A DNA stretch of 64,000 nucleotides from Alphaproteobacteria bacterium. Lineage in GTDB: Bacteria; Pseudomonadota; Alphaproteobacteria; DSM-16000; Inquilinaceae. Below are positions 1-64,000 of this stretch, piece by piece. A program made the translations under genes and the position numbers. Where the stretch lies: positions 1 through 64,000 of the forward strand of contig JANQSN010000053.1 in assembly GCA_028284045.1 (NCBI GenBank), given 5' to 3'. The notes beneath the pieces are model-generated. The model saw only the letters and a list, made by a program, of their open reading frames with translations. It had not been told where the DNA came from and did no database searches. Position 1 is the first letter of the stretch; each line of letters begins with the position of its first letter.

Positions 1-327
1 GACCCGGTTCAGCGCCGCCATGAAGTCTTCTTGGATGAAGTCGACGCGGCTGCCTTCGCCGACGTTGAAGGTGTCCCACTCGATGATCACCCGGTCGGAA
101 CCCTGGTGGATGGTCACCGAGTTATCGCCGTAGACGATGTCCGCCACGCCGTCGACGACCGTACCGCCGGTCGGCAGCTCCGACGCCGCCGCACCCGTGG
201 CCAGCATCGCCGCCGTCAGCGCCGTCGTCAGCCTCAGGGCGCTGCTCAGCCGGCGGCGGGCGACCGCCCCATGCCCATCGTTCGATTTCGACGAAGCGAG
301 AAAGGGTCCGATCGTGCTGATCGCCAC
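1..327 (-). CDS. Two-partner-secretion exoprotein (filamentous haemagglutinin family), 5' part only
   Basis: Read leftward from a GTG at 327-325, the frame stays open to the window edge, giving 109 residues. A GGAGG lies 8 nt upstream at 336-340, which decides this start. The N-terminus has an arginine-rich stretch and a hydrophobic segment ending ATGAAAS, a signal peptide (about residues 25-50). The following residues (LPTGGTVVDG, then SVTIHQGSDRVIIEWDTFNV and FMAALNRV) are typical of the TPS domain that recognises a TpsB/FhaC outer-membrane transporter. The protein is expected to be secreted to the cell surface as a long beta-helix adhesin or exoprotein. Its partner transporter and the rest of the gene lie outside the window. 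The family call rests on this conserved N-terminal pattern only. Confidence 0.85.
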   Translation of the reverse strand, partial: MAISTIGPFLASSKSNDGHGAVARRRLSSALRLTTALTAAMLATGAAASELPTGGTVVDGVADIVYGDNSVTIHQGSDRVIIEWDTFNVGEGSRVDFIQEDFMAALNRV

Positions 328-747
328 TAGCCTATCCTCCGGGGTGCCACGGTCATGCCGACTGCGCAAACGGCGAGAGGGGCGGCGCCGCGATTGCTCG
401 CCACGCCCGCCAGCGTTCCACCTAGTTTGAGCTTTATACAATACTACGCAAAAAGTCCTATAAATATCAATTCAAATTATGTCAACAAATTTTCTTTCTT
501 AACTTCATGCGAAAGGAGAAAATTAGCGAATGGGTGTTTCGAATGAAGGCAAACTTCTTTTTTGGTAAACAATAAAACTTAACAGGTTAACGATTTGATG
601 TGGAGAGTTCATGCAAACCGGATCTTCGCCGGATCTACGATTGAATGCTGATGCGGAGCCTGGCTTGGAGCCCTTCGACGAGCCGGCTATGCTTGTCCGC
701 TGCGCGAGGACGACCGATCACAGGCCGAAACGGCTAGGAGTACAATC
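328..747. other. Gene-free, partly AT-rich divergent intergenic region
   Basis: The 420 bp lie between the TPS gene (leftward) and the crotonase gene (rightward). Positions about 430-590 are far richer in A/T than the surroundings. The only coding hint is a 12-codon frame at about 530 preceded by AGGAG, too short to call. The region holds the TPS promoter (457-485) and, at its right end, AGGAG 7 nt before the crotonase ATG. Confidence 0.6.
457..485 (-). promoter_or_regulatory. Sigma-70-type promoter for the TPS exoprotein gene
   Basis: On the minus strand there is a perfect -35 TTGACA (485-480), a 17-nt spacer, and a -10-like TATAGG (462-457). It lies in an AT-rich patch and points at the GTG start at 327, implying a leader of about 120 nt. 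The boxes are seen directly; activity is inferred. Confidence 0.5.
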
Positions 748-1524
748 ATGGACGAAGCGATTGCGGTCGCCTTCGCCGACGGCGTGACGCGGATTGCGCT
801 CAATCGGCCCGACAAACGCAACGCCTTCGACCGGCCGATGTGGCAGGGGCTGATCGATGCCTTCGCCGGGCTGGGCGAGGCCGCTGGCGCCGTGCTGCTG
901 ACCGCGGCGGGCGATGCGTTTTCCGCCGGTGCGGATATCGCGGAGTTCGGCGCGGCGCGGCGCAACGCCCCGGAGGCGGCGGCCTATGGCGACCTGATGG
1001 AGGTGGCCTATCGGGCGATCGCCACCTGCCCGGTGCCGGTCGTGGCGGCGATCCCGGGGGCCTGCACCGGTGCGGGCCTTGTGGTGGCGCTATCGGCGGA
1101 TCTGCGCATCGCGGCGGCGGATGCGCGGTTCGGCATCCCGGTCAGCCGGCTGGGGCTCGCCATGCCCTTGCCGGAACTGGCGGTCGTCGTGCCGGCGATC
1201 GGCCGCGCCCGGGCGCTTGATCTGCTGCTGTCGGCCCGGCTGATCGACGCGGCTGAGGCCATGGCCTGGGGCATCGTCAGCCGCGTCGTCGATCCGGCGG
1301 CACTGGCGGAGGAGGCGGCGCGCACCGCACGGCGCATCGCTGCCGGCCCGCGCGCCGTGAACGCCCTGCACAAGCGGATGGTGGCGCGGGTGCCGCTGGA
1401 CGGCGGCGGGCCGCTCGACCCGGCCGACCGGATGGACAGCTACGCGCCGTTCGACGGACCCGACTATCGCGAAGGGATCGCCGCGTTCCTGGAGAAGCGG
1501 CCGCCGCGCTTCGGGGGCGGGTAG
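748..1524 (+). CDS. Enoyl-CoA hydratase/isomerase (crotonase) family protein
   Basis: The 258-residue length is normal for a single-domain crotonase. The two oxyanion-hole segments are present: FSAGADI (about 58-64) and IPGACTGAGL (about 102-111). By eye the two catalytic glutamates of classical enoyl-CoA hydratase are not kept: the usual PE of the first site reads PV (FGIPVSRLG), and the second aligns with D in ALDLLL. It may therefore be an isomerase or another acyl-CoA-processing crotonase. AGGAG stands 7 nt before the ATG. It faces the DUF2336 gene tail to tail and has no operon partner here. The family call is firm; the substrate is unknown. Confidence 0.9.
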   Translation: MDEAIAVAFADGVTRIALNRPDKRNAFDRPMWQGLIDAFAGLGEAAGAVLLTAAGDAFSAGADIAEFGAARRNAPEAAAYGDLMEVAYRAIATCPVPVVAAIPGACTGAGLVVALSADLRIAAADARFGIPVSRLGLAMPLPELAVVVPAIGRARALDLLLSARLIDAAEAMAWGIVSRVVDPAALAEEAARTARRIAAGPRAVNALHKRMVARVPLDGGGPLDPADRMDSYAPFDGPDYREGIAAFLEKRPPRFGGG

Positions 1525-1534
1525 GCGTACGGAG

Positions 1535-1554
1535 ATTCCTGCTTTCGCAGGAAT
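1535..1554. repeat. Palindromic repeat between convergent genes (dRS3/REP-like)
   Basis: ATTCCTGC-TTTC-GCAGGAAT forms an 8-bp stem with a 4-nt loop. It lies in the 67-bp gap between two convergent genes. The core plus flanking GAGATTCCTG and GAATGACG resembles the short dispersed palindromes common in intergenic DNA of many proteobacteria. It could act as a bidirectional terminator, although no T-tract follows. Confidence 0.55.
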
Positions 1555-1591
1555 GACGTTTGGGGACTTTTCCGGTGCTGTCGGGGGCCCG

Positions 1592-2749
1592 CTACGACAC
1601 CCGCTCGAGCGACGCCGGGGCGAGGTCGTCGAGCTTGCGCAGCAGGTAGTCCGCGTCTTCCGCCTGCAGGTCGTCGCACACCGACAAGACCCGCTCCAGC
1701 ACCGTGCGGCTGAAGGTGTCGCGGTCGTAGTCGTGGCCGCGAACATCGGTGGACAGCGCCACCGTCAGCGCCTCGCGCATGATCGACAGAAGGCGTTCCG
1801 GCAGCCCCGCCTTCTTGTACAGCGAGCGATAGCCCAGCGGGCCGGCATCGTGCAGCAGCAGCCGGACGTTCAGGAGCGAGATCCCCGTCAGCTCGGAGAA
1901 CGCCAGCTCCACGAAGCGCAGGTCGCCCATGCACACCGCGCGCAGGATCAGCGACGGGCTGAGCCGCCCCGACAGGCGGAGCTGGCGGGCCAGCTTCTCC
2001 AACGCCTCCAGGTCCGTCTCGGTCCCGACCAGGTTGACGGTCGCTCGCTCGCGCGCCCGCAAGATCAGCTCCGACGCGGTATCGGTCGACACCTCGTGAT
2101 GGGAGACCAGATAGTCCTGCAGCTTCGCCGAGAGCCGGGTGACCAGCTTCTCCGCCACCGTGACGGGCAGTTGGGTGCGGTGGACCAGCGGTTCCTGGAC
2201 CGCCACGCTGTCGCCGAAGCGATCGACCACGCGGCTGAGCGTCGTCTCGGTCAGCGCCGCGGACGGGTTCTCCACCACCGTGCGCACCACGGTTTCGGAG
2301 CTGTCCTCAACCAGCACCTGTGCCACCGCATCGGACAGGCCGGCGCGGCGGGCGACGGCGATCTGCTTGGATTCCGGCGCGCTGTCGAGAAGCTGGATGA
2401 GGTCCTCGTCGGTGAGGATCTCGGAGAACTCCAGCATCGGCAGCGCCACGCTCTCCACATCGCGGGCCAGCGTCATCGCGACGTCATGGGGAATGTCGCG
2501 CGTCCGCTTCAGGTTCTCCGCCAGGGCCTGGCGGACCAGTTCCGACGCGTCGGCGGCCATCAGCCGCACGATGTCTTCCGCCAGGGCGCGTTCGGTGTCG
2601 CTCAGCGTCTCGCCGGCGGAGAACTGATCGCCGAGCTTGTTGGCCAGTGCCGCCCGCGTGTCGTCCGACGGGTCCTGCAGCAGCCGTTCGACGTCGCCCT
2701 GCGAGAGCGGGGGCGCCGGCTTCGGAGTGGTGGTCGCCATACTGTCCAT
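1592..2749 (-). CDS. DUF2336 domain-containing protein
   Basis: This 385-residue protein is almost entirely helical, with many short acidic/Leu-Val-rich helices and recurring patterns such as DTRAALANKLGD, LVRQALAENL and ETVVRTVVENPSAAL. These look like HEAT-type repeats and match the DUF2336 family found mainly in Rhodospirillales and other Alphaproteobacteria. There is no signal peptide and no catalytic motif, so it is probably cytoplasmic. The family has no firmly established biochemical role that I can name. It stands alone, with a 167-bp gap to the next minus-strand gene upstream. An ATG three codons downstream is an alternative start. Confidence 0.75.
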   Translation of the reverse strand: MDSMATTTPKPAPPLSQGDVERLLQDPSDDTRAALANKLGDQFSAGETLSDTERALAEDIVRLMAADASELVRQALAENLKRTRDIPHDVAMTLARDVESVALPMLEFSEILTDEDLIQLLDSAPESKQIAVARRAGLSDAVAQVLVEDSSETVVRTVVENPSAALTETTLSRVVDRFGDSVAVQEPLVHRTQLPVTVAEKLVTRLSAKLQDYLVSHHEVSTDTASELILRARERATVNLVGTETDLEALEKLARQLRLSGRLSPSLILRAVCMGDLRFVELAFSELTGISLLNVRLLLHDAGPLGYRSLYKKAGLPERLLSIMREALTVALSTDVRGHDYDRDTFSRTVLERVLSVCDDLQAEDADYLLRKLDDLAPASLERVS

Positions 2750-2916
2750 ACCGCGGGTCGTCGTCCTTCAGCGCTGGCACCGGGTCGGGACCTTCGGCCG
2801 TCCGTGCGACCCGTCGTCGGCTGCCCCCCGATGCCGGCGGCAGGGCGCACGCCGCGCCCGTCCGCGCGAGCCTGCGTCCCCAAGTTTCGGCACGGCTTCA
2901 GCATCGCATCGGTGGC

Positions 2917-3642
2917 TTAACGCCCGCTTAATGGCGGATCCAGGTCGTCCGGCGTGACGGTCTGCTCCGCCAGCGTCTCCAGGGTCCTGTCGGCCAGCCG
3001 GGCCGGCGGCGGCGTTTCGCCTTGCAGGCTCAGGGCGGCGTCGCGTCCGCGGATGACGGACACGATCGGGCCGCGCAGCAGGCCGACGACGGCGGTCAGC
3101 CAGTCGCCGATCAGCGGATCGCCGTCGCCGGTGTGGAGCCGGAAGCGGTCCAACAGCCACAGGACATCCGCCGTGGCGTACCAGGCCTCGCCGGTCACCC
3201 ACTGGTTGGTGGTGAACACGCTGCAGGGACGGCCCGTGGCCGACAGGCCGATCGCGACGAGATGGCACAGGCGCGCCGCATCGCGCGTGCCGTCCGTCGT
3301 GGCGCCGTCGGCGGCGGGGGGCGGCAGCAGCGGCCGCGGCCGATCCCGCAGCCGGTCGGTGCGCATGAACAGGTGGAAGTGTCCGTGCTCGGTCTCCGGT
3401 CGCTCGCCGGGCGCGTGGCGGTGATAGTAGGCCTGTGCGCCGGTGGCGGGATCGATCAGGTCCTGGTGCGGATAGTGTTGCCAGGCGGCCGGCGGTGCCG
3501 GTCCGACAACGCGCTCGATCAGGCCGATTCCGCTGGCTCGCAAGGCCGCCTCTGCCGTGTCGAGGGCGCGCCGGGCGGCGATCCGACGCAGCCGGTCGGT
3601 CAAGCCGGACGAGTCGGTCCCGGCGCCGGCGTGGTCGTTCAC
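2917..3642 (-). CDS. Conserved hypothetical protein with HGHFHLF motif (DUF6969-like)
   Basis: The 241-residue protein has a conserved histidine-rich core, YYHRHAPGERPETEHGHFHL (about residues 72-91), then TDRLRD and TNQWVTGE. The spacing of histidines suggests metal binding or an active site, but no enzyme family is recognised with certainty; it resembles proteins annotated DUF6969. The start is placed at GTG 3642-3640, just after the stop of the universal stress protein gene, with GGAGG 11 nt upstream. A longer reading from 3723 would overlap that gene by about 55 bp and is less likely. It is co-directional with usp, so co-transcription is probable. Confidence 0.65.
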   Translation of the reverse strand: MNDHAGAGTDSSGLTDRLRRIAARRALDTAEAALRASGIGLIERVVGPAPPAAWQHYPHQDLIDPATGAQAYYHRHAPGERPETEHGHFHLFMRTDRLRDRPRPLLPPPAADGATTDGTRDAARLCHLVAIGLSATGRPCSVFTTNQWVTGEAWYATADVLWLLDRFRLHTGDGDPLIGDWLTAVVGLLRGPIVSVIRGRDAALSLQGETPPPARLADRTLETLAEQTVTPDDLDPPLSGR

Positions 3643-3667
3643 CGTCCGCCAGCCCTCCGTTCCAACG

Positions 3668-4099
3668 TCAGCTTCGCACCACCAGGACCGAGCATCGCGA
3701 ATGCCGGACGACCCGCGCGGCATTCGGACCCAGCAGATAGTCGCTGAGATCCGGCCGGTGTGCCGACATGACGATCAGATCCGCGTCGATCGCCGCGGCG
3801 GTGTCGAGGATCTCCTTGTAGACGGAGCCGTGACCGACCCTGAGCTCGCCGAGCAGGGCGCGGTCGACCTCCGCGGCGGCAAACGCGGCCAGGCGGCGGC
3901 GCGCCTCGGCGATCGCGTCGCTTTCGAAGGTCTCCGGCAGGAAGCTGCCGACGATCGCCATGCCGACATCGGGCACCACCGCCACCAGCGACAGCGTGGC
4001 GCCGGCGCTGCGGGCGATGTCGACCGCCGTCGGCAGGGCATCGCGCCACGATGCCGGGTCGTTGAGGTCGATGGGCAGCAGGATCTTTCGGTAGCGCAT
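3668..4099 (-). CDS. Universal stress protein (UspA family)
   Basis: The 143-residue single Usp domain begins with KILLPIDL (first beta strand) and ends with CSVLVVRS, both typical. The nucleotide-binding signature is degenerate: instead of the usual G-x-x-G, the loop reads MSAHRPDLSDYLLGPNA, retaining only the second part. It may therefore be a UspA-type protein that does not bind ATP. It lies 38 bp downstream of the TRAP permease gene start side and upstream of the HGHFHLF gene. Usp genes are often placed next to TRAP or other transporters and may modulate them. Confidence 0.88.
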   Translation of the reverse strand: MRYRKILLPIDLNDPASWRDALPTAVDIARSAGATLSLVAVVPDVGMAIVGSFLPETFESDAIAEARRRLAAFAAAEVDRALLGELRVGHGSVYKEILDTAAAIDADLIVMSAHRPDLSDYLLGPNAARVVRHSRCSVLVVRS

Positions 4100-4137
4100 G
4101 GGGCTGATCCGAAGCCGGCGAGGGTCGGCGCGGGGGG

Positions 4138-6933
4138 TTAGGCCGGCACGGCGGCGGGCTCCCGCCGCGCGCGTTGCAGCAGGACCACGCCGCCCAGCAC
4201 CAGGAGGGCCGGGATGAACATCAACTCTTTCGGCGGCGCGTCGAGCGGGACGACGACCGCATCCACGACGAACCCGAACTCGATGCCGAGCTCGCGGGCC
4301 GGGCCGAAGAAGTCGACCGCCTCGACGACCACCGCGCCGTCGCTCTCCGCCAGGGTCAGGCCCGCTTGGGCCAACCGCTCGTCGGCGGTCCCGCCGGCCG
4401 CCCCCAGCGGCAGCAGCACCGTGCGCGTGACCGCGTCGCCTTCCAGCGTCAGGCCGGACACGACGACCTGCAGGTTCGCGCCATCCGGTGCGGCGGCGGC
4501 GGTCTCGAACACCCGTTGCGGTGCCGCCTCTTCGGTCGGCGGGAAGGCCATGTCCATCCAGAAGCCGGGCCGGAACAGGGTGAAGGCGACCAGCAGCAGG
4601 ATCAGCGACTCATAAAGCCGCGAGCGCACCATGAAGAAGCCTTGGGTAGCGGCGGCGAAGACCAGCATGGCGATGGTCGCCGCCGCGACGGTCAGCACCA
4701 AGTCCCAGAACCCGGCGATGTCGAACAGGATGAGCTGGGTGTTGAAGATGAACATGAAGGGCAGGGCGACGGTGCGCAGCGAATAGAAGAAGGCGGTGAA
4801 GCCGGTGCGGATCGGATCGCCCCCCGACACCGCCGCCGCGGCGAAGGAGGCGAGGCCGACCGGCGGCGTCACATCGGCCATGATGCCGAAATAGAAGACG
4901 AACAGATGCACCGCGATCAGCGGCACGATCAGGCCGTTCTCCGCCCCGACGGTGACGATCACCGGCGCCATCAGGGCCGAGACGACGATGTAGTTGGCGG
5001 TGGTCGGCAGCCCCATGCCGAGGATCAGGCTCAACACCGCCACCAGCATCAGCATGACCAGCAGGTTGCCCTGGGACAGGTATTCCACGAAGGCCGACAT
5101 GACGAGGCCGATCCCGGTCAGCCCGACGGTGCCGACGATGATGCCGGCGGTCGCCGTGGCGACGCCGATGCCGATCATGTTGCGCGCGCCGGCGACCATG
5201 CCGTTACCCAGCTCGCCCAACCCCTGGGGGATGGCCGCGACGGGCGATCCGGTCCCGCGGAAGAGGGCCAGTAGGGGCCGCTGGGTCAGCATGATGAACA
5301 GCATCAGCGCGGTCGCCCAGAAGGCCGACAGGCCCGGCGACAGCCGCTCGACCATCAGGTTCCAAACCAACACGACGATCGGCAGCAGGAAATGCAGGCC
5401 CGACTTCACCGTCGGCCCGGCCTCCGGCAGCCGGATGATCGGCGACTTCGGGTCGTCCATCTCCAGTTCCGGATAGCGGGCGCCGTAGGCCAAGAGCGCG
5501 ACATAGGCCGCGCCGATGACCACGGCGATGACCCAGCCATAGGCATCGCCCGACACCGCCTTCAACAAGGCGACGGCGTGGTAGAGGCCGATGGCGCCGA
5601 TCACCGCGTTGCCCAGGATCAGCGCGGCGGTGGAGACGATGCGGCGCGGATCGCCGCCGGGTGCCCGGCCGCGCACGCCGCGGATCAGCACCGCCTGCAC
5701 CGCGAACACGGCCGCGACGGCGACTAGGACCCAGACCGACCGGTCGAGCAGGGCCGCGAACTGCAGCAGGTAGTAGGCCGCCCCGGCGAGGATCAGCACG
5801 GAGGAGACGGTGATCAGGAAGGAGATCGCCATCCATTTGCCGTCCAGCGGCTTGCCCGGCTTGGGCAGGCCGGACATGCCGCGCTTCAGCGCCTCCAGAT
5901 GCACGATATAGAGCAGGGCGATGTAGGAGATCACCGCCGGCAGGAAGGCGTGCTTGATCACCTCGACATAGGGGATGCCGACATACTCGACCATCAGGAA
6001 GGCGGCCGCCCCCATCACCGGCGGCATGATCTGGCCGTTGACGGAGCTGGCGACCTCCACCGCGCCCGCCTTCTCCGAGGTGAAGCCGACGCGCCGCATC
6101 AGCGGGATGGTGAAGGTGCCCGTGGTGACCGTGTTGGCGATGGACGAACCGGAGATCAGCCCGGTCATGCCCGACGCCACCACCGCCGCCTTGGCCGGCC
6201 CGCCGCGCAGGTGGCCGAGCAGCGAGAACGCCACTTTGATGAAGTAGTTGCCGGCCCCCGCCTTGTCCAACAGGGCGCCGAACAGCACGAACAGGAAGAC
6301 GAACTTGGTGGAGACGCCGAGCGCGATGCCGAAGACGCCCTGATCGCTCAGCCAGTACTGGTCCATCGCGCGGGCGAAAGAGCGCAGCTCGTAGCGGATC
6401 ATGTCCGGCAGCCAGCCAGCGTCGCCGAAGAAGACATAGGCCATGAACACCAGCGCCACGGCCATCAGCGGCGGCCCCAGCGACCGCCGGGTCGCCTCCA
6501 GGAGCAGGATCAGCCCCAAGGCTGAGACGACGATGTCGAGATCGGTCGGAATGCCCGGCCGGGTCGCCAGCACGTCGTAGAACCAGAACCGGTAGGTCGC
6601 GCAGAAGGTGCCGACCAGGGCCAGCACCCAGTCTTGCGCCGGGATGCGCCGGCGCGGCGAGCCCTTCAGCGCCGGATAGGCCAGGAACGCCAGGAACACC
6701 GCGAAGCCAAGATGGATGGAGCGCGCCTGGGCATCGTTGATGATCAGCCAGCCGGTGATGAACGGCAGCGGCGAGGCGTACCAGAGCTGGAACAGCGACC
6801 ACAGAAAGGCGACGACGGTCAGCGTCCAGGCGATCGCCTGGCTGTCCGGCTTGCGCGCGCCGGTGTCGACGGCGGCGACGAGGTCCTCAAGATCGGTGGT
6901 GGTCCTGTTGTCGGTCTTCTGGATGTCGACCAT
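4138..6933 (-). CDS. TRAP transporter fused permease (TAXI type, DctQM)
   Basis: The protein is about 931 residues and highly hydrophobic, with about 18-20 membrane segments. The small-subunit-like part comes first (WFYDVLATRPGIP region), followed by the large DctM channel domain, with MTGLISGSSIANTVTTGTFT and VLSLILGMGLPTTANYIV as clear family motifs. A periplasmic or cytoplasmic extension precedes the last helix. It imports a solute with the sodium gradient, using the TAXI binding protein encoded upstream at 7143-8126. The start at 6933 has GGAG 5 nt away; an ATG 14 codons upstream (6975) lacks a good site. The transported solute cannot be read from sequence. Confidence 0.9.
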   Translation of the reverse strand: MVDIQKTDNRTTTDLEDLVAAVDTGARKPDSQAIAWTLTVVAFLWSLFQLWYASPLPFITGWLIINDAQARSIHLGFAVFLAFLAYPALKGSPRRRIPAQDWVLALVGTFCATYRFWFYDVLATRPGIPTDLDIVVSALGLILLLEATRRSLGPPLMAVALVFMAYVFFGDAGWLPDMIRYELRSFARAMDQYWLSDQGVFGIALGVSTKFVFLFVLFGALLDKAGAGNYFIKVAFSLLGHLRGGPAKAAVVASGMTGLISGSSIANTVTTGTFTIPLMRRVGFTSEKAGAVEVASSVNGQIMPPVMGAAAFLMVEYVGIPYVEVIKHAFLPAVISYIALLYIVHLEALKRGMSGLPKPGKPLDGKWMAISFLITVSSVLILAGAAYYLLQFAALLDRSVWVLVAVAAVFAVQAVLIRGVRGRAPGGDPRRIVSTAALILGNAVIGAIGLYHAVALLKAVSGDAYGWVIAVVIGAAYVALLAYGARYPELEMDDPKSPIIRLPEAGPTVKSGLHFLLPIVVLVWNLMVERLSPGLSAFWATALMLFIMLTQRPLLALFRGTGSPVAAIPQGLGELGNGMVAGARNMIGIGVATATAGIIVGTVGLTGIGLVMSAFVEYLSQGNLLVMLMLVAVLSLILGMGLPTTANYIVVSALMAPVIVTVGAENGLIVPLIAVHLFVFYFGIMADVTPPVGLASFAAAAVSGGDPIRTGFTAFFYSLRTVALPFMFIFNTQLILFDIAGFWDLVLTVAAATIAMLVFAAATQGFFMVRSRLYESLILLLVAFTLFRPGFWMDMAFPPTEEAAPQRVFETAAAAPDGANLQVVVSGLTLEGDAVTRTVLLPLGAAGGTADERLAQAGLTLAESDGAVVVEAVDFFGPARELGIEFGFVVDAVVVPLDAPPKELMFIPALLVLGGVVLLQRARREPAAVPA

Positions 6934-7061
6934 CGATGCTCCGGACGTGAATGCCTGTTCCTGTTTGCGTGCCAAGCTCTTGCGGCCCGGTCACCGGTAC
7001 CTGGTGGACGACGGTCCCATATGGATCTGCCGTGCCGTCGCGGCGGGCGGTACCCAAAGGA

Positions 7062-7112
7062 CGGCGGGGCCGGGGTCGTCTCTGCCTGACAGAACGACCA
7101 CCGGCCCCGCCG
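7062..7112 (-). terminator. GC-rich intercistronic hairpin between TAXI binding protein and permease
   Basis: Positions 7062-7079 pair with 7094-7112 (18/19 bp, one bulge) around a 14-nt loop. On the minus strand it follows the binding-protein stop (7143) and precedes the permease start (6933). There is no T-run downstream, so it is more likely an attenuator or mRNA-stabilising hairpin that keeps binding-protein levels above permease levels than a full terminator. Confidence 0.55.
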
Positions 7113-7142
7113 GAAACTCAAGCCATCAGCCGACGATGCCGA

Positions 7143-8126
7143 TCAGCAATCGTCGCGCAGACCGGCCGCGCAATAGTAGCTCATCGCGCCGTCATGGACC
7201 GGCGCCGACATGCCGTCATTGGCCATCTGCTCCGGTGTCAGGCCCTGATAGGCGGGGTGAAGGGCGATGAACTGGTCGAAGTTCTCGAACACCGCGCTGA
7301 CGATCGTCTCGACCGCTTCCGTCGACAGGGCCGTCGTGGTGACGAAGGTCGCCTTGACGCCGAAGGTGGTCACGTCGTCGGGGTTGTTCGGGTACATGCC
7401 GCCCGGCACCGTGGAGTAGGCATAGAACGGGTTGTCTTCGATCAACTTATCGACGACCTCGCTCTGGACCGGGATGATGTGGCTCTCGCAGCTCGTGGTG
7501 GCTTCCTGAATGGTGCCGCTGGGGTGGCCGACGGTGAAGACGATGACGTCGACATTGTTGTCGCACAGCGCCTGGGACTGCTCCGCCGTCGCCAGCTCCG
7601 ACGCCTGGGCGAAGTCGTCGACGGTCCAGCCATAGGCCTCCATCAGCACCTCCATGGTGCCGCGGGCGCCGGACCCCGGATTGCCGATATTCACCCGCTT
7701 GCCGACCAGATCCTCGAAGGTCTCGATGCCGCTGTCGGCGCGGGCGACCACGGTGAACGGCTCGCCATGGATGGAGAAGACGGCGCGCAGGTCCGGATTG
7801 GCCTCCGGGAAGTTCTCGTGGCTGCCGTTGAAGGAATGGAACTGCCAGTCCGACTGGACGACGCCCATATCCATCTCGCCACTGGCCAGCGCGTTGAGAT
7901 TGAAGATGGAGCCACCGGTGCTTTCGACGGACACACGGATGCCGTGCTCGGCCCGGTTGGCGTTGACCAGGCGCTGGATCGCACCGCCGGTCGGGTAGTA
8001 GACGCCCGTGACACCCCCAGTGCCGACCACGACGAACTGCTCGTCCTGCGCCGCAGCGTCTGCCGCCACGCCGATCGCCACCGCAGCGGCAAGAGCGATG
8101 GCGGATACCGACTTCACATATCTCAT
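7143..8126 (-). CDS. TAXI-family TRAP transporter solute-binding protein
   Basis: The 327-residue periplasmic protein has an N-terminal signal peptide (VSAIALAAAVAIGVAADAAA, cleaved near residue 26). The mature part starts FVVVGTGGVTGVYYPTGGAI and continues with STGGSIFNLNALASGEMDMG, the hallmark of the TAXI (TRAP-associated extracytoplasmic immunogenic) receptors. The later motif GKRVNIGNPGSGARGTMEVL also fits. It captures the ligand and delivers it to the fused permease encoded downstream in the same orientation. GGGAG lies about 10 nt before the ATG. TAXI receptors are known for small organic acids or amino acids such as glutamate; the ligand here is unknown. Confidence 0.93.
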   Translation of the reverse strand: MRYVKSVSAIALAAAVAIGVAADAAAQDEQFVVVGTGGVTGVYYPTGGAIQRLVNANRAEHGIRVSVESTGGSIFNLNALASGEMDMGVVQSDWQFHSFNGSHENFPEANPDLRAVFSIHGEPFTVVARADSGIETFEDLVGKRVNIGNPGSGARGTMEVLMEAYGWTVDDFAQASELATAEQSQALCDNNVDVIVFTVGHPSGTIQEATTSCESHIIPVQSEVVDKLIEDNPFYAYSTVPGGMYPNNPDDVTTFGVKATFVTTTALSTEAVETIVSAVFENFDQFIALHPAYQGLTPEQMANDGMSAPVHDGAMSYYCAAGLRDDC

Positions 8127-8228
8127 AGTTCGTTATCTCCCTGTTTTCCCGCCCGCCAGGTCGCAAGGCGGTCACCTTGGGTTCATTTGCGGCAGGATCG
8201 TTCAGATCCTTTCCGAACGGATGCGCGA

Positions 8229-9614
8229 CTATGCGCGCGCTGCCAACGCCGCGTCAACGCGCGGGTCTGCGGCATGCTGGCGGTCGATCGCGGCGTCGAT
8301 GCTGTCGGCGAGGATGGTGGCGATCTGCTCGATCTCCGTCTCGCTCACGATGAAGGGTGGGGCGAGCAGCACGTGATCGCCGCGGCTGCCGTCGATGGTG
8401 CCGCCCATGGGGTAGCAGATCAGCCCGCGCGCCATCGCCTCGCGCTTGACCGCGGCGTGCAGCTTGGCCGCGGGGGGGAAGGGGGTCTTGCTGGCCCGGT
8501 CGGCCACCAGTTCCAGCCCCCAGAACAGGCCGCGCCCGCGAATGTCACCGACATGGCCGTGATCGCCGAGGCGCCGGTCCAGCGCCGCCTTCAGCGTGTC
8601 CCCTCGCGCGCGCACCCGCGCCAGCAGGCCGTCGCGGGCGATCACCCGCTGCACCGCCAAGGCGGCGGCACAGGCCGTCGCATGGCCCATATAGGTGTGG
8701 CCGTGCTGGAAGCTGCCGCTGCCTTGCGCGAACGCCCGGTAGATCTCGTCGGTCAGCAGCACGGCGCCGATCGGCTGGTAGCCCGCCCCCAGGCCCTTGG
8801 CGACGGCGATCAGATCGGGGGCGATGGCTTCCTGCTCGCAGGCGAACAGGGTGCCGGTGCGGCCCATGCCGCACATCACCTCGTCGAGGATCAGGAGGAT
8901 GCCGTAGCGGTCGCAGATCTCGCGGATCCGGGCGAAATAGCCGGGCACCGCCGGCACCGCACCGGCGGTCGCGCCGACCACCGGCTCCGCGACGAAGGCC
9001 ATGACCGTCTCCGGCCCCAGGCGGTGCACCGCCGCCTCCAGCTCGTCGGCGACCCGGCGGCCGTAGTCGGCCTCGCTCTCTTGCTCGCCGCGGTCGCGAT
9101 AGGCGTAGCAGGGCGCGATATGGGTGGCGTCGATCAAGAGCGGCCGGAACGGCTCCCGCCGCCAGGCATTGCCGCCGGCGGCCAGCGCGCCCAGCGTGTT
9201 GCCGTGATAGCTCTGGCGGCGGGCGATGATGTTGCGCCGTGCCGGCTGCCCGACCTCCAGGAAGTACTGGCGGGCCATCTTCAAGGCCGCCTCCACCGCC
9301 TCCGATCCGCCGGAGACGAAGTAGACGCGGTCGAGCCGGCTGCCGGGAATCTGCGCCGCCTGGTCGATCAGCGTGTCGGCCAGCGCCTCCATCTCCGGTG
9401 TGGTGAAGAAGCCGGTATGGGCGAAGGCGAGGCGGGCGGCCTGGTCGCGGATCGCGGCGATCACGTCCGGATGGCTGTGGCCGAGGCAGGACACCGCCGC
9501 CCCGCCCGAGGCGTCGAGATAGCGTCTGCCGCGGTCGTCGATGATGAAACAGCCGTCACCCCGCACGGCCGACGGTGGCGGTGCGCCGGTCGATCGATGC
9601 AGAACATGCGACAT
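8229..9614 (-). CDS. Class III PLP-dependent aminotransferase
   Basis: The 461-residue protein is full length for fold-type I class III aminotransferases. Recognisable parts are FIIDDRGRRYLDASGGAAV near the N-terminus, the cofactor phosphate site FVSGGSEAVEAALKMAR, the aromatic-glycine motif SYHGNTLGALAAGG, the cofactor aspartate in ILDEVMCGMGRTG and the Schiff-base lysine in AVAKGLGAGYQPIGAVL. It transfers an amino group between an omega-amino acid or amine and a keto acid in the cytoplasm. It precedes the TAXI receptor gene by about 100 bp on the same strand, so the transporter and aminotransferase may serve one catabolic pathway. That link is inferred from position only. Confidence 0.9.
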   Translation of the reverse strand: MSHVLHRSTGAPPPSAVRGDGCFIIDDRGRRYLDASGGAAVSCLGHSHPDVIAAIRDQAARLAFAHTGFFTTPEMEALADTLIDQAAQIPGSRLDRVYFVSGGSEAVEAALKMARQYFLEVGQPARRNIIARRQSYHGNTLGALAAGGNAWRREPFRPLLIDATHIAPCYAYRDRGEQESEADYGRRVADELEAAVHRLGPETVMAFVAEPVVGATAGAVPAVPGYFARIREICDRYGILLILDEVMCGMGRTGTLFACEQEAIAPDLIAVAKGLGAGYQPIGAVLLTDEIYRAFAQGSGSFQHGHTYMGHATACAAALAVQRVIARDGLLARVRARGDTLKAALDRRLGDHGHVGDIRGRGLFWGLELVADRASKTPFPPAAKLHAAVKREAMARGLICYPMGGTIDGSRGDHVLLAPPFIVSETEIEQIATILADSIDAAIDRQHAADPRVDAALAARA

Positions 9615-9662
9615 GAAACGGAACCTCGTTGGCGCGGGAAGACGGCCTTTTGTAGCAGCCCG

Positions 9663-10310
9663 TTAGGCGGTCGGCGGGTTGGCCAGCCAGTCGGCCTGAC
9701 CCTGCCGCAGGGTCCAAGTCACCAGGTCTTCCAGCACATCGTCGAGCGCCTCGTCCAGCGCCGTCACCACGGCGTCGACGTCGCGGGAGGTGGCCTGCCC
9801 GATCTGCAAGAAGGTCTCTCCGGCGATGATGTTGCGACCCTCCGCCCGCACCAGCTTCGCATTGACCGCGACATGCACCTGAGGCAGGCCCCCCTGCATC
9901 AGCTCCGCCTGCAGTTCCCGCAACTCCGACTTCAAGATGAAGTCGGCGCGAAGGCCCAAGCTCTGGCGCCCGATGGAGACGATGCGCCCGCTGTTCTCGA
10001 AGCTTTCGATCATCAGCGTCTGCACCATCAGCGGCGCCCGGTCGGTCCAGGCCGCATTGGCGAAGTAGTCGAGCGTCGTCGCCGTCTGCCGCACCGGGAT
10101 GCGCGGGCTGTCGAGGCCGGCGGCGGCCCCCGGCGGCTCGACCAGAAGCTGCCACTCGACCGACGGCATCGTCTCGTCATAGGTGCTCTTGGGCGAGAGC
10201 GTGTAGAGCTGCGGCGGCTCCGGCCGCAGGATGGATCCGCAGCCGCCCACCGTCAGGCCGCCGAGGGCGGAAAGGCCGAGCCCGAGGAGCCCGTCACGAC
10301 GGCTAATCAA
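9663..10310 (-). CDS. ABC-type transport auxiliary lipoprotein (PqiC/LetC-like)
   Basis: The 215-residue protein begins with MISRRD and a hydrophobic stretch ending in GLTVGGCGS, a lipobox whose cysteine (about residue 24) would be lipidated. After it comes LYTLSPKSTY and a beta-rich domain typical of the auxiliary lipoproteins that accompany MlaE/MlaF/MlaD importers. It probably sits in the outer or inner leaflet facing the periplasm and links MCE rings to the outer membrane. It overlaps the upstream mlaD-like gene by 8 nt and is the last gene of the four-gene operon 13327-9663. Confidence 0.85.
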   Translation of the reverse strand: MISRRDGLLGLGLSALGGLTVGGCGSILRPEPPQLYTLSPKSTYDETMPSVEWQLLVEPPGAAAGLDSPRIPVRQTATTLDYFANAAWTDRAPLMVQTLMIESFENSGRIVSIGRQSLGLRADFILKSELRELQAELMQGGLPQVHVAVNAKLVRAEGRNIIAGETFLQIGQATSRDVDAVVTALDEALDDVLEDLVTWTLRQGQADWLANPPTA

Positions 10311-11292
10311 AGACCACCCCCTGATCGCTGTCGCCGAACAGCAGGTTGGGCGTGTCGCCCTGTTGCAGGCGCACCACCAGCCGCGACAGGCTCTGCGCCA
10401 GGAGCCGCAGCTCCGACAGGGTCAGCGTCACCTCCTGCAATCCGACATTGGTGAATTCGCGCAATCCGGGGCGGGTTTCCTCCACCAGCAGGGCGAGCTG
10501 GCCGGCCGCGCCCTCGAAGGACTGCGACAGGGCGCGGAACTCCCCGGTGGTGGCCGCCACCTCGTCGCCCAGCCGCGCGGCCTCCGCGTCGACCGTCTCC
10601 AGCAGGCCGGCGGTGCGCTCGGCGATCGCGGTCACCTGGTCGCCGGCTTCGACCACCAACTCGTCGACATGGGTCATCACCAGGTTGGTGCGCGCCAGGG
10701 TCTCCGAGATCGCCTCGCGGTTCTCCGCGATGGCTTCGGCGATGCTCTGCACGCTGACCAGGATCTCGGTGATCGCCTGCTGGTTCTCCGGGCTGACGAA
10801 GCCGCGGGCGTCGCGCATCAGCAGGGTCGCTTCTTCGAGCAGCTGCGGCAGGGAGGAGACGACGGCCCCGATGGTCGCCGGCGGCGCGGACGGGATGACG
10901 GGGAAGTCCGCGCCCGGCGCCGCCTCAATGGGCTGGTCGCCGCTGCCGGGCTGGATCTCCACGAAGGCGCCGCCGGTCAGGCCGGCCTGGGCCAGGGTCG
11001 CGACGCTGCCGCTGACGATGGGGGTGCCCGGCGCCAGCTCCAGCCGGGCGCGGATGCGCTGGGCGTCGCCTTCGTCGAAGCCAAGCTCCGTCACCGCGCC
11101 GACGGGGATGCCGTTCAGCCGCACCTGGCTGCCGGCCTGCAGGCCGGTGACGGAGCCGGTGAAGTAGGTGAGATAGACGTTCTCCCCCTCCTCATAGCTG
11201 GTGGCCGTCAGCCACGCGATGAAGCCGAGGAAGGCGAAGGTCAGGATCAGGACGAACATCCCGACCGCGACATATCCGGCGCGGGTTTCCAA
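10303..11292 (-). CDS. MlaD-family MCE domain lipid-binding protein
   Basis: The protein has 329 residues. One N-terminal membrane helix (VGMFVLILTFAFLGFIAWL, about 10-28) anchors it in the inner membrane. An MCE domain follows (VYLTYFTGSVTGLQAGSQVR, VPVGAV-type loop, LEIAPGTPIV-like strand). The C-terminal half is a long alpha-helical region (about 150-320) with repeated Ser/Glu/Thr-rich heptads, likely a coiled coil. It binds phospholipid or another lipid between the ABC complex and the outer membrane. It lies 26 bp downstream of the ATPase gene and overlaps the lipoprotein gene. Confidence 0.88.
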   Translation of the reverse strand: METRAGYVAVGMFVLILTFAFLGFIAWLTATSYEEGENVYLTYFTGSVTGLQAGSQVRLNGIPVGAVTELGFDEGDAQRIRARLELAPGTPIVSGSVATLAQAGLTGGAFVEIQPGSGDQPIEAAPGADFPVIPSAPPATIGAVVSSLPQLLEEATLLMRDARGFVSPENQQAITEILVSVQSIAEAIAENREAISETLARTNLVMTHVDELVVEAGDQVTAIAERTAGLLETVDAEAARLGDEVAATTGEFRALSQSFEGAAGQLALLVEETRPGLREFTNVGLQEVTLTLSELRLLAQSLSRLVVRLQQGDTPNLLFGDSDQGVVFD

Positions 11293-11318
11293 GGGCAGGT
11301 GTCCCGGTCAGCCGCCGG

Positions 11319-12164
11319 TCAGCCGATCGTCGTCGGGTCGGCGGAAGCCGCACCGGCGGGCGTCGGCCCATCCAAGGCGGCGCGGCCGCGGGGGCCGTGG
11401 AAATAGCTGCGGATCCACGGATGCGGATGCTCAAGCAGGGTTTCCATGGTGTCGACGACGATCTTCCGGTCGATCAAGACCGCAATACGGTCGCAGATCG
11501 CGTGCAGGCTGTCGAGGTCATGGGTCACCATGAACACCGTCAAGTTGAGGCTGCGCGACAGATCGCCGATCAAATCGTCGAACGCCGCCGCGCCGATCGG
11601 ATCGAGGCCGGCCGTCGGCTCGTCCAACAGGATCAGCGGTGGGTCCAGCGCCAGCGCGCGCGCCAGCCCGGCCCGTTTGCGCATCCCGCCGGAGAGCTGG
11701 GAGGGCAGCTTGGTTGCGGCGTCCGCCGGCAGGCCGACCATGCCGATCTTGATGCGGGCGATGTCGTCCATCAGCGCGCGCGACAGCTTCAGATGCCGGC
11801 GCAGCGGGACCTGGATGTTCTGCGCGACGGTCATCCCGCTGAACAGCGCGCCGTCCTGGAAGAGGACGCCCCAATTGCGCTGCATGCGCCTGAGCCCGGC
11901 GGCGCCGAGGCGCGCGGTGTCCTGGCCGAACACCTCGATCGCGCCGGCCGACGGCCGCATCAGGCCGATGACCTCGCGCAGCAGCACGGATTTGCCGGTG
12001 CCGGAGCCGCCGACGATGCCGATGATCTCGCCGCGCCGGACATCCAGGTCGAGGCCGTCATGCACCACCTGCGCGCCGAACCGCGTCACCAGGCCGCGCA
12101 CGCGGATCGCCACCGCGCCGCCGGGGGCGCTGGGGGTGCCGGGGGCGTGGGCGGGCGCGCTCAT
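11319..12164 (-). CDS. ABC transporter ATPase, MlaF-like
   Basis: The 281-residue ATPase has Walker A GGSGTGKSVLL, Q-loop in WGVLFQDGALF, the family-typical signature LSGGMRKRAGLARAL (the Mla variant of LSGGQ), Walker B LILLDEPTAGLDP and the switch histidine in VMVTHDL-like sequence. It powers lipid transport with the MlaE-like permease. The ATG at 12164 overlaps the permease stop by 4 nt (ATGA), indicating translational coupling; longer readings upstream lie inside the permease gene and are rejected. The C-terminal tail after the switch region is alanine/proline rich and probably disordered. Confidence 0.93.
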   Translation of the reverse strand: MSAPAHAPGTPSAPGGAVAIRVRGLVTRFGAQVVHDGLDLDVRRGEIIGIVGGSGTGKSVLLREVIGLMRPSAGAIEVFGQDTARLGAAGLRRMQRNWGVLFQDGALFSGMTVAQNIQVPLRRHLKLSRALMDDIARIKIGMVGLPADAATKLPSQLSGGMRKRAGLARALALDPPLILLDEPTAGLDPIGAAAFDDLIGDLSRSLNLTVFMVTHDLDSLHAICDRIAVLIDRKIVVDTMETLLEHPHPWIRSYFHGPRGRAALDGPTPAGAASADPTTIG

Positions 12165-13327
12165 CCGAATCCCACCTGGGCGAAGACGACGGAGAAGGCG
12201 GCATCCAGCAGGATGACCAGGAACAGCGAGACGACCACCGACCGGGTGGTCAGATGGCCGACGCTCTCCGCGCTGCCGGTCACCCGGAAGCCCTGGTAGC
12301 AGCCGACCAGCGCGATGGTGAAGGCGAAGACCGGCGCCTTGGCCATGCCGATCCAGAAATGCGCCGGGTTCACCGCCGACTGCAATTGCGCCAGGAAGTT
12401 GCCGAAGCTCATGTCCAGTACGAACTGCCCCATCGCCGCCCCGCCGAACAGCCCGGCCATCGAGGCGAAGAAGGCCAGGAGCGGCATCACCAGGATCAGC
12501 GCCAGCACCCGGGGGACCACCAGGACCTCGCCGGGATCGAGGCCGATGGTGCGCATGGCGTCGACCTCCTGATTGACGATCATCGTGCCGATCTGGGCGG
12601 TGAAGGCCGATCCCGAACGCCCTGCCACGATGATCGCCGTGATCAGCACGCCCAGCTCGCGGAACACGCTGACGCCCACCAGGTTGACCACCAGCATCTC
12701 CGCCCCGAAGCGGCGAAGCTGGAAGGCGCCCTGATAGGCGATGACGATGCCGAGCAGGAACCCCAGCAGCCCGACGATCGGCAGGGCGTTGAGGCCGGTG
12801 TACTGCATGTGGTGGACGACGCTGGTCCAGCGGATGCGCCGCGGGTCGGCGAGCACGACGCCCAGCTTGACGACGATGTAGCCGAGGAAGGAGATGAGCG
12901 CGCCCGCCTCCGCGGCGATGGCGACGGCCCAGCGGCCGACCCCTTCCGTCAGCTCCACCCATCGCGGGGGGCGGTCGGGTTCCATATCGCAGTCGACATG
13001 GGCGCGGCGAACCTGGTCGAGCAGGGGACGCCGGCTCTCCGCGACACCGACCAGTTCCACCGCCGCCCCGCCGCGCCGCAGCCGGTCGGCGAAGCGGTGA
13101 ACCAGCCAGGCGCCACTGGTGTCCAAGGCCTCCAGCGCCGCCAGGTCGAGTTCGATCGGCTCAGCCGGCCGCGGCGGGTCGATCCGCGCCAGCTCGCGGT
13201 CCAGCCGGCCGGCCTCGGCGATGGTCCAGGCGCCGCCCAGATGGACGCGCCAGGGCCGCGCGCCGGCATCGGGGCGCGCCCAGGCGCGCGCCGGGCCGGC
13301 GTTGCCCGCGTTGTCGTGGGCGATCAT
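12161..13327 (-). CDS. MlaE-family lipid ABC permease with N-terminal STAS domain
   Basis: The 388-residue protein has two parts. Residues about 25-120 form a STAS-like domain (LDLAALEALDTSGAWLV is the anti-sigma-antagonist-type strand-helix). Residues about 140-385 form the MlaE permease, with VGLLGFLLGIVIAYQGAFQL, the family motif AGRSGSAFTAQIGTM and GGAAMGQFVL. The separate MlaB subunit of E. coli is therefore fused to the permease here, a common arrangement in Alphaproteobacteria. It is the first gene of an operon followed by the ATPase, the MCE protein and the lipoprotein. Role: trafficking of phospholipids or similar lipids across the envelope. Confidence 0.93.
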   Translation of the reverse strand: MIAHDNAGNAGPARAWARPDAGARPWRVHLGGAWTIAEAGRLDRELARIDPPRPAEPIELDLAALEALDTSGAWLVHRFADRLRRGGAAVELVGVAESRRPLLDQVRRAHVDCDMEPDRPPRWVELTEGVGRWAVAIAAEAGALISFLGYIVVKLGVVLADPRRIRWTSVVHHMQYTGLNALPIVGLLGFLLGIVIAYQGAFQLRRFGAEMLVVNLVGVSVFRELGVLITAIIVAGRSGSAFTAQIGTMIVNQEVDAMRTIGLDPGEVLVVPRVLALILVMPLLAFFASMAGLFGGAAMGQFVLDMSFGNFLAQLQSAVNPAHFWIGMAKAPVFAFTIALVGCYQGFRVTGSAESVGHLTTRSVVVSLFLVILLDAAFSVVFAQVGFG

Positions 13328-13365
13328 CGTCCCGGGCGGCCCAGCCCGGATCGCCGTTCAAAGGC

Positions 13366-13388
13366 CCCTCCCCCTTGATGGGGGAGGG
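13366..13388. repeat. Palindromic repeat CCCTCCCCC-TTGAT-GGGGGAGGG, copy A
   Basis: A perfect 9-bp stem with a TTGAT loop lies just upstream of the mlaE-like gene. A second copy in inverted orientation is at 13514-13536. Such C/G-run palindromes are dispersed in the intergenic DNA of many GC-rich Alphaproteobacteria. Confidence 0.65.
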
Positions 13389-13513
13389 TTCGGGAGGGGG
13401 TGATGGCGTCACGGCCTTCTTCTCGCGCCGCAACGTTCGTGTCCGTCGGACGGCGGCTTGGGCAGGGTGTTTCTTCACCCGCCTCGGCCACCGGCACGAT
13501 CACCCCCACCCAA

Positions 13514-13536
13514 CCCTCCCCCATCAAGGGGGAGGG
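13514..13536. repeat. Palindromic repeat CCCTCCCCC-ATCAA-GGGGGAGGG, copy B
   Basis: It has the same 9-bp arms as copy A, with the complementary loop ATCAA, so the two copies are inverted relative to each other about 125 bp apart (a BIME-like pair). Flanks are also partly similar (CACCCCCACCCAACC here, GGTTCGGGAGGGGGTGAT next to copy A). Confidence 0.65.
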
Positions 13537-13720
13537 CTCCACAAGGCTGCGGCGATGAACGTCAATCGAACCGGGCCCGGAAGGCCCGCGATGCGGCGGA
13601 TTGCCCCGCGCGTCGATTGCGTTTCGGTCGTCAGCCGATAGGATGGCGAGCCTTCGGCGCCCGACGACCGGGGCACGGCAATCAAGGCGACCGGGACGTG
13701 AACCGGCGATGGGGGCTGAC

Positions 13721-14236
13721 ATGGATCTGAAGCACCATATTCGCGGCATCCCGGATTTCCCCAAACCGGGCATCCTGTTCTACGACATTTCGACGCTGAT
13801 CAGTCATCCCGAGGCGTGGCGCCACACCATCGAACGGATGGCGGAGCGCATTCGCCCCTTCGCGCCGGAGCGCCTGGTGGCGATCGAGAGCCGCGGGTTC
13901 CTGACCGCGGCACCGCTCGCCTACATGCTGGGCTGCGGGTTCGTCATGGTGCGCAAGAAGGGTAAGCTGCCCGGCCACGTCGTCCCACATTCCTACGCGT
14001 TGGAGTATGGCACCGACACCATCGAAATCCAGGCCGACGGCGTCGGCGAAGGCCAACGCGTGGTGGTGCTGGACGATCTGTTGGCGACCGGCGGCACGCT
14101 GAGCGCGACCGTGTCGCTGTTGCGCAAGCTCGGCGCCGACGTTGCCGGGGCGGGCTGCATCATCGAGCTGACCTTCCTGGAAGGACGCTCGAAGCTGGAC
14201 GTGCCGATTGAGACGCTGGTGGCGTATGACTCGTGA
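13721..14236 (+). CDS. apt: Adenine phosphoribosyltransferase
   Basis: The 171-residue length is standard for Apt. The N-terminus [20 protein letters not shown] and the PRPP-binding loop [14 protein letters not shown] (about 112-125) are diagnostic; ESRGF is the substrate-side loop. It converts adenine plus PRPP to AMP in the cytoplasm (purine salvage). The ATG at 13721 follows GGGGG 5 nt upstream; a longer reading starting at 13601 has no Apt homology in its extra part. It stands just before the UDP-sugar cassette, probably by chance. Confidence 0.95.
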
Positions 14237-14282
14237 TAACGGTCACGGCGGATCGGTGAACGCGGAAAGTCGATAGAGCGCG

Positions 14283-15230
14283 ATGGGGAAGAGATTCGGG
14301 TTGATCGGGGCCGCGGGGTTCGTCGCGCCGCGCCACATGCGGGCGATCTCGGAACTCGGGCATGAGCTCGTCGCCATCCTCGATCCCCACGACGCCGTCG
14401 GCGTGATCGACCAGTTTGCTCCCGAGGCGGAGTTCTTCCGCGAGTTCGAGCGGTTCGACCGGCATGTCGACAAGCTGCGGCGCCAAGGCCGCCGGCTCGA
14501 CTACATGTCGATCTGCTCGCCGAACTACCTGCACGACAGCCATATCCGCTTCGCGCTGCGCGCCGGGCTCGATGTGGTGTGCGAGAAGCCGACGGTCCTG
14601 AACCCGTGGAACATCGATGCGCTCGCCGATATCGAGGCGGAGACGGGCCATCGCGTCGACACCATCCTGCAGCTTCGCCTGCATCCCAATGTGCAGGCCC
14701 TGCGCGAGACGGTGATGGCGGCGCCGCCCGACGGCCGCCATCGGGTGACGCTGAATTACGTCACCGGGCGCGGGCAGTGGTACGACCGGTCCTGGAAGGG
14801 CGATGTGGAGAAGTCCGGCGGGATTCTGACGAACATCGGCATCCATCTGTTCGACTTGCTGATCCATCTGTTCGGCCCGGTGCGGGACTGGCGGGTGGAC
14901 ACCAACGCAGCCCGCCGCGCCGCCGGGGCGCTGACGCTGGCGCGGGCGGATGTCGACTGGCTGTTGTCGATCGACCTGGCGGATTTGCCGGCACAGACGC
15001 CGGCGGGCCAGACCACCTATCGCTGCCTCGACGTCGACGGCACCCAGCTCGAATTCTCCAAGCTGTTCACCGATCTGCACACGGAGAGCTATCGGCGCAT
15101 CCTGGCCGGTGAGGGGTTCCGCCTCGACGCGGTGCGGCCGTCGATCGAGCTGGTGGCGGCGATGCGCCATGCGCCGGACGGCGCCACCGCGGCCGATGCC
15201 CCGCCGTCCCGCCGGGCGGCGAGGGCATGA
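14283..15230 (+). CDS. Gfo/Idh/MocA oxidoreductase, WbpB/WlbA-like (UDP-GlcNAcA 3-dehydrogenase)
   Basis: The 315-residue protein has an N-terminal NAD-binding fold ([18 protein letters not shown]), the nucleotide-sugar oxidoreductase motif [13 protein letters not shown] (Lys about 102) and a C-terminal half with [16 protein letters not shown] and [15 protein letters not shown]. These match WbpB/WlbA enzymes that oxidise C3 of UDP-N-acetylglucosaminuronic acid. The next two genes encode the expected N-acetyltransferase and aminotransferase, which strengthens the call. The stop overlaps the next start by 4 nt. Product: a 3-keto sugar for synthesis of a 2,3-diamino uronic acid used in surface polysaccharide. 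Confidence 0.85.
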
Positions 15231-15832
15231 CGACGGCGCGCGGGACCGAGGCGGCGGACGACCTGCCCGGGGTCTTCGTCCATGAGAGTGCCTATGTCGA
15301 CCGGCCGGTGACGATCGGTGTGGGCACGCGCATCTGGCATTTCGTGCATGTGCTGGCCGGCGCGCAGATCGGCCGGGACTGCGTGCTCGGGCAGAACGTC
15401 ATGGTCGCCGGCGACGCGGTGATCGGCGACCGGGTGAAGATCCAGAACAATGTCAGCGTCTATGGCGGCGTGATCCTGGAAGACGGGGTCTTCTGCGGTC
15501 CGTCGGCGGTCTTCACCAATGTCGTCAACCCGCGCGCGGAGATCGAGCGCAAGGCCGAGTTCCGCCGGACGCGGGTACGGCGCGGCGCCACCATCGGCGC
15601 CAATGCGACGATCGTGTGCGGCGCCACCATCGGCGCCTACGCCTTCATCGGGGCCGGTGCCGTCGTGGTCGGCGACGTGCCGGATTATGCGCTGATGACC
15701 GGGGTGCCGGCGCGCAGAACCGGCTGGTTCAGCCGGGCGGGCGCGCGGTTGGGTTCCGACCTGGTCTGCCCGATCGACGGCAGCCGCTATCGCCTGGCGG
15801 ATGGCGGCCATCTGGAGGCGGCGACGCCATGA
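15227..15832 (+). CDS. Left-handed beta-helix N-acetyltransferase, WbpD-like
   Basis: The 201-residue protein consists of hexapeptide repeats (about residues 20-160: [70 protein letters not shown]). It closely follows the WbpD/WlbB pattern of UDP-2-acetamido-3-amino-2,3-dideoxy-glucuronate N-acetyltransferases, including NNVSVYGGV and [16 protein letters not shown] short C-terminal extension ([12 protein letters not shown]) looks like the usual tail. It is coupled to the oxidoreductase before and the aminotransferase after it by 4-nt overlaps. It would use acetyl-CoA in the cytoplasm. Confidence 0.87.
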
Positions 15833-16968
15833 CCCTGGCCGCGGCGGCCATGGCGGACCGCATACCGCTGATCGACCTCGCCGCCCAGCGCGCGCGCATC
15901 GGTCCGGCCATCGATGCCGCGGTGGCCCGGGTGCACGCCCATGGGCAGTACATCCTGGGGCCCGAGGTCGCCGCCTTGGAGTCGGCCCTGGCGGCCTTTG
16001 TCGGCGCCGGCCACTGCGTAACCTGCGCCAACGGAACGGACGCCTTGGTGCTGGCGCTGAAGGCTTTGGGCATCGGCCCCGGCGACGGCGTGATCGTGCC
16101 GGCCTTCACCTTCATCGCGACCGCCGAGGCGGTGGTGCTGGCCGGCGGCGTTCCCGTCTTCGCCGATGTCCGGCCGGCCACCTTCGACCTCGACCCGTCC
16201 GGCTTGGGCCCGGCGATCGCCGCGGCGCGGGCCGCCGGCGTGCGGGCCCGGGCGGTCATCCCGGTCGACCTGTTCGGCCTGCCGGCGGACTACGACGCGA
16301 TCGCCGATGCGGCCCCCGGCCTGGCGATCGTGGGCGACGCCGCGCAGAGCCTGGGCGGTGCGCGGTCGGGCCGGTCGGCCGGCACGCTCGCCCCCGTCAC
16401 CACGACCAGCTTCTTTCCCACGAAGCCGCTCGGCTGCTACGGCGATGGCGGGGCGATCTTCACCGACGATGCGGACGCCGCTCAGGTGCTGCGATCGCTG
16501 CGCAGCCATGGCGCCGGCACGTCCAAGTACGACAATGTGCGTATCGGCACGAACAGTCGCCTCGACACGCTGCAGGCGGCAATTCTGCTGGAGAAGCTGA
16601 AGGTCCTGCCCGACGAGTTGGCCGCCCGGCGGTCGATTGCCGGGCGCTATGCCGCGGGACTGGGCAACTGGGTCGGCTGCCCGGTCGTGCCCGAGGGGGC
16701 AGAGAGCGCCTGGGCGCTCTACACGGTGCAATCCGACCGGCGCGCGGCGATCGCCGCGGCGGCGGCGGCGAACGGCGTCGCGACCGCGATCTATTACTCG
16801 GTGCCGTTGCATTGCCAGCCGGCCTATCGCGGGTATCCGCGCGCGTCCGCCCGGCTTGCGGTGGCCGAGCGGCTCGGCGACACGGTCTTGAGCCTGCCGA
16901 TGCACCCTTACCTGTCGCCCGACGCGCAGGACCGCGTGATCGCCGTCGTCGGCGATGCCGCCGGCTGA
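15829..16968 (+). CDS. DegT/DnrJ/EryC1/StrS aminotransferase, WbpE-like
   Basis: The 379-residue PLP enzyme of the sugar aminotransferase family starts [20 protein letters not shown] and carries [15 protein letters not shown] (cofactor phosphate site), [17 protein letters not shown] (cofactor Asp) and [20 protein letters not shown] (Schiff-base Lys). It would aminate the 3-keto intermediate made by the preceding oxidoreductase. The ATG at 15829 overlaps the preceding stop as ATGA. The next gene, mobA, overlaps its end by 14 nt. No wbpI-type epimerase or glycosyltransferase is adjacent, so the sugar must be used by genes elsewhere. Confidence 0.9.
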
Positions 16969-17599
16969 GATGGGGCGGGCGTCGGACGCGCCGGCGCTGG
17001 GCGTCATCCTGGCCGGCGGGGAGGCGCGGCGGCTCGGCGGCGGCGACAAGGGCCGGCTGGCCTTAGCCGGCGGGTCCGTGCTGGACGCCGTGATCCGGCG
17101 CTTCGCTCCCCAGGTCGATCCCCTGATCCTCAATGCCAACGGCGATGTTGCGCGCTTCGCCGATACCGGCCTGCCGGTCGTGCCCGATCCGGTCGCCGCC
17201 GGCATGGGGCCGTTGGCCGGCGTGCTCGCGGCGCTGGAGTGGGCGCGGGCATATTGTCCGGCGGCCGAGCATCTGGTCAGCGTGCCCACCGATGCGCCGT
17301 TCCTGCCCGCCGATCTGGTTCCCCGGCTCCGCGACGCGGCGCAACAGGCTGACACGCCCCTCGCCTGTGCGGAGTCGGGCGGGCGGTTGCACCCGGTGGT
17401 CGCGCTGTGGCCGGTGGCCCTGGCCGACCGGCTGCGGGCGGACCTGGTGCAGCACGGGGCTCGCCGCGTCGATCGGTGGCAGCGCGATCAGGGCCTGGCC
17501 GTCGTGAGCTTCTCGACGGATCCCGTCGATCCGTTCCTCAACATCAACGCGCCGGAGGATCTGGCGGCCGCCCGGCGATGGGCAGGCGGGGACACCTGA
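16955..17599 (+). CDS. mobA: Molybdenum cofactor guanylyltransferase
   Basis: The 214-residue nucleotidyltransferase has the signature VILAGGEARRLGGGDKGRLA (about 17-36), the magnesium-site DAPF (VSVPTDAPFLP) and the C-terminal LNINAPEDLAAARR, all typical of MobA. It attaches GMP to molybdopterin to form the bis-MGD cofactor. It overlaps the aminotransferase gene by 14 nt, so it may be co-transcribed with the sugar cassette although the functions are unrelated. A start at the internal ATG (16970) is possible and would shorten it by five residues. Confidence 0.92.
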   Translation: MPPAEMGRASDAPALGVILAGGEARRLGGGDKGRLALAGGSVLDAVIRRFAPQVDPLILNANGDVARFADTGLPVVPDPVAAGMGPLAGVLAALEWARAYCPAAEHLVSVPTDAPFLPADLVPRLRDAAQQADTPLACAESGGRLHPVVALWPVALADRLRADLVQHGARRVDRWQRDQGLAVVSFSTDPVDPFLNINAPEDLAAARRWAGGDT

Positions 17600-17609
17600 A
17601 GGGGGGGAC

Positions 17610-18056
17610 CTACGATGCAGGGTCCTGCGGGCATCGGACGAGGGTGAGAGCCGGCCGGTCGAGCGGCTCGTAGCCACTGTCGACACCCACCGCCACCTCG
17701 ACCCGGCGCAGTCCGCCGTCGTCCAGCGGCTCGAAGGTCCAGCGGTAGATGCCCGTTTCCGGGCCCATCGTGAACTCCGTCCACACCGTCACCCTCTCGG
17801 CGCCGTCCTCGGCGGTGCTCGGGCGGATCACGGCGAAGCCGCGCTGAGGCCCGAAACCGTCGACCGTCTGCTCGAAGGTGTCGCGGCCGATGGCGATCCG
17901 ACCGGGCGAGCCGGGCGCACAGGCAGCCGTGTCGGGAGCCCAGACCCCGCTATCGTCGCCGTTCCAGCACGCGGTCAACAGCACCACCAGCGATCCGGCG
18001 AGACCGATCCCGGGCTTGGCCCGGCGCGTCCGGCCGTGGTGAGACCGGTCGGTCAC
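17610..18056 (-). CDS. Predicted lipoprotein
   Basis: The 148-residue protein starts at GTG 18056, whose TG overlaps the stop of the preceding gene (GTGA). After a short basic N-terminus comes a hydrophobic segment ending in LVVLLTACWNG, a lipobox (Cys about residue 28). The rest is a small soluble domain (GRIAIGRDTFEQTVDGFGPQ, YRWTFEPLDDGGLRRVEV) with no family that I recognise. It is coupled to the other lipoprotein gene upstream; the two may work together in the envelope. The longer frame reaching 18212 overlaps that gene and is not used. Confidence 0.65.
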   Translation of the reverse strand: MTDRSHHGRTRRAKPGIGLAGSLVVLLTACWNGDDSGVWAPDTAACAPGSPGRIAIGRDTFEQTVDGFGPQRGFAVIRPSTAEDGAERVTVWTEFTMGPETGIYRWTFEPLDDGGLRRVEVAVGVDSGYEPLDRPALTLVRCPQDPAS

Positions 18057-18856
18057 GGCGCCGCCACCGAGCCCACCGACAGGGCAACCTCCACCACGGC
18101 GGCGCTGTCGACCGCCGGTGCCAGGGCGATGGTCAGTCCCCCGGTGACGGCCAGCGGGAGGGTCCAGCGCATCGCCTCGGTGTCGTCCGCGATCCGGGCC
18201 ATGCGGCGCCAAGGCAGCCGCGCGCCATCCGTCACGGCGACGCTGCCCACCAACGAGGGGGCCCCTGCCGACGCTTCGGCCAGCCGGACCGTGATTTCGA
18301 TGGACTGTCCGCCATGCGCCGCGACGATCTCGGCCGGCACCACGGTGTAGAGGCCGGTGCTCGGGACGTCCTGCCCGGCGGGCGGTTCCGCGGCCGTGAC
18401 CGTCAGCGCGCCGACCGGCGCCGTCAGCAGGGCGGCGACCGGCAGCGGGGCGACGCCCGTGCCGAACCGCCAGTCCGGGGGCAGACCGTCGGCAAAGGAC
18501 CAGGCGACGAGCGGGGTGTAGGCGAGGCCGGCGGGCGGCGGCGGGTCCGGCAGCGCGGGCAGCCGGCCCGGCGCCGGCACGGCCGGCATCACCACGGGCA
18601 CGACCTCTTGCGTCCGAGGGGTGCGCGGCACCGCCGACAGAGCCGGCGGGTCGGGCGCCTGGCGGGCCACCACGCGGTTGAGCGGCGGCCGCGGTTCGGT
18701 CATCGGGTCGGCCGGCCGTACGGGCGCTGCGGCGGCGGTCTCGATCGGCGGCGGATCATCGTCGCCGCAACCGGCCGCCAGCAGCAGCACCGAGACCACC
18801 GCGGTCGCCCGGATCGCCTGCTTGCCGAAGCCGGCGCTTCCACACCGTCGCCCCAT
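18053..18856 (-). CDS. Predicted lipoprotein with proline-rich linker
   Basis: The 267-residue protein has N-terminal ATAVVSVLLLAAGCGDDD, a signal peptide and lipobox (Cys about 25) followed by Asp residues. A long Pro/Ala-rich linker (about 30-110) leads to a beta-rich domain (LVAWSFADGLPPDWRFGTG, LYTVVPAEIVAAHGGQSIEI) resembling a carbohydrate-binding-like sandwich, though no family is certain. The start at ATG 18856 is preferred; the longer open frame up to 20263 is antisense to the FAD oxidoreductase gene. It is divergent from that gene (156 bp apart) and coupled to the downstream lipoprotein. Confidence 0.65.
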   Translation of the reverse strand: MGRRCGSAGFGKQAIRATAVVSVLLLAAGCGDDDPPPIETAAAAPVRPADPMTEPRPPLNRVVARQAPDPPALSAVPRTPRTQEVVPVVMPAVPAPGRLPALPDPPPPAGLAYTPLVAWSFADGLPPDWRFGTGVAPLPVAALLTAPVGALTVTAAEPPAGQDVPSTGLYTVVPAEIVAAHGGQSIEITVRLAEASAGAPSLVGSVAVTDGARLPWRRMARIADDTEAMRWTLPLAVTGGLTIALAPAVDSAAVVEVALSVGSVAAP

Positions 18857-19012
18857 CCGTTCGTCTCGCCCCCGGGCGGCGCTGCCGCCGCCATCTCCCG
18901 CCGATCCCGACGCTGTCGCGCCTGGATATCGCCGATGCGCGGCGCCGGAAACCCCTTTATGGTGCGCCGCGGTACTGCCGGACATCCCGAAACCGAAGGA
19001 CGAACCGCGTCC

Positions 19013-19084
19013 ATGAGCGAGACTCCCATGAGCGAAACCCCTGCGAGCGGGACCCCGACGAGCGAGACCCCCATGAGCGAGAGC
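19013..19084 (+). repeat. 15-nt tandem repeat at the start of the FAD oxidoreductase gene
   Basis: Five tandem units related to ATGAGCGAGACTCCC, the last one partial, encode MSETP MSETP ASGTP TSETP MSES. Three units keep ATG. Because the unit is a multiple of three, slippage would change length without changing frame. Confidence 0.8.
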
Positions 19085-20377
19085 TACGACGCCATCATCA
19101 TCGGTGCCGGTGTGATCGGCGCCGCCATCGGTTTCGAGTTGGCGAAGGTGGGGTGGCGGACCTTGAACGTCGACAAGCTGCCGGAGGCCGGGTTCGGGCC
19201 GACCTCGGCGTCCTGTGCGATCATCCGCGTGCATTACTCCACGCTGGACGGCACGGCGCTCGCCTATGAGGGCTATCACTACTGGCGCGACTGGGCCGCG
19301 TATCTGGACTGCGAGGACGAGAGCGGGCTCGCCCGCTTCGTCGACTGCGGCTGCCTGGTCATGCAGACCGACCAGAACGGCCGGCTGGCCAAGCATACCG
19401 CGCTGGCCGACCAGCTCGGCATTCCCTATGAGCGGTGGTCGGCGGCGGACGTCATGGCGCGTCTGCCGGGGACGACCTTGGCCAGCTTCGCCCCAGCCAA
19501 GCGCATCGACGATCCGGCCTTCGGCACGTCCAATGGCGGGAACCTCGAGGGCGGCATCTTCTTCCCGACCGCCGGCTACGTCACCGACCCGAAGCTGTCG
19601 GCCCACAACCTTCAGCGGGCGGCGGAGGCCAAGGGCGGACATTTCCGCTTCGGCCGCGCCGTGGTGGAGATCGTGAAGGCCGAAGGCCGCATCGCCGGCG
19701 TGCGCCTCGACGACGGCACGACGATCGCGGCGCCGGTGGTGGTGAATGTCGCCGGACCCCATTCCGCCCAGGTCAACGCGATGGCGGGTGCGGACGGCGA
19801 CATGACCATCACCACAAAGGCGCTGCGCCAGGAGGTCGTGCATGTGCCGTCGCCGCCGGGGCTCGACTTCGACAGCCTCGGCTTCGTCATGTCCGACAGC
19901 GACATCTCCTGCTACTCGCGGCCCGAGCACGGCAACCACATCCTGGTGGGCAGCGAGGATCCCGAATGCGATCCGCGCGAATTCGTCGATCCGGACGACT
20001 ACGAAGGCGCCTTCACCGACCAGTGGGACCATCAGGCGCAGCGCTTCGCCCAGCGCCTGCCGTCGCTGGGCATCCCCAACCGGCGGCGCGGCGTCGTCTC
20101 GCTCTACGATGTCAGCGACGACTGGATCCCGATCTACGACAAGTCGGCGGTGCCGGGCTTCTACATGGCGATTGGCACCTCGGGCAATCAGTTCAAGAAT
20201 GCCCCGGTGGCCGGCAAGATGATGGCCGAGCTGATCCGCTACTGCGAGGCCGGCCGCGACCACGACACCCAGCCCATGGCCTTCCGCCTAACGCATGTCG
20301 GTCGCGGCGTCGATGTCGGCTTCTACTCCCGCAAGCGCCCGATCAACCCGGAGAGCAGCTTTTCCGTGCTGGGTTAG
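19013..20377 (+). CDS. FAD-dependent oxidoreductase (DAO family)
   Basis: The 454-residue protein has the dinucleotide-binding motif AIIIGAGVIGAAIGFELAKV (about 28-47), a DAO-type substrate domain (SCAIIRVHYSTLDGTALAYE) and the C-terminal FAD contact FYMAIGTSGNQFKNAPVAGK. It resembles glycine/sarcosine oxidase or dehydrogenase-type enzymes that oxidise a secondary or primary amine; the substrate is unknown. The first 25 codons are made of near-identical 15-nt repeats (MSETP), giving three in-frame ATGs (19013, 19028, 19073). The last of these sits right before the Rossmann fold, so the true start could be any of them. The stop overlaps the convergent SLC13 gene by 4 nt. Confidence 0.88.
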   Translation: MSETPMSETPASGTPTSETPMSESYDAIIIGAGVIGAAIGFELAKVGWRTLNVDKLPEAGFGPTSASCAIIRVHYSTLDGTALAYEGYHYWRDWAAYLDCEDESGLARFVDCGCLVMQTDQNGRLAKHTALADQLGIPYERWSAADVMARLPGTTLASFAPAKRIDDPAFGTSNGGNLEGGIFFPTAGYVTDPKLSAHNLQRAAEAKGGHFRFGRAVVEIVKAEGRIAGVRLDDGTTIAAPVVVNVAGPHSAQVNAMAGADGDMTITTKALRQEVVHVPSPPGLDFDSLGFVMSDSDISCYSRPEHGNHILVGSEDPECDPREFVDPDDYEGAFTDQWDHQAQRFAQRLPSLGIPNRRRGVVSLYDVSDDWIPIYDKSAVPGFYMAIGTSGNQFKNAPVAGKMMAELIRYCEAGRDHDTQPMAFRLTHVGRGVDVGFYSRKRPINPESSFSVLG

Positions 20378-22200
20378 AGCGGAAACACCAGCGGCGCGGC
20401 GAGGAGGGTGAGCCCTAGGCAGACGATCTGCAGCGGCACGCCGACGCGGGCGAAGTCGACGAAGCGGTACTGTCCGGGACCCAGCACCAGTGTGTTGACC
20501 GGCGAGGCGACCGGTGTGGAGAACGCGGTGGACGCGGCGAGCGCGACGGTCATCAAGACCGGGTAGGGCGACACGCCCATCGCCGACGCCGCGCCGATCG
20601 CCACCGGCGCCAGCAGCACCGTCGTCGCCGTGTTGGAGATGAACTGGCTGAGCACGGAGGTCAGCACGAACAGGCCGGCCATCAGCGCGATCGGGCCGGC
20701 CGGCCCGAGCAGCCCGACCAGCCCGTCGGCCAGCAGTGCGACGCCCCCCGTGTTCGCCATGGCCGTCGCCATCGGCAACATGCCGGCGATCAGCACCAGG
20801 CTCTGCCAGTGGATGGCCCGATAGGTGTCGCGGGGGCGCACACAGCCGGTTACCAGCATCGCGATGGCGGCGGCGACTGCAGCGACGACCGTCGGCGCGA
20901 GGCCGAGGGTCATCACCACCAGCATGACGGCGACGATGCCCAACGCCAGCGGGGCCCGGCTGCCGGCCAGCGGAAGATCGGTCTGCTCGCGCGGCGTGCG
21001 GAAGGGCAGGATATCGGCCCAGGAGCGGGCGAGGCCCTCGATCTCCTCCCGGCCGGCAAAGGCCAGCAGGGTATCGCCGAACGCGAAGCGCGTCCGGTGG
21101 GCGTCCAGCGGCAGCGCGCGCGCCTGGCGCTGCACGCCGATCACCGACAGCCGCCGGGTCTCCCGCAACCGCGTCTCGCGCAAGGTGCGGCCGATCAGGT
21201 CGGAGCGGGGCGGCAGCAGCAATTCGACGAAGCCGATGCGCTCGCCGAGATTGCGCTCGAAATGCGGCGGCAGGGGCAGGACGGCGACGCCCGTGTCGGC
21301 CGCGACCCGGTCGATCGCCGCGGCCTCGCCGACGACGTAGAGGCGGTCTTCCGTTTCGATACGGGTGTCGATCAGCGCGGGCATGATCTCCGACAAGAGG
21401 CGGCCGCCCCGCTCGATCCCCAGCGCCGTGACGCCGTAGCGCGACCGCAACCGCGTCTCCGCGATCGTGCGGCCGACGAAGGCGGCCCCCGCCGGTGCCT
21501 GCAGCAAGCAGACCTCGCCGCGGATCCCGTAGGCGTCCGCCAGGTCGCGGACCGACGGCGCGGCGGGCGCCTCGGCGGCGACCGTGCCGCCGCCGGGCAG
21601 CAGCCGGCGCCCGACGACGACGACATAGGCGATCGCGACGGCAAGGATCAGCAGGCCGATCGGCGTGAAATCGAAGAAGGCGAAGGGGGGCAGTCCCTCG
21701 CGCCGCAACTGCTCCGCGACCACCAGATTGGGCGGCGTGCCGATCAGCGTCAGCATGCCGCCGACCAGGGCGGCGATGGACAGCGGCATCAAGAGCCGGC
21801 CCGGCGGCAGGCCGAGGCGGGCTGCGATCCCGAGCACGACGGGAATGAAGATCGCCACGGCGCCGGTCGAGCTCATGAACGCCGACAAGACCGCAACGAC
21901 GACCATCAACAGCACGACCAGCCGCGTCTCATGGGTGCCGGCCAAGCCGGTCAGCCGCCGCGCCAGCCCGCCCGCGACGCCCGTCTGCGCCAGGCCCTCG
22001 CCGACCAGGAACAAGGCGGCGATCAGGATGACCAGCGTGTCGCCGAAGCCGGCGAACGCTTCCGCCGGCGTCAGCACGCCGCCGAGGGTGAGCGCCAGCA
22101 CCGCCAGCATGGCCACCAGGTCGAGGCGGACCCGGTCGCTGGCGAAGGCGATCACAGTGGCGGCCAGGACGGCGAAGACAAACAGGGTATCGCCGGTCAT
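20374..22200 (-). CDS. SLC13/DASS-family permease with two TrkA-C (RCK_C) domains
   Basis: The 608-residue protein has about 5 N-terminal membrane helices (FVFAVLAATVIAF), a conserved SGA motif (MSSTGAVAIFIP) and a soluble middle (about 200-370) with two RCK_C repeats (FVGRTIAETRLRSRYGVTAL and LIGRTLRETRLRETRRLSVI). Further helices follow, with the second signature FISNTATTVLLAP. It is likely a sodium- or proton-coupled anion (dicarboxylate or sulfate) transporter. The ATG at 22200 is chosen because the frame further upstream overlaps the AI-2E gene and lacks membrane character. Convergent with the FAD oxidoreductase. Confidence 0.9.
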   Translation of the reverse strand: MTGDTLFVFAVLAATVIAFASDRVRLDLVAMLAVLALTLGGVLTPAEAFAGFGDTLVILIAALFLVGEGLAQTGVAGGLARRLTGLAGTHETRLVVLLMVVVAVLSAFMSSTGAVAIFIPVVLGIAARLGLPPGRLLMPLSIAALVGGMLTLIGTPPNLVVAEQLRREGLPPFAFFDFTPIGLLILAVAIAYVVVVGRRLLPGGGTVAAEAPAAPSVRDLADAYGIRGEVCLLQAPAGAAFVGRTIAETRLRSRYGVTALGIERGGRLLSEIMPALIDTRIETEDRLYVVGEAAAIDRVAADTGVAVLPLPPHFERNLGERIGFVELLLPPRSDLIGRTLRETRLRETRRLSVIGVQRQARALPLDAHRTRFAFGDTLLAFAGREEIEGLARSWADILPFRTPREQTDLPLAGSRAPLALGIVAVMLVVMTLGLAPTVVAAVAAAIAMLVTGCVRPRDTYRAIHWQSLVLIAGMLPMATAMANTGGVALLADGLVGLLGPAGPIALMAGLFVLTSVLSQFISNTATTVLLAPVAIGAASAMGVSPYPVLMTVALAASTAFSTPVASPVNTLVLGPGQYRFVDFARVGVPLQIVCLGLTLLAAPLVFPL

Positions 22201-22244
22201 CGGCGTGTCCTTGGTCGGCGCGTTGCCGGCGCCGGCGGCACCGC

Positions 22245-23309
22245 TCAGGCGCGGGGTTGGCGGTCGATATTGCCGTCGCTGGACAGCAGGATGGCGATCG
22301 GCCGGGTGCCACGGAACTCCGACAAAGTGGTGACCAGGATCGCCGTGATCGGCACGGACAGAAGCGCGCCTGTGATGCCCCACAGGCTGTACCAGACGGT
22401 CAGGCTGACCAGGATGACGAACGCACTCAGGTTGAGCGATCGGGCCAACAGCCGCGGCTCGACGAAGTTGCCGATGAAGATCTGCGCCGCGGACAGGCCG
22501 ATCAGCGTGAACAGCGCCATCTGCAGATTGCCGAACTGCACGATCGCCAGCATCACCGGGAAGGTGACGCCGATCATCGAGCCGATATACGGCACGTAGT
22601 TGAAGACGGCGATCAGCACCGCGAAGAAGCCGGCGAAGTCGATGCCCAGGATCAGCATGACGACGTAGCTGATGGCGCCGAGCATCAGGTTGATCAGCGT
22701 CTTGGTCGCCAGGAAGTTGCCGACGCGCTCGTTGATGTCGTCGACGATGAACAGGATGGTCTCGGTGTCCTTCGGGTCGGAGGACAGCATGCGCAGCTTG
22801 CGGTTGAACTGCCGGCGCTCCGCCAGCAGGAAGCCGACATAGATGAACACCACGAAGAAGGCGCCGAGCAGCGAGGACACGGCGGAGACCATGGTGCGGA
22901 TCACGGCTTGCAGGTCGACCTGGCCCAACATCTCCCGGCGCACGAAGTCCCAGGTCGGCTGCGTCTCCATCCCGAAGCGCAGGACCAGATCGGTGACGAA
23001 GGCGAGCAGGGTCTCCTGATAGGTCGGCGCGCGCGCCAACACCTGCTCCAGGTTGGCCGACACCATCCAGGAGAACAGGCCGATCACGCCGACGACGGCG
23101 ACGATGGCGATGGTCTGGCGTGCCCAGCCGGGCAGGCGCGGACCGACCACCGGGATCCGCTCCAGCCGGCCGGCCACCCCGACCAGGATGTAGGCGATGA
23201 TGATGGCGGCGACGATCGGGATGACGATCGAGCGGCTGATATAGAGCAACCAGCCGACCATCAGGGCCAAAGCGACGCCCAGCACCAGGTCGCGGAATCG
23301 GTCTTGCAT
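22245..23309 (-). CDS. AI-2E family transporter (PerM/TqsA superfamily)
   Basis: The 354-residue membrane protein has about 8 helices, starting LVLGVALALMVGWLLYISRS and containing the family core AVFNYVPYIGSMIGVTFPVM and FVEPRLLARSLNLSAFVILV. Family members export autoinducer-2 or act as Na+(Li+)/H+ antiporters; the sequence alone does not separate these. It starts at ATG 23309, 33 bp downstream of the tRNA-Thr gene on the same strand, and leads into the SLC13 gene 44 bp later, so these two transporters may be co-transcribed. Confidence 0.9.
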   Translation of the reverse strand: MQDRFRDLVLGVALALMVGWLLYISRSIVIPIVAAIIIAYILVGVAGRLERIPVVGPRLPGWARQTIAIVAVVGVIGLFSWMVSANLEQVLARAPTYQETLLAFVTDLVLRFGMETQPTWDFVRREMLGQVDLQAVIRTMVSAVSSLLGAFFVVFIYVGFLLAERRQFNRKLRMLSSDPKDTETILFIVDDINERVGNFLATKTLINLMLGAISYVVMLILGIDFAGFFAVLIAVFNYVPYIGSMIGVTFPVMLAIVQFGNLQMALFTLIGLSAAQIFIGNFVEPRLLARSLNLSAFVILVSLTVWYSLWGITGALLSVPITAILVTTLSEFRGTRPIAILLSSDGNIDRQPRA

Positions 23310-23342
23310 GGGTCGGCGGTCGGGCTTTCGCGAGGGCGGGGT

Positions 23343-23418
23343 TGGTGCCGGCGGCAGGACTTGAACCCGCAACCTACCGATTACAAATCGGTTGCTCTAC
23401 CAATTGAGCCACGCCGGC
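23343..23418 (-). tRNA. tRNA-Thr(TGT)
   Basis: The 76-nt tRNA on the minus strand has acceptor arms GCCGGCG and CGCCGGC, an anticodon arm CCGAT-TTGTAAT-CGG with anticodon TGT, a T-arm GTTCAAG, and discriminator A with an encoded CCA (23345-23343). It lies between rlmB and the AI-2E gene, all on the same strand. Confidence 0.96.
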
Positions 23419-23482
23419 GAAGCGATGGCGGCCCCGGTCGGCCGGGCCTGTGGTGCGGTCCATCTGGGTCCGCACCCTATCG

Positions 23483-24361
23483 TCAGGCCGTGGCGCCCGG
23501 CAAGTCCGCGGCGGCGGGCGCGACCCGCTGACGCCGGGCTTCGTAGAGCGCCACCGCGGCGGCGTTGGACACGTTCAAGCTCGCCTGATCGGCGCTGGTG
23601 TCGAGACGGACGACGTGCCGGCAGCGCTGGCGGGTCAGTGCCCGCAACCCGTCGCCTTCTGCGCCGAGCACCAGGGCCAGCCGCGCCGGCAGCGCCAGCG
23701 CGCCCAGGACGGCATCGCCTGCCTGGTCCAGCCCCACCGTCTCGAAGCCCCAACCGGTTAGCCGGTCCAGGGTGTCGGCAAGATTGGTAGCGCGCAGCAG
23801 CGCCACCGTCTCCAGGGCACCGCTGGCGGCTTTGGCCAGCGTGCCGGTCGGGGCGGGAGCATGGCGGTCGGTGACGACGACGCCAAGCGCGCCGAAGGCC
23901 GCCGCGGAGCGCAGGATCGCCCCGACATTGTGCGGATCGGTGACGCGGTCGAGCACCAGCAGCATCGCTTGGCCGCGCACTTCCGCCGCGCGGCCGAGAT
24001 CGTCGAGGTCCACCGGTTCCAGCGGTTCGACCTCCAATGCGGCCCCCTGGTGCACCGCACCCGGCGGCAGCAGCCGGTCGATCCGCTCCCGCGCAACCAT
24101 CTCCGGCGCCGGCCGCGCAGACGCTGCGGCCAGCGCGTGCCCCAGCGACCGCGCCGCGGCGTCGGTCAGCAGGAGACGGCGGCAGATCCGCTGTGGGTTG
24201 CGCCAGGCGGCGGCGACCGTGTGCAGGCCCCACAGCCAACGCTCCGGCGGGCGGGCGCTGACCGGACGGCTGGGGGCACCGGGGCCGCCCCGTGCCGGCT
24301 TGCGAGCGGGCTTGCGCGCGGGTTTGCCGGGCGCATTGCCGGCGTGGGAGGCAGTTGACAT
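23483..24361 (-). CDS. rlmB: 23S rRNA (guanosine-2'-O-)-methyltransferase RlmB, TrmH/SpoU family
   Basis: The 292-residue protein has a Lys/Pro/Ala-rich N-terminal tail, a substrate-binding domain starting WLWGLHTVAAAWRNPQR, and a SPOUT methyltransferase domain. The three SpoU motifs are DRVTDPHNVGAILRSAAAFG, LVLGAEGDGLRALT and SLNVSNAAAVALYEA. It methylates a guanosine of 23S rRNA (G2251 in E. coli); RlmB is the likely orthologue, although other TrmH enzymes share the motifs. The start is ATG 24361. The gene overlaps the promoter of the divergent tRNA-Tyr gene. Confidence 0.88.
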   Translation of the reverse strand: MSTASHAGNAPGKPARKPARKPARGGPGAPSRPVSARPPERWLWGLHTVAAAWRNPQRICRRLLLTDAAARSLGHALAAASARPAPEMVARERIDRLLPPGAVHQGAALEVEPLEPVDLDDLGRAAEVRGQAMLLVLDRVTDPHNVGAILRSAAAFGALGVVVTDRHAPAPTGTLAKAASGALETVALLRATNLADTLDRLTGWGFETVGLDQAGDAVLGALALPARLALVLGAEGDGLRALTRQRCRHVVRLDTSADQASLNVSNAAAVALYEARRQRVAPAAADLPGATA

Positions 24362-24383
24362 GGCCGGAGAGGGATACCATAGA
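24355..24383 (+). promoter_or_regulatory. Promoter of tRNA-Tyr
   Basis: A perfect -35 TTGACA (24355-24360) is followed by a 17-nt spacer and CATAGA (24378-24383). It ends about 70 nt before the tRNA. It overlaps the start codon of rlmB on the opposite strand. Confidence 0.45.
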
Positions 24384-24451
24384 TCCCGCCTCACGCGCGT
24401 GCCCGTCCATCGGGCGCGCCAGGGTCGGCCCGTATCGGCGGTCGACCGGCT

Positions 24452-24537
24452 GGAGGGGTGGCCGAGTGGTTAAAGGCAGCAGACTGTAAATCTGCCCGCG
24501 TAAGCGTACGGTGGTTCGAATCCATCCCCCTCCACCA
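24452..24537 (+). tRNA. tRNA-Tyr(GTA), integration site of the mobile element
   Basis: This class II tRNA of 86 nt has acceptor GGAGGGG paired with CCCCTCC, anticodon loop CTGTAAA (anticodon GTA), a long variable arm (CCCGCGTAAGCGTACGG), T-loop TTCGAAT, discriminator A and an encoded CCA (24535-24537). It is intact. The mobile element starts at or just after its 3' end, and the recombinase gene runs into it on the opposite strand. Confidence 0.97.
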
Positions 24538-26062
24538 TTCTGGAATCCGGAGTTCCAAAACCGGCTAACACCTTGAAAGGCAAGGTCAGAATCCCGGTTC
24601 GAAAGCCCTTGTTCCGGCGGTAGGGCAGTCTTCCGCCAAAGACCAGCCTGAGGACCATTCTCTTGTCCTCCAGACGGTCAGAGTTCCAGAGTTGACAAGG
24701 GTTTGCGAGGAACGCGCAGGCGGTTCGAAACGTCTGGTCGAAGGTGCGCAGTGGCCTGCTGCTCGTGCGCACTCGCTCACTGAGCAGAGCCTTCTCTTCC
24801 TCCAGCTTTCTGATCCTGGACTCGTAGGCCGCTATCAGCGTGGGACTGTCCGCTTCCACGATGCGGTCCATCAACTGATCCGTCTGACGCGCGATCTTCG
24901 CGATATCTGCCTTCGCGTTTGCAGCGCGCTCCTGCGCCCTCCCCATACGGTCGTCCCACAGTTCACGGAGCATATCGCAGGCAGCGGCGAACATGTCCGA
25001 CGCCGGCCGCACGCTTTCCAGCAGAGCTTCGAATTCCTCCTCCAGATGTTCCTTGCGGATCGTCTTGCGTCGTTCCGGGCAACCTGGCTGATAGCAATAG
25101 TAGTAGGGGTACTTGGCAGCCCGGCCCTTTGACCAGGCCGCCGTCATCGGTTCGCCGCAGCAGCCACAGGTTACGAAGCCGCGCAGCGGAAAGTCCGCAT
25201 TGATGTCCTTGCGGATGGGGGCCCTGTTGGTGCCCTTTAGGCGGTCCTGAACCTTCTTCCAGGTCTCGAGGCTGATGAGCGGCTCGTGCTTCGCAGGCAG
25301 CAGTCTGATATTCCAGTCGGGAAGGTCGATGTAACCGGCGTAGATGGGCCGCTCCAGCATAAGCCGAACATAGTTGAATACGATCTCGCCTTTGGGGTTG
25401 CGCCTGACGGGTGGGTTTGCTTTGAGGAACCGAAGAATCTCTGTCTGTGTTTCAAATCGGCCCGACGCGAAGCCCTCAAATACCTCGCGCACCAAGGTCG
25501 CATTTGGTTCGTCCGGCACAAGCATGGAACCATGACCGCTGACCTTCTCGTAGCGATAGCCCACGGGCGGTGCGAAGACCCAGTAGCCGTTCGTGACACG
25601 GGCGCGCATGCGGTTGACCACCTGCTCGGCGTTTTTCTGTCGCTGGTGCTGGGAGACGGAGGCCAGCAGGTTTTCGACAAGAATGCTGTCGGAGTCGTCG
25701 CCGAACTCGATGGACGGGGACTCGAGCTTGCCCCCGGCCCCCTGAATGGCGGTGCGAAGCTGGATATGGGCCTCAATGCCCCTCGCAAGGCGGCTGATAT
25801 CGTCGATGATCACGACATGCTGGCGATGCCTGCGATGCTTCCTTAGGAAGGCCAGCATGGCCTGCATACCGGTCCGGTCGATCAGCCCGCCCGAAACACC
25901 TTCGTCGCGGAAGGTGTCCACGACGTCATAGTCCATGCGCGCCGCAAACTCGCGGCAGCGCGTCTCCTGTGAACCGAGTCCGTGGCCTTCCCGGACCTGC
26001 TTGGCGCTGGACACTCGGCAATAGATGACGGCTTGCTGTTTCTTGTTCTCCTTCATGTTCAA
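24470..26062 (-). CDS. Large serine recombinase (integrase) whose 3' end runs into tRNA-Tyr
   Basis: The protein of about 530 residues has a resolvase catalytic domain (about 10-160, nucleophile Ser in YCRVSSAKQ, then DDISRLARG), a recombinase domain (about 170-290, RVTNGYWVFAPPVGYRYEKV), a zinc ribbon (CGCCGEPM ... CYQPGC) and a C-terminal coiled coil. It would integrate and excise the element. The start may be TTG 26062, overlapping the preceding stop (TTGA), or ATG 26056; coupling to the gene before is evident. The last 22 or so codons (VEGDGFEPPYAYAGRF and on) are the antisense strand of tRNA-Tyr and its stop is inside the tRNA. The native C-terminus would therefore change when the element excises. 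Confidence 0.88.
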   Translation of the reverse strand: MNMKENKKQQAVIYCRVSSAKQVREGHGLGSQETRCREFAARMDYDVVDTFRDEGVSGGLIDRTGMQAMLAFLRKHRRHRQHVVIIDDISRLARGIEAHIQLRTAIQGAGGKLESPSIEFGDDSDSILVENLLASVSQHQRQKNAEQVVNRMRARVTNGYWVFAPPVGYRYEKVSGHGSMLVPDEPNATLVREVFEGFASGRFETQTEILRFLKANPPVRRNPKGEIVFNYVRLMLERPIYAGYIDLPDWNIRLLPAKHEPLISLETWKKVQDRLKGTNRAPIRKDINADFPLRGFVTCGCCGEPMTAAWSKGRAAKYPYYYCYQPGCPERRKTIRKEHLEEEFEALLESVRPASDMFAAACDMLRELWDDRMGRAQERAANAKADIAKIARQTDQLMDRIVEADSPTLIAAYESRIRKLEEEKALLSERVRTSSRPLRTFDQTFRTACAFLANPCQLWNSDRLEDKRMVLRLVFGGRLPYRRNKGFRTGILTLPFKVLAGFGTPDSRMVEGDGFEPPYAYAGRFTVCCL

Positions 26063-26502
26063 GTACGCTTTTCCGATGTTCTGGCCTTGTTCTCCTCATA
26101 TTCAGCCACGGCGACGAGCAGGCCTTCGATCAACGAGTTGTCCGGACTTTCGTCCAACTGCAGGGATGGTGACTCCAACTTTCCGCCTGCGCCATCAATC
26201 ATCCGGCGCAGCGTCATGTAGGTCGTCATGCTGCGAGCCAGGCGGCTGACGTCATCGATAAGCACCACCACTTCGTCCGATCGATGTGATCGCAGGAAAG
26301 TCAGCAGAGCCTGTATGCCGGGCCGATCGACCGAATTGCCCGAAGCATGGTCGGAAAAGACCTGGGCCACATCGTAGCCGTTTTGCTGCGCATAGTCCCG
26401 GCAACGCTGTTCCTGGGCGTGGAGCCGCTGATCGCGGCAATCCTCTCCAATGCTCGCGACACGACAATAAATAACGGCATCTTTATTTTCAAATTTACTC
26501 AT
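26059..26502 (-). CDS. Small serine-recombinase paralogue lacking the catalytic serine
   Basis: The 147-residue protein is a stand-alone resolvase catalytic fold without recombinase, zinc-ribbon or coiled-coil parts. It matches the large recombinase closely in places (GAGGKLESPS, IDDVSRLAR, VDRPGIQALL against IDRTGMQAML), so it looks like a truncated duplicate. The nucleophile position reads YCRVAS, with Ala where the large protein has YCRVSS. The codon is GCG, so it is probably inactive in strand cleavage. It may act as a dimer partner, directionality factor or decoy. GGAGGA lies 8 nt before the ATG; it overlaps both neighbours (8 nt and 4 nt). Confidence 0.8.
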   Translation of the reverse strand: MSKFENKDAVIYCRVASIGEDCRDQRLHAQEQRCRDYAQQNGYDVAQVFSDHASGNSVDRPGIQALLTFLRSHRSDEVVVLIDDVSRLARSMTTYMTLRRMIDGAGGKLESPSLQLDESPDNSLIEGLLVAVAEYEENKARTSEKRT

Positions 26503-26776
26503 TATATTTTTCCTCCTTTGGCGTTTCTGGCGCCACAACATCTATGAAGCTTCTGGAAATCGAACGTAGTTTTGATTCTACACCATTCGAATCGCCCGTT
26601 TCACCTATTCGTGCAGCAATCCCCTCAACTTGCTGGGCCGGATGCAGCCCAAAGGCCTGATCGGCAAAGCTCTCCATGATCGTCCAAAGCGTGTGGATAA
26701 GTTCCACCTTCTGCTTCTCGGAGATGTCGAAGTGGTCGACATATTTCCGGTACTTTTCCATATTGGGCGGCATCAC
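26495..26776 (-). CDS. Small hypothetical protein, first gene of the recombinase operon
   Basis: The 93-residue protein is acidic and mostly helical (YRKYVDHFDISEKQKVELIH, TLWTIMESFADQAFGLHPAQ), without membrane segment or DNA-binding motif visible. Its stop overlaps the ATG of the small recombinase by 8 nt, and the three genes end at tRNA-Tyr. Being first behind the SOS-type promoter, it could be a recombination directionality factor, but that is inference from position only. The family is not recognised. Confidence 0.7.
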   Translation of the reverse strand: MMPPNMEKYRKYVDHFDISEKQKVELIHTLWTIMESFADQAFGLHPAQQVEGIAARIGETGDSNGVESKLRSISRSFIDVVAPETPKEEKYNE

Positions 26777-26943
26777 GACCTCCTGGCCCGGCTGCCCGCC
26801 ACGCCCGAAGGCGTCACAAGGTGGAGACGGACGGCAGCGGCCTTCCGAAAGTTGCCTTGCCTGTCCGTCACCTGTTCCACGTCTTCATCCTTTCTTGTTC
26901 TTATTCACATCTCGCCACCGGCAAGCACCCGGCAAAGAGATGA

Positions 26944-26958
26944 GAACATTATAGGAAC
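26944..26958 (-). promoter_or_regulatory. LexA (SOS) box GTTC-N7-GTTC over the -10 of the recombinase promoter
   Basis: On the minus strand the sequence reads GTTC-CTATAAT-GTTC, an exact match to the direct-repeat LexA box of Alphaproteobacteria (GTTCN7GTTC). The seven central bases contain the -10 hexamer, so LexA bound here would block RNA polymerase. This predicts that DNA damage induces the recombinases. Confidence 0.65.
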
Positions 26959-26976
26959 ATTTGTCTAGGAATGCAA
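26948..26976 (-). promoter_or_regulatory. Promoter of the recombinase operon
   Basis: On the minus strand there is a perfect -10 TATAAT (26953-26948), a 17-nt spacer and -35 TTGCAT (26976-26971, matching TTG of the consensus). The predicted start lies near 26941, leaving a leader of about 165 nt before the 93-residue gene. Confidence 0.6.
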
Positions 26977-26996
26977 GCATAAAGTTGCAGTATTTA

Positions 26997-27431
26997 TTAT
27001 GTATACTCGGATGTTTCATTTGCAGGTTCGCCGGCGACTCCCACCGCGGTGTCGCCGGCGTGCATTCGGGCGTCGCGGATCGCGCGGTAGAGAGCCTGTA
27101 CCCGGCGGGCCGGGCCGAACACCAGCGCGTTGCGGTGACCGACGGCATCGACATGCAAGATGGCCGTCATCATGCCGGCCGCGAGCAGAAGCACGGCGAC
27201 ACCCCACATCACACACAGTTCTCTGACGTAGAGCAGGTCGCCATAGACGGCGGTCGCCAGGCTGACGAAGGCGACGACACCTGCGGCCAGCCAAAGCGGG
27301 TCGCGGCGGATGCGCGCCGTGGTGTTGGCGATCGGATAGAAGCGCCGCGGCGCCGACAGCAGGCTGGCAGTGACGAGATAGGTGCCGTTGTTGAAGAAGA
27401 CCCGCGGAGCACGATTGATCGTCTCGGTCAT
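26997..27431 (-). CDS. Hypothetical membrane protein (DUF6232-like)
   Basis: The 144-residue protein begins TETINRAPRVFFNNGTYLVT, a beta-rich start with NGTYLVTASL and FYPIANTTARIRRD as seen in DUF6232-type proteins. Two membrane helices follow (LWLAAGVVAFVSLATAVYG and CVMWGVAVLLLAAGMMTAIL). The C-terminal part is soluble. It is the last gene of an eight-gene minus-strand operon that starts at 33022 and contains the coupling protein. Function unknown; a role in DNA transfer is possible only by context. The start is ATG 27431; a longer frame to 27506 would overlap the neighbour. Confidence 0.7.
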   Translation of the reverse strand: MTETINRAPRVFFNNGTYLVTASLLSAPRRFYPIANTTARIRRDPLWLAAGVVAFVSLATAVYGDLLYVRELCVMWGVAVLLLAAGMMTAILHVDAVGHRNALVFGPARRVQALYRAIRDARMHAGDTAVGVAGEPANETSEYT

Positions 27432-27444
27432 CGTCCGTCCTCCC

Positions 27445-27897
27445 TCACCGAACCCACGGCAGCACGCCGCAGACCTGGGTTTGCACGAAGCGCAGGGCGT
27501 CGCCACGGAGGTTCGCCACCGACTCCGGCTCGATCACGCGGAACGAGGCGGTATGGAGCGCGTACTCGAAGCGCGCCGCCCGCGAGACGCGCTCGGCACT
27601 GCAGGCGCAGATCGAACGCCGCTGGACGTCCGAAAGCCGGTACTGCCGTTCGATGTCTCGCATCATCGGACCGAACAGCGGGATCTGATCGAACTCCCGC
27701 ATCGGCGAGAGGGCCGAGGCGATGCTGGCCTCGGTGCCCTGCAGCTCGGCCATGCATTCGGGCACGATCTCGTCCTTAGCGACACGGTCCATCGCCCGGT
27801 CGGCGAGAACCGTATAGTTGAGGCCGAACCACAGGCCGCCGGCGAGCACGGTGCCGATCAGGAAGTCCGGCGTCTTCTCGACAAGGTCCATGATCAT
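27445..27897 (-). CDS. Hypothetical membrane-anchored protein of the transfer operon
   Basis: The 150-residue protein has one N-terminal membrane helix (FLIGTVLAGGLWFGLNYTVL, about 12-31) and a soluble part with four or five cysteines (PECMAELQG, ICACSAERVS, QVCGVLPWVR) that could form disulfides in the periplasm. No known family is recognised. The ATG overlaps the upstream stop by 4 nt, and the stop is 13 bp before the next gene, so it is part of the coupled operon. Confidence 0.7.
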   Translation of the reverse strand: MIMDLVEKTPDFLIGTVLAGGLWFGLNYTVLADRAMDRVAKDEIVPECMAELQGTEASIASALSPMREFDQIPLFGPMMRDIERQYRLSDVQRRSICACSAERVSRAARFEYALHTASFRVIEPESVANLRGDALRFVQTQVCGVLPWVR

Positions 27898-28373
27898 GGC
27901 TGCTGCCTCCTCTTCAGCCGTTGGGAGTTGGAGAACGCATGAGACAGGGCCGGATCGTGTCGAACGCCGGCCAGCGTGTTGGTCACGGCGTTCTTCATCG
28001 TCCCGCCGATCCGGTTGATCGCCGACATCCGCCGCGTACCCCGTGCCCGCACGTTCCGGCGCGCCTCGCTCATCAGTTCGTCCGCCGACAGGGATGCGCT
28101 GCCCGATGGTCCTTGCGGGGTCGGATGTTTGGCGGCGAGCACGGCCCGCTTCTGCCAGAGAGAAACCGCTTCCCGCGCAACCCAGCTTTCCTCGAAGCGC
28201 GTCAAATGCTTGCGCATTCGATCCTTCACATCGACCACACGCCGGTCGATCGCCGCGATCTGGCGGATCGCCGGAACATCGCCGCCGACACGCCCGATGG
28301 CGTCAGGATTGGCCTCTCGAAATCGGGCCCGTGACGCGCCCTTCAGATCGGGGCGGTATCTGGCGTCGGTCAT
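27894..28373 (-). CDS. Hypothetical basic protein of the transfer operon
   Basis: The 159-residue protein is Arg/Lys-rich, without a signal peptide or membrane helix. Its helical core is DVKDRMRKHLTRFEESWVAR and its C-terminus (NSQRLKRRQQP) is basic, which would suit nucleic-acid binding. No family recognised. It is linked by a 4-nt overlap to the next gene and lies 4 bp after the preceding one. Its neighbours are membrane proteins and the coupling protein. Confidence 0.68.
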   Translation of the reverse strand: MTDARYRPDLKGASRARFREANPDAIGRVGGDVPAIRQIAAIDRRVVDVKDRMRKHLTRFEESWVAREAVSLWQKRAVLAAKHPTPQGPSGSASLSADELMSEARRNVRARGTRRMSAINRIGGTMKNAVTNTLAGVRHDPALSHAFSNSQRLKRRQQP

Positions 28374-28377
28374 CGCG

Positions 28378-28698
28378 TCAGTCCTCGCCTCTTGCGGTCA
28401 GAAGTACGATCACCGGGCAGCTTCCGCCCGCCGGGATCACACGTCGGCTGTGCAGGCCGAGGTAGTCGCAGCGCTGATAGATGCGTGCGGCCGGGTCGTT
28501 CCCGATGGCGGTGTAGCTGTAGCGATAGCGCAGGTGCGGTGTGCCCAACGTCATGGCGGCCAGCACGACCCCGCCGATCACCGGTATCCAGACCAGACTC
28601 CGCACGCGGACGAACCATGGACGCGGGGAAGGCGCACGCTTCTGCTGCCGGCAAGGACGTGGTTCGGCGATCACTTTCGAGCGGATGCGATCCGTCAT
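28378..28698 (-). CDS. Hypothetical membrane protein of the transfer operon
   Basis: The 106-residue protein has a basic N-terminus (RSKVIAEPRPCRQQKRAP), a membrane helix (LVWIPVIGGVVLAAMTLG, about 33-50) and a periplasmic-type tail with YRYSYTAIGNDPAARIYQRC and GGSCPVIVLL; the two cysteines could pair. No family recognised. The ATG at 28698 overlaps the stop of the coupling protein gene by 4 nt. A longer frame to 28791 would lie inside that gene and is rejected. Confidence 0.68.
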   Translation of the reverse strand: MTDRIRSKVIAEPRPCRQQKRAPSPRPWFVRVRSLVWIPVIGGVVLAAMTLGTPHLRYRYSYTAIGNDPAARIYQRCDYLGLHSRRVIPAGGSCPVIVLLTARGED

Positions 28699-30437
28699 CG
28701 CGACGTCCTTTCGGGGTATGTTAGGCGCAGGACAGGATCGCCACGCAGGCGTCCACCTTCGACCGGGTTGTCGCCGACACGGTCCCGCCACGGATCGACC
28801 TGTCCGTGATGCACCATGGTCAGGCGCGTGGGTCGGAGGCCGCGGACGAACAGCCAGGCCTGATCGCGCGGCATGGCCAGGATTTCGTCGGGCGTCATCA
28901 TCCGGCGGCCCAGTTCGCCGCTGGTCACGTTGAGGTCGGTGACCTCGGACTTGTAGGCGTAGTCCTGCTTGCGGATGGTCGCCTCGGACAGCATGTCGGA
29001 GACCCGCTTGGCCTGGTCGAAGGCGTTCAGCCCGGCATAGATTTTGACGTCGGCATAGGCGTCGATCGCCGCAGCGGCCTCACGCCCGTACTTGCGCTGC
29101 AGGCCGGCAAAGGACTGGATGTAGAAGTCCGCGGAGACATGCAGGCCGCGCATCGTCTCCAGATCGGATTCGATGTCGACAAAGCGGTAGTTCAGCATTT
29201 CTTCGCCGACGATGTGCACCGGCCGCCCGGCCGGGTGCTGCTTGCAGGCCGCGAGCAGGTTGTAGTTCAGGATCGAGATGAACGGACCGAAGCCGCGGCT
29301 GTGGCTGAGCGGCGCCATGACGAACAGGATGATCTGGCGGTTGCGCAGATCGGCGATGTTGTGGACCGCCGTTCGGCCGATCCCGGCAAGTCTGCCGCCC
29401 TGGTTGAAGCTGATCAGGCTCTGGGTCGCGCCTTCCAGGAAGGATGCGAAGTTCTCGTCGTTCTTCTTCGACCGGTGCAACAGGTTGGCCGCTTCGCTCT
29501 TCAGAAACGCGACGATCGGATCGGCCGCATGCACCGTTTCCAGGTTCTTGCGGACATAGACGAGCAAGCGCAGGAAGGCCGCCGGATCGTTGAGCACGGC
29601 AAACACATCTGAAGGCGTGCACCGGGCCGGGTCGATCAGGGCAAGCGCCAGAATGGCGGTCGAGATGCAGCGCCGGCTTCCTTGCCGGAAATACAGGTTC
29701 TCCTTCACACCCTCTTCGGGCAGGTGAAGCTGCGCCAGGTCCTGGGAGCGAGTGACCGCGTCTTCCCGCGTCGCGTCCGTCGCGTAGACCGCATCGAGCA
29801 CCGACTGATAGAGGTTGAGCTCGATGTCGCCGCAAGCCTCGAAATGCCGGCGCGTTGGGTTCACGCACCAGACCTCGAACCCGAGGTCCCGAAGCGTCGG
29901 TGCCAACATGGGGCCGAGTTCGAGCTTGGGGTCCGAAACGAATAGCGACTTCCCGAGAAAAGGTTGGTGCAAAACACTGCTGACGACGTAGCAGCTTGTC
30001 TTTCCACCGCCGGGCGCCATCTCGGTCAGCGAGAACGGTGTCTTCGCCGGCATGTAAACCGGCTGTCCGCGTTCATCGAGACCGAGCAGGTTGCCGCTGT
30101 TCGGATCGTCCATGCTGAGCGCAGCCATCTCGTCCGGCGTCGCCTCGCGGGCCGAGCCGTGATGGTTGGTAACGCGCAACGATCTCGCCAGATTGCGGCG
30201 GAGGCGGTAGTCGCGGACCAGCAGGTGCAGACCCTTCACGGCGCCGACGGCCGCCACGGTGCCGGTCATGCCGCAGAGCAGGTATTGCTGCCAGTCACCC
30301 GTCACATCCGGCCAAAGGCCGTAGGTCGCGAACGCGCCGATGGCGCCGACCGTGAAGGCGGTGTTGACGGGACCAGCCGCAGGCGTGACCGCGACGGGTG
30401 CACGGACTCCAATGGCCCGCCTAGGCATGACCATCAT
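28695..30437 (-). CDS. Type IV coupling protein (VirD4/TraG family)
   Basis: The 580-residue ATPase has two N-terminal membrane helices (about 25-41 and 52-74), Walker A APGGGKTS (141-148), the nearby FVSDPKLEL typical of VirD4/TraG, and a C-terminal TraG domain containing HIVGEEMLNYRFV, where a Walker-B-like acidic pair sits, and RKYGREAAAAIDAYADVKIY. It would bring the relaxase-DNA complex to a secretion channel at the inner membrane. It overlaps the upstream gene by 17 nt. The relaxase gene lies 26 kb away at 56961-58256, and no channel genes are seen. Confidence 0.9.
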   Translation of the reverse strand: MMVMPRRAIGVRAPVAVTPAAGPVNTAFTVGAIGAFATYGLWPDVTGDWQQYLLCGMTGTVAAVGAVKGLHLLVRDYRLRRNLARSLRVTNHHGSAREATPDEMAALSMDDPNSGNLLGLDERGQPVYMPAKTPFSLTEMAPGGGKTSCYVVSSVLHQPFLGKSLFVSDPKLELGPMLAPTLRDLGFEVWCVNPTRRHFEACGDIELNLYQSVLDAVYATDATREDAVTRSQDLAQLHLPEEGVKENLYFRQGSRRCISTAILALALIDPARCTPSDVFAVLNDPAAFLRLLVYVRKNLETVHAADPIVAFLKSEAANLLHRSKKNDENFASFLEGATQSLISFNQGGRLAGIGRTAVHNIADLRNRQIILFVMAPLSHSRGFGPFISILNYNLLAACKQHPAGRPVHIVGEEMLNYRFVDIESDLETMRGLHVSADFYIQSFAGLQRKYGREAAAAIDAYADVKIYAGLNAFDQAKRVSDMLSEATIRKQDYAYKSEVTDLNVTSGELGRRMMTPDEILAMPRDQAWLFVRGLRPTRLTMVHHGQVDPWRDRVGDNPVEGGRLRGDPVLRLTYPERTSR

Positions 30438-30945
30438 CCCCGCGCGATGACGCTACCGGCTGCCCGGCCGTGAACCGGCAATAGGACCGGGCGACGGCGG
30501 CCAGTTCATCTGCGCTGACGCCGAACGGTCCTGCGTCGCGGTCGCTGATGGTGCGGTAGACCACTTCTGCCGTTTCGTCCGCGCCCGCGAGCGTCAGCAC
30601 GATTGAGGTATTCGCGTCACCCTGGGGATGCTCGGCGTAGCAGTATTGTCCGGCAGGAGTGTCCCGAAGGCGGCCGTAGCGCCATCCGGTGGTGACAGTG
30701 AAGCTCTTGTAGGAAAGCGTCCGGAACACCGTGAAGCTGACGAGTTCCTGACCGGGCGCGGGCGCCTCCGGCGTCGGGAACACCACCGTAGACCCGGCCG
30801 TGAGCGCGAGCAGCCAGTCCGGCCAGTCGGCGTTGTCGACGATCATCCCGGTGGCGACCGTCAGTACCGTCGCCGCGAAGGTCCGCCCGGCAATGCCGCC
30901 TATGCTGACGCGGGGAAGGCGGATGCGGGGCCGCGCCCAGGTCAT
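30421..30945 (-). CDS. Hypothetical membrane-anchored protein upstream of the coupling protein
   Basis: The 174-residue protein has an N-terminal basic stretch, then a hydrophobic segment (TFAATVLTVATGMIV) and another (WLLALTAGSTVVF). A soluble domain follows (SFTVFRTLSYKSFTVTTGWR, YCYAEHPQGDANTSIVLTLA), beta-rich with a few cysteines. It shares the general layout of the 106-residue protein downstream. No known family. 4-nt overlap with the preceding gene and 17-nt overlap with the coupling protein gene show co-translation. Confidence 0.68.
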   Translation of the reverse strand: MTWARPRIRLPRVSIGGIAGRTFAATVLTVATGMIVDNADWPDWLLALTAGSTVVFPTPEAPAPGQELVSFTVFRTLSYKSFTVTTGWRYGRLRDTPAGQYCYAEHPQGDANTSIVLTLAGADETAEVVYRTISDRDAGPFGVSADELAAVARSYCRFTAGQPVASSRGDDGHA

Positions 30946-32222
30946 CTGCCGGACCTCCTACGGTGCGGACGCCGATCGCGATCGGAGGAGCCCATCGGGG
31001 GCCGCGGACGGCGAAACGCGTCGGCCGCGCCGTGGAGCCGTTCCAGTTCCTGCATCGCGCGACGGATTTGATCCGTCGTCAGCTCCGGCCCGCCGATCTC
31101 CTCCGGCGGCAACGCATCACGCAGCTTCGCCAGGAACAGCGCGGCGAAGATCAGGGTCCAGTCCAGCGCCAGGCCGAGAGCGATCTGCGGGATCAACTGG
31201 TCCCAGTAGCGCAGGATCGCCGCCGCCTTGGACATGTCGTCGGCAACCGGAATGTCGGCGCCCGCCAGTTCAGCGTCGATACGGGCGAGCGCCGCGTCGA
31301 TTCCGTCGGCTGTGGCGGCCAGGTCGCGCTGCGTCTGCGCGATCACCTCGTCCTGGCGCCGCCGCGTCTCCGGATTTTCCGACGTGCCTTCGATGCCGAG
31401 GTCGCGCCGCAGTGCCACGACGGTCTGCCTCAGGGAGTCGAGCGGCAGGGTCGCCCGCATCTCGGTCAGCAGGTCGCGGACGGCCTGAGCATCGCCGGCC
31501 GCAAGTGCCTCCCGGACCTGGGATACGAGCGCAGTAGTCCGGCTTTGGGCGTCGGCCACAGTATCGGCCGCCGTCGTAACGATGCGTGCCGCGCTTTCCA
31601 GCGCGTCCGTCAGATCGCCGCGGCCGGGCACGCCAGTCTTGCAGCCCCGCTCCCTCTCGCAGACGGCATCGGCGGCCAGCACCTCTGCCTGGCCGCGCAG
31701 GCCCGGCCCGATCTGCCCGATCGAGAACGCTGCGCTCTGGATCGTGGCGTTTGCGGTCTCCAATGCATGCGCATTGCGCAACGCATGCTGTTCGAGTGCG
31801 CCGTCTCCCGCCGTCACCACGACATTGGTGTAGGTGGAGAAGGCCGCCGCCATGATGGCACCGCCGACCACAAACGGCATGATGCCGCGGCGCAGCTTCT
31901 TGCCGATCCCCGGCACGCCGTCGCCGACCAACCGGAAGATGACGTGAAGAGACGCTCCGCAGCACATCCCCATCACCCCGGCAGTGAAGGTAGCGAGCGC
32001 CGGGCTCAAGCTGGTGCCCGAGAGGAACTCCCGATAGGCGAGAAAGGACACCCAGGCCGAGCCGGCGGCATTCACGATCTGCGTGGTCGGCAGAGTCCGC
32101 TCGATCGTCCCGATCGCCCGCCGCAGGCGGCTTTGTTCGGGCGGCTCGGGATGAGGGACCGGCCGGACCACATCCTTCCAGTCGCCTTGCCCGAAGATCA
32201 TGGGACCGTCGGGTGCCATCAC
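30942..32222 (-). CDS. Large hypothetical membrane protein of the transfer operon
   Basis: The 426-residue protein has hydrophobic segments near residues 60-100 (LATFTAGVMGMCCGASLHVI), 110-140 (IMPFVVGGAIMAAAFSTYTN) and 350-375 (IALGLALDWTLIFAALFLAK). Between them is a long region (about 150-340) rich in Ala, Asp, Arg and Glu with heptad-like spacing, probably a coiled-coil domain outside the membrane. The tail is very basic (RRPHRRRSGR). No family recognised. ATGA overlaps connect it to the SprT-like gene and to the 174-residue gene. It could be a scaffold of the DNA-transfer apparatus; this is inferred from context. Confidence 0.7.
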   Translation of the reverse strand: MMAPDGPMIFGQGDWKDVVRPVPHPEPPEQSRLRRAIGTIERTLPTTQIVNAAGSAWVSFLAYREFLSGTSLSPALATFTAGVMGMCCGASLHVIFRLVGDGVPGIGKKLRRGIMPFVVGGAIMAAAFSTYTNVVVTAGDGALEQHALRNAHALETANATIQSAAFSIGQIGPGLRGQAEVLAADAVCERERGCKTGVPGRGDLTDALESAARIVTTAADTVADAQSRTTALVSQVREALAAGDAQAVRDLLTEMRATLPLDSLRQTVVALRRDLGIEGTSENPETRRRQDEVIAQTQRDLAATADGIDAALARIDAELAGADIPVADDMSKAAAILRYWDQLIPQIALGLALDWTLIFAALFLAKLRDALPPEEIGGPELTTDQIRRAMQELERLHGAADAFRRPRPPMGSSDRDRRPHRRRSGR

Positions 32223-33022
32223 GAGTTCCTCCCGGTGGTTCCGGTTCCGTCGCTACGGAAGAGCGGCACGCCGCACTGCCCGCACACGAGCGCGGCGCCC
32301 GGTTTGGCCCACGCGTTCAGGGAGCAATCGGGGCAGGTGAAGCGGCGCCGGTCGTTCTTCTTGCGCCGCGGCGGCTGCGTGTCCTGGCCGTCCTCGTCAT
32401 CCGCGTCCTCGTCCGGCACCGGCAGCGGTTCCGGGACGCGGTCGTGCCAAGTGATCGTGAAGCCGCTCGCGAGCAGCTCCCTGCAGCCGAGATCGAACGG
32501 GCCGCCTTCGACGATGAGGTGCGTGACGCGATAGCCCGTGCGCTTGCCGCCGGGTTCACCGGTGCTGGTCGGCAGCAGCCCGACCTCTTCCATCTTCGCG
32601 GCCCATGCGCGGTCGTGATAGCCGATCGACGGGCCGCGGCCTTTCTTGTTCCGAGGGCCGCAGTCTTCACGCCACAGGTGGCACATCTCGTGCGCAAGCG
32701 TGGAGAGGGCTTCACTGTCGCCCAGCTCTTCCAGATGTGCCGAGTTGATGCCGATCTCGTGGGCGACGTTGCCGGCCGTGTCTTCGAAGGCTTCGGGACG
32801 GAAGTACCCGTAGACGCCCTTGCGGCGCGTCAGTGTTATGATGCAGTCCCGTAGGTGACCGCCGAACAGCCGCTCATTGAAGTAGTCATATGCATGCTGC
32901 CAGTCGCCGTAGGCTTCTGGCGTCGGCTTGCGGCCTTCGGTTTTCGGTCGTACGACCGAAACCGTCACCTGAGGCTTTGGGCTACCCGACCAGGAACCGT
33001 GGACTGCGACGTCCTTCGTCAT
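32219..33022 (-). CDS. SprT-like zinc metalloprotease domain protein with C-terminal zinc ribbon
   Basis: The 267-residue protein carries YFNERLFGGHLRDCIITLTR, typical for the start of SprT-like domains, and the zinc-site helix ALSTLAHEMCHLWRED (HExxH, about 106-110). The C-terminal part has a four-cysteine zinc ribbon (FTCPDCSLNAW and LVCGQCGVPLF). SprT-like proteins cleave DNA-bound proteins or act as antirestriction-type factors on mobile elements. It is the first gene of the eight-gene operon running left to 26997, suggesting it accompanies incoming DNA. The linker is Asp/Glu/Pro-rich. Confidence 0.85.
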   Translation of the reverse strand: MTKDVAVHGSWSGSPKPQVTVSVVRPKTEGRKPTPEAYGDWQHAYDYFNERLFGGHLRDCIITLTRRKGVYGYFRPEAFEDTAGNVAHEIGINSAHLEELGDSEALSTLAHEMCHLWREDCGPRNKKGRGPSIGYHDRAWAAKMEEVGLLPTSTGEPGGKRTGYRVTHLIVEGGPFDLGCRELLASGFTITWHDRVPEPLPVPDEDADDEDGQDTQPPRRKKNDRRRFTCPDCSLNAWAKPGAALVCGQCGVPLFRSDGTGTTGRNS

Positions 33023-33170
33023 TCGGCGCTCCGTTGCCCGCGTTGCTGCGGGATGCCGGGCGCCCCGGCCATCACGCGGGGTCGGGGCAACGCCACGACG
33101 AACGGACCGCCGCGGCCACCTTAAGGTGACCGACCCATGCTCTGCTGTCCGTCAGAAGCCTTTAAGAACC

Positions 33171-34160
33171 ATGCCCGTCAGCGATGTGCAGTCCTACGTT
33201 CGGCTCGCGGAAAACGTGCACGAAGCCGCACGACGGCTGGCATTCGCCGTCAATCTCGAGCGGCTGCGCGATGAGATGCGCCGGGTCAAGAAGGACCTCA
33301 CCTACGACGCCCTCGCGAGCATGATTCCGGAGGTCGTCGCCAGATGGGCGCCGGGCTATCCGACGGGCGGTGGCATCAGCACACAGAACGTCTACGACTT
33401 CATCAAGCTCACCGGTCCCCACCGGCCGACGCACGCACGCTGCCTGGCGTTTCACGCCTTCCTGATGGTCGTGGATGAGAAGTACCGGGACGGTTGGGAC
33501 GCATCCTACTTTGTCAAACGTGCCGGTCTCGCTCTGACGGAGTTTCTCGCCACCAACCGCCGATACGGGAAGTTCGACCACTCGCTCAATCTTCAGAAGT
33601 CGACCGGCACCTACACCTACAAGCAACCGGATGAGGTGGCCGCCAGCAGCTGGAAACTGGGGTACCAGTTCCGCTGTTTGACGCTGACGCATCCTGCGGA
33701 CATGCCCTTCCTGCTCGCCTACGATTTCGACTTCCTTCGTCCCACCGACCCGCCCAAAGAAATGACGACCGAAGAGCGGGAGCGCTTCTGGGACTATGTC
33801 GAAAAGAGCCAGGACCTTGATGCACGCGTCGGATACTACATCCCGACGAGAACGGCAGAGGAAGGCGTTCTCTTTCTCAACAGTTTCAAGTGGGACTGGC
33901 CGACGATCTACGGCGCCATTTTCGACTATGTCACCGACGCTGCCGTCGATGATGACGACCCCGCCGTCTACGACCTGCTTCTGACCGACGTCAACTCACG
34001 CCTCAACATCGACCGGGCGGAGCCCAGCTATCTGGAAATAGACACCGAGTTCCCCGACAACCGGAAAATGCGCGTCAGCAGAATGCGCAGCAAGGACGCC
34101 CCAAGAGAAGAACTGGAGAAGTTGCTAGAGAACAAATTTGATTGGGGGATCGATCTATGA
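33171..34160 (+). CDS. Hypothetical protein coupled to an ankyrin-repeat gene
   Basis: The protein of about 329 residues has no signal peptide or membrane helix. It starts PVSDVQSYVRLAENVHEAAR; the region LTYDALASMIPEVVARWAPG followed by GGGISTQNVYDFIKL could be a helix-turn-helix-like segment. The middle has RYGKFDHSLNLQKSTGTYTY. I do not recognise the family. The start at ATG 33171 is preferred over GTG 33126; neither has a strong ribosome site. Its TGA overlaps the next ATG. It is divergent from the SprT operon and could encode an element-specific regulator or effector. Confidence 0.65.
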   Translation: MPVSDVQSYVRLAENVHEAARRLAFAVNLERLRDEMRRVKKDLTYDALASMIPEVVARWAPGYPTGGGISTQNVYDFIKLTGPHRPTHARCLAFHAFLMVVDEKYRDGWDASYFVKRAGLALTEFLATNRRYGKFDHSLNLQKSTGTYTYKQPDEVAASSWKLGYQFRCLTLTHPADMPFLLAYDFDFLRPTDPPKEMTTEERERFWDYVEKSQDLDARVGYYIPTRTAEEGVLFLNSFKWDWPTIYGAIFDYVTDAAVDDDDPAVYDLLLTDVNSRLNIDRAEPSYLEIDTEFPDNRKMRVSRMRSKDAPREELEKLLENKFDWGIDL

Positions 34161-34555
34161 TTAGCTCGACCCCAGGAAAACAGCCCGATGATACTTTGAA
34201 ACAAAAGAAGCACGACATATTTTATGGTGCCGACGTCAATGATATTGGGGAGATCGAAGCCGCTTTGGCGGAAGACCCGTCTGTCTTGAACGCACGCGAG
34301 CCCAACACCGGCAAGACGGCACTGACCATCGCTGCAGCCGACGGAAACCTGCTCGCGGTCTGGTATCTCCTCGACCAGCTCGGAGCCGATCCCTGGATCG
34401 CTGACAAGCACGGACGGTTGGCGCTCGACTACGCACGCGCCATTGGTCATCCGGAGGTTCGCTCAATGCTGCTGGAGGCCATGTATCCGGACCTCGATCT
34501 TCCCCCGTCACAAGCCGACAGCCCGCCAATTCGGTTCCCCGGACCGAGACGCTGA
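34157..34555 (+). CDS. Ankyrin-repeat protein
   Basis: The 132-residue protein has two to three ankyrin repeats (about 25-100): DVNDIGEIEAALAEDPSVLN, TGKTALTIAAADGNLLAVWY and DKHGRLALDYARAIGHPEVR. It is probably cytoplasmic and mediates protein contacts. It is translationally coupled (ATGA) to the preceding hypothetical gene, so the two probably work as a pair, possibly as a toxin or effector and its binding partner. That is inference. Confidence 0.8.
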   Translation: MISSTPGKQPDDTLKQKKHDIFYGADVNDIGEIEAALAEDPSVLNAREPNTGKTALTIAAADGNLLAVWYLLDQLGADPWIADKHGRLALDYARAIGHPEVRSMLLEAMYPDLDLPPSQADSPPIRFPGPRR

Positions 34556-34846
34556 CCTGGCAGTTGCTCATCGGCCGGTTCCTCTCCCCATATTCGCGTC
34601 GATAGTCGACACACCTGTCACCTTGTGGCGCTGCAGCCGTTCCGGGTAACGGTCTTCGCAGTCCGTCTCTCCTTTGGTTGGCTTTTTTCACTTTGCCGGA
34701 GTGTGGCCGGGCGCGCCGCCGCGTCAATGCCCGGCCCGCTCCATTCGGCCGCAAGCGGCCTCCCGTGTTGGGCATGACCCGCCGGCTTGTCCGCCCGGCC
34801 GTGGTTCTCCGCGTTGAAGAAAACCCCTAACCAAAGGAGAACTAAA
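34556..34846. other. Intergenic leader region of parB
   Basis: The 291 bp between the ankyrin gene and parB contain the structured element (34719-34781), a short T-run at about 34683, and the ribosome site ACCAAAGGAGAA, almost the same as the one before the DUF736 gene (ACCAAAGGAGAA at 37283). No gene seen. Confidence 0.55.
34719..34781 (+). ncRNA. Repeated structured leader element, copy 1 (upstream of parB)
   Basis: This 63-nt element differs from copy 2 (37164-37226) at only three positions. The outer stem ATGCCC (34727-34732) pairs with GGGCAT (34770-34775); the inner hairpin is GGCCG-CAAG-CGGCC. In copy 2 the outer stem is ATGGCC/GGCCAT: two of the three differences are the two partners of one base pair (34730 and 34772). 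This supports an RNA structure. It ends about 65 nt before the parB start. It could instead be a DNA site. Confidence 0.5.
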
Positions 34847-36727
34847 ATGACTGACTTGACCACCATACCCTTTAACAAGCTCGTGCCGGCTGACGACAAC
34901 GTCCGCAAGACCGGCAAGGGCGACGGCATCGATGAGCTTGCCGCATCGATCGCCGCACACGGCCTGCTGCAGTCGCTGGTCGTGCGCAAAGCCAAGCGCG
35001 GCAAGTACGCCGTCGTCGCCGGTAACCGGCGCCTGTCGGCCCTGAAGGCGCTCGCCGAGAGCGGCGTGGTCGGGTACGGCTTCGAGGTGCCGTGCCGGTT
35101 GCTGACTGATGAGGACGACGCAACGGAAATCGGCCTTGCCGAGAACGTCGTGCGCATGCCGATGCATCCGGCCGACCAGTTCGAGGCCTTCCGTGATGTG
35201 ATTGACAAGGGCGCATCGGTTGCCGATGTCGCGGCCCGCTTCGGCGTCTCAGATGGCATCGTCGCCAAGCGCCTGCGGCTCGGTCGCCTGAGCCCGGTGA
35301 TCCTCGATGCCTACCGGCAGGGCGCCATCGGGCTCGACGAGGCGCAAGCCTTCGCCATCACCGACGATCAGGACGCACAGGAGCGCGTCTGGTCACAACT
35401 CCCCGACTGGAACCGCAACCCGCGGATAATCCGGCAGGCGCTCACCGAAGACGAGATTCCGGCCAGCGACAAGCGTGTGCGCTTTGCCGGTCTCGATGTC
35501 TACGAGGATCGCGGCGGCGCAGTGCGGCGTGACCTTTTCGACGAGCACGGCGTCTATCTTCTCGACGAGACGTTACTGGACGAACTGGTCCATGCCGGAC
35601 TCGAACGGGAGGCCGAAAGCGTCCGCGAGGAAGGCTGGGCCTGGGTCGAGATCGTGCCCGACCTCGACCGCGAGTCCCTGTCGGAGTTCTCGCGCCGGTA
35701 TCCCGAACAGGCTCCCCTGTCTGACGAGGACGACGCCGAACTGGAGCGTCTTTCCGAAGAGTACGACACTCTCGTCGAGCAGCTCGACGACGATGTCGAA
35801 GACCCCGACCTTGAGGAACGTCTGTCGGCGATCGATGCCCGGATCGACGAGCTCAACGACTCGTCCTACGTCTATCCCGACGAGACCAAGGCGATCGCCG
35901 GAACCGTCCTGACACTGAACTGGCAGGGCGCGGTCGACGTCATCCGCGGTCTTGTCAGGCCGGAGGATGAACCGGCAAAGCCGAAACCCAAATCCGGCAG
36001 CGACCCGGCCGGCGATCCCGCGGTCGTGCTTCCCGCGAACCTCGTCGAAGACCTGACCGGCGAGAAGACCATGGCGCTCCGGGCCGCGGTGGCAGGCAAC
36101 ACGGACGTCGCTCTCGCGGCGCTCGTGCATGCACTGGCATCGCAGGTCTTCTTCCCCGCGACCCACGGCGAGATCTGCCTGCAGATCACGGTGCGTCAGG
36201 AACGGCTTGCGAGACCCGGCACCGACACGGAGCAGAGCCCCGCCCGCGTCGCGCTCGATGCGAAACGGGAGCGCTGGCAATCGGCGTTGCCCGTCAGCCC
36301 GGATGAGCTTTGGTCTTGGTGCCTGGAGCAAAGCCGCGACGTGCTGCTCGACCTCCTGGCGTTCTGCGTTGGGCTCGGCGTTGACGCCGTCCGGCGCAAG
36401 CACGATGCGCAGCACTCGCCACGTCTGCTTCATGCCGACGCGCTGGCGCGGGCCCTGTCGCTCAACATGGCCGACTGGTACATGCCGACTGCCGAGAGCT
36501 TCTTCGCCCGGATCAGCGCCGCGTCCATCCATGCGGCGCTGAGCGAAGCCCGCGGCCAGCCCGGCGCGCCTGCCTGGTCGAAGCTGAAAAAGGCCGAGCT
36601 TGCCGCATTGGCTGAGCGCCTCATTGGCCCGACCGGCTGGCAGCCCGAACCGCTACGGATTGGTGATGGCTCGACCGGCGAGGTCGATGGCACCGACAGC
36701 GGAACGTTCGCCGAAGCGGCAGAATAG
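34847..36727 (+). CDS. ParB/Spo0J-family protein
   Basis: The 626-residue protein starts with a ParB/Srx nuclease-like domain (IPFNKLVPADDNVRKTG, AASIAAHGLLQSLVVRK, GNRRLSALKAL, IGLAENVVRMPMHPADQFEA) and a helix-turn-helix (ASVADVAARFGVSDGIVAKR, about 125-144). A strongly acidic segment (about 295-345) and a long C-terminal domain follow. There is no ParA partner. Such large ParB-like proteins are typical of alphaproteobacterial mobile elements and may stabilise or regulate them. AAAGGAGA is 8 nt before the ATG; the structured element lies upstream and a strong terminator follows. Confidence 0.88.
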   Translation: MTDLTTIPFNKLVPADDNVRKTGKGDGIDELAASIAAHGLLQSLVVRKAKRGKYAVVAGNRRLSALKALAESGVVGYGFEVPCRLLTDEDDATEIGLAENVVRMPMHPADQFEAFRDVIDKGASVADVAARFGVSDGIVAKRLRLGRLSPVILDAYRQGAIGLDEAQAFAITDDQDAQERVWSQLPDWNRNPRIIRQALTEDEIPASDKRVRFAGLDVYEDRGGAVRRDLFDEHGVYLLDETLLDELVHAGLEREAESVREEGWAWVEIVPDLDRESLSEFSRRYPEQAPLSDEDDAELERLSEEYDTLVEQLDDDVEDPDLEERLSAIDARIDELNDSSYVYPDETKAIAGTVLTLNWQGAVDVIRGLVRPEDEPAKPKPKSGSDPAGDPAVVLPANLVEDLTGEKTMALRAAVAGNTDVALAALVHALASQVFFPATHGEICLQITVRQERLARPGTDTEQSPARVALDAKRERWQSALPVSPDELWSWCLEQSRDVLLDLLAFCVGLGVDAVRRKHDAQHSPRLLHADALARALSLNMADWYMPTAESFFARISAASIHAALSEARGQPGAPAWSKLKKAELAALAERLIGPTGWQPEPLRIGDGSTGEVDGTDSGTFAEAAE

Positions 36728-36747
36728 CTCTCTGCGACCGTTCAAGA

Positions 36748-36778
36748 CCGGCCGCGTCCCCACCGGGGGCGCGGCCGG
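36748..36778 (+). terminator. Rho-independent terminator of parB
   Basis: CCGGCCGCG (36748-36756) pairs with CGCGGCCGG (36770-36778); the stem continues inward through TCCCC/GGGGG to a 3-nt loop. TTTACGTCTT follows. It starts 21 bp after the parB stop. Confidence 0.75.
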
Positions 36779-37163
36779 TTTACGTCTTATCTTCTGCGCG
36801 CCTCGACGAAGCTGCCCCTGCCGCGGGGCCTTTCTTCATGCCGGTTCCGGCTGACGGCGAAGGCTGCCGGCTTGTGCCGCAGTGTCCCGCCACGGAACGA
36901 AATGGCCCTGTCCTGAGAGCGGTTCGACGGCGTGGGGTCGGCGGCGTCGCCGCCCGAATACCCTGCAGTCCATGCGGAGCCAACTCCCGGCCGCGGCATC
37001 CAGAGGTGCATCGCATCCGGCCCAGCCGATCGCAGAAAAGCGCTTGCCTGTGGCCCTCGGTATGTCGGCCAGGGTCGCGCGCGATCTCGTCTCCTTCGGC
37101 AGGGCCTGTCCATCCAGCCAGCCTGAATGCACGCGATCAGACCGGCGGGCATGCGCCTGACGG
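36779..37163. other. Non-coding stretch between parB and the second leader element
   Basis: About 385 bp of GC-rich sequence with several overlapping open frames but no convincing ribosome site or protein family. With the element copy at 37164 and two small hairpins at about 37240-37277 (CCGATG/CATCGG and GGCTGGA-TGG-TCCAGCC), the whole 36779-37301 region looks like a long leader of the DUF736 gene. Confidence 0.5.
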
Positions 37164-37226
37164 CCGCGTCAATGGCCGGCCCGCTCCGTTCGGCCGCAAG
37201 CGGCCTCCCGTGTTGGCCATGACCCG
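37164..37226 (+). ncRNA. Repeated structured leader element, copy 2 (upstream of DUF736 gene)
   Basis: Sixty of 63 positions equal copy 1 (34719-34781). The outer stem here is ATGGCC (37172-37177) with GGCCAT (37215-37220), a C-G to G-C swap relative to copy 1. The inner hairpin GGCCG-CAAG-CGGCC is unchanged; the remaining difference (A to G at 37188) is unpaired. It ends 75 nt before the DUF736 start. Confidence 0.5.
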
Positions 37227-37301
37227 TGCCCTGGCCCGGTCCGATGTCTCCCCGTGCATCGGCTGGATGGTCCAGCCCTTACAACCAAAGGAGAAATCAC
37301 T

Positions 37302-37601
37302 ATGAGCACGACACAAACCAACGACAGACCGATGTTCCGCGTCACCTTTTCCCGCATCACCGGCAGGGACGGCCACGGCCGCGACCAGCTGTCCCGACCC
37401 AAGGAGATCGGCGCCGTCTGGGCCCGCAAGGGAGACAAGAAGGGCGGGATCATCGCACTCGACATCATCCCGCTCGAACTGACCCAGCGCCAGGGCGTCA
37501 TCTTTCTGGTGCCGATCGACGACGACGCCAAGACCAAGACGGATTCCGAAGGCGCCCCCGATGCGGAAACCGAAACGGAGGTCGAAGCCGCCGAGCAGTA
37601 G
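37302..37601 (+). CDS. DUF736 domain protein
   Basis: The 99-residue protein has DUF736-like features (FRVTFSRITGRDGHGRDQLS, GAVWARKGDKKGGIIALDII, LTQRQGVIFLVPIDDD). DUF736 proteins are small, found mainly on plasmids and integrative elements of Alphaproteobacteria, often near ParB and transfer genes; the molecular role is not established. The C-terminus is acidic (ETETEVEAAEQ). AAAGGAGA lies 8 nt before the ATG. It is preceded by the structured leader element and followed by a hairpin terminator. Confidence 0.78.
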   Translation: MSTTQTNDRPMFRVTFSRITGRDGHGRDQLSRPKEIGAVWARKGDKKGGIIALDIIPLELTQRQGVIFLVPIDDDAKTKTDSEGAPDAETETEVEAAEQ

Positions 37602-37624
37602 TGTCGGCATCAGAACGGAAACGC

Positions 37625-37650
37625 GAAAGCGCCCCGCAAGGGGCGCTTTC
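37625..37650 (+). terminator. Terminator hairpin after the DUF736 gene
   Basis: A perfect 11-bp stem GAAAGCGCCCC / GGGGCGCTTTC closes on the tetraloop GCAA (37636-37639). It begins 24 bp after the stop. The A/T end of the stem provides TTTC but no longer T-run. Confidence 0.75.
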
Positions 37651-37694
37651 GGCGTGCGCGGCGCGAGGATGAGGATGAGTGCCAAACGAAGGAC

Positions 37695-37731
37695 AAGCCC
37701 GGATGCGGCGGGATGGACCGCATCCGGGCTT
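37695..37731. terminator. Bidirectional terminator hairpin
   Basis: A 14-bp stem AAGCCCGGATGCGG (37695-37708) / CCGCATCCGGGCTT (37718-37731) with a 9-nt loop. It lies between the DUF736 gene (rightward) and the small-protein operon ending at 37751 (leftward), so it can serve both. Confidence 0.7.
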
Positions 37732-37750
37732 TCAGGGCGTGGGAAAGGGT

Positions 37751-37945
37751 TCAGTGCTTCTTCGAGCGCGGCTGGCCGGTCAGGATAGCTTCCAGCTCAA
37801 TCACGGCTTCCATCTGATGCATTTGCTCGCGCATGACTTCTGACGTCATTAGCATGTTCTTTCGCTGTCGTTCGGTAATCTGATCTATCAAATCTTGAAC
37901 ATCAGAAATGTCGATGGTGACTTTATCAATATCCGGCCCATTCAT
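37751..37945 (-). CDS. Small hypothetical protein, third of a small-protein operon
   Basis: The 64-residue protein is helical with heptad-like spacing (VTIDISDVQDLIDQITERQR then MREQMHQMEAVIELEAILTG), probably a short coiled coil. No family recognised. The ATG overlaps the stop of the preceding gene by 4 nt. A strong hairpin terminator follows 20 bp after its stop. Codon use is more AT-rich at its start than that of the neighbours. Confidence 0.6.
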   Translation of the reverse strand: MNGPDIDKVTIDISDVQDLIDQITERQRKNMLMTSEVMREQMHQMEAVIELEAILTGQPRSKKH

Positions 37946-38160
37946 CGTGAGCCACTTTTCTTACCATCATTGATCGCAGATTTCGGCATGATGGTATCAA
38001 CCGGTTCCGGCTCTCCCTTGACGATGGCGAGTTGTGATTCAAGATCCGTCTGGGCATTTTCAATCGCACATGATGCCTGACTTAGCAGACCGACGGCTTT
38101 GTCGCTTCGTTGAATAATGCGCTCCAGTTCGGCAAGCGCTTCTCTTTCTTTTTTGTTCAT
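37942..38160 (-). CDS. Small hypothetical coiled-coil protein, second of the operon
   Basis: The 72-residue protein, Lys/Glu-rich, has helices EREALAELERIIQRSDKAVG and LLSQASCAIENAQTDLESQL. AAGGAGA lies 7 nt before the ATG, a strong site. Overlaps the next gene by 4 nt. No family recognised. It is expressed away from the XRE regulator gene, with which it may share an intergenic control region together with the 95-residue gene. Confidence 0.6.
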   Translation of the reverse strand: MNKKEREALAELERIIQRSDKAVGLLSQASCAIENAQTDLESQLAIVKGEPEPVDTIMPKSAINDGKKSGSR

Positions 38161-38193
38161 TTAAATCTCTCCTTGGTTTCGAATTAATTTTCG

Positions 38194-38481
38194 CTATCGG
38201 GTGGCCCGGACAGGCGCACCCGTGGGGATGGGTTCGGCGGCCTGCCCGGACCATGGGCGGGGAAGGCTGGCCAGATAGAGCTGGCAGGCACGTTCGTAAC
38301 GTTGCTGTGCAATCCGGTGCGAGCGGACCAGCGCGAGCAGGGCCGGAGCCATCGCCCGCCGATACGCGGCGGACTCAACCCCGGTATCGCTCAGCGTGGC
38401 CGATATCCGCAGCAGCGCGGCAAGAGCCCGCTCGTGGATTTCAACAACTTCAGAAAGTGCTTTGCAGTCCATGTAGTCCAT
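38194..38481 (-). CDS. Small hypothetical protein, first of the operon
   Basis: The 95-residue protein is helical and Ala/Leu/Arg-rich (LSEVVEIHERALAALLRISA, MAPALLALVRSHRIAQQRYE). A GGGGGG stretch lies about 6 nt before the ATG. No family recognised. It is divergent from the XRE regulator (137-bp AT-rich gap), which could control it. Confidence 0.55.
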   Translation of the reverse strand: MDYMDCKALSEVVEIHERALAALLRISATLSDTGVESAAYRRAMAPALLALVRSHRIAQQRYERACQLYLASLPRPWSGQAAEPIPTGAPVRATR

Positions 38482-38563
38482 TAATTCCCCCCAATAGTGT
38501 TTAGCAATGGACGCGATTATTAGACATAAAGTATTAATAATTCATTAAAATTAAAGAAAATAT

Positions 38564-38592
38564 TTGATCCCCTGAATATTAAATCGTATAGT
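38564..38592 (+). promoter_or_regulatory. Promoter of the XRE regulator gene
   Basis: TTGATC (38564-38569), a 17-nt spacer and TATAGT (38587-38592) make a good sigma-70 match in an AT-rich region. ATCCCC (38567-38572), overlapping the -35, and GGGGAT (38608-38613), overlapping the ribosome site, form an inverted repeat four helical turns apart, a possible autoregulatory operator. Confidence 0.55.
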
Positions 38593-38618
38593 GCCCTCAT
38601 TACATAAGGGGATGCTAT

Positions 38619-39293
38619 ATGAAACTTGATAAAGAACTTGTTATTTCAGCGGCTCAATGCCGTGCAGCCCGGTCACTTCTGAATATGGACCAGCCTGAAC
38701 TTGCCGAGCGTTCGGGGGTCGCCGCCTCGACCATCAGCGCCTTCGAAACCGGCAAACAGGAGGCTGGCCATCGCACCATCCGCAAGCTGCGGATCGCTCT
38801 GGAGCAGGCAGGCGTCGGCTTTGTCGAAGGCGATGGCGTCAGGCGCCGCGAGCAAAGCCTGATCCGCATCGTCGAGGGCGAAGACGCCAACCTGCAAATC
38901 CACGATGACATCTATCACACACTCAAGAAACGCGGCGGCGAGGTTCTGTGCGCCGGCGTCACCGAACTGGACGAAAGCGCCGGTGAGCGGTTCAAACTGC
39001 TGAAGCGCCACATCGGCAGGCTTCAGGACGCCGGCATCACCGAGCGGATTCTGATCCGCGAGGGCGACACCAACCTGGTTGCGCCGCGTGAATGGTACAG
39101 GTGGCTGCCGGCAGACTATTTCAGCCGGGCGCCTTTCCAGATTTACGGCGACAAGATCGCCCTCAAAGATCACGACCGGCAGCAAATCCTCCTGATCGAA
39201 CACGCGCTCTTTGCCGATAGCCAGAGAGCAACATTCAACGCCCTGTGGGACATGGCGCGGCCCGTCGATACCGGAGCGATCGGCGATGACTGA
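38619..39293 (+). CDS. XRE-type transcriptional regulator with a TrmB/PLD-like C-terminal domain
   Basis: The 224-residue protein has an N-terminal helix-turn-helix (about 11-65: QCRAARSLLNMDQPELAERS, ASTISAFETGKQEAGHRTIR). The C-terminal part (about 90-215) reads DDIYHTLKKRGGEVLCAGVT, then EWYRWLPADYFSRAPFQIYG and ATFNALWDMARP, which resembles the sensor domain of TrmB-like regulators and transposon-borne ArsR/PLD-like folds; this assignment is by eye. It overlaps the GNAT-fold gene by 8 nt, so the regulator and the enzyme form a pair. AAGGGG lies 8 nt before the ATG. Confidence 0.8.
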   Translation: MKLDKELVISAAQCRAARSLLNMDQPELAERSGVAASTISAFETGKQEAGHRTIRKLRIALEQAGVGFVEGDGVRRREQSLIRIVEGEDANLQIHDDIYHTLKKRGGEVLCAGVTELDESAGERFKLLKRHIGRLQDAGITERILIREGDTNLVAPREWYRWLPADYFSRAPFQIYGDKIALKDHDRQQILLIEHALFADSQRATFNALWDMARPVDTGAIGDD

Positions 39294-40302
39294 ACTGGCC
39301 CGCAGCTACGCCCCGAGTGCATCCCGAAGGCCGGACCTGATCCCGATCACGGCCGACAACCGGCCCATTCTTTATCGCCTGGTCAAACTCTCCCGCCGAG
39401 CCGATCCGTTTTCTCGTTCCGCCGCCTACTACCTGATGACCGGACGCAATGGCCTGTGGGTCTATGGCGACGACAACACTGCGATGATCATCGCCCGTCA
39501 TCCGAACAGAGACGGCATTACCTTGCTGTTCCCGCCGATTGGGGCCGACCCTGCGGGTCTGGTCACAAAGGCGATGAGCGATCCCCGCACCCCGGCTGGT
39601 ACGCTCGAATTGGCGCGCTTGGGACCGGATGATCGTCAACTCATCTCTCGTCTTCGCCGAATTGGCGCACCCACCCCGCACAAAGAACGCGTGCTCGACT
39701 GGACCTTCCCCGTGCGCATCATCTCGCCGGCGAAGGTCGTCGCCCACACCGGCGGGGAGTTTCTCTCGTTGCGCGGTCATCTCGGCCGGGCGACCAGGGC
39801 CAATCTCACTGCCGAGCCGGTCGATGTTCGCAGGCACCGGGCCGATATCGTCACGGCCGTCAATCAGTGGGCCGATCAGAGACAGCATTCCGGTTTCACG
39901 CACGATGACATGACCGGGCCAACCCTCGCCGTCCTCGATCTCATGGAGGCAGCCGAACTCGTCATCAAGGGCACCCTGACCCGCGATCAGGCAGGAGACT
40001 GCATCGGCTTCTGGCTGTGGGAGGAGAGCGTCGCGGAAGCCTATTCGCTCGCTCGCGTCGCGCTGCGATTCCCTGGCAATGCCGAGTTGGCCATCCTGCA
40101 TACTTGTCAGCAGCTCGCCCCGCGTGGGATCAACCGCATCCCCGAAATGTGCCTGGGCGGCTCGGAGACGGAGGACCTTGACCGCTTCAAGCAGGAAAAG
40201 ATGCGGCCGGACGATTGGGTTGATCTTCAGACCATGACGCTGCCCCGGCGGCCTGGACGGCATCTTCGCCCGAGCCGTACCGGCATGGTTGCGCAGGTCT
40301 AA
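39286..40302 (+). CDS. GNAT-fold protein (DUF2156/phosphatidylglycerol lysyltransferase C-terminal-like)
   Basis: The 338-residue protein has a first half with RPILYRLVKLSRRADPFSRS and a C-terminal half with CIGFWLWEESVAEAYSLARV, AELAILHTCQQLAPRGINRI and CLGGSETEDLDRFKQEKM. The last motif matches the end of DUF2156/FemAB-like acyltransferase folds (GGSET..LDRFK). It may transfer an aminoacyl or acyl group to an unknown acceptor; no membrane helices are present, unlike MprF. The start at 39286 overlaps the regulator stop by 8 nt, showing coupled translation. Confidence 0.65.
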   Translation: MTELARSYAPSASRRPDLIPITADNRPILYRLVKLSRRADPFSRSAAYYLMTGRNGLWVYGDDNTAMIIARHPNRDGITLLFPPIGADPAGLVTKAMSDPRTPAGTLELARLGPDDRQLISRLRRIGAPTPHKERVLDWTFPVRIISPAKVVAHTGGEFLSLRGHLGRATRANLTAEPVDVRRHRADIVTAVNQWADQRQHSGFTHDDMTGPTLAVLDLMEAAELVIKGTLTRDQAGDCIGFWLWEESVAEAYSLARVALRFPGNAELAILHTCQQLAPRGINRIPEMCLGGSETEDLDRFKQEKMRPDDWVDLQTMTLPRRPGRHLRPSRTGMVAQV

Positions 40303-40529
40303 CCGAAACAAGCGCCCCGCCGCTCTTCCAACCTCCGATCCGCTGTCTCTCCGGGAAGACCGTCGCCCCGCATCCCGCCCTTCGGATGTGGCAGCTATGG
40401 TGTCTCATCGGGTGGTTCCCAGTTTGCGGAGCAGCCTGTTGCCCCGGTCCATGAGCAGATGCTGATATGGTACCAGTGACCCGGTGGTGACCTCCGTTGA
40501 CCCCATGAAACCCCCGATAACGTGGACCG

Positions 40530-40561
40530 CAAGATGTGTGCTGTAATACAGCACCATCTTG
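40530..40561. repeat. Long hairpin, first of a tandem pair
   Basis: CAAGATG-T-GTGCTGT-AAT-ACAGCAC-CATCTTG: 14 base pairs with one bulged T and a 3-nt loop. No T-run follows; the second hairpin begins 1 nt later. Confidence 0.65.
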
Positions 40562-40562
40562 G

Positions 40563-40588
40563 CAAGGGGGGCGTGCCGCCCCCCGTTG
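40563..40588. repeat. G/C hairpin, second of a tandem pair
   Basis: CAAGGGGGGCG-TGC-CGCCCCCC-G-TTG: an 8-bp G/C stem extended by three pairs with one bulge. With the preceding hairpin it forms a compact tandem structure in otherwise unstructured intergenic DNA. Confidence 0.65.
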
Positions 40589-40981
40589 CATCCCCCCTGC
40601 TTTGACGCGTCCCCGGCATCGAGCCGGATGACGCGCCATCGGACCGTATCGCCGGTCCATCACTCGCAGCGTCCGGCCGCTGCACCGCCGCTACCGGGTG
40701 AGCGTCCAAGCTCCTCCGCGCCACCACGGCCAACGCATCGGCGTTGGATCACGACCAGAGCTGTGCGCCCTGGACCGCACCAAAGTCGCAACACATCATC
40801 TCAGAGCCCTTCGCCCGCGGCACCTTCGCACCCTTTGAAGCTGTCGATCGTTCCGGCCCAGATGGGATGCGCTGGCTAAACATTTCTACGTTGGCTAGAA
40901 TCTCGCAATGCTAGGTGATTCGGAAATTGCATTTCTTGTTGAAGCGCCTTCCCAGCGCGCTGACGCCGAAGGGGCGGCAAA

Positions 40982-43315
40982 ATGAGAATCGAGCAGATCG
41001 AGCTGGGCAATTTCCGTAAACTGCAAAGCGTCAATATCGGCGTTTCGGAGCAGAAGACCGTTTTCGTCGGGGCAAACAATAGTGGGAAAACTTCCGCGAT
41101 GTTTGCGCTCCGCTACTTTTTACTGGAACGTGAGCGATCAAAGTTCACGTTGAATGATTTCACACTCTCTTACTGGCCCACCATCGAGGAAATGGGCCGC
41201 TCCTGGGAGGACGCAAAGGCAGCCGCGCAGGAGCTCCCTGCTCCGGATTGGGCACCTTTCCTCCCATTCTTGGATGTCTGGCTCGTTGTAGAAAAGAGCG
41301 AGGCACACTTCGTCCAGAAGCTTATCCCCACGCTGGACTGGGATGGAGGACGCCTTGGCGTCAGGTTGAGGCTTGAACCAAGAGACCCTGAACAACTCCA
41401 GAAGGACTTTCTAGCCGCCCGGGAAGAGGCAAAAGCGATAGAAGCTGTTGATGAGCGCGGCGATGGTGGAGGCTCGGGCAAGAGCGGGAGCAGCCCGGTC
41501 ATTTTGTGGCCTAGGAGCCTCACGGAGTATCTGCAGCGACGCTTCAGCAGCCAATTCACCGTCAAAGCCTACATTCTTGACCCAGCGAAGTTGGCTAAAC
41601 CAGAGCACGGGCTTGCCACACCCCAAGCTCTTGACGGTGATGCTACGCCGATTGAGGGGGAGCCATTTAAGGGGCTCATTCGTATTGATGAAATTCCTGC
41701 GCAGCGGGGCTTCGGCCAGCTTGATGGCCCGTCGGATCCAGACGAGGACGGGCCTGCGGTCCGAGCTTCAACCACTCGGAGGCTATCTGAGCAGTTGCGG
41801 AGGTACTGGAATCGGCACCTCGATCCATTTGATAGCCCAGATGCCAAAGATATCGAGGCGCTGCGGGCGATCGAGCACGCGCAGGGGGCTTTTGATGACC
41901 GCCTGCGCGAAGGGTTTGGTGAAGCCCTCAATGAGGTTGAGGGATTGGGCTATCCTGGTGTCACCGACCCTCGCCTGAAGATTGCCACCCGTCTGAAACC
42001 CGTAGACGGATTGAACCACGAAGCGGCTGTTCAATACATGATCCAGGTGCTGGATGGCGAAAGCGCCATCGACCTGTATTTGCCCGAGGACTCGAACGGG
42101 TTAGGCTATCAGAATCTGATATCGATGGTCTTCCGTTTGATGAGCGCACGGGATGCCTGGATGCGTGTCGGAAAAGCAGCGTCGAAGTCCGAAGCGGTGT
42201 CGGACGCCCTCATTCCGCCCCTACATTTGGTATTGATTGAAGAGCCGGAGGCATATCTCCATACACAGGTACAACAGGTCTTCATCCGGCAGGCATACAA
42301 GATTCTCCGTAACCATAAAGAGCTAAAGAAGAAAAAATCTACGCTGACGACGCAGATGATCGTCAGCACCCACTCAAGCCACCTTGCGCACGAATGCGAT
42401 TTCGATTCCCTGAGATATTTCCGACGACTTCCCGCTTCAAGAAAGGGCGTCCCGCTCTCTTCGGTCGTCGACTTGGGTGGTGCCTTCGGCACAGATGTAC
42501 AGACGAAACGCTTTGTAACTCGATATGTGAAGGTCACGCATTGCGACCTGTTTTTCGCGGACGCTGCGGTGCTGGTGGAAGGACCTGCCGAGCGCATTCT
42601 GGTTCCGTTTTTTCTGCGGCACCAATCGGACTTGCAGGATTTACAAGAATGCTACGTGACGTGGCTCGAAATTGGAGGCAGCCACGCACACAGGCTTAGG
42701 AGCCTGATCGAGCAACTCGGGCTCACAACCCTCATCATAACCGATCTGGACGCAACGGACGTTAACAACAAATCCGTCGCGCCGGTGCGTGGCGCAAAAC
42801 AGAGAACCCGCAACACTACCCTCAAGACATGGTGCCCAAAGCAGGATGATCTTGACACTTTGCTCGATCTGAAGCCGGAGAATAAGGTCACAGATTATCC
42901 TGCAAATGGCTTTTCGATCAGGGTTGCCTATCAATGTCCGATCGAGGTTGATTTCAAAGGCGCGAAGGCCGAATTCGTTTCCCACACTCTGGAAGATGCC
43001 CTTGCGGCTCAGAACCTCCATCTCTTTTCATCGGGTGACGGCAAGGGATTGTTCACCAAGTTTAAGGTGGCCATCGACGGTAGCTCAACGATCCCCGAGC
43101 TGCAGGCGAATCTGTTTGATGAGCTGAGAGAGGGAGGCAAGGCGGAATTCGCGCTTGATCTGTTAGAATTGGAGAACCCCGGCACTCTACAGCCACCGCT
43201 GTATATTCGCGAAGGCCTGGTTTGGCTGACCACACAACTTAGGAAGGTTCAGGAGGACCTTGGGGTCCCGTTGCCCGTGCGTGAGGCGCCTGAGAAGTCG
43301 GTGAAGGCATCGTGA
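40982..43315 (+). CDS. OLD-family ATP-dependent endonuclease (class 2 OLD, Gabija GajA-like)
   Basis: The 777-residue protein has an N-terminal ABC-type ATPase with Walker A GANNSGKTS (30-38), signature NGLGYQNLI (372-380), Walker B LVLIEEPEAYLH (417-428) and H-loop VSTHSSHL (461-468). A TOPRIM nuclease domain follows with VLVEGPAERILV (Glu 533) and IITDLDATD (586-593). OLD proteins with an adjacent UvrD-type helicase form class 2, which includes GajA of the Gabija antiphage system. GajA is usually near 580 residues, so this protein is clearly longer, mainly through an insertion in the ATPase lobe (about 130-345). AAGGGG lies 8 nt before the ATG. It overlaps the helicase gene by 4 nt. Confidence 0.88.
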   Translation: MRIEQIELGNFRKLQSVNIGVSEQKTVFVGANNSGKTSAMFALRYFLLERERSKFTLNDFTLSYWPTIEEMGRSWEDAKAAAQELPAPDWAPFLPFLDVWLVVEKSEAHFVQKLIPTLDWDGGRLGVRLRLEPRDPEQLQKDFLAAREEAKAIEAVDERGDGGGSGKSGSSPVILWPRSLTEYLQRRFSSQFTVKAYILDPAKLAKPEHGLATPQALDGDATPIEGEPFKGLIRIDEIPAQRGFGQLDGPSDPDEDGPAVRASTTRRLSEQLRRYWNRHLDPFDSPDAKDIEALRAIEHAQGAFDDRLREGFGEALNEVEGLGYPGVTDPRLKIATRLKPVDGLNHEAAVQYMIQVLDGESAIDLYLPEDSNGLGYQNLISMVFRLMSARDAWMRVGKAASKSEAVSDALIPPLHLVLIEEPEAYLHTQVQQVFIRQAYKILRNHKELKKKKSTLTTQMIVSTHSSHLAHECDFDSLRYFRRLPASRKGVPLSSVVDLGGAFGTDVQTKRFVTRYVKVTHCDLFFADAAVLVEGPAERILVPFFLRHQSDLQDLQECYVTWLEIGGSHAHRLRSLIEQLGLTTLIITDLDATDVNNKSVAPVRGAKQRTRNTTLKTWCPKQDDLDTLLDLKPENKVTDYPANGFSIRVAYQCPIEVDFKGAKAEFVSHTLEDALAAQNLHLFSSGDGKGLFTKFKVAIDGSSTIPELQANLFDELREGGKAEFALDLLELENPGTLQPPLYIREGLVWLTTQLRKVQEDLGVPLPVREAPEKSVKAS

Positions 43316-45219
43316 TGTCCGATGTAGCCACCGAATCGAATGCTAACCTCGATGACCCGGTCGATGACGAGATTGCGGGATTTCTTAATCCTGCCAAGCC
43401 ACAGAGCTTCTTCCTTTATGCCGGTGCGGGTTCGGGTAAGACACGCTCACTAGTAAAGGCGCTCAATGCAATTCGGCGAGCCTATGGTCGTCAGCTAGCT
43501 TATCAAGGTAAACGAGTTGGGGTCATTACCTACACGAATGCCGCATGCGACGAAATTCAAAGTCGTATTGATTTCCACCCACTCTTCTACGTTTCGACGA
43601 TCCACAGCTTTGCCTGGGAGTTAATCAAGGGTTTTAGTGGCGATATTCGAGAATGGCTCAGGACGGACCTACGAGCAGATATTGAAAGACTGACTGCGGA
43701 AGAGGCTAAGGGACGTCCCGGCACAAAAGCATCCATCACCCGTCAAGCGCAGATAGAATCCAAGACAAGGCGTCTTGGTCGCCTCGACACAATACGGAAA
43801 TTCGCATACAGCCCGACTGGTGAGAACCGCGAGCCTAATTCGCTCAATCATTCTGAGGTGATTGCGATCTCTGCCGACTTCATTACTTCTAAGCCGCTAA
43901 TGAAAAGGATTCTGATCGGAAGATTCCCATTTCTGCTTATAGATGAGAGCCAGGATACAAACCGGCGGCTGATGGACGCGTTTCTGGAGACGGCTAAGAA
44001 ACACGATTCAGAGTTCGCACTGGGTTTAATCGGTGATGTTATGCAGCGCATATACGCTGACGGAAAGGAAAGGATCGAGCAAAGTCTTCCAGCATCTTGG
44101 CCTACGCCATCAAAGAAGCTCAATCACCGTTGCCCGAAGCGCCTAGTCACCCTCATCAATAAAATTCGTTCGGATGTGGATACGCATGTGCAGGTTCCGC
44201 GAACGGATGCGATTGAGGGATGTATTCGTCTGTTCATCTGCAGGTCGGATGCGAATGACAGAAGGGCAGTCGAAGACTCCGTTCGGCGACAAATGGCGGA
44301 GAAAACTGGCGACGAGAGCTGGCGTGAGCACGATTCCTGTAAGATTCTTACGCTTGAACATCATATGGCTGCAGTTCGTCTTGGCTTCAGCGGTGTATTT
44401 GATCCACTGTACGGGATAGATGAATGGCGTACCGGCCTGCTGGATGGGAGCTTTCCTCCAACGCGGTTCTTTGCCCAGAATCTGTTGCCGTTGGTGCAGG
44501 CACAACAGAATGGTGACAGATTTGCCGTGGCGAGGATCGTTCGCAGCAATTGTCCATTCCTCTCAGCCCAAGCGCTCAAGGAGGCAGGTGATCCTGGCAA
44601 TCTGCTCCGGTTGGCACAGGCCGGAGTCGATGCGTTGGCGGCTCTCTGGAGAGGGGGTGAGCCGACTTGCGGGCAGGCCTTGAAGAGCGTTGCGGAAAGC
44701 GGGCTCTTCGAGATTCCCGACCGACTATCGCCGGTCCTTAGGGTTCTCCAGAAGGGCGTCTCGGACGGCGCGGAACAGCTCGAACCGGATGACCCGGTTA
44801 CGCCGGAAACTTCAGCTCTTCTTACTTTCCTTGAGGCACCTTTCGGGCAGATTGATCTTTATCAGCAGTATGTGTCGGGCCTCGCTCCCTTCGATACCCA
44901 CCAAGGTGTCAAGGGGCGGGAGTTTGATCGAGTCATGGTGATCATGGACGATGCGCAGGCGCGCGGGTTCATGTTTGGATACGAGAAGTTGCTTGGTGCT
45001 AAGGCCGCGACGCAGAATGAAATGAAGAATGCCGCAGACGGAAGAGAGACGGGTATCGATCGTACACGCCGCCTCCTCTACGTTACCTGCAGCCGTGCGG
45101 AGAGAAGCCTTGCGCTTGTTGCTTATACAGAGAATCCAACGGCAGTTAAGTCACACGTCTTGCATAACGGCTGGTTTACCGAAGAGGAAATTGATGTGGA
45201 GATCGAAGGCGCAAAGTGA
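43312..45219 (+). CDS. UvrD/PcrA-like helicase (GajB-like partner of the OLD nuclease)
   Basis: The 635-residue superfamily 1 helicase has Walker A AGAGSGKT (37-44), motif Ia-like VGVITYTNAACDEI, motif Ic VSTIHSFAWEL, Walker B FLLIDESQDTNR, motif III GLIGDVMQRIY, motif IV-type LNHRCPKRLV and the late motifs VKGREFDRVMVIMD and RLLYVTCSRAERSLALV. ATG overlaps the nuclease stop (ATGA). In Gabija the helicase binds the nuclease complex and produces DNA ends or senses nucleotides; a similar role is likely. GajB is around 490 residues, so this is longer. Lower GC than the neighbouring transfer genes suggests separate acquisition. Confidence 0.88.
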   Translation: MMSDVATESNANLDDPVDDEIAGFLNPAKPQSFFLYAGAGSGKTRSLVKALNAIRRAYGRQLAYQGKRVGVITYTNAACDEIQSRIDFHPLFYVSTIHSFAWELIKGFSGDIREWLRTDLRADIERLTAEEAKGRPGTKASITRQAQIESKTRRLGRLDTIRKFAYSPTGENREPNSLNHSEVIAISADFITSKPLMKRILIGRFPFLLIDESQDTNRRLMDAFLETAKKHDSEFALGLIGDVMQRIYADGKERIEQSLPASWPTPSKKLNHRCPKRLVTLINKIRSDVDTHVQVPRTDAIEGCIRLFICRSDANDRRAVEDSVRRQMAEKTGDESWREHDSCKILTLEHHMAAVRLGFSGVFDPLYGIDEWRTGLLDGSFPPTRFFAQNLLPLVQAQQNGDRFAVARIVRSNCPFLSAQALKEAGDPGNLLRLAQAGVDALAALWRGGEPTCGQALKSVAESGLFEIPDRLSPVLRVLQKGVSDGAEQLEPDDPVTPETSALLTFLEAPFGQIDLYQQYVSGLAPFDTHQGVKGREFDRVMVIMDDAQARGFMFGYEKLLGAKAATQNEMKNAADGRETGIDRTRRLLYVTCSRAERSLALVAYTENPTAVKSHVLHNGWFTEEEIDVEIEGAK

Positions 45220-45552
45220 AATCGAATAGTACCAATTGGCCTAGGTTGTCATGAACCTGGGCCCACATTCGCGGTTCTCGACCATGCAGTGGATGCTCCT
45301 AACCTGTCCGTCGTTGGTTGAGGAGCCGTCCCAGGATAGAGACGGCGAAGACAAAAACGCTGACGATCTCGTGCGCCGTGGGACCCCGCGGTTCAGGCGA
45401 TGACAGAGTGACGCAGCCAGTAACAGTAGAGCGGCAAGCGACGAGTCTCAGGCGCGTTTTAACGCTAAATACCACAGAGTTGGTCGCGATGATCTTCCTG
45501 GAGCAAAACATCGCACGTAATCATCATTTGTTGTTCGCCGTGACTCCATGAT
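45220..45552. other. Convergent intergenic region
   Basis: The 333 bp lie between the helicase gene and the minus-strand DUF3800 gene. Short overlapping frames are present, none with a ribosome site or family signature. No clear terminator hairpin was found. Confidence 0.5.
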
Positions 45553-46284
45553 CTACTTCCCGATCTCCAGTTCTGTAAGCTGTACATTGTCAACCGACAT
45601 AAAGGCGGGAGGAATTGGGCTGTGCCAGTACATTGCTTCGAAGTCCTTTGTTGCGCCACCCTTTCCTAACAGCTGATGGCGGCGTTGACGACCTGCCGTG
45701 TGCGCTACGAGGTCGGCGATCTCCAGTCCGGCCTCCATGCTCGCTTTCGGCATGAAACAACCGTCTACTTCGATTCGGCGGCCAGTTTCGTTGACGAGGT
45801 CCATTCTCGCGAGATCGAAATCCCGCTGGACAAGCTTGTCGCCGCGTTCCGAGGATTCGAACACCAAAGCCACCATCGAGATGTGAGGAAATGTCGCAGC
45901 GAGGCGCTTCACGAAGTTGACGGTGACCGAGGATATAGCACGATGACCATCAATACCCTCCGGTAGTGCGGTGTGTATGTCGCTCATAGCGGCAAAGCGC
46001 CAGAATGGCCGCTTTAGGAAATGGTTGATGCGTCTGATCTGCCGCATTGTTGGTTTCGACTGCTCGAATTCAACGGCATGAAACGGCTTGGCCCTCCCGC
46101 CAAGAGATTCGAACTTCAGCTTCCGCCACGGCTTCCTGAGTAGGGCTTCATAGTCGCTGCCAAGCGCAGCGCACCCACCCCGTCCGAAGGTGGGATTATT
46201 TGGGTCGCTATAGTCTTCGTTACCGGTTTCGTCAATGAAGACAACCAACATGTCCGGTCTGAGATTTAATGTGTCATTACTCAT
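45553..46284 (-). CDS. DUF3800 domain protein
   Basis: The 243-residue protein has LVVFIDETGNEDYSD (Asp-Glu at about 17-18) at the N-terminus and, near the C-terminus, MEAGLEIADLVAHTAGRQ (Asp about 203). These acidic residues form the characteristic pattern of DUF3800, a family with an RNase H-like fold frequently seen in phage-defence and mobile regions; its activity is not established. The next gene upstream on the same strand encodes an HExxH protein, 19 bp away, so they probably form a pair. No good ribosome site precedes the ATG. Confidence 0.8.
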   Translation of the reverse strand: MSNDTLNLRPDMLVVFIDETGNEDYSDPNNPTFGRGGCAALGSDYEALLRKPWRKLKFESLGGRAKPFHAVEFEQSKPTMRQIRRINHFLKRPFWRFAAMSDIHTALPEGIDGHRAISSVTVNFVKRLAATFPHISMVALVFESSERGDKLVQRDFDLARMDLVNETGRRIEVDGCFMPKASMEAGLEIADLVAHTAGRQRRHQLLGKGGATKDFEAMYWHSPIPPAFMSVDNVQLTELEIGK

Positions 46285-46303
46285 TGTGATTTAACAACAT
46301 TGT

Positions 46304-47362
46304 CTACGTTGGCAATGTATCAATGGTAAATGGAATATCTGCATACAACGACCCGTCGGCTTGCCGCGTCAGGATAATCCCGCCCTGCTTCAACACTTCG
46401 CGCGCGATTTCCTTCAGCGGGTCGAAGACCTTTGGCGACTCCCAAGAATCAGCCTTGGACCAAATCTCTCGCAATACCTCTGCCATTCTCCCAATAGAAT
46501 CTGCGTATTCGCTTGCAGCCAAGCGGTCCCGCGCGGTTGGTGCCGCATCCCAATCGCCTCCGCGGCCATCAATGTGACCGATGAGGTATGCAGCGAGCCG
46601 CAGAGGTTCAACCAACGGCCGTCCCGCATCTTCAATTACCCTGTTAACATCCCCGTGCCATCGGTACGCACGTATCGCCGTATTGGCTTCATCGCGAGCA
46701 GCCTCTAGCGCTCCCACAAAGCACTCCTCGTATGCAGACGCCTGTTCACGGCCGAAAACTGCACTCAGCCGACAAGCGGCATATTCTGTCCACAGCGACT
46801 CAACGATGGGCGCGAAAAACTCTTCCTCGCGGTCCGTGATGGGGACTTGGAGGATCTTTCCCGGAAACCGCTCGTCGCGACACTTCAGTTCAGCGATGTG
46901 CGCGCATTCATGCGCAACCAAGTATAGTGCTTGACTGAAGTACTCGTGCTTCTCGTCTTTAATTGGGAGGACAAACGGTGCACAAAAAACCAAGTGCGCC
47001 TTAACCACGCCGTCGCGGATGACCGCCGGCGCCATAGCCACGCCAATCATCCGATCGCCGCTTGTCCGCGTTAGTGGCCGGCTCGGTTCGTATCCTCGAT
47101 CGAGTTCCGCAAGAGCATCATCGTAGTCGAAGGCAACTGTAATTCCGTCGAGGCGGCTAAGGTCCATATATTGACTGATGAGTCGAACTGTAAGAGCAAT
47201 GTATCTTGCGAAATCCTCTGCTTCTGTGGCATCGGCAAAGCCGCGAGCCGACACCGGAAACGATTCCGGTGCCGATGGCTCTGGCAGGTCCTCTTCTCCA
47301 TTCATGAACATAAGCTTGTATCGTTCAAGGCAACTTACAAGATTTAGATGTTGAAGGTCCAT
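46304..47362 (-). CDS. HExxH-motif predicted metalloprotease paired with DUF3800
   Basis: The 352-residue protein carries YLVAHECAHIAELKCRDE (HExxH at 151-155) followed at about 185-195 by VESLWTEYAACRLSAVFG, whose glutamate is at the usual place of a third zinc ligand. It is soluble and acidic. This is the arrangement of a zincin, possibly an intracellular protease. The start at ATG 47362 is chosen because the upstream frame (to 47659) is GC-rich, low-complexity and antisense to the ardC leader. It is followed closely by the DUF3800 gene, forming a possible two-gene defence unit. Substrate unknown. Confidence 0.7.
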   Translation of the reverse strand: MDLQHLNLVSCLERYKLMFMNGEEDLPEPSAPESFPVSARGFADATEAEDFARYIALTVRLISQYMDLSRLDGITVAFDYDDALAELDRGYEPSRPLTRTSGDRMIGVAMAPAVIRDGVVKAHLVFCAPFVLPIKDEKHEYFSQALYLVAHECAHIAELKCRDERFPGKILQVPITDREEEFFAPIVESLWTEYAACRLSAVFGREQASAYEECFVGALEAARDEANTAIRAYRWHGDVNRVIEDAGRPLVEPLRLAAYLIGHIDGRGGDWDAAPTARDRLAASEYADSIGRMAEVLREIWSKADSWESPKVFDPLKEIAREVLKQGGIILTRQADGSLYADIPFTIDTLPT

Positions 47363-47683
47363 AGTTGCGCGTCCGGCTGGTGCCGGACCGGGCTCTACTC
47401 GCTGCACTCCCGAAGCCCCTTCGGGTCTCCGCCATCCGGTGACGATCCCTCGCGCTTCTGATCGGACAGCCTCCGGCTGACTTCCTTTCTTGTTGGGGGC
47501 CTGCGGCCCCAGGCCCGTCAAGGCCAAGCCCTTCGGGCGAGAACCGGGAGACCGTGGCTCCTCCGCTTGCGCTCCGTGCGCCCGCACCATCCCCCGGTTT
47601 TCGGCCTTGACCGCCGCACCCCCGCTCATTGCCGCGGGGCTAGTCGGTTGCATGCGCAACCCCTAGCTCAAAGGAAAAAGGCA
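47363..47683. other. Divergent region between the HExxH gene and ardC
   Basis: The 321 bp hold several G/C hairpins (for example GAAGCCCCTTCGGGTCTC at 47412, GGGGCCTGCGGCCCC at 47499 and AAGCCCTTCGGGC at 47527) and end with CCCCTAGCTCAAAGGAAA before ardC, which resembles the CCCCTAACCAAAGGAGAA before parB. No gene seen. Confidence 0.5.
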
Positions 47684-48580
47684 ATGAGGACAGATATTTA
47701 TGAGAAGGTCACCACGCAGATTGTGGCTGATTTGGAGAAGGGCGTGCGGCCTTGGCTGAAGCCATGGAGTGCCGAACACACCGCCGGACGGATCACGCGG
47801 CCCCTGCGCCATAACGGGCACCCCTACTCGGGCATCAACGTGCTCATGTTGTGGGGCTCTGCCGTCTCGGCAGGTTTCGCCGCGCCGATCTGGATGACGT
47901 ACCGGCAGGCGGTTGAACTGGGAGCCCACGTCCGCAAGGGCGAGAAGGGCTCGCCGGTCGTTTATGCCAGTTCGATCACGCGCACCGAAGCCGATGAGAA
48001 CGGCGACGAGACCGAGCGGGAAATCCCCTTTATGAAGGGATACACGGTTTTCAATGTCGAGCAGATCGACGGGCTACCCACGCACTATTACGGCAAGCCG
48101 GAGCCGCGCTTTGACGCACCTGCCCGCATCGAACACGCGGAAGGCTTCTTTGCGGCCCTCGGTGCCGAATTCCGCCATGGCGGGGACAAGGCCTACTACG
48201 CGGCGGGCAGCGACCATGTGCAGATGCCGCCCTTCGAGGCGTTCGCCGATGCCGAAAGCTACTACGCGACCTTGGCGCATGAATGCACGCACTGGACCAA
48301 GCACGCGAAGCGGCTGGACCGGGATTTCGGTCGCAAGCGCTGGGGCGATGAAGGATACGCCCGCGAGGAACTGGTCGCCGAGTTGGGCGCGGCCTTCCTG
48401 TGCGCCGACCTCGAATTGACCCCGGAAGTTCGCGAGGACCACAGCGCCTATATCGCCTCGAGGCTGAAGGTGCTGAAGGGCGACAAGCGGGCGATCTTCA
48501 GCGCCGCCGCCCACGCCCAGCGCGCCGCAGATTTCCTACATGGTCTTCAGGCCGCTCAGACCGAGGAACGGGCGGCATGA
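47684..48580 (+). CDS. ardC: ArdC-like antirestriction protein with zinc-protease domain
   Basis: The 298-residue protein has an N-terminal ArdC single-stranded DNA-binding domain (DIYEKVTTQIVADLEKGVRP, then HNGHPYSGINVLMLWGS and YRQAVELGAHVRKGEKGSPV) and a C-terminal zincin with TLAHECTHWTKHAKRL (HExxH, 199-203) and REELVAELGAAFLCADL (third ligand Glu). ArdC proteins protect incoming DNA from host restriction during transfer. ATG 47684 follows AAAGGA. It overlaps the next small gene by 4 nt. Confidence 0.88.
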   Translation: MRTDIYEKVTTQIVADLEKGVRPWLKPWSAEHTAGRITRPLRHNGHPYSGINVLMLWGSAVSAGFAAPIWMTYRQAVELGAHVRKGEKGSPVVYASSITRTEADENGDETEREIPFMKGYTVFNVEQIDGLPTHYYGKPEPRFDAPARIEHAEGFFAALGAEFRHGGDKAYYAAGSDHVQMPPFEAFADAESYYATLAHECTHWTKHAKRLDRDFGRKRWGDEGYAREELVAELGAAFLCADLELTPEVREDHSAYIASRLKVLKGDKRAIFSAAAHAQRAADFLHGLQAAQTEERAA

Positions 48581-48798
48581 GGCCGCCCGATACGATTTTC
48601 GTCGACGGCCGCGCCTTCAGCTGGCGGCGTCTCTGCACGCTTCGCCGCCAGCAGGTGGAGACCTGGAAGAAGACGCGCCCCCACCAACCTGCCCTGTTCG
48701 AGCTCAAGCAGGATGCCCGCCCGCGGCCGGAGCGCAGTGCCGCCGGACGCTATCAGGAGCCGGGCCTGTTGACATGGCAGCAGGAGTCCCGAGAGTGA
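48577..48798 (+). CDS. Small hypothetical protein coupled to ardC
   Basis: The 73-residue protein is basic (RPPDTIFVDGRAFSWRRLCT, RRQQVETWKKTRPHQPALFE). No family recognised. Its ATG overlaps the ardC stop (ATGA), showing coupled translation. Arg-rich composition would fit nucleic-acid binding. Similar small genes often follow ardC on alphaproteobacterial elements, as far as I recall. Confidence 0.6.
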   Translation: MRPPDTIFVDGRAFSWRRLCTLRRQQVETWKKTRPHQPALFELKQDARPRPERSAAGRYQEPGLLTWQQESRE

Positions 48799-48876
48799 CG
48801 AGGCACATGACCGGAGCCGGTAGCAGGCCGGTACGCCGGTCTGTCGGAAATCCGGGGTGTATTTCTCAGAGAAACA

Positions 48877-48885
48877 TGATATAAT
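48877..48885 (+). promoter_or_regulatory. Extended -10 promoter of the VbhA/Fic operon, probably leaderless
   Basis: TGA-TATAAT is an extended -10 element with a perfect hexamer (48880-48885). Transcription would start 6-8 nt later, at or next to the ATG at 48892. No ribosome site is present before that ATG, so the antitoxin mRNA is probably leaderless. Confidence 0.5.
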
Positions 48886-48891
48886 TAGTAT

Positions 48892-49116
48892 ATGAAACAA
48901 ACAAAGATCACCGCCGCCGAGGCTCGGGACTATCGTGCACGCCTTCAAGAGGCCGCCGCGTCGATGGCGATTGAGGGCATTGCCTTTACCGATGAGGAAG
49001 AGGCGGTCTTCGCCCATATGGCCGACGTCCGGATGACGCCGGAAGAGCGCCTGCGCTATCTCGACGATTACCTGACCGGCAGGGTCCGCCCACCAGTGCC
49101 CCAGCCGGCTGAATGA
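48892..49116 (+). CDS. VbhA-like antitoxin of the Fic toxin
   Basis: The 74-residue protein contains ASMAIEGI (about 23-30), the [S/T]xxxE inhibitory helix motif of class I Fic antitoxins such as VbhA, whose Glu blocks ATP in the Fic active site. The rest is helical (FTDEEEAVFAHMADVRMTPE, ERLRYLDDYLTGRV), typical of the antitoxin-VbhA domain. The stop overlaps the fic ATG by 4 nt, ensuring that the inhibitor is made first. It has no ribosome site but an extended -10 just before the start. Confidence 0.85.
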   Translation: MKQTKITAAEARDYRARLQEAAASMAIEGIAFTDEEEAVFAHMADVRMTPEERLRYLDDYLTGRVRPPVPQPAE

Positions 49117-49724
49117 CCGGACAGCAGGACCCGTACTGCTATCCCGGCACCGATCTTCTCCGCAACAAGGCCGACCTTAGGACCCAAGCGGCGCTTGAGC
49201 GCTTCGAGCGGATGATGGTGCGCGAGCGCATGGCCCAAGCGCCGCTGGCCTTCGAGATTTCGGACGCGGGCTACAAGGCGGTCCACGGCTATCTGTTTCA
49301 GGACGTCTATGATTGGGCCGGGCAGACCCGCACGGCGACCCGCTGGAACATCAACAAGGACGGGGCCGAGTTCACGCCCGCGCCGTTCGTCAACGTGCTG
49401 CTCAAACGCCAGTTCCAGATCATCAATGCCGAGCAGAACCTGCGCGGCCTGAGCGCTGACGAGTTCGCCGACCGGGCCGCGGACCACGCCTGCCAGCTCA
49501 ACGCCCTGCATCCCTTCCGCGAGGGCAACGGCCGAACGCTGCGGTTCTTCCTCAAGGTGCTCGCCCGCCAGGCCGGACACAGGCTCGATCTCCGGCGGAT
49601 CGACCCGGCGCTCTGGATCGAAGGCTCGATCACCGGCCTGCAAACCGGCGAAACCGAAACGCTGCGCCGGTCCATCCGCCCGGCAGTTTCCGTGTCGGGA
49701 GAGAACCGCAACCGGGAAACCTGA
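49113..49724 (+). CDS. Fic-domain AMP-transferase toxin (VbhT/FicT-like)
   Basis: The 203-residue protein has a complete Fic core: VYDWAGQTRT before the flap and the catalytic loop HPFREGNGRTLR (133-144) with catalytic His. It would transfer AMP from ATP to a hydroxyl of target proteins (DNA gyrase and topoisomerase IV for FicT toxins). It is short and has no secretion BID domain, so it acts inside the cell as a toxin-antitoxin module stabilising the element. Neutralised by the preceding gene product. Confidence 0.92.
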   Translation: MTGQQDPYCYPGTDLLRNKADLRTQAALERFERMMVRERMAQAPLAFEISDAGYKAVHGYLFQDVYDWAGQTRTATRWNINKDGAEFTPAPFVNVLLKRQFQIINAEQNLRGLSADEFADRAADHACQLNALHPFREGNGRTLRFFLKVLARQAGHRLDLRRIDPALWIEGSITGLQTGETETLRRSIRPAVSVSGENRNRET

Positions 49725-49758
49725 TCGATCCGGTTCGGGAAACATGGCCGCGCACAGG

Positions 49759-50343
49759 TCAGCGGAAGTCCGTTGCGCCGGCCACCGCCGCCTTCTGCCT
49801 GCGCAGCGACCGGGTGAGTGTCCACGGCGCGACGCCGAACTCGTTGGCCAACGCGGTGATCGTCGTTTCCTTCAGGCACAGCCGCAGTCGCGCTGCGGCG
49901 ATCTGCGCCTCATTTAGCTTGGGGGGACGGCCGAGGCGTTTGCCGTTGGCGCGAGCCACCGCCAACCCTTCGCGCGTCCGTTTAGAGATTTTCAGCCGTT
50001 CGTTCTCGGCCACCGCGGCGCGGACTGTGTAGGACAACAGATCGTCAGGATTAGACAAATCCATCGAGGTGTCGACGATCTGAAAGCGCACGCCGCGGCT
50101 CATGAGGTCAAAAGCGACCGTGCGCGCATCGTCCACGTCGCGAAAGGCCCGGTCCAGCTCCCAGATGACAAGTGCCTCGCCGGGGCGAAGCCGGACAAGG
50201 ATCGCATCGAAGATGGGCCGTGCCGCGCTGACGGCTGAAATAGTCTCGACATGCAACTCGTCGCAGATCGCGTCGAGTCCGGCAATCTGACGGTCGGGCC
50301 GCTGGTCCTGCTTCGACACACGGATGTAACCAATCTTTCTCAT
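49759..50343 (-). CDS. Small serine recombinase (resolvase/invertase family)
   Basis: The 194-residue protein has a catalytic domain (IGYIRVSKQDQRPDRQ with nucleophile Ser about 10; VIWELDRAFRDVDD in place of the usual D-R-L-x-R) and a C-terminal helix-turn-helix (LNEAQIAAARLRLCLKETTI). That is the layout of Tn3-type resolvases and invertases. It acts as a dimer or tetramer on short res or inverted sites. No transposase is nearby; it may resolve element multimers. ATG 50343 has no ribosome site; the sequence before it is AT-rich (ATATTGATTTCA). Confidence 0.88.
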   Translation of the reverse strand: MRKIGYIRVSKQDQRPDRQIAGLDAICDELHVETISAVSAARPIFDAILVRLRPGEALVIWELDRAFRDVDDARTVAFDLMSRGVRFQIVDTSMDLSNPDDLLSYTVRAAVAENERLKISKRTREGLAVARANGKRLGRPPKLNEAQIAAARLRLCLKETTITALANEFGVAPWTLTRSLRRQKAAVAGATDFR

Positions 50344-50496
50344 TGAAATCAATATGTTAACGGTTAGTTGGAGCCGTTCCCGGCCCCACATAATCGACCC
50401 TTTTCGTGCCGGTTGACGCCGCTGTCTCGTTCCATCCGCCCTGCCTGCCAAAAGGCAGAGTCTTCAAGAACTTAAGATATATGATACCACGTTCAA

Positions 50497-50892
50497 ATGT
50501 CGATATGGAAATTTCAACAAAAACGGTCGATTATGAGCATGTATCAGACCGGTATCGGAGCAATGAGAGTGGCAGCAATTCCGGTTATTGTTTCAGGAAT
50601 GCTTGCGGCGGCACCGGATCACGGCCATGCGACCGACTTCACAGCCGGATTTGTTATGACCGAGATGGAACAGAGCGACCGGTTCCCTTTCGTGGCAGGC
50701 ATCGTCGAGGGACTGGCCTATGCCCGCTACGTCAGCGATGGCCAGCAGACCGAAGGCATGGGCTGTATCTATGATTGGTTCTACGAGACTGAGGGCCGGA
50801 TCATGCAGGTCTATGAGGCGTTCGAGGCGTTTCCCGACCATCTGCCCGGCACCGTCGTCGCCGCGCTCGTGAAGAGAGACTGCGGGGAATAG
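50497..50892 (+). CDS. Small secreted hypothetical protein
   Basis: The protein has up to 131 residues; a start at the internal ATG 50533 is also possible. It has a hydrophobic segment (MRVAAIPVIVSGMLAAAPDH) that looks like a signal peptide. The mature part has FVAGIVEGLAYARYVSDGQQ and two cysteines (GMGCIYDWFY, KRDCGE) that could form a disulfide, similar in layout to Rap1a/HdeA-like periplasmic proteins, but the family is not certain. It directly abuts the coiled-coil gene at 50893 and is probably its partner. Confidence 0.6.
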   Translation: MSIWKFQQKRSIMSMYQTGIGAMRVAAIPVIVSGMLAAAPDHGHATDFTAGFVMTEMEQSDRFPFVAGIVEGLAYARYVSDGQQTEGMGCIYDWFYETEGRIMQVYEAFEAFPDHLPGTVVAALVKRDCGE

Positions 50893-51633
50893 ATGAGCAT
50901 CGTCACACCCATAGCAGCCACGACTGAGTTTGCCCGCTACGCCCGCCTTCGGCGGGAACAGGCGGCGCGGCTGGAGGGAGAGCGCCGGAAGAGAGAGCGC
51001 GAGCGCAAAGATGATGAAGCGCGAGATGATCTGGAAGGCGTCGCCGAAGTCGCGATACGCGCGACCGATGCCGAGATCGCCGCCTTCACCGACCGGCTCG
51101 ACGCCTATGATGCCGCCGTGGTCGAGGCACTCCACCGCAACCGCGTCGAACTGGAGCGTGTTCAAGCTGAGATCGACGACATGCTGGCGCAGGCCCACGT
51201 CCTGCCCGATGGCCGCCGTGTCTTTGAGATGGAAGACGGTCGCGTGATCGACGAGCACGGCCAAGAGATTCAACCCGACGTTATCACCTCTGAGGAAATC
51301 GACGACACCCGGCCACGGGGAGAAGCCTATCTCGCAGCCAGAGCTGAGGAAGCGCGGCTTGCAGCCGAACGCGAAGGGTTGCTCGACTACCAGCATCAGC
51401 TCGACGAAACCCGCGACCGGCTGGACGACGAAGACCTGACCAGCGAGGAACTGGAAGAGCTCGGCGCGGTTATGGATGCCGCGATGCCGGAAGCGGTGCG
51501 CGCGGCGCTGGACGGTACCGACTATGCCCGACCGGACCCGGCGGCGGACCAGGAACCTGCGCGCACTGCAACGGCTCTCGACCGCGACTCCCTCGCCCGC
51601 ACCCTCGATGGTATGCCCATCATGCCGCGTTGA
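50893..51633 (+). CDS. Hypothetical coiled-coil protein
   Basis: The 246-residue protein is very rich in Ala, Arg, Glu and Asp. A long helix runs from about 15 to 125 (RLRREQAARLEGERRKRERE, AEIAAFTDRLDAYDAAVVEA), followed by a short conserved-looking segment (VLPDGRRVFEMEDGRVIDEH) that resembles the linker found in element-borne proteins of Rhodobacterales and Rhizobiales as I recall. No enzyme motif. No membrane segment. It starts right after the stop of the secreted protein gene. Confidence 0.65.
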   Translation: MSIVTPIAATTEFARYARLRREQAARLEGERRKRERERKDDEARDDLEGVAEVAIRATDAEIAAFTDRLDAYDAAVVEALHRNRVELERVQAEIDDMLAQAHVLPDGRRVFEMEDGRVIDEHGQEIQPDVITSEEIDDTRPRGEAYLAARAEEARLAAEREGLLDYQHQLDETRDRLDDEDLTSEELEELGAVMDAAMPEAVRAALDGTDYARPDPAADQEPARTATALDRDSLARTLDGMPIMPR

Positions 51634-52163
51634 TCAGAGCCCTTCGTATCACGCAGGTTCAATCGGTATCTACAGTCTGCGATCCTTGGGTTTGAGCCAC
51701 CCACTTCACGCGCCCAGCAGGGTCGCCTATCGGCCCGATGCTGACGAGCCGGCACCCCGCGGCAAGAGGCTACTTGATGAGGCAAAGCGGACGCTTACGA
51801 GCCCTTTGGACTGACTGCCTCGTGCCAGAACCGGTCCTTTGGATAGCGCTAGTATACGGCAGGCTCTGAGATTGCCTCCTCCGCTACCGATCATCGCGAT
51901 CCCGGTGGCGGATTGCCCTCCTCGGCATTCGAACCAACTTTTTGGCGCTACTCCGACCCGATGCGTGCATCTACCCTCAATGATGTGACAAGACGGGGAG
52001 CTCTATGCGACCATGCGGCGTGGGCGCATGGAGGCGAGTTATCCACGGGGCCGTACCGTCGTACAAATGCCCGATACAAGCCCCAGCCCTTCTCCCGAAG
52101 TTGTCTCACGAAGCGCGGAGGCGGGATTTCAGAGCTGTCCGCGGGTCAGAGGCGGAAGAAGCC
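51634..52163. other. Gene-free region upstream of the STAND pair
   Basis: The 530 bp carry no convincing gene. A frame overlapping the coiled-coil gene ends at 51814 and one at 51913-52167 lacks a ribosome site and conserved pattern. A single DnaA-box-like TTATCCACG lies at about 52039. The promoter of the ATPase/STAND operon must be in the last part; no strong boxes are visible. Confidence 0.5.
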
Positions 52164-53516
52164 ATGAGCATATCATCTGCAGCCTACAACGCATTCAACG
52201 CCGATGAACCTCTCCCGGGCGACGACGAGGCTCGCTATGTGGATCTCTCCTCTGTGCGAGGGGACACGAAGATCGCCCAAAGGCTGGTTCAGCGGATCAA
52301 GAATTCCGAGAACAATGCCTCGTGCCATCTTCTAATGGGTCACACCAAATGCGGTAAGACCACCGAGTTGAACCGTGCCGCCTTCATGCTGGAAAGGGAA
52401 GGGTACGCGTCGGTCTTTTTTGATGTCGCCGAAGAGGCAACCCGACAGTTCGAATACACCACGGTTCTGTTGCTCACCGCGGCGCATGTGGTCGACCAAT
52501 TGTCCACACGAAAGGACAAGGCCATTCGTGTGCGCGGGAGCAGTGCGAAGAAGCTGGCCGAGTTTTTGGTCGAAAAGCAGATTACGACCACGGGTCAACT
52601 CTCGGCTGACGCCGGTGCCAAGGTGGAGGCCAAGGCCGCTCCAGGATTGCTCACGCGGCTCTTGGGGGAGTTCGGCATCGCTGCGCAAATGAGAGGCGGG
52701 TTCCAGAAATCGAGAGCCATTACGGTCAAGATCGAAGCCGACACGAGGAGCTTCATCGAAGCCGTACAGGAGCTGATGACCGAAGCAACCAGTAAGGTGC
52801 TGAGAGCCGGACTGAAAGGGCTCGTTGTCATTTGCGATGGATGCGACAAGCTCGATCTTCACGCAACCGACGAAAAGGGTGCTTCACAGGATCTGCAGTT
52901 CAACATGTTCGTTGGCCATTCAGCCGATCTGCAATCTCTTCCCTGCCACATCATTTACACGGTGCCGATATCCATTCAGGTGCCTCTTGGAGATATCTGG
53001 GAACAGACGCCCGAATTTGTCCCCGCGGTGCCCGTGAACAGTTCATCACGTGTGCTGGAACAGGTCGCCGCCGACGGACGCGCCAAGTTGAAGGAAGTTG
53101 TACTGCGCCGTCTAGCCGTTCTCAATCAGACATTCGAGGACATCTTTTCCGACGAGAAGCAGCTTGAACGGCTCATCGATGCATCGGGAGGCCATATCAG
53201 CGACCTTCTGCTCCTGGTTCGGGAGGCGATCCTCGAAGCACAGACCGACAGCGCTGATCGCATTTCTGAGAATCATGTCCAGCGATCTATCCGAAACCGA
53301 GCTCGCGAATACCGAGCCTTGATCGAAGGCGAGTATCTGGAAACGCTTGTCCGTATTGATGAGTACAAGACGACAGTGAATAGCGACACTTATCGTGAGT
53401 TGATCTTCAAGAAGCTTGTTCTTGAATACATTTGCGGCATGGAGGCCACAATAGATCTGCATCCGTTGGTCGCTGCCTCGGACGCCTACATGAGCTATAG
53501 TAGGCAGTACCGGTGA
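52164..53516 (+). CDS. P-loop ATPase paired with a STAND/TPR protein
   Basis: The 450-residue protein begins SSAAYNAFNADEPLPGDDEA, then RYVDLSSVRGDTKIAQRLVQ. Walker A is GHTKCGKT (59-66), Walker B LVVICDGCDKLD (220-231), and a sensor-like segment CHIIYTVPISIQVPLG (261-276) follows. The remainder is helical. This layout is recalled from ATPases that stand next to NB-ARC/TPR proteins in other bacteria, with no firm function. It has no membrane segment. It is 38 bp upstream of the STAND gene on the same strand, so the two form an operon. The start at ATG 52164 is chosen as it follows GGCGGAAG; a longer frame to 52005 is not conserved-looking. Confidence 0.8.
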   Translation: MSISSAAYNAFNADEPLPGDDEARYVDLSSVRGDTKIAQRLVQRIKNSENNASCHLLMGHTKCGKTTELNRAAFMLEREGYASVFFDVAEEATRQFEYTTVLLLTAAHVVDQLSTRKDKAIRVRGSSAKKLAEFLVEKQITTTGQLSADAGAKVEAKAAPGLLTRLLGEFGIAAQMRGGFQKSRAITVKIEADTRSFIEAVQELMTEATSKVLRAGLKGLVVICDGCDKLDLHATDEKGASQDLQFNMFVGHSADLQSLPCHIIYTVPISIQVPLGDIWEQTPEFVPAVPVNSSSRVLEQVAADGRAKLKEVVLRRLAVLNQTFEDIFSDEKQLERLIDASGGHISDLLLLVREAILEAQTDSADRISENHVQRSIRNRAREYRALIEGEYLETLVRIDEYKTTVNSDTYRELIFKKLVLEYICGMEATIDLHPLVAASDAYMSYSRQYR

Positions 53517-53554
53517 TCGTAAGGACGCAAGATGCCATGCATTGGCAGGCTTAG

Positions 53555-56500
53555 ATGGCTGCGGACAAAGTGACTTCCCGAGAAAGTGTCCTCACCGGTC
53601 TCAACGAGTTGATCGGGCAAAGGGATACTGTTGATTTGGAACGGGAGATCCGTCGTCTGTCGATAGCTCTGGGGAACGCTGCTGGTAAATTCGGCCTATT
53701 TTTCGCCGTTTGCAACAATCGAAGGGTTGAAGACTACGTTTCGGCAAAGCTGCTAATCGCGTCAAAAGGTCCGACGACCGTTGAACTCCACCTGAAACAG
53801 GCTGACACAAGCCTCCTGGACGCCTTGAGCGCAGCTCCTTCTGGAGGCGGACCGCTGATCGTGCATGGCCTTCAAAGACTTCTTCCGTCTTCTAGACCAC
53901 AGAAGGGCCAAAGAGATCGCATCTTGCAGGAGATGCAGTTGCGGCGGGAGCAGTTTCGCGAGTTGGCACGACCGGTGCTGCTCTGGATGCCGGAGTATGC
54001 CTACAGGATGGTTGGTCAAAAGGCAGTGGACTTCTGGAGCTGGCAAACGGGCGGGTACTTCTTCCCCGACGAATTGCCCGAGAGCGGCCTGACCCAGACG
54101 ATTGCGATAGGCGGAGACGTTAGTGGATCAACAATTGTGACCGGCCGCGATGCCAGAGTGGGGCAGAGGCGGGACGTCGAGTCACCAGAGTACACACAGC
54201 GAGAACAGATTGGCGGTTTGCGAGAGCGATGGCTGCCAGTGCTGGCGGGTAGAGCAGAGGAAGTAGCCGAGCTGAAGGCGCGGCTGAGATCCCGCGACAC
54301 CAGAGCGGTGCTCGTCTCCGGAATGGCCGGGATCGGCAAGACTGTTCTTGCCATGCATGTCGGGTCCGAACTTCGAGGTGATTTTCCCGACGGGACAGTC
54401 TTTGTCAGTCTCCGACAGGACGACTTGACGGCCGCGATGAGGAGTGTGGTCTCGTCATTGGGAGCGTCGGCGCGGATTGCGGCGGACGAGGTGACGCTCC
54501 GAGCGACCTATCACGCCGTCCTCAATCGTAGCCACGCCTTGCTCATCTTCGATGATGTCGCGGAGCCGCGAGCGATTCTGCCCATTCTACCGGAACCGCC
54601 CAGCAAGGCGATCATCACATCGCGTGTGACCGAGAAGCTCCCTAGAGTAGCAAGCTTGGTTCTGGATGCGCTCTCGCCAGCCGAGGCCGTTGCCTTGCTA
54701 CGGAGCCTGGTTGGCATAGATCGGGTGTCAGATCAGGAACTGGAGGAGTTGGCGTCGCTCCTGGATTATCTGCCGCTGGCTCTCAGCCTCGCGGGCAGCC
54801 TGCTTCGTGCGCGGCCGGAACTGAACGTTGGCGATTTTCGAACCGAGGTCGAGAGTTATCAGCACAAGCGTCAAGAAGCAGGAGCCGCCTCTTCTCTCGA
54901 TGCAAGCCTGCAGGTGGCTTGGGATGACCTGAGAAAAGACCACCTTGAGTTCGACCGGAGATGGCTGTTGCTTTCAGTCTTTTCTGGCCAGTTTAGTGAA
55001 TCGGCAGCAGGCGCGATTGTCTACGGTAAGGACTTCGATGAAGGAATGCCGCCAGCGGTCCGTGATCATCTTGCTGTGCTGACGCATCGCGGCTTTGTCA
55101 ATGCGTTTGAGGACGGGGCCAGATACCAAGTGCCCGTACCGATCAGGCATTGGGCAGTATCGCACCTTACCGGCGATGAGGCTGACCAAGCCTCGCTGCG
55201 ACACGCGCATTATTATCTTCAGGTCTTGCAGCATTCAGAGGAGCTTTTTCTCGAGGGGGGTGATTCATCCGTCGCCGGGCTGGATCTCTTCGATCGCGAG
55301 CGACCGAACATCGAAGCAGCATGGCTATGGGCCGCCGAGCACGATGCGGGCATTCTCGAAATCGAAGAGCTGTGCAGCGGGTTCGCGGATGCAGCTCCCA
55401 ACATCGTGAGACTGCGGCTCCATCCCGACGTCCGGCTGGCGCGGCTGCATAGAGCAGTCGATGCAGCAGAGCGTCTGGGTGACAAAGGAGCCTCAAGCCG
55501 GCATTTGGCTTCACTCGGTAATGCGGCAGCCGAACAGGCGAGATTCGAGGAAGCACGGAAATACCTTACGCGGGCACTTTCGATATCGAGGGACATCGGA
55601 GATCGCCGGAGCGAGGATAACGCACTTCTTGGGCGAGCCGTTGCGCTCGCCCAAATGCAACACCTCGATGAAGCGACGGTTGACCTGGAGCGGTTGCTTC
55701 GGAATACGCGGGAAACTGGCGACCGTCGAGGAGAGATGTTTGCTCTCCATAATCTTGGCCGGATCTACGCTGACCGTGGGATACTCGCCAGAGCCGTGGA
55801 GCGGTACGAGCAGGCACTCACCGGGTATCGGGAGGTCGCAGACGGTTACGGCGAAGGACTGGTTCTCGCCGACCTTGGCGCCGCGTACCGTCAACAGGGT
55901 AATCTTGAAAAAGCGGTAGAGTGCTTGCAGGCCGGCTTAAGTATATCTCAGCGTTTTGGAGATCGGCGGAGGGAAGGCAGCATGCTGGCCGAACTGGGCA
56001 TGGCCTTCGAGAACATAGGCAGTATCGATGGAGCCATTCAGCACTATCAGAAAGCGCTCAGTATAGCCCGGGAAACCGGAGGCCGATCAGAGGAAGCACA
56101 GGTGCTGGGCAATCTTGGACTTGTTTACGCCAGACAGGGCGATTTCTCGCTTGCACAGAGCTACCTCCAGGAAGCGCTTGCCCGCGATGAAGAGTTGCTC
56201 GGGCCGAATCACCCTCGCGTTGCGACGGATGTCAGCAACATCGGGCTTGTGTTGCAGGATCAGGGCGACTTGGAAGGGGCGCGCGCGGCGTTCGAGCGGG
56301 CTCTCGCAATTGACGAGTCCGCCCTGGGAACCAATCACCCGAACGTATCCATTCGTCTCAACAACCTGGGCAGCGTGCTGCTGGCGAGTGGTGAAACTCT
56401 TGAGGCTCGCGACATTTTCGAGAGGTCACTGGCAATCGCGAGCCGGACGATGGGACCGGAACACACCTTTTCCGGGACGGCCCAACTCAATCTGGGACTT

Positions 56501-56641
56501 GCTCATCGGGTCCTGGGGGAATCCGAGGAGGCGAAGAGGGCCTTGGCCAGGGCGTTGTCGGTTTATGAGCAGGCGTTGGGGCCAGATCATCCCGATACGC
56601 GAAGAGTTCGAGAGATTATCGAAAGCCAGGTGGCTTATTGA
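53555..56641 (+). CDS. STAND (NB-ARC/TPR) NTPase with an uncharacterised N-terminal domain
   Basis: The 1028-residue protein has four parts. Residues 1-170 form a novel-looking N-terminal domain (GLFFAVCNNRRVEDYVSAKL; LARPVLLWMPEYAYRMVGQK; FWSWQTGGYFF). A linker (170-225) contains the IGGDVSGSTIVTG pattern common in STAND proteins. The NB-ARC NTPase follows with Walker A GMAGIGKT (256-263), Walker B LLIFDDV (329-335), the ITSR sensor (354-357) and LPLALSLAG (winged-helix junction). Tetratricopeptide repeats run from about 640 to 1010 (EEARKYLTRALSISRDIGDR and following), of the type seen in NLR-like sensors. It looks like a ligand-sensing conflict protein whose activation oligomerises it and releases an N-terminal effector; no known effector domain is recognised. 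Confidence 0.82.
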   Translation: MAADKVTSRESVLTGLNELIGQRDTVDLEREIRRLSIALGNAAGKFGLFFAVCNNRRVEDYVSAKLLIASKGPTTVELHLKQADTSLLDALSAAPSGGGPLIVHGLQRLLPSSRPQKGQRDRILQEMQLRREQFRELARPVLLWMPEYAYRMVGQKAVDFWSWQTGGYFFPDELPESGLTQTIAIGGDVSGSTIVTGRDARVGQRRDVESPEYTQREQIGGLRERWLPVLAGRAEEVAELKARLRSRDTRAVLVSGMAGIGKTVLAMHVGSELRGDFPDGTVFVSLRQDDLTAAMRSVVSSLGASARIAADEVTLRATYHAVLNRSHALLIFDDVAEPRAILPILPEPPSKAIITSRVTEKLPRVASLVLDALSPAEAVALLRSLVGIDRVSDQELEELASLLDYLPLALSLAGSLLRARPELNVGDFRTEVESYQHKRQEAGAASSLDASLQVAWDDLRKDHLEFDRRWLLLSVFSGQFSESAAGAIVYGKDFDEGMPPAVRDHLAVLTHRGFVNAFEDGARYQVPVPIRHWAVSHLTGDEADQASLRHAHYYLQVLQHSEELFLEGGDSSVAGLDLFDRERPNIEAAWLWAAEHDAGILEIEELCSGFADAAPNIVRLRLHPDVRLARLHRAVDAAERLGDKGASSRHLASLGNAAAEQARFEEARKYLTRALSISRDIGDRRSEDNALLGRAVALAQMQHLDEATVDLERLLRNTRETGDRRGEMFALHNLGRIYADRGILARAVERYEQALTGYREVADGYGEGLVLADLGAAYRQQGNLEKAVECLQAGLSISQRFGDRRREGSMLAELGMAFENIGSIDGAIQHYQKALSIARETGGRSEEAQVLGNLGLVYARQGDFSLAQSYLQEALARDEELLGPNHPRVATDVSNIGLVLQDQGDLEGARAAFERALAIDESALGTNHPNVSIRLNNLGSVLLASGETLEARDIFERSLAIASRTMGPEHTFSGTAQLNLGLAHRVLGESEEAKRALARALSVYEQALGPDHPDTRRVREIIESQVAY

Positions 56642-56960
56642 ACGCCGCAGGTTAGAGATGGCGAGGAAAGACCCCATTGATCAATTGGCGTCAAACAAAC
56701 GGTAATAGAAATCTCCAATGCCATTCAAGCAGTTTTCGCCATCGCGACATCATCCGACTCGACACCGGATCCACGTCTTCAGAATATAGGGTAGGATCGA
56801 TATGTTCTGCAATGGGTCACAAGCTGCGGAATGCCGACTGACCGGAGCTGTAACAAGAGCCGACGAACTTCGTGAGGCCCCCCAATCAACAGCAACGTGC
56901 CGAAAGCAGTACAGCCAGTGAGATTGCTACGCCGACGGCCATCTCTTGAGCCCAACGACA
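56642..56960. other. Gene-free gap after the STAND gene
   Basis: About 320 bp between the STAND gene and the convergent relaxase gene. A short frame at 56779-56964 on the minus strand overlaps the relaxase end and shows no family features. No hairpin terminator found. Confidence 0.5.
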
Positions 56961-58256
56961 TCATTCCGGTGAAGGCGACGAGCCCCGTTGCAGCGATCGG
57001 CGTTGGCGCCGTGACGCTGACGGTCCCAGGATTTCCTGTCCACCTTGTCCAAGCCGCATGAAGTTCGCGACATCCCGATGCAACATGGCCAGTGCCATAG
57101 TGTGTCCATGCCGGACCTGGCGGATTTCGCTTTGCAGGCGCCGACGCTGTTCAAGCTGCTGGTCAATCAGCGCCTGCCGTTCGGCCTGGTCACGGTCGCG
57201 GGCACGGATCGTCTCTTCTTCATTCTGCCGGCTGATCTTGACGTGTCGGCCGGTGAGCCTGTCCCATAGACCCCGGAGGCCGTGGCTTAGCCGCGCTGAC
57301 CTCTCCCTTGTTTCCTTTACCCACCGTGTCGCCTGCTTGTCTTTCAGCATCTGGCGGGCACCGCGGTGCAGATCGGTGAGCTTCGTGCGCTTTGCCCTCA
57401 GTGCCTGTGCCCTGGCGCGGAATACGCTTTCCGTTTCGTTGATATGACGGCGGAGCATATCCGTCATCATTGCCGCGATCTGCGCTTTGGTCTCGGCAAC
57501 CGACGGCAGGTCTTCCGGTTTGCCGAGGCGCACCGCTACCCCTCTGGTCCGCAGGCCGGTCCATTTCGCGATGGCATAGGTTTCGCCGCGATAGTCGACG
57601 GCAACGAAGCCGCGGCGATCGCCCCGCGCCAGATACAGGCCTCGCGCCGCGAGGGCGCTGGCAAAGGCTTTCCCTGAGTCCGAGATCGCCCAGCATTCCT
57701 GGAACATTTCCTTGAGCGCTCTCGGGTCGTGTCCGGCGCGTTTGGCCTGCTGCCACTCCGCGCGGCTGAAGTTCCTGGGATCGCGCTCCTGGCTGTTGAC
57801 CAAGCCATTCGGCATCTTCCAGCCGTGGTCGATATAGAGCTGCCGGGAGACGTCCCGGAGCTTCAGCTTGAAGTGCCGCAGGTTGATCGCCTTCATCTCC
57901 TCCGCATCGATCCGCGACCAGACACAGTGGGCGTGCCGCCGTCCTTCCTTCTCATGGAAGACAATCGCCCGTGGCTGACCGGCGAGGCCGAGTTTCTCCT
58001 CGATAGCGGTCAGCGCCTCCTCGAACACGGGCACCGGCACGCGCTCGGTCTCCGGCGGGCTCAGGCTGAGGGAGAAGAGGTACTGCCTGCAGCGTGTGCC
58101 GCGGCTGATGGCATAGGCTTCCTGAAGAGCCGATTTCAGATTCTCCGACATGAAGCCGCGCACCTCGTGCACCTCGACATGCTCGTTGTCGTCGGTACGG
58201 AGCAGATGCAGGGCAAGCTGATTGCCGCCGGCGCGCTGACTGCCTTTGAGGATCAT
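56961..58256 (-). CDS. Relaxase/mobilization nuclease (HUH type)
   Basis: The 431-residue protein carries the third HUH motif FHEKEGRRHAHCVWSRID (H101, H108, H110), which chelates the metal. The nucleophilic tyrosine is likely in the earlier part (AYAISRGTR region). The fold resembles the Relaxase/mobilisation nuclease domain found in MOBP/MOBQ-type proteins. The C-terminal half (about 250-420) is long, basic and helical, rich in Arg and Gln, typical of a DNA-binding tail. It nicks oriT and stays bound to the transferred strand. The stop of the MobC-like gene overlaps its start by 4 nt. It lies 26 kb from the coupling protein gene. Confidence 0.85.
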   Translation of the reverse strand: MILKGSQRAGGNQLALHLLRTDDNEHVEVHEVRGFMSENLKSALQEAYAISRGTRCRQYLFSLSLSPPETERVPVPVFEEALTAIEEKLGLAGQPRAIVFHEKEGRRHAHCVWSRIDAEEMKAINLRHFKLKLRDVSRQLYIDHGWKMPNGLVNSQERDPRNFSRAEWQQAKRAGHDPRALKEMFQECWAISDSGKAFASALAARGLYLARGDRRGFVAVDYRGETYAIAKWTGLRTRGVAVRLGKPEDLPSVAETKAQIAAMMTDMLRRHINETESVFRARAQALRAKRTKLTDLHRGARQMLKDKQATRWVKETRERSARLSHGLRGLWDRLTGRHVKISRQNEEETIRARDRDQAERQALIDQQLEQRRRLQSEIRQVRHGHTMALAMLHRDVANFMRLGQGGQEILGPSASRRQRRSLQRGSSPSPE

Positions 58257-58639
58257 CCGTCCTCCGGCACATTCAGGCCCAAAGCCCGCAGCAGCTCGAT
58301 CCGTATCTGTGTGATCTCGGCACAGGCATCGCGGATCGCCGCTTCGGTATCTGGGGTAACCGGAAGAGACCCTGTGTTTACGGCCCTGGCGAGCTGGTTC
58401 AGATTGCTGGCCAGTCGTGAAGAGCCAAGCACGCCAAGCAAGCGACCGAGGGCTTCATGGTCCTGCACCGGGCGGTATCCACGCGCTCTGCGCATCGGTG
58501 CACCGTCATCAAGCAGCCGCGAGCGGATGTAGCTTCCCAGCGGCAAACCGCCGGCAGCGCCTTCCAGCCGCCGCCGTTCGGCGGCCGTCAGCCGCACCGA
58601 GAAGGGTACGGACTTCTCCGATGCACCGGCATTCATCAT
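58253..58639 (-). CDS. MobC-like relaxosome protein
   Basis: The 128-residue protein begins VPFSVRLTAAERRRLEGAAG and LPLGSYIRSRLLDD, a ribbon-helix-helix pattern. Its C-terminal half (SSRLASNLNQLARAVNTGSL, IRDACAEITQIRIELLRALG) matches the MobC family, in which this region helps to open oriT DNA for the relaxase. It overlaps the relaxase gene by 4 nt. The oriT is expected just upstream, between 58640 and 58869. Confidence 0.82.
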   Translation of the reverse strand: MMNAGASEKSVPFSVRLTAAERRRLEGAAGGLPLGSYIRSRLLDDGAPMRRARGYRPVQDHEALGRLLGVLGSSRLASNLNQLARAVNTGSLPVTPDTEAAIRDACAEITQIRIELLRALGLNVPEDG

Positions 58640-58869
58640 GGCCGCGGCCCCGGCGGATCGGGCGGCGACAGGGCATTGAGACAGGCGTCCCAGTCTGCGA
58701 GGGTGTCAAAAAGCTGGTTCGAACTCTCTTCCGTGAGCTCCACCAAAACACACACCATTTCTCGTTCGATCTACATGACAAGTGATCGGCAGGTTCACCA
58801 GGAAGAGCGTCGCAATTGAGGCTTCACGCGCGGCGACGCGGTCTGCCAACGGATGATCCACATCTCCGG
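58640..58869. other. Putative oriT-containing intergenic region
   Basis: The 230 bp lie between the MobC-like gene start and the AT-rich ATPase gene end. In this class of elements oriT usually lies upstream of mobC. A sequence GGTTCGAACTCTCTTCC...CTCCACCA (58709-58746) is present but does not fold as a tRNA. No nic consensus could be assigned by eye. Confidence 0.35.
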
Positions 58870-60321
58870 CTACAGCAATACCCTTTTTGACAATCCAGGA
58901 TGAAGCATGATTGTATTTGGAAATACAATGCGAGCTCGTCTATTCAAGTATCGAAAATGAAGCTTATTTAACCGCACACCGATCGCGCTAAAATAAAATA
59001 GAACTTCAAGTACTTGCTTGGCATTGAGCGCGCCATCGGTCCCTATAACTTCATTGTATTTCGTCTCAAAGGTCTCACTGCTCATGGTGAGGGAGCGTTT
59101 GTGGGCAAAAACCTCCATTATTCTCTCAAAATCCGGCAAAATCATATGGCATTCGTCGAATATTTCTTGAAAAAAGTACCTTGAATATTCATCAGCTTGG
59201 GCGACTATATCGCTGTTATCAATTTTCTCCCGACCCTCGGCTACCGCACGAAGACTGCAAAGCTGAATGAATTTCAAAATATCTCTCGGGCGACTATGGG
59301 TATGGTCCAGCATATAATCGAAAAGGCCCTGTTGTTGCCCGGATAACCTCGATTTCATGCTACTTGTCTGAATGGGGCCGCCTGAGTTATTGCGCAGGAA
59401 ATTAAATACCGGTGCGTCGCCGGTCATGCGGTAGGTGACAAGGTTCGTGAGCTGGGCGCGTGACCAGGTGAGGTCGAATACCCCATCGCTCCACTTGTTT
59501 TTATCGGGATCGACAATTAGATCAAAAATATCATCTCGAAGAAGAACAATTGGTTTTATTCTGCTTTTGTTAAATGAGTTGGCAATCTGCGTTGATGCTC
59601 TAATAAGTCCCCGAAGAAGCAAAAAATAATTTGAATCTGGAGAACGATTCTCAAGTCCAGTATAATCTTCGTGTAATTCATCAAAAATAACAAATACCTC
59701 GGTATCGCCAAGTTTTGTTAGCAGAAATTCCTCTAATACAATAACTCGATCCCGAAGTGAGAGATTCCTGCGCACGGAAGAGTCGGATCTGCTATACTCC
59801 CCACCGATCGTGAATGCAGAAACCTTGAAACCAGTGGACATCCAATCTCTCACCACACGATCAAGTGCAATAGAAGGATTTGATGGAAACTGTTCTCGGA
59901 GTACCTCGCGTGTCTTAAGATCGACTAGAGAGCTTCGTGACAACAGAAAACAAACATTAGAATACACAAGAAACTTCCAAAGAGTAATATAATGAGATGG
60001 TTTAGGGAAATTCGTATCTTTGAATTCGTAGAGAAAATTAAAGGGAAAGTCCTTGAATGAAAGTACACAGGCCAGGATCTTAGAGTCTTCGCGAGCGGCA
60101 CGCACAAGTGTCTCGGCAATAGAGGTTTTTCCAGAGCCCTTTCGTCCAATAACGATACTCCTCAATCCGGATCTAATCTCTTCAAATCCGTCGAACTCGT
60201 AGAACAAATCACCCTCTTCTTGCGAAGCGTCTAGCCTCCAGTGGGTCGCAGCTTCTAGAATTTCTCGGTTTGTATTCAAAGAAGCAATCTCCGTATTCGG
60301 AGCGCGCGTGTCGCAAGCCAT
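58870..60321 (-). CDS. AT-rich P-loop ATPase (Sll1717-like)
   Basis: The 483-residue protein has Walker A IGRKGSGKTS (residues 56-65), a Walker-B-like region (FVIFDELHEDY), and a C-terminal part with RDILKFIQLC and INFRYLNRRARIVF-like strands. It resembles P-loop ATPases annotated Sll1717 family, as I recall. Composition is clearly more AT-rich than the relaxase side, suggesting separate acquisition. ATG 60321 has AAAGGA at 9 nt; a longer frame to 60357 lacks a site. It stands alone on the minus strand near the right end of the element. Function unknown; defence is possible from the location. Confidence 0.72.
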   Translation of the reverse strand: MACDTRAPNTEIASLNTNREILEAATHWRLDASQEEGDLFYEFDGFEEIRSGLRSIVIGRKGSGKTSIAETLVRAAREDSKILACVLSFKDFPFNFLYEFKDTNFPKPSHYITLWKFLVYSNVCFLLSRSSLVDLKTREVLREQFPSNPSIALDRVVRDWMSTGFKVSAFTIGGEYSRSDSSVRRNLSLRDRVIVLEEFLLTKLGDTEVFVIFDELHEDYTGLENRSPDSNYFLLLRGLIRASTQIANSFNKSRIKPIVLLRDDIFDLIVDPDKNKWSDGVFDLTWSRAQLTNLVTYRMTGDAPVFNFLRNNSGGPIQTSSMKSRLSGQQQGLFDYMLDHTHSRPRDILKFIQLCSLRAVAEGREKIDNSDIVAQADEYSRYFFQEIFDECHMILPDFERIMEVFAHKRSLTMSSETFETKYNEVIGTDGALNAKQVLEVLFYFSAIGVRLNKLHFRYLNRRARIVFPNTIMLHPGLSKRVLL

Positions 60322-61061
<740 letters not shown>

Positions 61062-61655
61062 ATGGCCGACAACCACCGACCGACCCACCGGGCCGGGATC
61101 TTCGACACGCCCTGCGGTCCCATGATCGCCGTGGTCCGCGGCGACGGCGCCCTGGTCCGGCTGGATTTCTTCGACGGGCGGGACGCCGAGGCCGCCGGCA
61201 ACCCGACGGACGGGGCGGACTTCATCTGGCGCGGCGGCCGCGTTCGCCGCGACGACGGCGCCGTCGCGGCGGTCGCGCTGCAGCTTGGCGAGTACTACGC
61301 CGGCACACGGCGGACCTTCGACCTGGTGCTGGCGCCGGAGGGCAACGCCTTCCTGCAGCGCGCCTGGCAGGCGCTCCGCCAGGTGCGGTACGGCGAGACG
61401 GTGTCCTATGGCGAGCTGGCGCGCCGCGTCGATCCGCCGACCTCCGCGCGCGCCATGGGGCGGGCGAACGCCGTCAACCCGATCTCCGTCGTCGTGCCCT
61501 GCCACCGCGTGATCGGCGCCGATGGCCGGCTGACCGGCTATGGCGGCGGCCTTCCCCGAAAGGCCCGTCTGTTGGCGCTGGAAGGGGCGTTGCCGGCGCA
61601 AGGCCAGGGCGAACTGCCGCTGTCGCCGACCGCGGCAGCGGACCCGCGGTCGTGA
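61062..61655 (+). CDS. ogt: Methylated-DNA--[protein]-cysteine S-methyltransferase
   Basis: The 197-residue protein has an N-terminal Ada-like domain followed by the methyltransferase domain with VSYGELARRVDPPTSARAMG, the helix-turn-helix arginine finger region, and the active-site motif VVVPCHRVIGADGRLTGYGG (Cys about 147). It removes O6-alkylguanine by irreversible transfer to its own cysteine. It is the first backbone gene after the element, coupled to the next gene by GTGA overlap. GGAGGAAGG precedes the start. Confidence 0.93.
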   Translation: MADNHRPTHRAGIFDTPCGPMIAVVRGDGALVRLDFFDGRDAEAAGNPTDGADFIWRGGRVRRDDGAVAAVALQLGEYYAGTRRTFDLVLAPEGNAFLQRAWQALRQVRYGETVSYGELARRVDPPTSARAMGRANAVNPISVVVPCHRVIGADGRLTGYGGGLPRKARLLALEGALPAQGQGELPLSPTAAADPRS

Positions 61656-62887
61656 GCGGAGGACCGCCGCCGGCCGGGTCGTCGTCGCTGAAGCGAGTCG
61701 AGGCCCGGCGGATCGCGCTGGCGGCCCAGGGATTCGCCGCCCGCCGTTCAACCGCGCCGTCCGGTTGGCCGCGCATCGCCCGGGCGATCGACACCATGGG
61801 CCTCTTGCAGATCGACTCGGTCAATGTCCTGGTGCGCTCGCACTACCTGCCGGTGTTCTCGCGCATCGGCGCCTATGACCGGGCGCGCCTCGACCGGCGG
61901 ACCCTGGCGCCGCGCGGCCGGCACCTGTTCGAGTGCTGGGCGCATGAGGCCTCCTTCGTCCCGCTCGACGACCACCCGCTGATGCGCTGGCGCATGGCCC
62001 GCGCACGGCGCGGCGACGGCGTCTACAAGGGGCTTGCCGCCTTCGGGCGGGAGCGAGCGGCCTATGTCGACGCGGTGCGGGCGGAGGTGGCGGCGCGCGG
62101 GCCGGTGACGGTCGGTGAGCTGTCCGCCCCGGGGGAGCGCAGCGGCGCCTGGTGGGGCTGGAGCGACGGCAAGACCGCGTTGGAGTACCTGTTCGCGGTC
62201 GGCGAGGTGACCGCCGCCGGCCGCCGCGGGTTCGAGCGGGTCTACGACCGGGTCGACCGCGCCGTCCCGGCGGAGACGTTGAACCGGCCGACCCCCGATG
62301 AGCCGACGGCGATCCGCCACCTGGTGGCGCGCGCCGCGGCGGCGATGGGCGTGGCGACGGAGACGGACCTCCGCGACTACTACCGGTTGCCGGTAGCGGC
62401 CTGCCGCCACGCCGTCGCGGCGCTGGTGGAGGACGGCGTCCTGACGCCGGTCTCGGTGGAGGGCTGGGCGCAGCCCGCCTATCTGGCGCGCGATGCGGTG
62501 CTGCCCAACAGCCTGGCGCCGACGGCGCTGTTGTCGCCCTTCGACCCGCTGGTGTGGAACCGCGCCCGGGCGGAGCGGGTGTTCGGTTTCCACTACCGCC
62601 TGGAACTCTACACGCCGCCGGAGAAACGCCGGTTCGGCTACTACGTCCTGCCCTTCCTGATGAACGGACGGCTGGTCGGCCGCGTCGACCTGAAGGCCGA
62701 CCGCGCGGCCGGCGCGCTGCTGGTTCAGGGCGCGTTTGCCGAACGGGGCCAGTCGCCGGCACGCATCGCCGCGGCGCTCGCCCCGGAACTCGACCGGCTC
62801 GCCGCCTGGCTGGACCTGGCGGGAACCCGGATCACGCCGAACGGCGATCTCGCTGGCCACCTCCGGTCGGGAGGCGGTGTGTCCTGA
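61652..62887 (+). CDS. Winged-helix DNA-binding protein, YcaQ/AlkX-like DNA glycosylase
   Basis: The 411-residue protein begins with a GTG start overlapping the ogt stop. Motifs IARAIDTMGLLQIDSVNVLV (region around residue 45), ARSHYLP-type (VRSHYLPVFSRIG), ECWAHEASFVP and the later LLSPFDPLVWNRARAERVFG and FHYRLELYTPPEKRRFGYYV match the YcaQ/AlkX family, whose members excise DNA interstrand crosslinks or bulky alkyl adducts. The pairing with ogt supports an alkylation-repair operon. Confidence 0.88.
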   Translation: MSGGPPPAGSSSLKRVEARRIALAAQGFAARRSTAPSGWPRIARAIDTMGLLQIDSVNVLVRSHYLPVFSRIGAYDRARLDRRTLAPRGRHLFECWAHEASFVPLDDHPLMRWRMARARRGDGVYKGLAAFGRERAAYVDAVRAEVAARGPVTVGELSAPGERSGAWWGWSDGKTALEYLFAVGEVTAAGRRGFERVYDRVDRAVPAETLNRPTPDEPTAIRHLVARAAAAMGVATETDLRDYYRLPVAACRHAVAALVEDGVLTPVSVEGWAQPAYLARDAVLPNSLAPTALLSPFDPLVWNRARAERVFGFHYRLELYTPPEKRRFGYYVLPFLMNGRLVGRVDLKADRAAGALLVQGAFAERGQSPARIAAALAPELDRLAAWLDLAGTRITPNGDLAGHLRSGGGVS

Positions 62888-62895
62888 CGCTCGCG

Positions 62896-64000
62896 TTAGT
62901 CCCAGCAACCTAAGATAACGGTGTAATCGTCAGCCATGTCCGCAATATCCGCGAAGCTATGCTGATTGGAATCGCTGTTCTCATGGTAGTCAATGCCGGC
63001 TTGCACGAGCATCGCCTCAGCGAACTGTGACTTAACGGCGAAATTCACGTTCTCTGGGACTGAACCGGATGAGGAAGCGACCGATTCACGATCGAGCCTG
63101 GCAACAACCACGCCGACGAGGTTGCCAAACCGATCTAGAACCGGTCCACCGCTATTGCCGCTTTGTATGGGAGCCGTAATCTGCATGTATTGTCGATCTG
63201 ACCCGATACCTGAAAGCGAACTGATCAGTCCATTCGTAATGTTGAGTTCAGGAGCAAGAATGCCGGTCAGCGGATAGCCTGCCGCTACAATTTCTTCTCC
63301 TAAACGTATCGCAGATCCGGATCGAAAACGAACATAATGTTCATTTTCTGATGGTGACCAGACTGCAGCTAGGTCATTTGATTCATCAAAATGTCGAATG
63401 AATGCATAATCCGATTCCGGTATTCTATCGAATTGATCAACTAGACTATTGGTCAAAGGGTCGATAGATAGTTTAGTTACAAAATAACAACTCTCAACGA
63501 CATGGAGTGCAGTGAGAATTATACCATCCTCATTTACATAAACACCGCTTCCTGTCCCAACCAGAGATAAATGAGAATCTGATCGTGGGACCGATCCGGA
63601 CGCTTCTTGATCACCAAACCTCTCTGGTAAGTATGATCTTTCGGGATTTGTGGTGGTTTGTAGGAGAAGTCTCTCAACTGTCGGGTAGTTTCGTGATGGT
63701 CTGAGGTTCCGTCGCTCAAAGGGTTGGTATGAATTTGTGATTGCCATAGCTATTGGCATCATCTCTTCATGAACGTTTGCATGCCATAAGATTTTAATCC
63801 CTCTAATATATCCTTGATGCAGATGAAATCTCTGATAAAATATAATGTCTCCTTGAATGCCAGACACCACAAACCAGAGATCATGTAAAACACTGTATGT
63901 AACTAGTGTTTGCGGATGTAATATCATCTCATCATACCAAGACTGCAAATCGCTCCTGTTTGTTGCATAGAGTTTTAGTGTTTGAATGAGAATAGGATAA
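62896..64000 (-). CDS. Trypsin-like serine protease (S1C/DegP-like), 5' end outside the window
   Basis: The frame is open from the stop at 62896 to the right edge, giving at least 368 codons; the true start is not in the window. The protease core has GTGSGVYVNEDGIILTALHV (catalytic His), a likely catalytic Asp in DYAFIRHFDESNDLAAV, and APIQSGNSGGPVLDRFGNLV (catalytic Ser in GNSGG). The N-terminal part (ILHPQTLVTYSVLHDLWFVV) is unusual for a Deg protease and could be a sensor domain. Base composition is much more AT-rich than ogt and ycaQ, suggesting a second acquired segment. It lies tail to tail with ycaQ (8 bp apart). Confidence 0.8.
   Translation of the reverse strand, partial: YPILIQTLKLYATNRSDLQSWYDEMILHPQTLVTYSVLHDLWFVVSGIQGDIIFYQRFHLHQGYIRGIKILWHANVHEEMMPIAMAITNSYQPFERRNLRPSRNYPTVERLLLQTTTNPERSYLPERFGDQEASGSVPRSDSHLSLVGTGSGVYVNEDGIILTALHVVESCYFVTKLSIDPLTNSLVDQFDRIPESDYAFIRHFDESNDLAAVWSPSENEHYVRFRSGSAIRLGEEIVAAGYPLTGILAPELNITNGLISSLSGIGSDRQYMQITAPIQSGNSGGPVLDRFGNLVGVVVARLDRESVASSSGSVPENVNFAVKSQFAEAMLVQAGIDYHENSDSNQHSFADIADMADDYTVILGCWD

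Follow-up and report, generated by a model that had tools for sequence, protein, structure and literature searches.

Does a GTTC-N7-GTTC repeat lying over the promoter of a serine recombinase operon place the movement of an alphaproteobacterial genomic island under the control of the host SOS repressor? The question arises from a 64,000-nucleotide stretch of DNA, referred to here as the window. We consider it very probable that the repeat is a LexA operator and that the operon below it moves a conjugative or mobilisable element inserted at the 3' end of a tRNA-Tyr gene.

The candidate operator, its promoter and the host SOS motif

The initial annotation had reported an exact direct repeat, GTTC-CTATAAT-GTTC, on the minus strand at 26944-26958, with a TATAAT -10 element inside its seven-base spacer. 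Both are present in the sequence (GTTCCTATAATGTTC; TATAAT reading from 26953 to 26948), and the -10 (26948-26953, minus strand) is a perfect match to consensus. The candidate -35 element, TTGCAT (26971-26976, minus strand), is placed 17 bp from the -10 and agrees with consensus at 3/6 positions. The predicted operator therefore overlaps the core promoter, with TATAAT inside the spacer and a weak -35. This had been called the only good promoter upstream of the operon, which was correct for the -10 and overstated otherwise, given the poor -35 and a promoter scan in which the site with TATAAT at 26948-26953 was not among the listed promoters.

One alternative is that a GTTCN7GTTC stands before the operon by chance and is not bound by LexA. 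The bare pattern is indeed common, with three matches in the 64-kb window vs. 1.73 expected and 66 matches genome-wide vs. 54 for the reversed control, and by itself it is weak evidence. The box rises above chance because of its extended form, its score with a PWM built from other organisms, and its conservation before homologous operons.

All exact boxes of the host genome were inspected, and those with A/T-rich spacers have in common a longer form, tATGTTC-N6-TGTTC. The window box (AATGTTCCTATAATGTTC) is a complete fit to this form (extended operator AATGTTCCTATAATGTTCTCATC, 26939-26961, minus strand). ATGTTC-N6-TGTTC has eight exact matches in 4.32 Mb, two of which are inside the window; when up to one mismatch was allowed, the extended motif gave 41 matches vs. 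3 for the reversed control over the same 4.32 Mb. The host has one lexA and one recA gene, and the motif stands at its SOS genes: the genes preceded by extended-motif sites include an imuA-like gene, imuB, parE and one for a PA0069-family radical-SAM protein, and the imuA, imuB, parE and PA0069 boxes score 21-29 bits by a PWM made from integrase-operon sites. The site upstream of recA (GTACTCTTTTTGTTC) has one core mismatch and also fits the extended motif. The site upstream of lexA (GTTTATCTTTTGTTC) has one core mismatch as well, with a poor extended fit and 7.7 bits by the PWM; the host's own lexA box is degenerate. That the integrase operon carries a LexA operator thus holds as a prediction, since the same extended motif marks the host SOS genes.

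For scoring of the window, the PWM was made solely from integrase operons of other organisms, leaving out the window site. The site at 26944-26958 reached 25.7 bits, and the next best site in 64 kb reached 12.4 bits. A second exact GTTCN7GTTC (GTTCTGGCCTTGTTC, 26078-26092, plus strand) lies inside the 160-aa gene of the operon, ∼15 bp before the start of the large serine recombinase (LSR) gene. It fits the host extended motif exactly, yet it scores just 11.3 bits; this second box is weak and may be a chance match.

Survey of homologous LSR operons

Relatives were collected with the LSR as query in the genome_contigs set (57 loci) and with the 160-aa catalytic domain as query in 385 genomes of the class. 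Pooling of both sets gave 69 non-redundant LSR upstream regions. Absence of the box before homologous operons had been named as a possible refutation of LexA control, and the search went the other way: 30/69 upstream regions contain GTTC-N7-GTTC in operon orientation, vs. a mean of 0.81 loci (maximum 4) in dinucleotide shuffles of the same regions. Other spacer lengths, from 0 to 20, each gave 0 to 5 matches, compared with 30 for N7. The signal was found first in the genome_contigs set and was seen again in the genomes of the class, which were drawn separately (loci L116-L138). The spacer controls, the shuffles and the extended motif with its fits at host SOS genes all contradict the chance reading, which we reject as scarcely credible.

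Many families share the box, and its position is consistent. In the genome_contigs set, boxes lie in one of two ranges relative to the LSR, ∼-380 to -500 or ∼-840 to -1140, are nearly always operon-oriented and are rare elsewhere in the loci. Measured to the conserved domain of the small gene that precedes the LSR, the distance is 77-176 bp in loci without an extra gene, and 519-821 bp in the seven loci with an intervening extra gene. Given this consistent position, work on one tractable relative would speak for the whole family, members of which include L071 (Shinella granuli) and L069 (Rhizobium albus).

The box was found in 30/59 alphaproteobacterial vs. 0/11 other loci (Fisher p=0.0016), a contrast that is partly confounded by phylogeny. 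L066, with an exact box in reverse orientation, is included in this count, and the poor site of L063 is left out. Strong reverse-orientation sites occur in L066, L062 and L076, loci without an exact forward box. The beta/gamma LexA box CTGTN8ACAG was looked for before the box-less homologs and was found in none of the searched loci, alphaproteobacterial or not. About half of the alphaproteobacterial members, among them the most closely related (L058, L119 and L148), have no exact operon-oriented box; LexA control is therefore not obligatory in the family. On the LSR tree the box label is clustered but requires 14 changes, and control has thus been gained or lost many times.

Two side observations were made among these loci. 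L148 is a second LSR element of the same family in the host genome (contig C6, LSR at ∼6412-7959, 63% identical). Its best LexA-like site (GTACCATTTTTGTTC), a recA-type variant, is located inside the small gene and not upstream of it. L019 has an AT-rich LexA-type box and two overlapping GTTCN7GTTC, together covering 1516-1530 and 1607-1632, in the intergenic region that separates a likely mraZ gene of the cell-division cluster from an EamA gene; judged from this arrangement, SOS control of division genes is possible in that host.

The operon and the element at tRNA-Tyr

The operon had been described as a three-gene recombinase operon. It does have three genes; the first, however, does not encode a recombinase, and the second encodes a catalytic domain that lacks the nucleophile. 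The first gene (26495-26776, minus strand; likely start at the ATG at 26773, with AGGAGG ahead) encodes a protein of 93 aa, whose homologs are found directly upstream of the LSR in relatives. Its conserved pattern is FDL..QK.EL...W.IM.SFVD.AFG.HP.Q (alignment A1). The protein gave no match in Pfam, PHROG or NCBIfam, and a search of known structures (PDB) with it gave nothing convincing. A structural model, good for the first ∼45 residues only, predicts a confident short helix followed by a long helix. We propose the protein as a candidate directionality factor, as it is conserved within the same operon.

This small protein also raises the alternative that the box is bound by a repressor borne on the element, or by the small protein itself, instead of host LexA. 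It is common for a mobile element to encode its own repressor, and a ∼93-aa protein is nearly always beside the LSR, standing directly before it or before the catalytic-only paralog in 65/71 loci from several phyla. However, the box equals the host SOS motif, flanks included, and it is present in 0/11 non-alphaproteobacterial loci even though 8/11 of them carry the small protein. In addition, the two confidently modeled helices contain no evident helix-turn-helix. Binding by an element-borne repressor is thus quite improbable in our view, and host LexA remains the preferred regulator.

The second gene (26059-26541, minus strand) is flanked by the small gene and the gene of the active LSR and encodes only the catalytic domain of a serine recombinase (160 aa; Pfam Resolvase, with an alignment to LSRs). 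Such a catalytic-only gene was found in four loci (the window, L058, L064 and L124), and all four have Ala in place of the nucleophile Ser while retaining the RLAR stretch. Among LSRs, the nucleophile Ser was found by pattern in 63/64, the remaining row being truncated. Because the nucleophile is missing, the known mechanism of DNA cleavage is not open to the 160-aa protein. From its sequence and gene order, it is likely a regulatory pseudo-recombinase subunit.

The third gene (24470-26062, minus strand) encodes the 530-aa LSR, which has Resolvase, Recombinase and zinc-ribbon domains, the nucleophile Ser and a PHROG integrase match, and is classed as an LSR accordingly. Its final codons fall within the tRNA-Tyr gene (24452-24537, plus strand), the integration target, at whose 3' end the element joins. 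Nearly all scanned relatives end at a tRNA as well (Arg, Ser, Phe, Leu, Ala, Met, Lys or Val). A conjugative coupling protein of VirD4/TraG type (28695-30437, minus strand) and a relaxase of MobA/VirD2 type (56961-58256, minus strand) are encoded in the window, and homologs of both are found next to further LSR operons in the family; many family members, box-bearing and box-less alike, have a coupling protein or relaxase homolog no more than 8 kb away. An integrase, a relaxase and a coupling protein are thus found together at an attachment site, as in an integrative and conjugative or mobilisable element. Viral contigs contained only three clear LSR relatives, and the LSR family is therefore not mainly a phage family. 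In L064 and L070 the family LSRs adjoin a likely phage terminase large subunit gene, and some members may be prophages.

The cargo includes the Gabija defense genes gajA and gajB (40982-45219, plus strand) and an NB-ARC/TPR defense protein (53555-56641, plus strand). ARAGORN predicted a putative tRNA-SeC in the element (37699-37781, plus strand). The left end of the element lies at tRNA-Tyr. A search for attR on the 99-kb contig detected no other copy of the tRNA 3' end, the sole good match being the tRNA gene. Related genomes have the gene order tRNA-Tyr, tRNA-Gly, tuf. In the host, however, tRNA-Gly is found on contigs other than that of the element, one copy being near imuA, and this left the right end unplaced.

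Proposed regulation and comparison with known systems

In an undamaged cell, host LexA would occupy the GTTC-N7-GTTC across the -10 and keep the operon off. Assembly of RecA on single-stranded DNA would lead to LexA cleavage and derepression, and all three products of the operon (the small protein, the inactive recombinase domain and the LSR) would then be made at the same time. The element could be cut from the tRNA site or become able to enter it, and the small protein may supply the direction of excision. The site, its likeness to host SOS boxes, its conserved place in homologs, the make-up of the operon and the tRNA location are all seen in the DNA, and LexA repression of the integrase operon is, at the sequence level, well supported.

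LexA might also control the operon with a different outcome, namely integration or a burst of recombinase, while excision and transfer are under another switch. An LSR alone favors attP x attB recombination and needs a directionality factor for excision, for which the operon offers a candidate only. Moreover, no strong box is found at the TraG or relaxase genes, all other PWM scores in the window being 12.4 bits or less. On the other side, the element was observed in the integrated state, and the conserved small protein of the same operon is a fair directionality-factor candidate. We regard integration or a recombinase burst as an unlikely outcome, although a serious one, and we infer damage-triggered excision of the element. 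The presence of the box before about half of the related alphaproteobacterial integrases points to DNA damage as a signal for movement of these elements.

Such control would clearly tie horizontal transfer to the SOS response in Alphaproteobacteria, and elements with phage defense systems such as Gabija could leave damaged cells. A broader proposal is more tentative and, in our estimate, falls somewhat short of an even chance: that these loci form an undescribed, widespread family of tRNA-targeting alphaproteobacterial elements with a LexA-controlled operon and a new directionality protein, that some of them also tune the integrase by means of a recombinase subunit lacking the nucleophile, and that DNA damage in the host would thereby directly fire the escape of a defense-carrying island.

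The closest known case is that of the SCCmec ccr genes of Staphylococcus. These also encode LSRs of a mobile island, and their LexA-mediated induction through an SOS box in the promoter was reported by Liu et al. 2017, as described in PMC9728531. The window LSR is not an SCC Ccr: among the CcrA, CcrB and CcrC models it matched CcrB and CcrC far below their cut-offs (CcrB 89.5 bits, cut-off 900), and this assignment was rejected. The ccr box is a Firmicute LexA box that differs in sequence from GTTC-N7-GTTC, SCC inserts at rlmH (orfX) whereas the window element is at a tRNA, and the window element has relaxase and coupling protein genes, unlike SCCmec. We are not aware of a described SCCmec homolog for either the small protein or the dead paralog.

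Integron integrases resemble the window operon in having a LexA box that overlaps the -10 of a recombinase gene, which is retained in some lineages and was repeatedly lost (PMC3108266). They differ in using a tyrosine recombinase for cassette shuffling and a beta/gamma-proteobacterial box. SXT acts through the element's own repressor SetR. In SXT/R391 ICEs and SGI1, transfer is SOS-linked and mobility is raised by DNA damage, and predicted LexA motifs of SGI1 precede sgiAT and the activator genes sgaDC, not the integrase (PMC4542580, PMC9927553). Both have tyrosine integrases, in contrast to the serine recombinase found here.

GTTCN7GTTC is the accepted SOS motif of Caulobacter, in a paper that does not mention an integrase or recombinase (PMC12700426). 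The operator and the host class are alike, but the targets there are chromosomal SOS genes and not the integrase of a mobile element. The initial annotation had considered a direct LexA link to serine recombinase excision undescribed for this element type. LexA acting directly on a serine recombinase of a mobile element is already on record for SCCmec ccr (PMC9728531); for the tRNA-targeting alphaproteobacterial LSR family, no report of LexA control was found in the open-access literature searched, a negative of little weight. Recombinases under direct LexA control are thus known from SCCmec ccr and integrons, and such control is here proposed for a different element family.

Follow-up and report, generated by a model that had tools for sequence, protein, structure and literature searches.

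The closest described systems to the element reported here are the Frpo/ssi single-stranded DNA (ssDNA) promoters of F, ColIb-P9 and other enterobacterial plasmids. These are long imperfect hairpins directly upstream of leading-region genes, occurring in several copies per plasmid with the genes that they serve (ssb, ParB, psiB and anti-restriction genes) all pointing to oriT, and carrying -35 and -10 boxes that are reconstituted in the hairpin. The ssb-ParB-psiB operon is reported to be Frpo2-dependent (PMC9849209), orientation toward oriT is expected of leading-region genes (PMC11541004), and the published survey relied on similarity to five known Frpo/ssi sequences together with -35/-10 boxes (PMC11541004). 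Repeated regulatory sequences before conjugative-plasmid establishment genes are also described for the pLS20 family (EGeRS1 and EGeRS2), where EGeRS1 was argued not to be an ssDNA promoter on the ground that it is the non-template strand that is transferred (PMC8708921). Two kinds of RNA invite comparison as well: the cis-regulatory families of Rfam 15, which are covarying stem-loops upstream of genes, and the put RNA antiterminators of phage HK022, which are structured, head the early operons of incoming DNA and act as RNA.

The two repeats studied here, from an alphaproteobacterial window of 64,000 nucleotides (the whole stretch of DNA that was analysed), belong to a widespread family whose members are long imperfect hairpins with stems P0, P1 and P2 and a variable P3. 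As with Frpo/ssi, these hairpins stand directly upstream of leading-region genes, in several copies per element pointing to oriT (by relaxase proxy), serve ParB, ArdA and methylase genes and exhibit an excess of A.C mismatches on the gene strand. They differ from Frpo in their length (~95-110 nt against a palindrome of ~320 nt), in their bacterial class, in being very G+C rich without canonical -10/-35, in being found also in phages and in having a function that is predicted. No sequence similarity to Frpo/ssi was found, the comparison being of two leaders by blastn against plasmids (few or no records, none enterobacterial). The published survey would miss such a family, since it is without -35/-10 boxes. 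The EGeRS sequences share the repeated position before establishment genes, whereas no covarying hairpin of such type is described for them in PMC8708921. In a comparison by description only, put is set apart by the mismatch pattern of the element, which argues against sense RNA, and no family of Rfam 15 matched plausibly at gathering or permissive thresholds (E up to 10), in agreement with the preliminary description, which could assign the element to no described family.

The two copies in the window

Two near-identical leader copies had been noticed in this DNA, and both are present with a unit of 64 nt (34718-34781 and 37163-37226, 61/64 identical), the longest direct repeat within 30-42 kb. 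A 41-nt core pattern with ≤3 mismatches matches these two copies alone in the window (0 expected), and elsewhere in the genome no site of comparable score was found. The copies differ at the three positions described (34730/37175, C/G; 34772/37217, G/C; and the unpaired 34743/37188, A/G), and the first two constitute a genuine compensatory change, C34730-G34772 against G37175-C37217, that converts the stem TGCCC/GGGCA to TGGCC/GGCCA. This stem had been termed outer; it is indeed paired, but is not the outermost, as each copy possesses a further flanking stem that differs between the two (34705-34713 with 34792-34800 in copy 1, 37147-37153 with 37225-37231 in copy 2). RNA folding energies of the single copies are unremarkable (z -1.15 and -0.44), so that two copies alone would not prove structure, and the claim was tested on relatives.

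Copy 1, upstream of parB, spans 34705-34800 (+) when the whole hairpin including the outer stem is delimited from the repeat and a symmetric stem search. It opens with the P0 5′ arm GGCCGGGCG (type A, 34705-34713), followed by the P1/P2 5′ arm GTCA-A-TGCCC with A34727 bulged (34723-34732), a conserved block GGCCCGCTCC (34733-34742), the P3 terminal hairpin CGGCCGCAAGCGGCC (34746-34760) and a second conserved block CCGTGTT (34763-34769). The P2/P1 3′ arm GGGCA-TGAC (34770-34778), placed by alignment and covariation, and the P0 3′ arm CGCCCGGCC (34792-34800) complete the hairpin. In a 22-sequence alignment GCCC and CC of the first block and CCGTGT of the second are invariant. Copy 2, upstream of the DUF736-like gene, spans 37147-37231 (+) with an outer stem of type B, and its P1/P2 arms are GTCA-A-TGGCC (37168-37177, with the compensated G37175) and GGCCA-TGAC (37215-37223, with the compensated C37217). 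Its GGGCATG/CGTGCCC stem is common to L014, and a similar arrangement is seen in L017, L025 and L028.

Both genes carry the same Shine-Dalgarno region (near-identical sites had been pointed out), with ACCAAAGGAGAA at 34830-34841 (+) before parB and at 37284-37295 (+) before the DUF736-like gene. The former encodes a ParB-like protein of 626 aa (34847-36727, +; Pfam ParB_N/HTH_ParB) that is a full-length homologue (30% over 610 aa, E 1e-57) of the F-type leading-region ParB (L145:17967-19931), a type encoded in the ssb-ParB-psiB operon of F-type plasmids. The latter encodes a small protein of 99 aa (37302-37601, +) that had been named DUF736; it has no Pfam/NCBIfam match, while its homologue L004 reaches Pfam DUF736 at E 0.089, and 'DUF736-like' is the safer label.

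A family of covarying hairpins before establishment genes

A covariance-model search, as the preliminary description had proposed, yielded ~100 relatives across Alphaproteobacteria in which compensatory changes are abundant. The first model (R1) had matches in 13/385 genomes of the class and, in two large orders, in 23/391 and 28/397 genomes, and the improved model (R2) in 21/103 genomes of one family; all of these numbers are minima, the initial screening step scoring few candidates where genomes are rich in G+C. An exact-pattern control gave 13 matches against 0 for the reversed pattern, and weak model matches that are likely chance (L158, L159, L162, L164, L171, L139 and L045) were excluded from the final counts. 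By blastn, leaders were located before ArdC on pSymB of S. meliloti, before DUF3768 on p17 of Sediminicoccus (NZ_CP137853) and on an Acuticoccus plasmid, and a protein search added one leader before a DUF736-like gene of Oricola; searches of plasmids with copy 2 (blastn) and with the DUF736-like protein returned no match. Separately, a Sphingobium plasmid (L068; 3350, 5929 and 8819) and an Agrobacterium plasmid (L064; 17221 and 19723) carry G+C-rich leaders of their own that are repeated and near-identical and precede ParB, ArdC, DUF3768 and DUF736 genes, and these are unrelated or only distantly related to the family.

In 82 members the P1/P2 helix consists of 93% standard pairs, with seven of its nine pairs changed on both sides; compensated cells number 95, as compared with 17.8 +/- 3.3 in shuffles, and pairing collapses when the register is slid. 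Covariation was observed again in 31 later-found members (51 against 13.4 +/- 2.7 in shuffles), which comprise R2 matches from two families of one order and the weak L139 in the contig of the window itself and are not fully independent, as R2 was trained on the same order and 7/31 rows are weak and were later left out. The outer stem P0 adopts two geometries in the symmetric stem search, type A (copy 1) with internal loops of ~9 and 13 nt and type B (copy 2) with a 5′ bulge CGCCTGACG and no 3′ gap, and native flank pairs outscore swapped pairs in 5000/5000 permutations (p < 1/5000). The terminal hairpin P3 varies in sequence and in length, from absent to >30 nt, and the conserved blocks of the family read GCCCGCnCC and CCGTGTTG. 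L076, L100 and L120 carry an additional hairpin that separates P2 from P1 on the 3′ side and moves the TGAC partner to its far side, a strong sign that pairing rather than sequence is conserved. The earlier proposal of a structured RNA is thereby borne out as far as a conserved base-paired cis element is concerned; that it acts as RNA is doubtful, as A.C exceeds G.U (see below). Covarying secondary structure, as required of a cis-regulatory RNA, does not in itself separate RNA from ssDNA.

A Shine-Dalgarno sequence and an ORF follow 89 of the 100 distinct elements at 61-84 nt (5-95%; median 69), whereas this applies to 15% of random positions. The genes behind these 89 elements include those for small DUF736-like proteins (47, one cluster), ArdC (11), the MGLDMYAY family (9), ParB (5), DUF2958 (4), N6/N4 DNA methylases (4), DUF3768 (2) and ArdA (2); the MGLDMYAY family apart, these are by their predicted products typical plasmid leading-region (establishment/anti-restriction) genes. 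The view that the element co-regulates two maintenance genes holds insofar as the two are likely expressed together, but is too narrow, as many establishment/anti-restriction genes are involved. The 121-aa MGLDMYAY family (L017:2227-2592 and relatives) has no Pfam or NCBIfam match.

In 39 larger regions the copies of multi-copy loci lie on one strand in 13/13 cases, and the elements are oriented to the nearest relaxase, taken as a proxy for oriT, in 29/33 cases (p 1e-5 per element; 22/25 loci), with the relaxase gene on the strand opposite to the element in 13/33. No terminase/portal gene of the tested phage type was matched in these regions. The leading-region arrangement of Frpo/ssi, namely establishment/anti-defence genes downstream and orientation to oriT by the relaxase proxy, is hence present here. 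That the element is real and structured and serves as a marker of establishment genes is near certain.

Tailed phages (podophages) of IMG/VR carry the element as well, before the first early gene (L177, L223, L188, L194, L209, L211 and L250). Genes for terminase large subunit, head-tail adaptor and major head protein are present on contigs with a confident element match (L209, L211 and L188), and an ArdC gene lies near the element in L209, L250, L194 and L037 of the phage set. In some phage copies a TATA-like box immediately precedes the element (TTATAT in L177 and L223).

The folding strand and the mode of action

Mismatches in the conserved helix bear on which strand folds, as A.C on the gene strand equals G.T on the complementary strand. 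Raw P1/P2 mismatches on the gene strand of 82 members amount to 29 A.C and 4 G.T. Counted as events per cluster in the enlarged set, the A.C:G.T ratio is 26:11 at fine and 19:11 and 13:10 at coarser clustering, an excess against 1:1 with p 0.02 at fine clustering and 0.2 to 0.7 at coarser; single-linkage clustering, which lumps nearly all members together, gives 8:4 and loses significance, and the later-found set alone gives 6:4. The TPP riboswitch of the same bacterial class, our RNA control, gives A.C:G.U of 0:11, whereas Frpo copies (related, not independent) give A.C:G.T of 66:26. At each clustering level the counts of the element depart from those of TPP (Fisher p 3e-5 to 0.004) and at none from those of Frpo, so that the tolerance of G.U over A.C on the sense strand that characterizes a cis-regulatory RNA is absent. 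A count over the whole hairpin palindrome, invariant block included, exhibits no asymmetry (94:113) because conserved GG/TT positions add G.T, and the 3′ hairpin near the Shine-Dalgarno, used as an internal RNA control, is not decisive (11:8 to 24:24).

Folding with DNA parameters favours the minus (template) strand in 51/55 representatives, although shuffles give about half of the difference, which is in part due to base composition. The conserved pairs are likelier on the minus strand as DNA (48 vs 18, p 4e-4) with TPP reversed, while under RNA parameters both strands form them equally well. As DNA, the minus strand of copy 1 folds into exactly P0-P1-P2 (-36.4 kcal/mol, z -2.63) and its plus strand folds otherwise; for copy 2, z is not significant for either strand. 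Against a conventional sense-strand RNA helix these trends provide good evidence, and for folding of the template strand moderate evidence.

With respect to promoter signals, inspection of the folded hairpin revealed no convincing -35/-10 pair and, as the only recurrent feature, a TTGAC-like step where P1 is bulged; neither an A+T-rich -10-like stretch near plasmid copies nor an A+T peak of the promoter kind ahead of the elements was seen. As the reconstituted boxes of Frpo/ssi are lacking, the element is not a member of that family by this measure; it may nevertheless work like one.

The best single mechanism, to which we assign a probability of roughly 0.45, is a hairpin promoter of the Frpo kind carried by the entering strand. 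The hairpin would act on the DNA strand that serves as gene template, in leading regions the first strand into the recipient, and this strand, folded as ssDNA, would recruit RNA polymerase or a recruiting factor. ParB, ArdC, ArdA, methylases and the like would be switched on before second-strand synthesis, several copies per element would turn on several genes at once, and the promoter would be silent once the DNA is double-stranded. Frpo acts in this way on F plasmids. Such a mechanism is favoured by covariation, P0, position, gene types, strand orientation, multiple copies, the mismatch signature and DNA folding. It is weakened by the absence of -35/-10, the weak A.C excess at coarse clustering, the composition effect, the relaxase strand and the dsDNA phages; as phage DNA enters double-stranded, the element must have another mode of action in phages unless the ssDNA view is mistaken. 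Only slightly less probable is the wider proposition of a second, independently evolved class of ssDNA promoters, widespread in Alphaproteobacteria and with G+C-rich hairpins, with a recognition code other than -35/-10 and borrowed by phages.

Ranked second, and rather unlikely on present evidence, is the cis-acting RNA leader in the 5′ UTR that the preliminary description had favoured, which might be a put-like antiterminator, a 5′-end stabiliser or a riboregulator with a host factor binding GCCCGC/CGTGTT. Such a leader would account for the almost constant spacing from the start codon and for the equal conserved pairing of both strands under RNA energy parameters, it would work in dsDNA phages, and the TATA-like boxes of L177 and L223 would start a transcript at the hairpin; the scarcity of G.U and frequency of A.C in the conserved helix, opposite to TPP of the same class, the missing A+T peak and the missing Rfam match all speak against it. 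Third, and improbable, is a dsDNA element extruded as a cruciform or hairpin on both strands and serving, like the hairpin promoters of phage N4, as promoter or protein site. Equal A.C and G.T would then be expected, with which the 13:10 of coarse clustering is compatible, and plasmids and phages would be served alike; the strand differences in folding and pairing, however, point to one strand, and very G+C-rich stems extrude poorly. There is little likelihood that the hairpin is an ssDNA initiation site for complementary-strand synthesis or an attC-kind ssDNA recombination site. A minus-strand hairpin with variable terminal loop would suit either, and Frpo also primes DNA synthesis (Masai and Arai 1997, as listed in PMC11541004), but one copy per gene at a fixed start-codon distance indicates gene expression, and inspection of the hairpin base revealed no conserved core of the attC type. 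Least likely, and already disfavoured, is a plain repressor- or activator-binding palindrome common to the two genes, for which an inverted repeat upstream of co-regulated genes would be typical, as the stem sequences vary freely with pairing kept and a variable hairpin separates the two conserved blocks, in both respects the opposite of what a dsDNA-binding protein would need.

Three further candidates were rejected. An antisense small RNA from the minus strand lacks a terminator-like T run after the hairpin (members read by eye), the loop as anti-Shine-Dalgarno has a varying base (GCTCC/GCACC/GCGCC) and no SD match, and the upstream TCTCCTTT, considered as an anti-SD arm, reads at several loci as the SD of a divergent gene.

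Irrespective of its mode of action, the covariance model leads to a direct candidate list of establishment/anti-defence genes in rhizobial, marine and other alphaproteobacterial elements, with the MGLDMYAY family and the small DUF736-like proteins among those so marked, and supplies a testable cis element. Should the element prove to be RNA, the dsDNA phage copies would make it a common early-gene leader of invading DNA.

Other genes of the mobile element

Both copies point toward a MobA/VirD2-like relaxase (56961-58256, -; Pfam PF03432, E 2.2e-13), and a TraG/VirD4-like T4SS coupling protein is encoded at 28695-30437 (-; Pfam PF02534 and PF12696). An ArdC anti-restriction gene is found at 47684-48580 (+; Pfam ArdcN and MPTase-PolyVal), its likely start at 47684 being taken from the SD AAAGGAAAAA. 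Its leader (47510-47614, +) forms a different hairpin with a perfect GTCAAGGCC/GGCCTTGAC stem and a GCCCGCACCA motif on the other arm; it is unmatched by the covariance models and may be a third copy that has diverged. ARAGORN calls a tRNA-SeC (37699-37781, +) immediately downstream of the DUF736-like gene; this is without Rfam support and probably a false call. Serine recombinases adjoin a tRNA-Tyr gene at 24452-26541. An NB-ARC/TPR STAND NTPase (53555-56641, +) and its AAA-like neighbour (52005-53516) lie beside the relaxase and are a possible defence gene pair, and a complete Gabija system (40982-45219, +; GajA E 1.8e-276, GajB 1.1e-246, PADLOC) is located within the mobile element.
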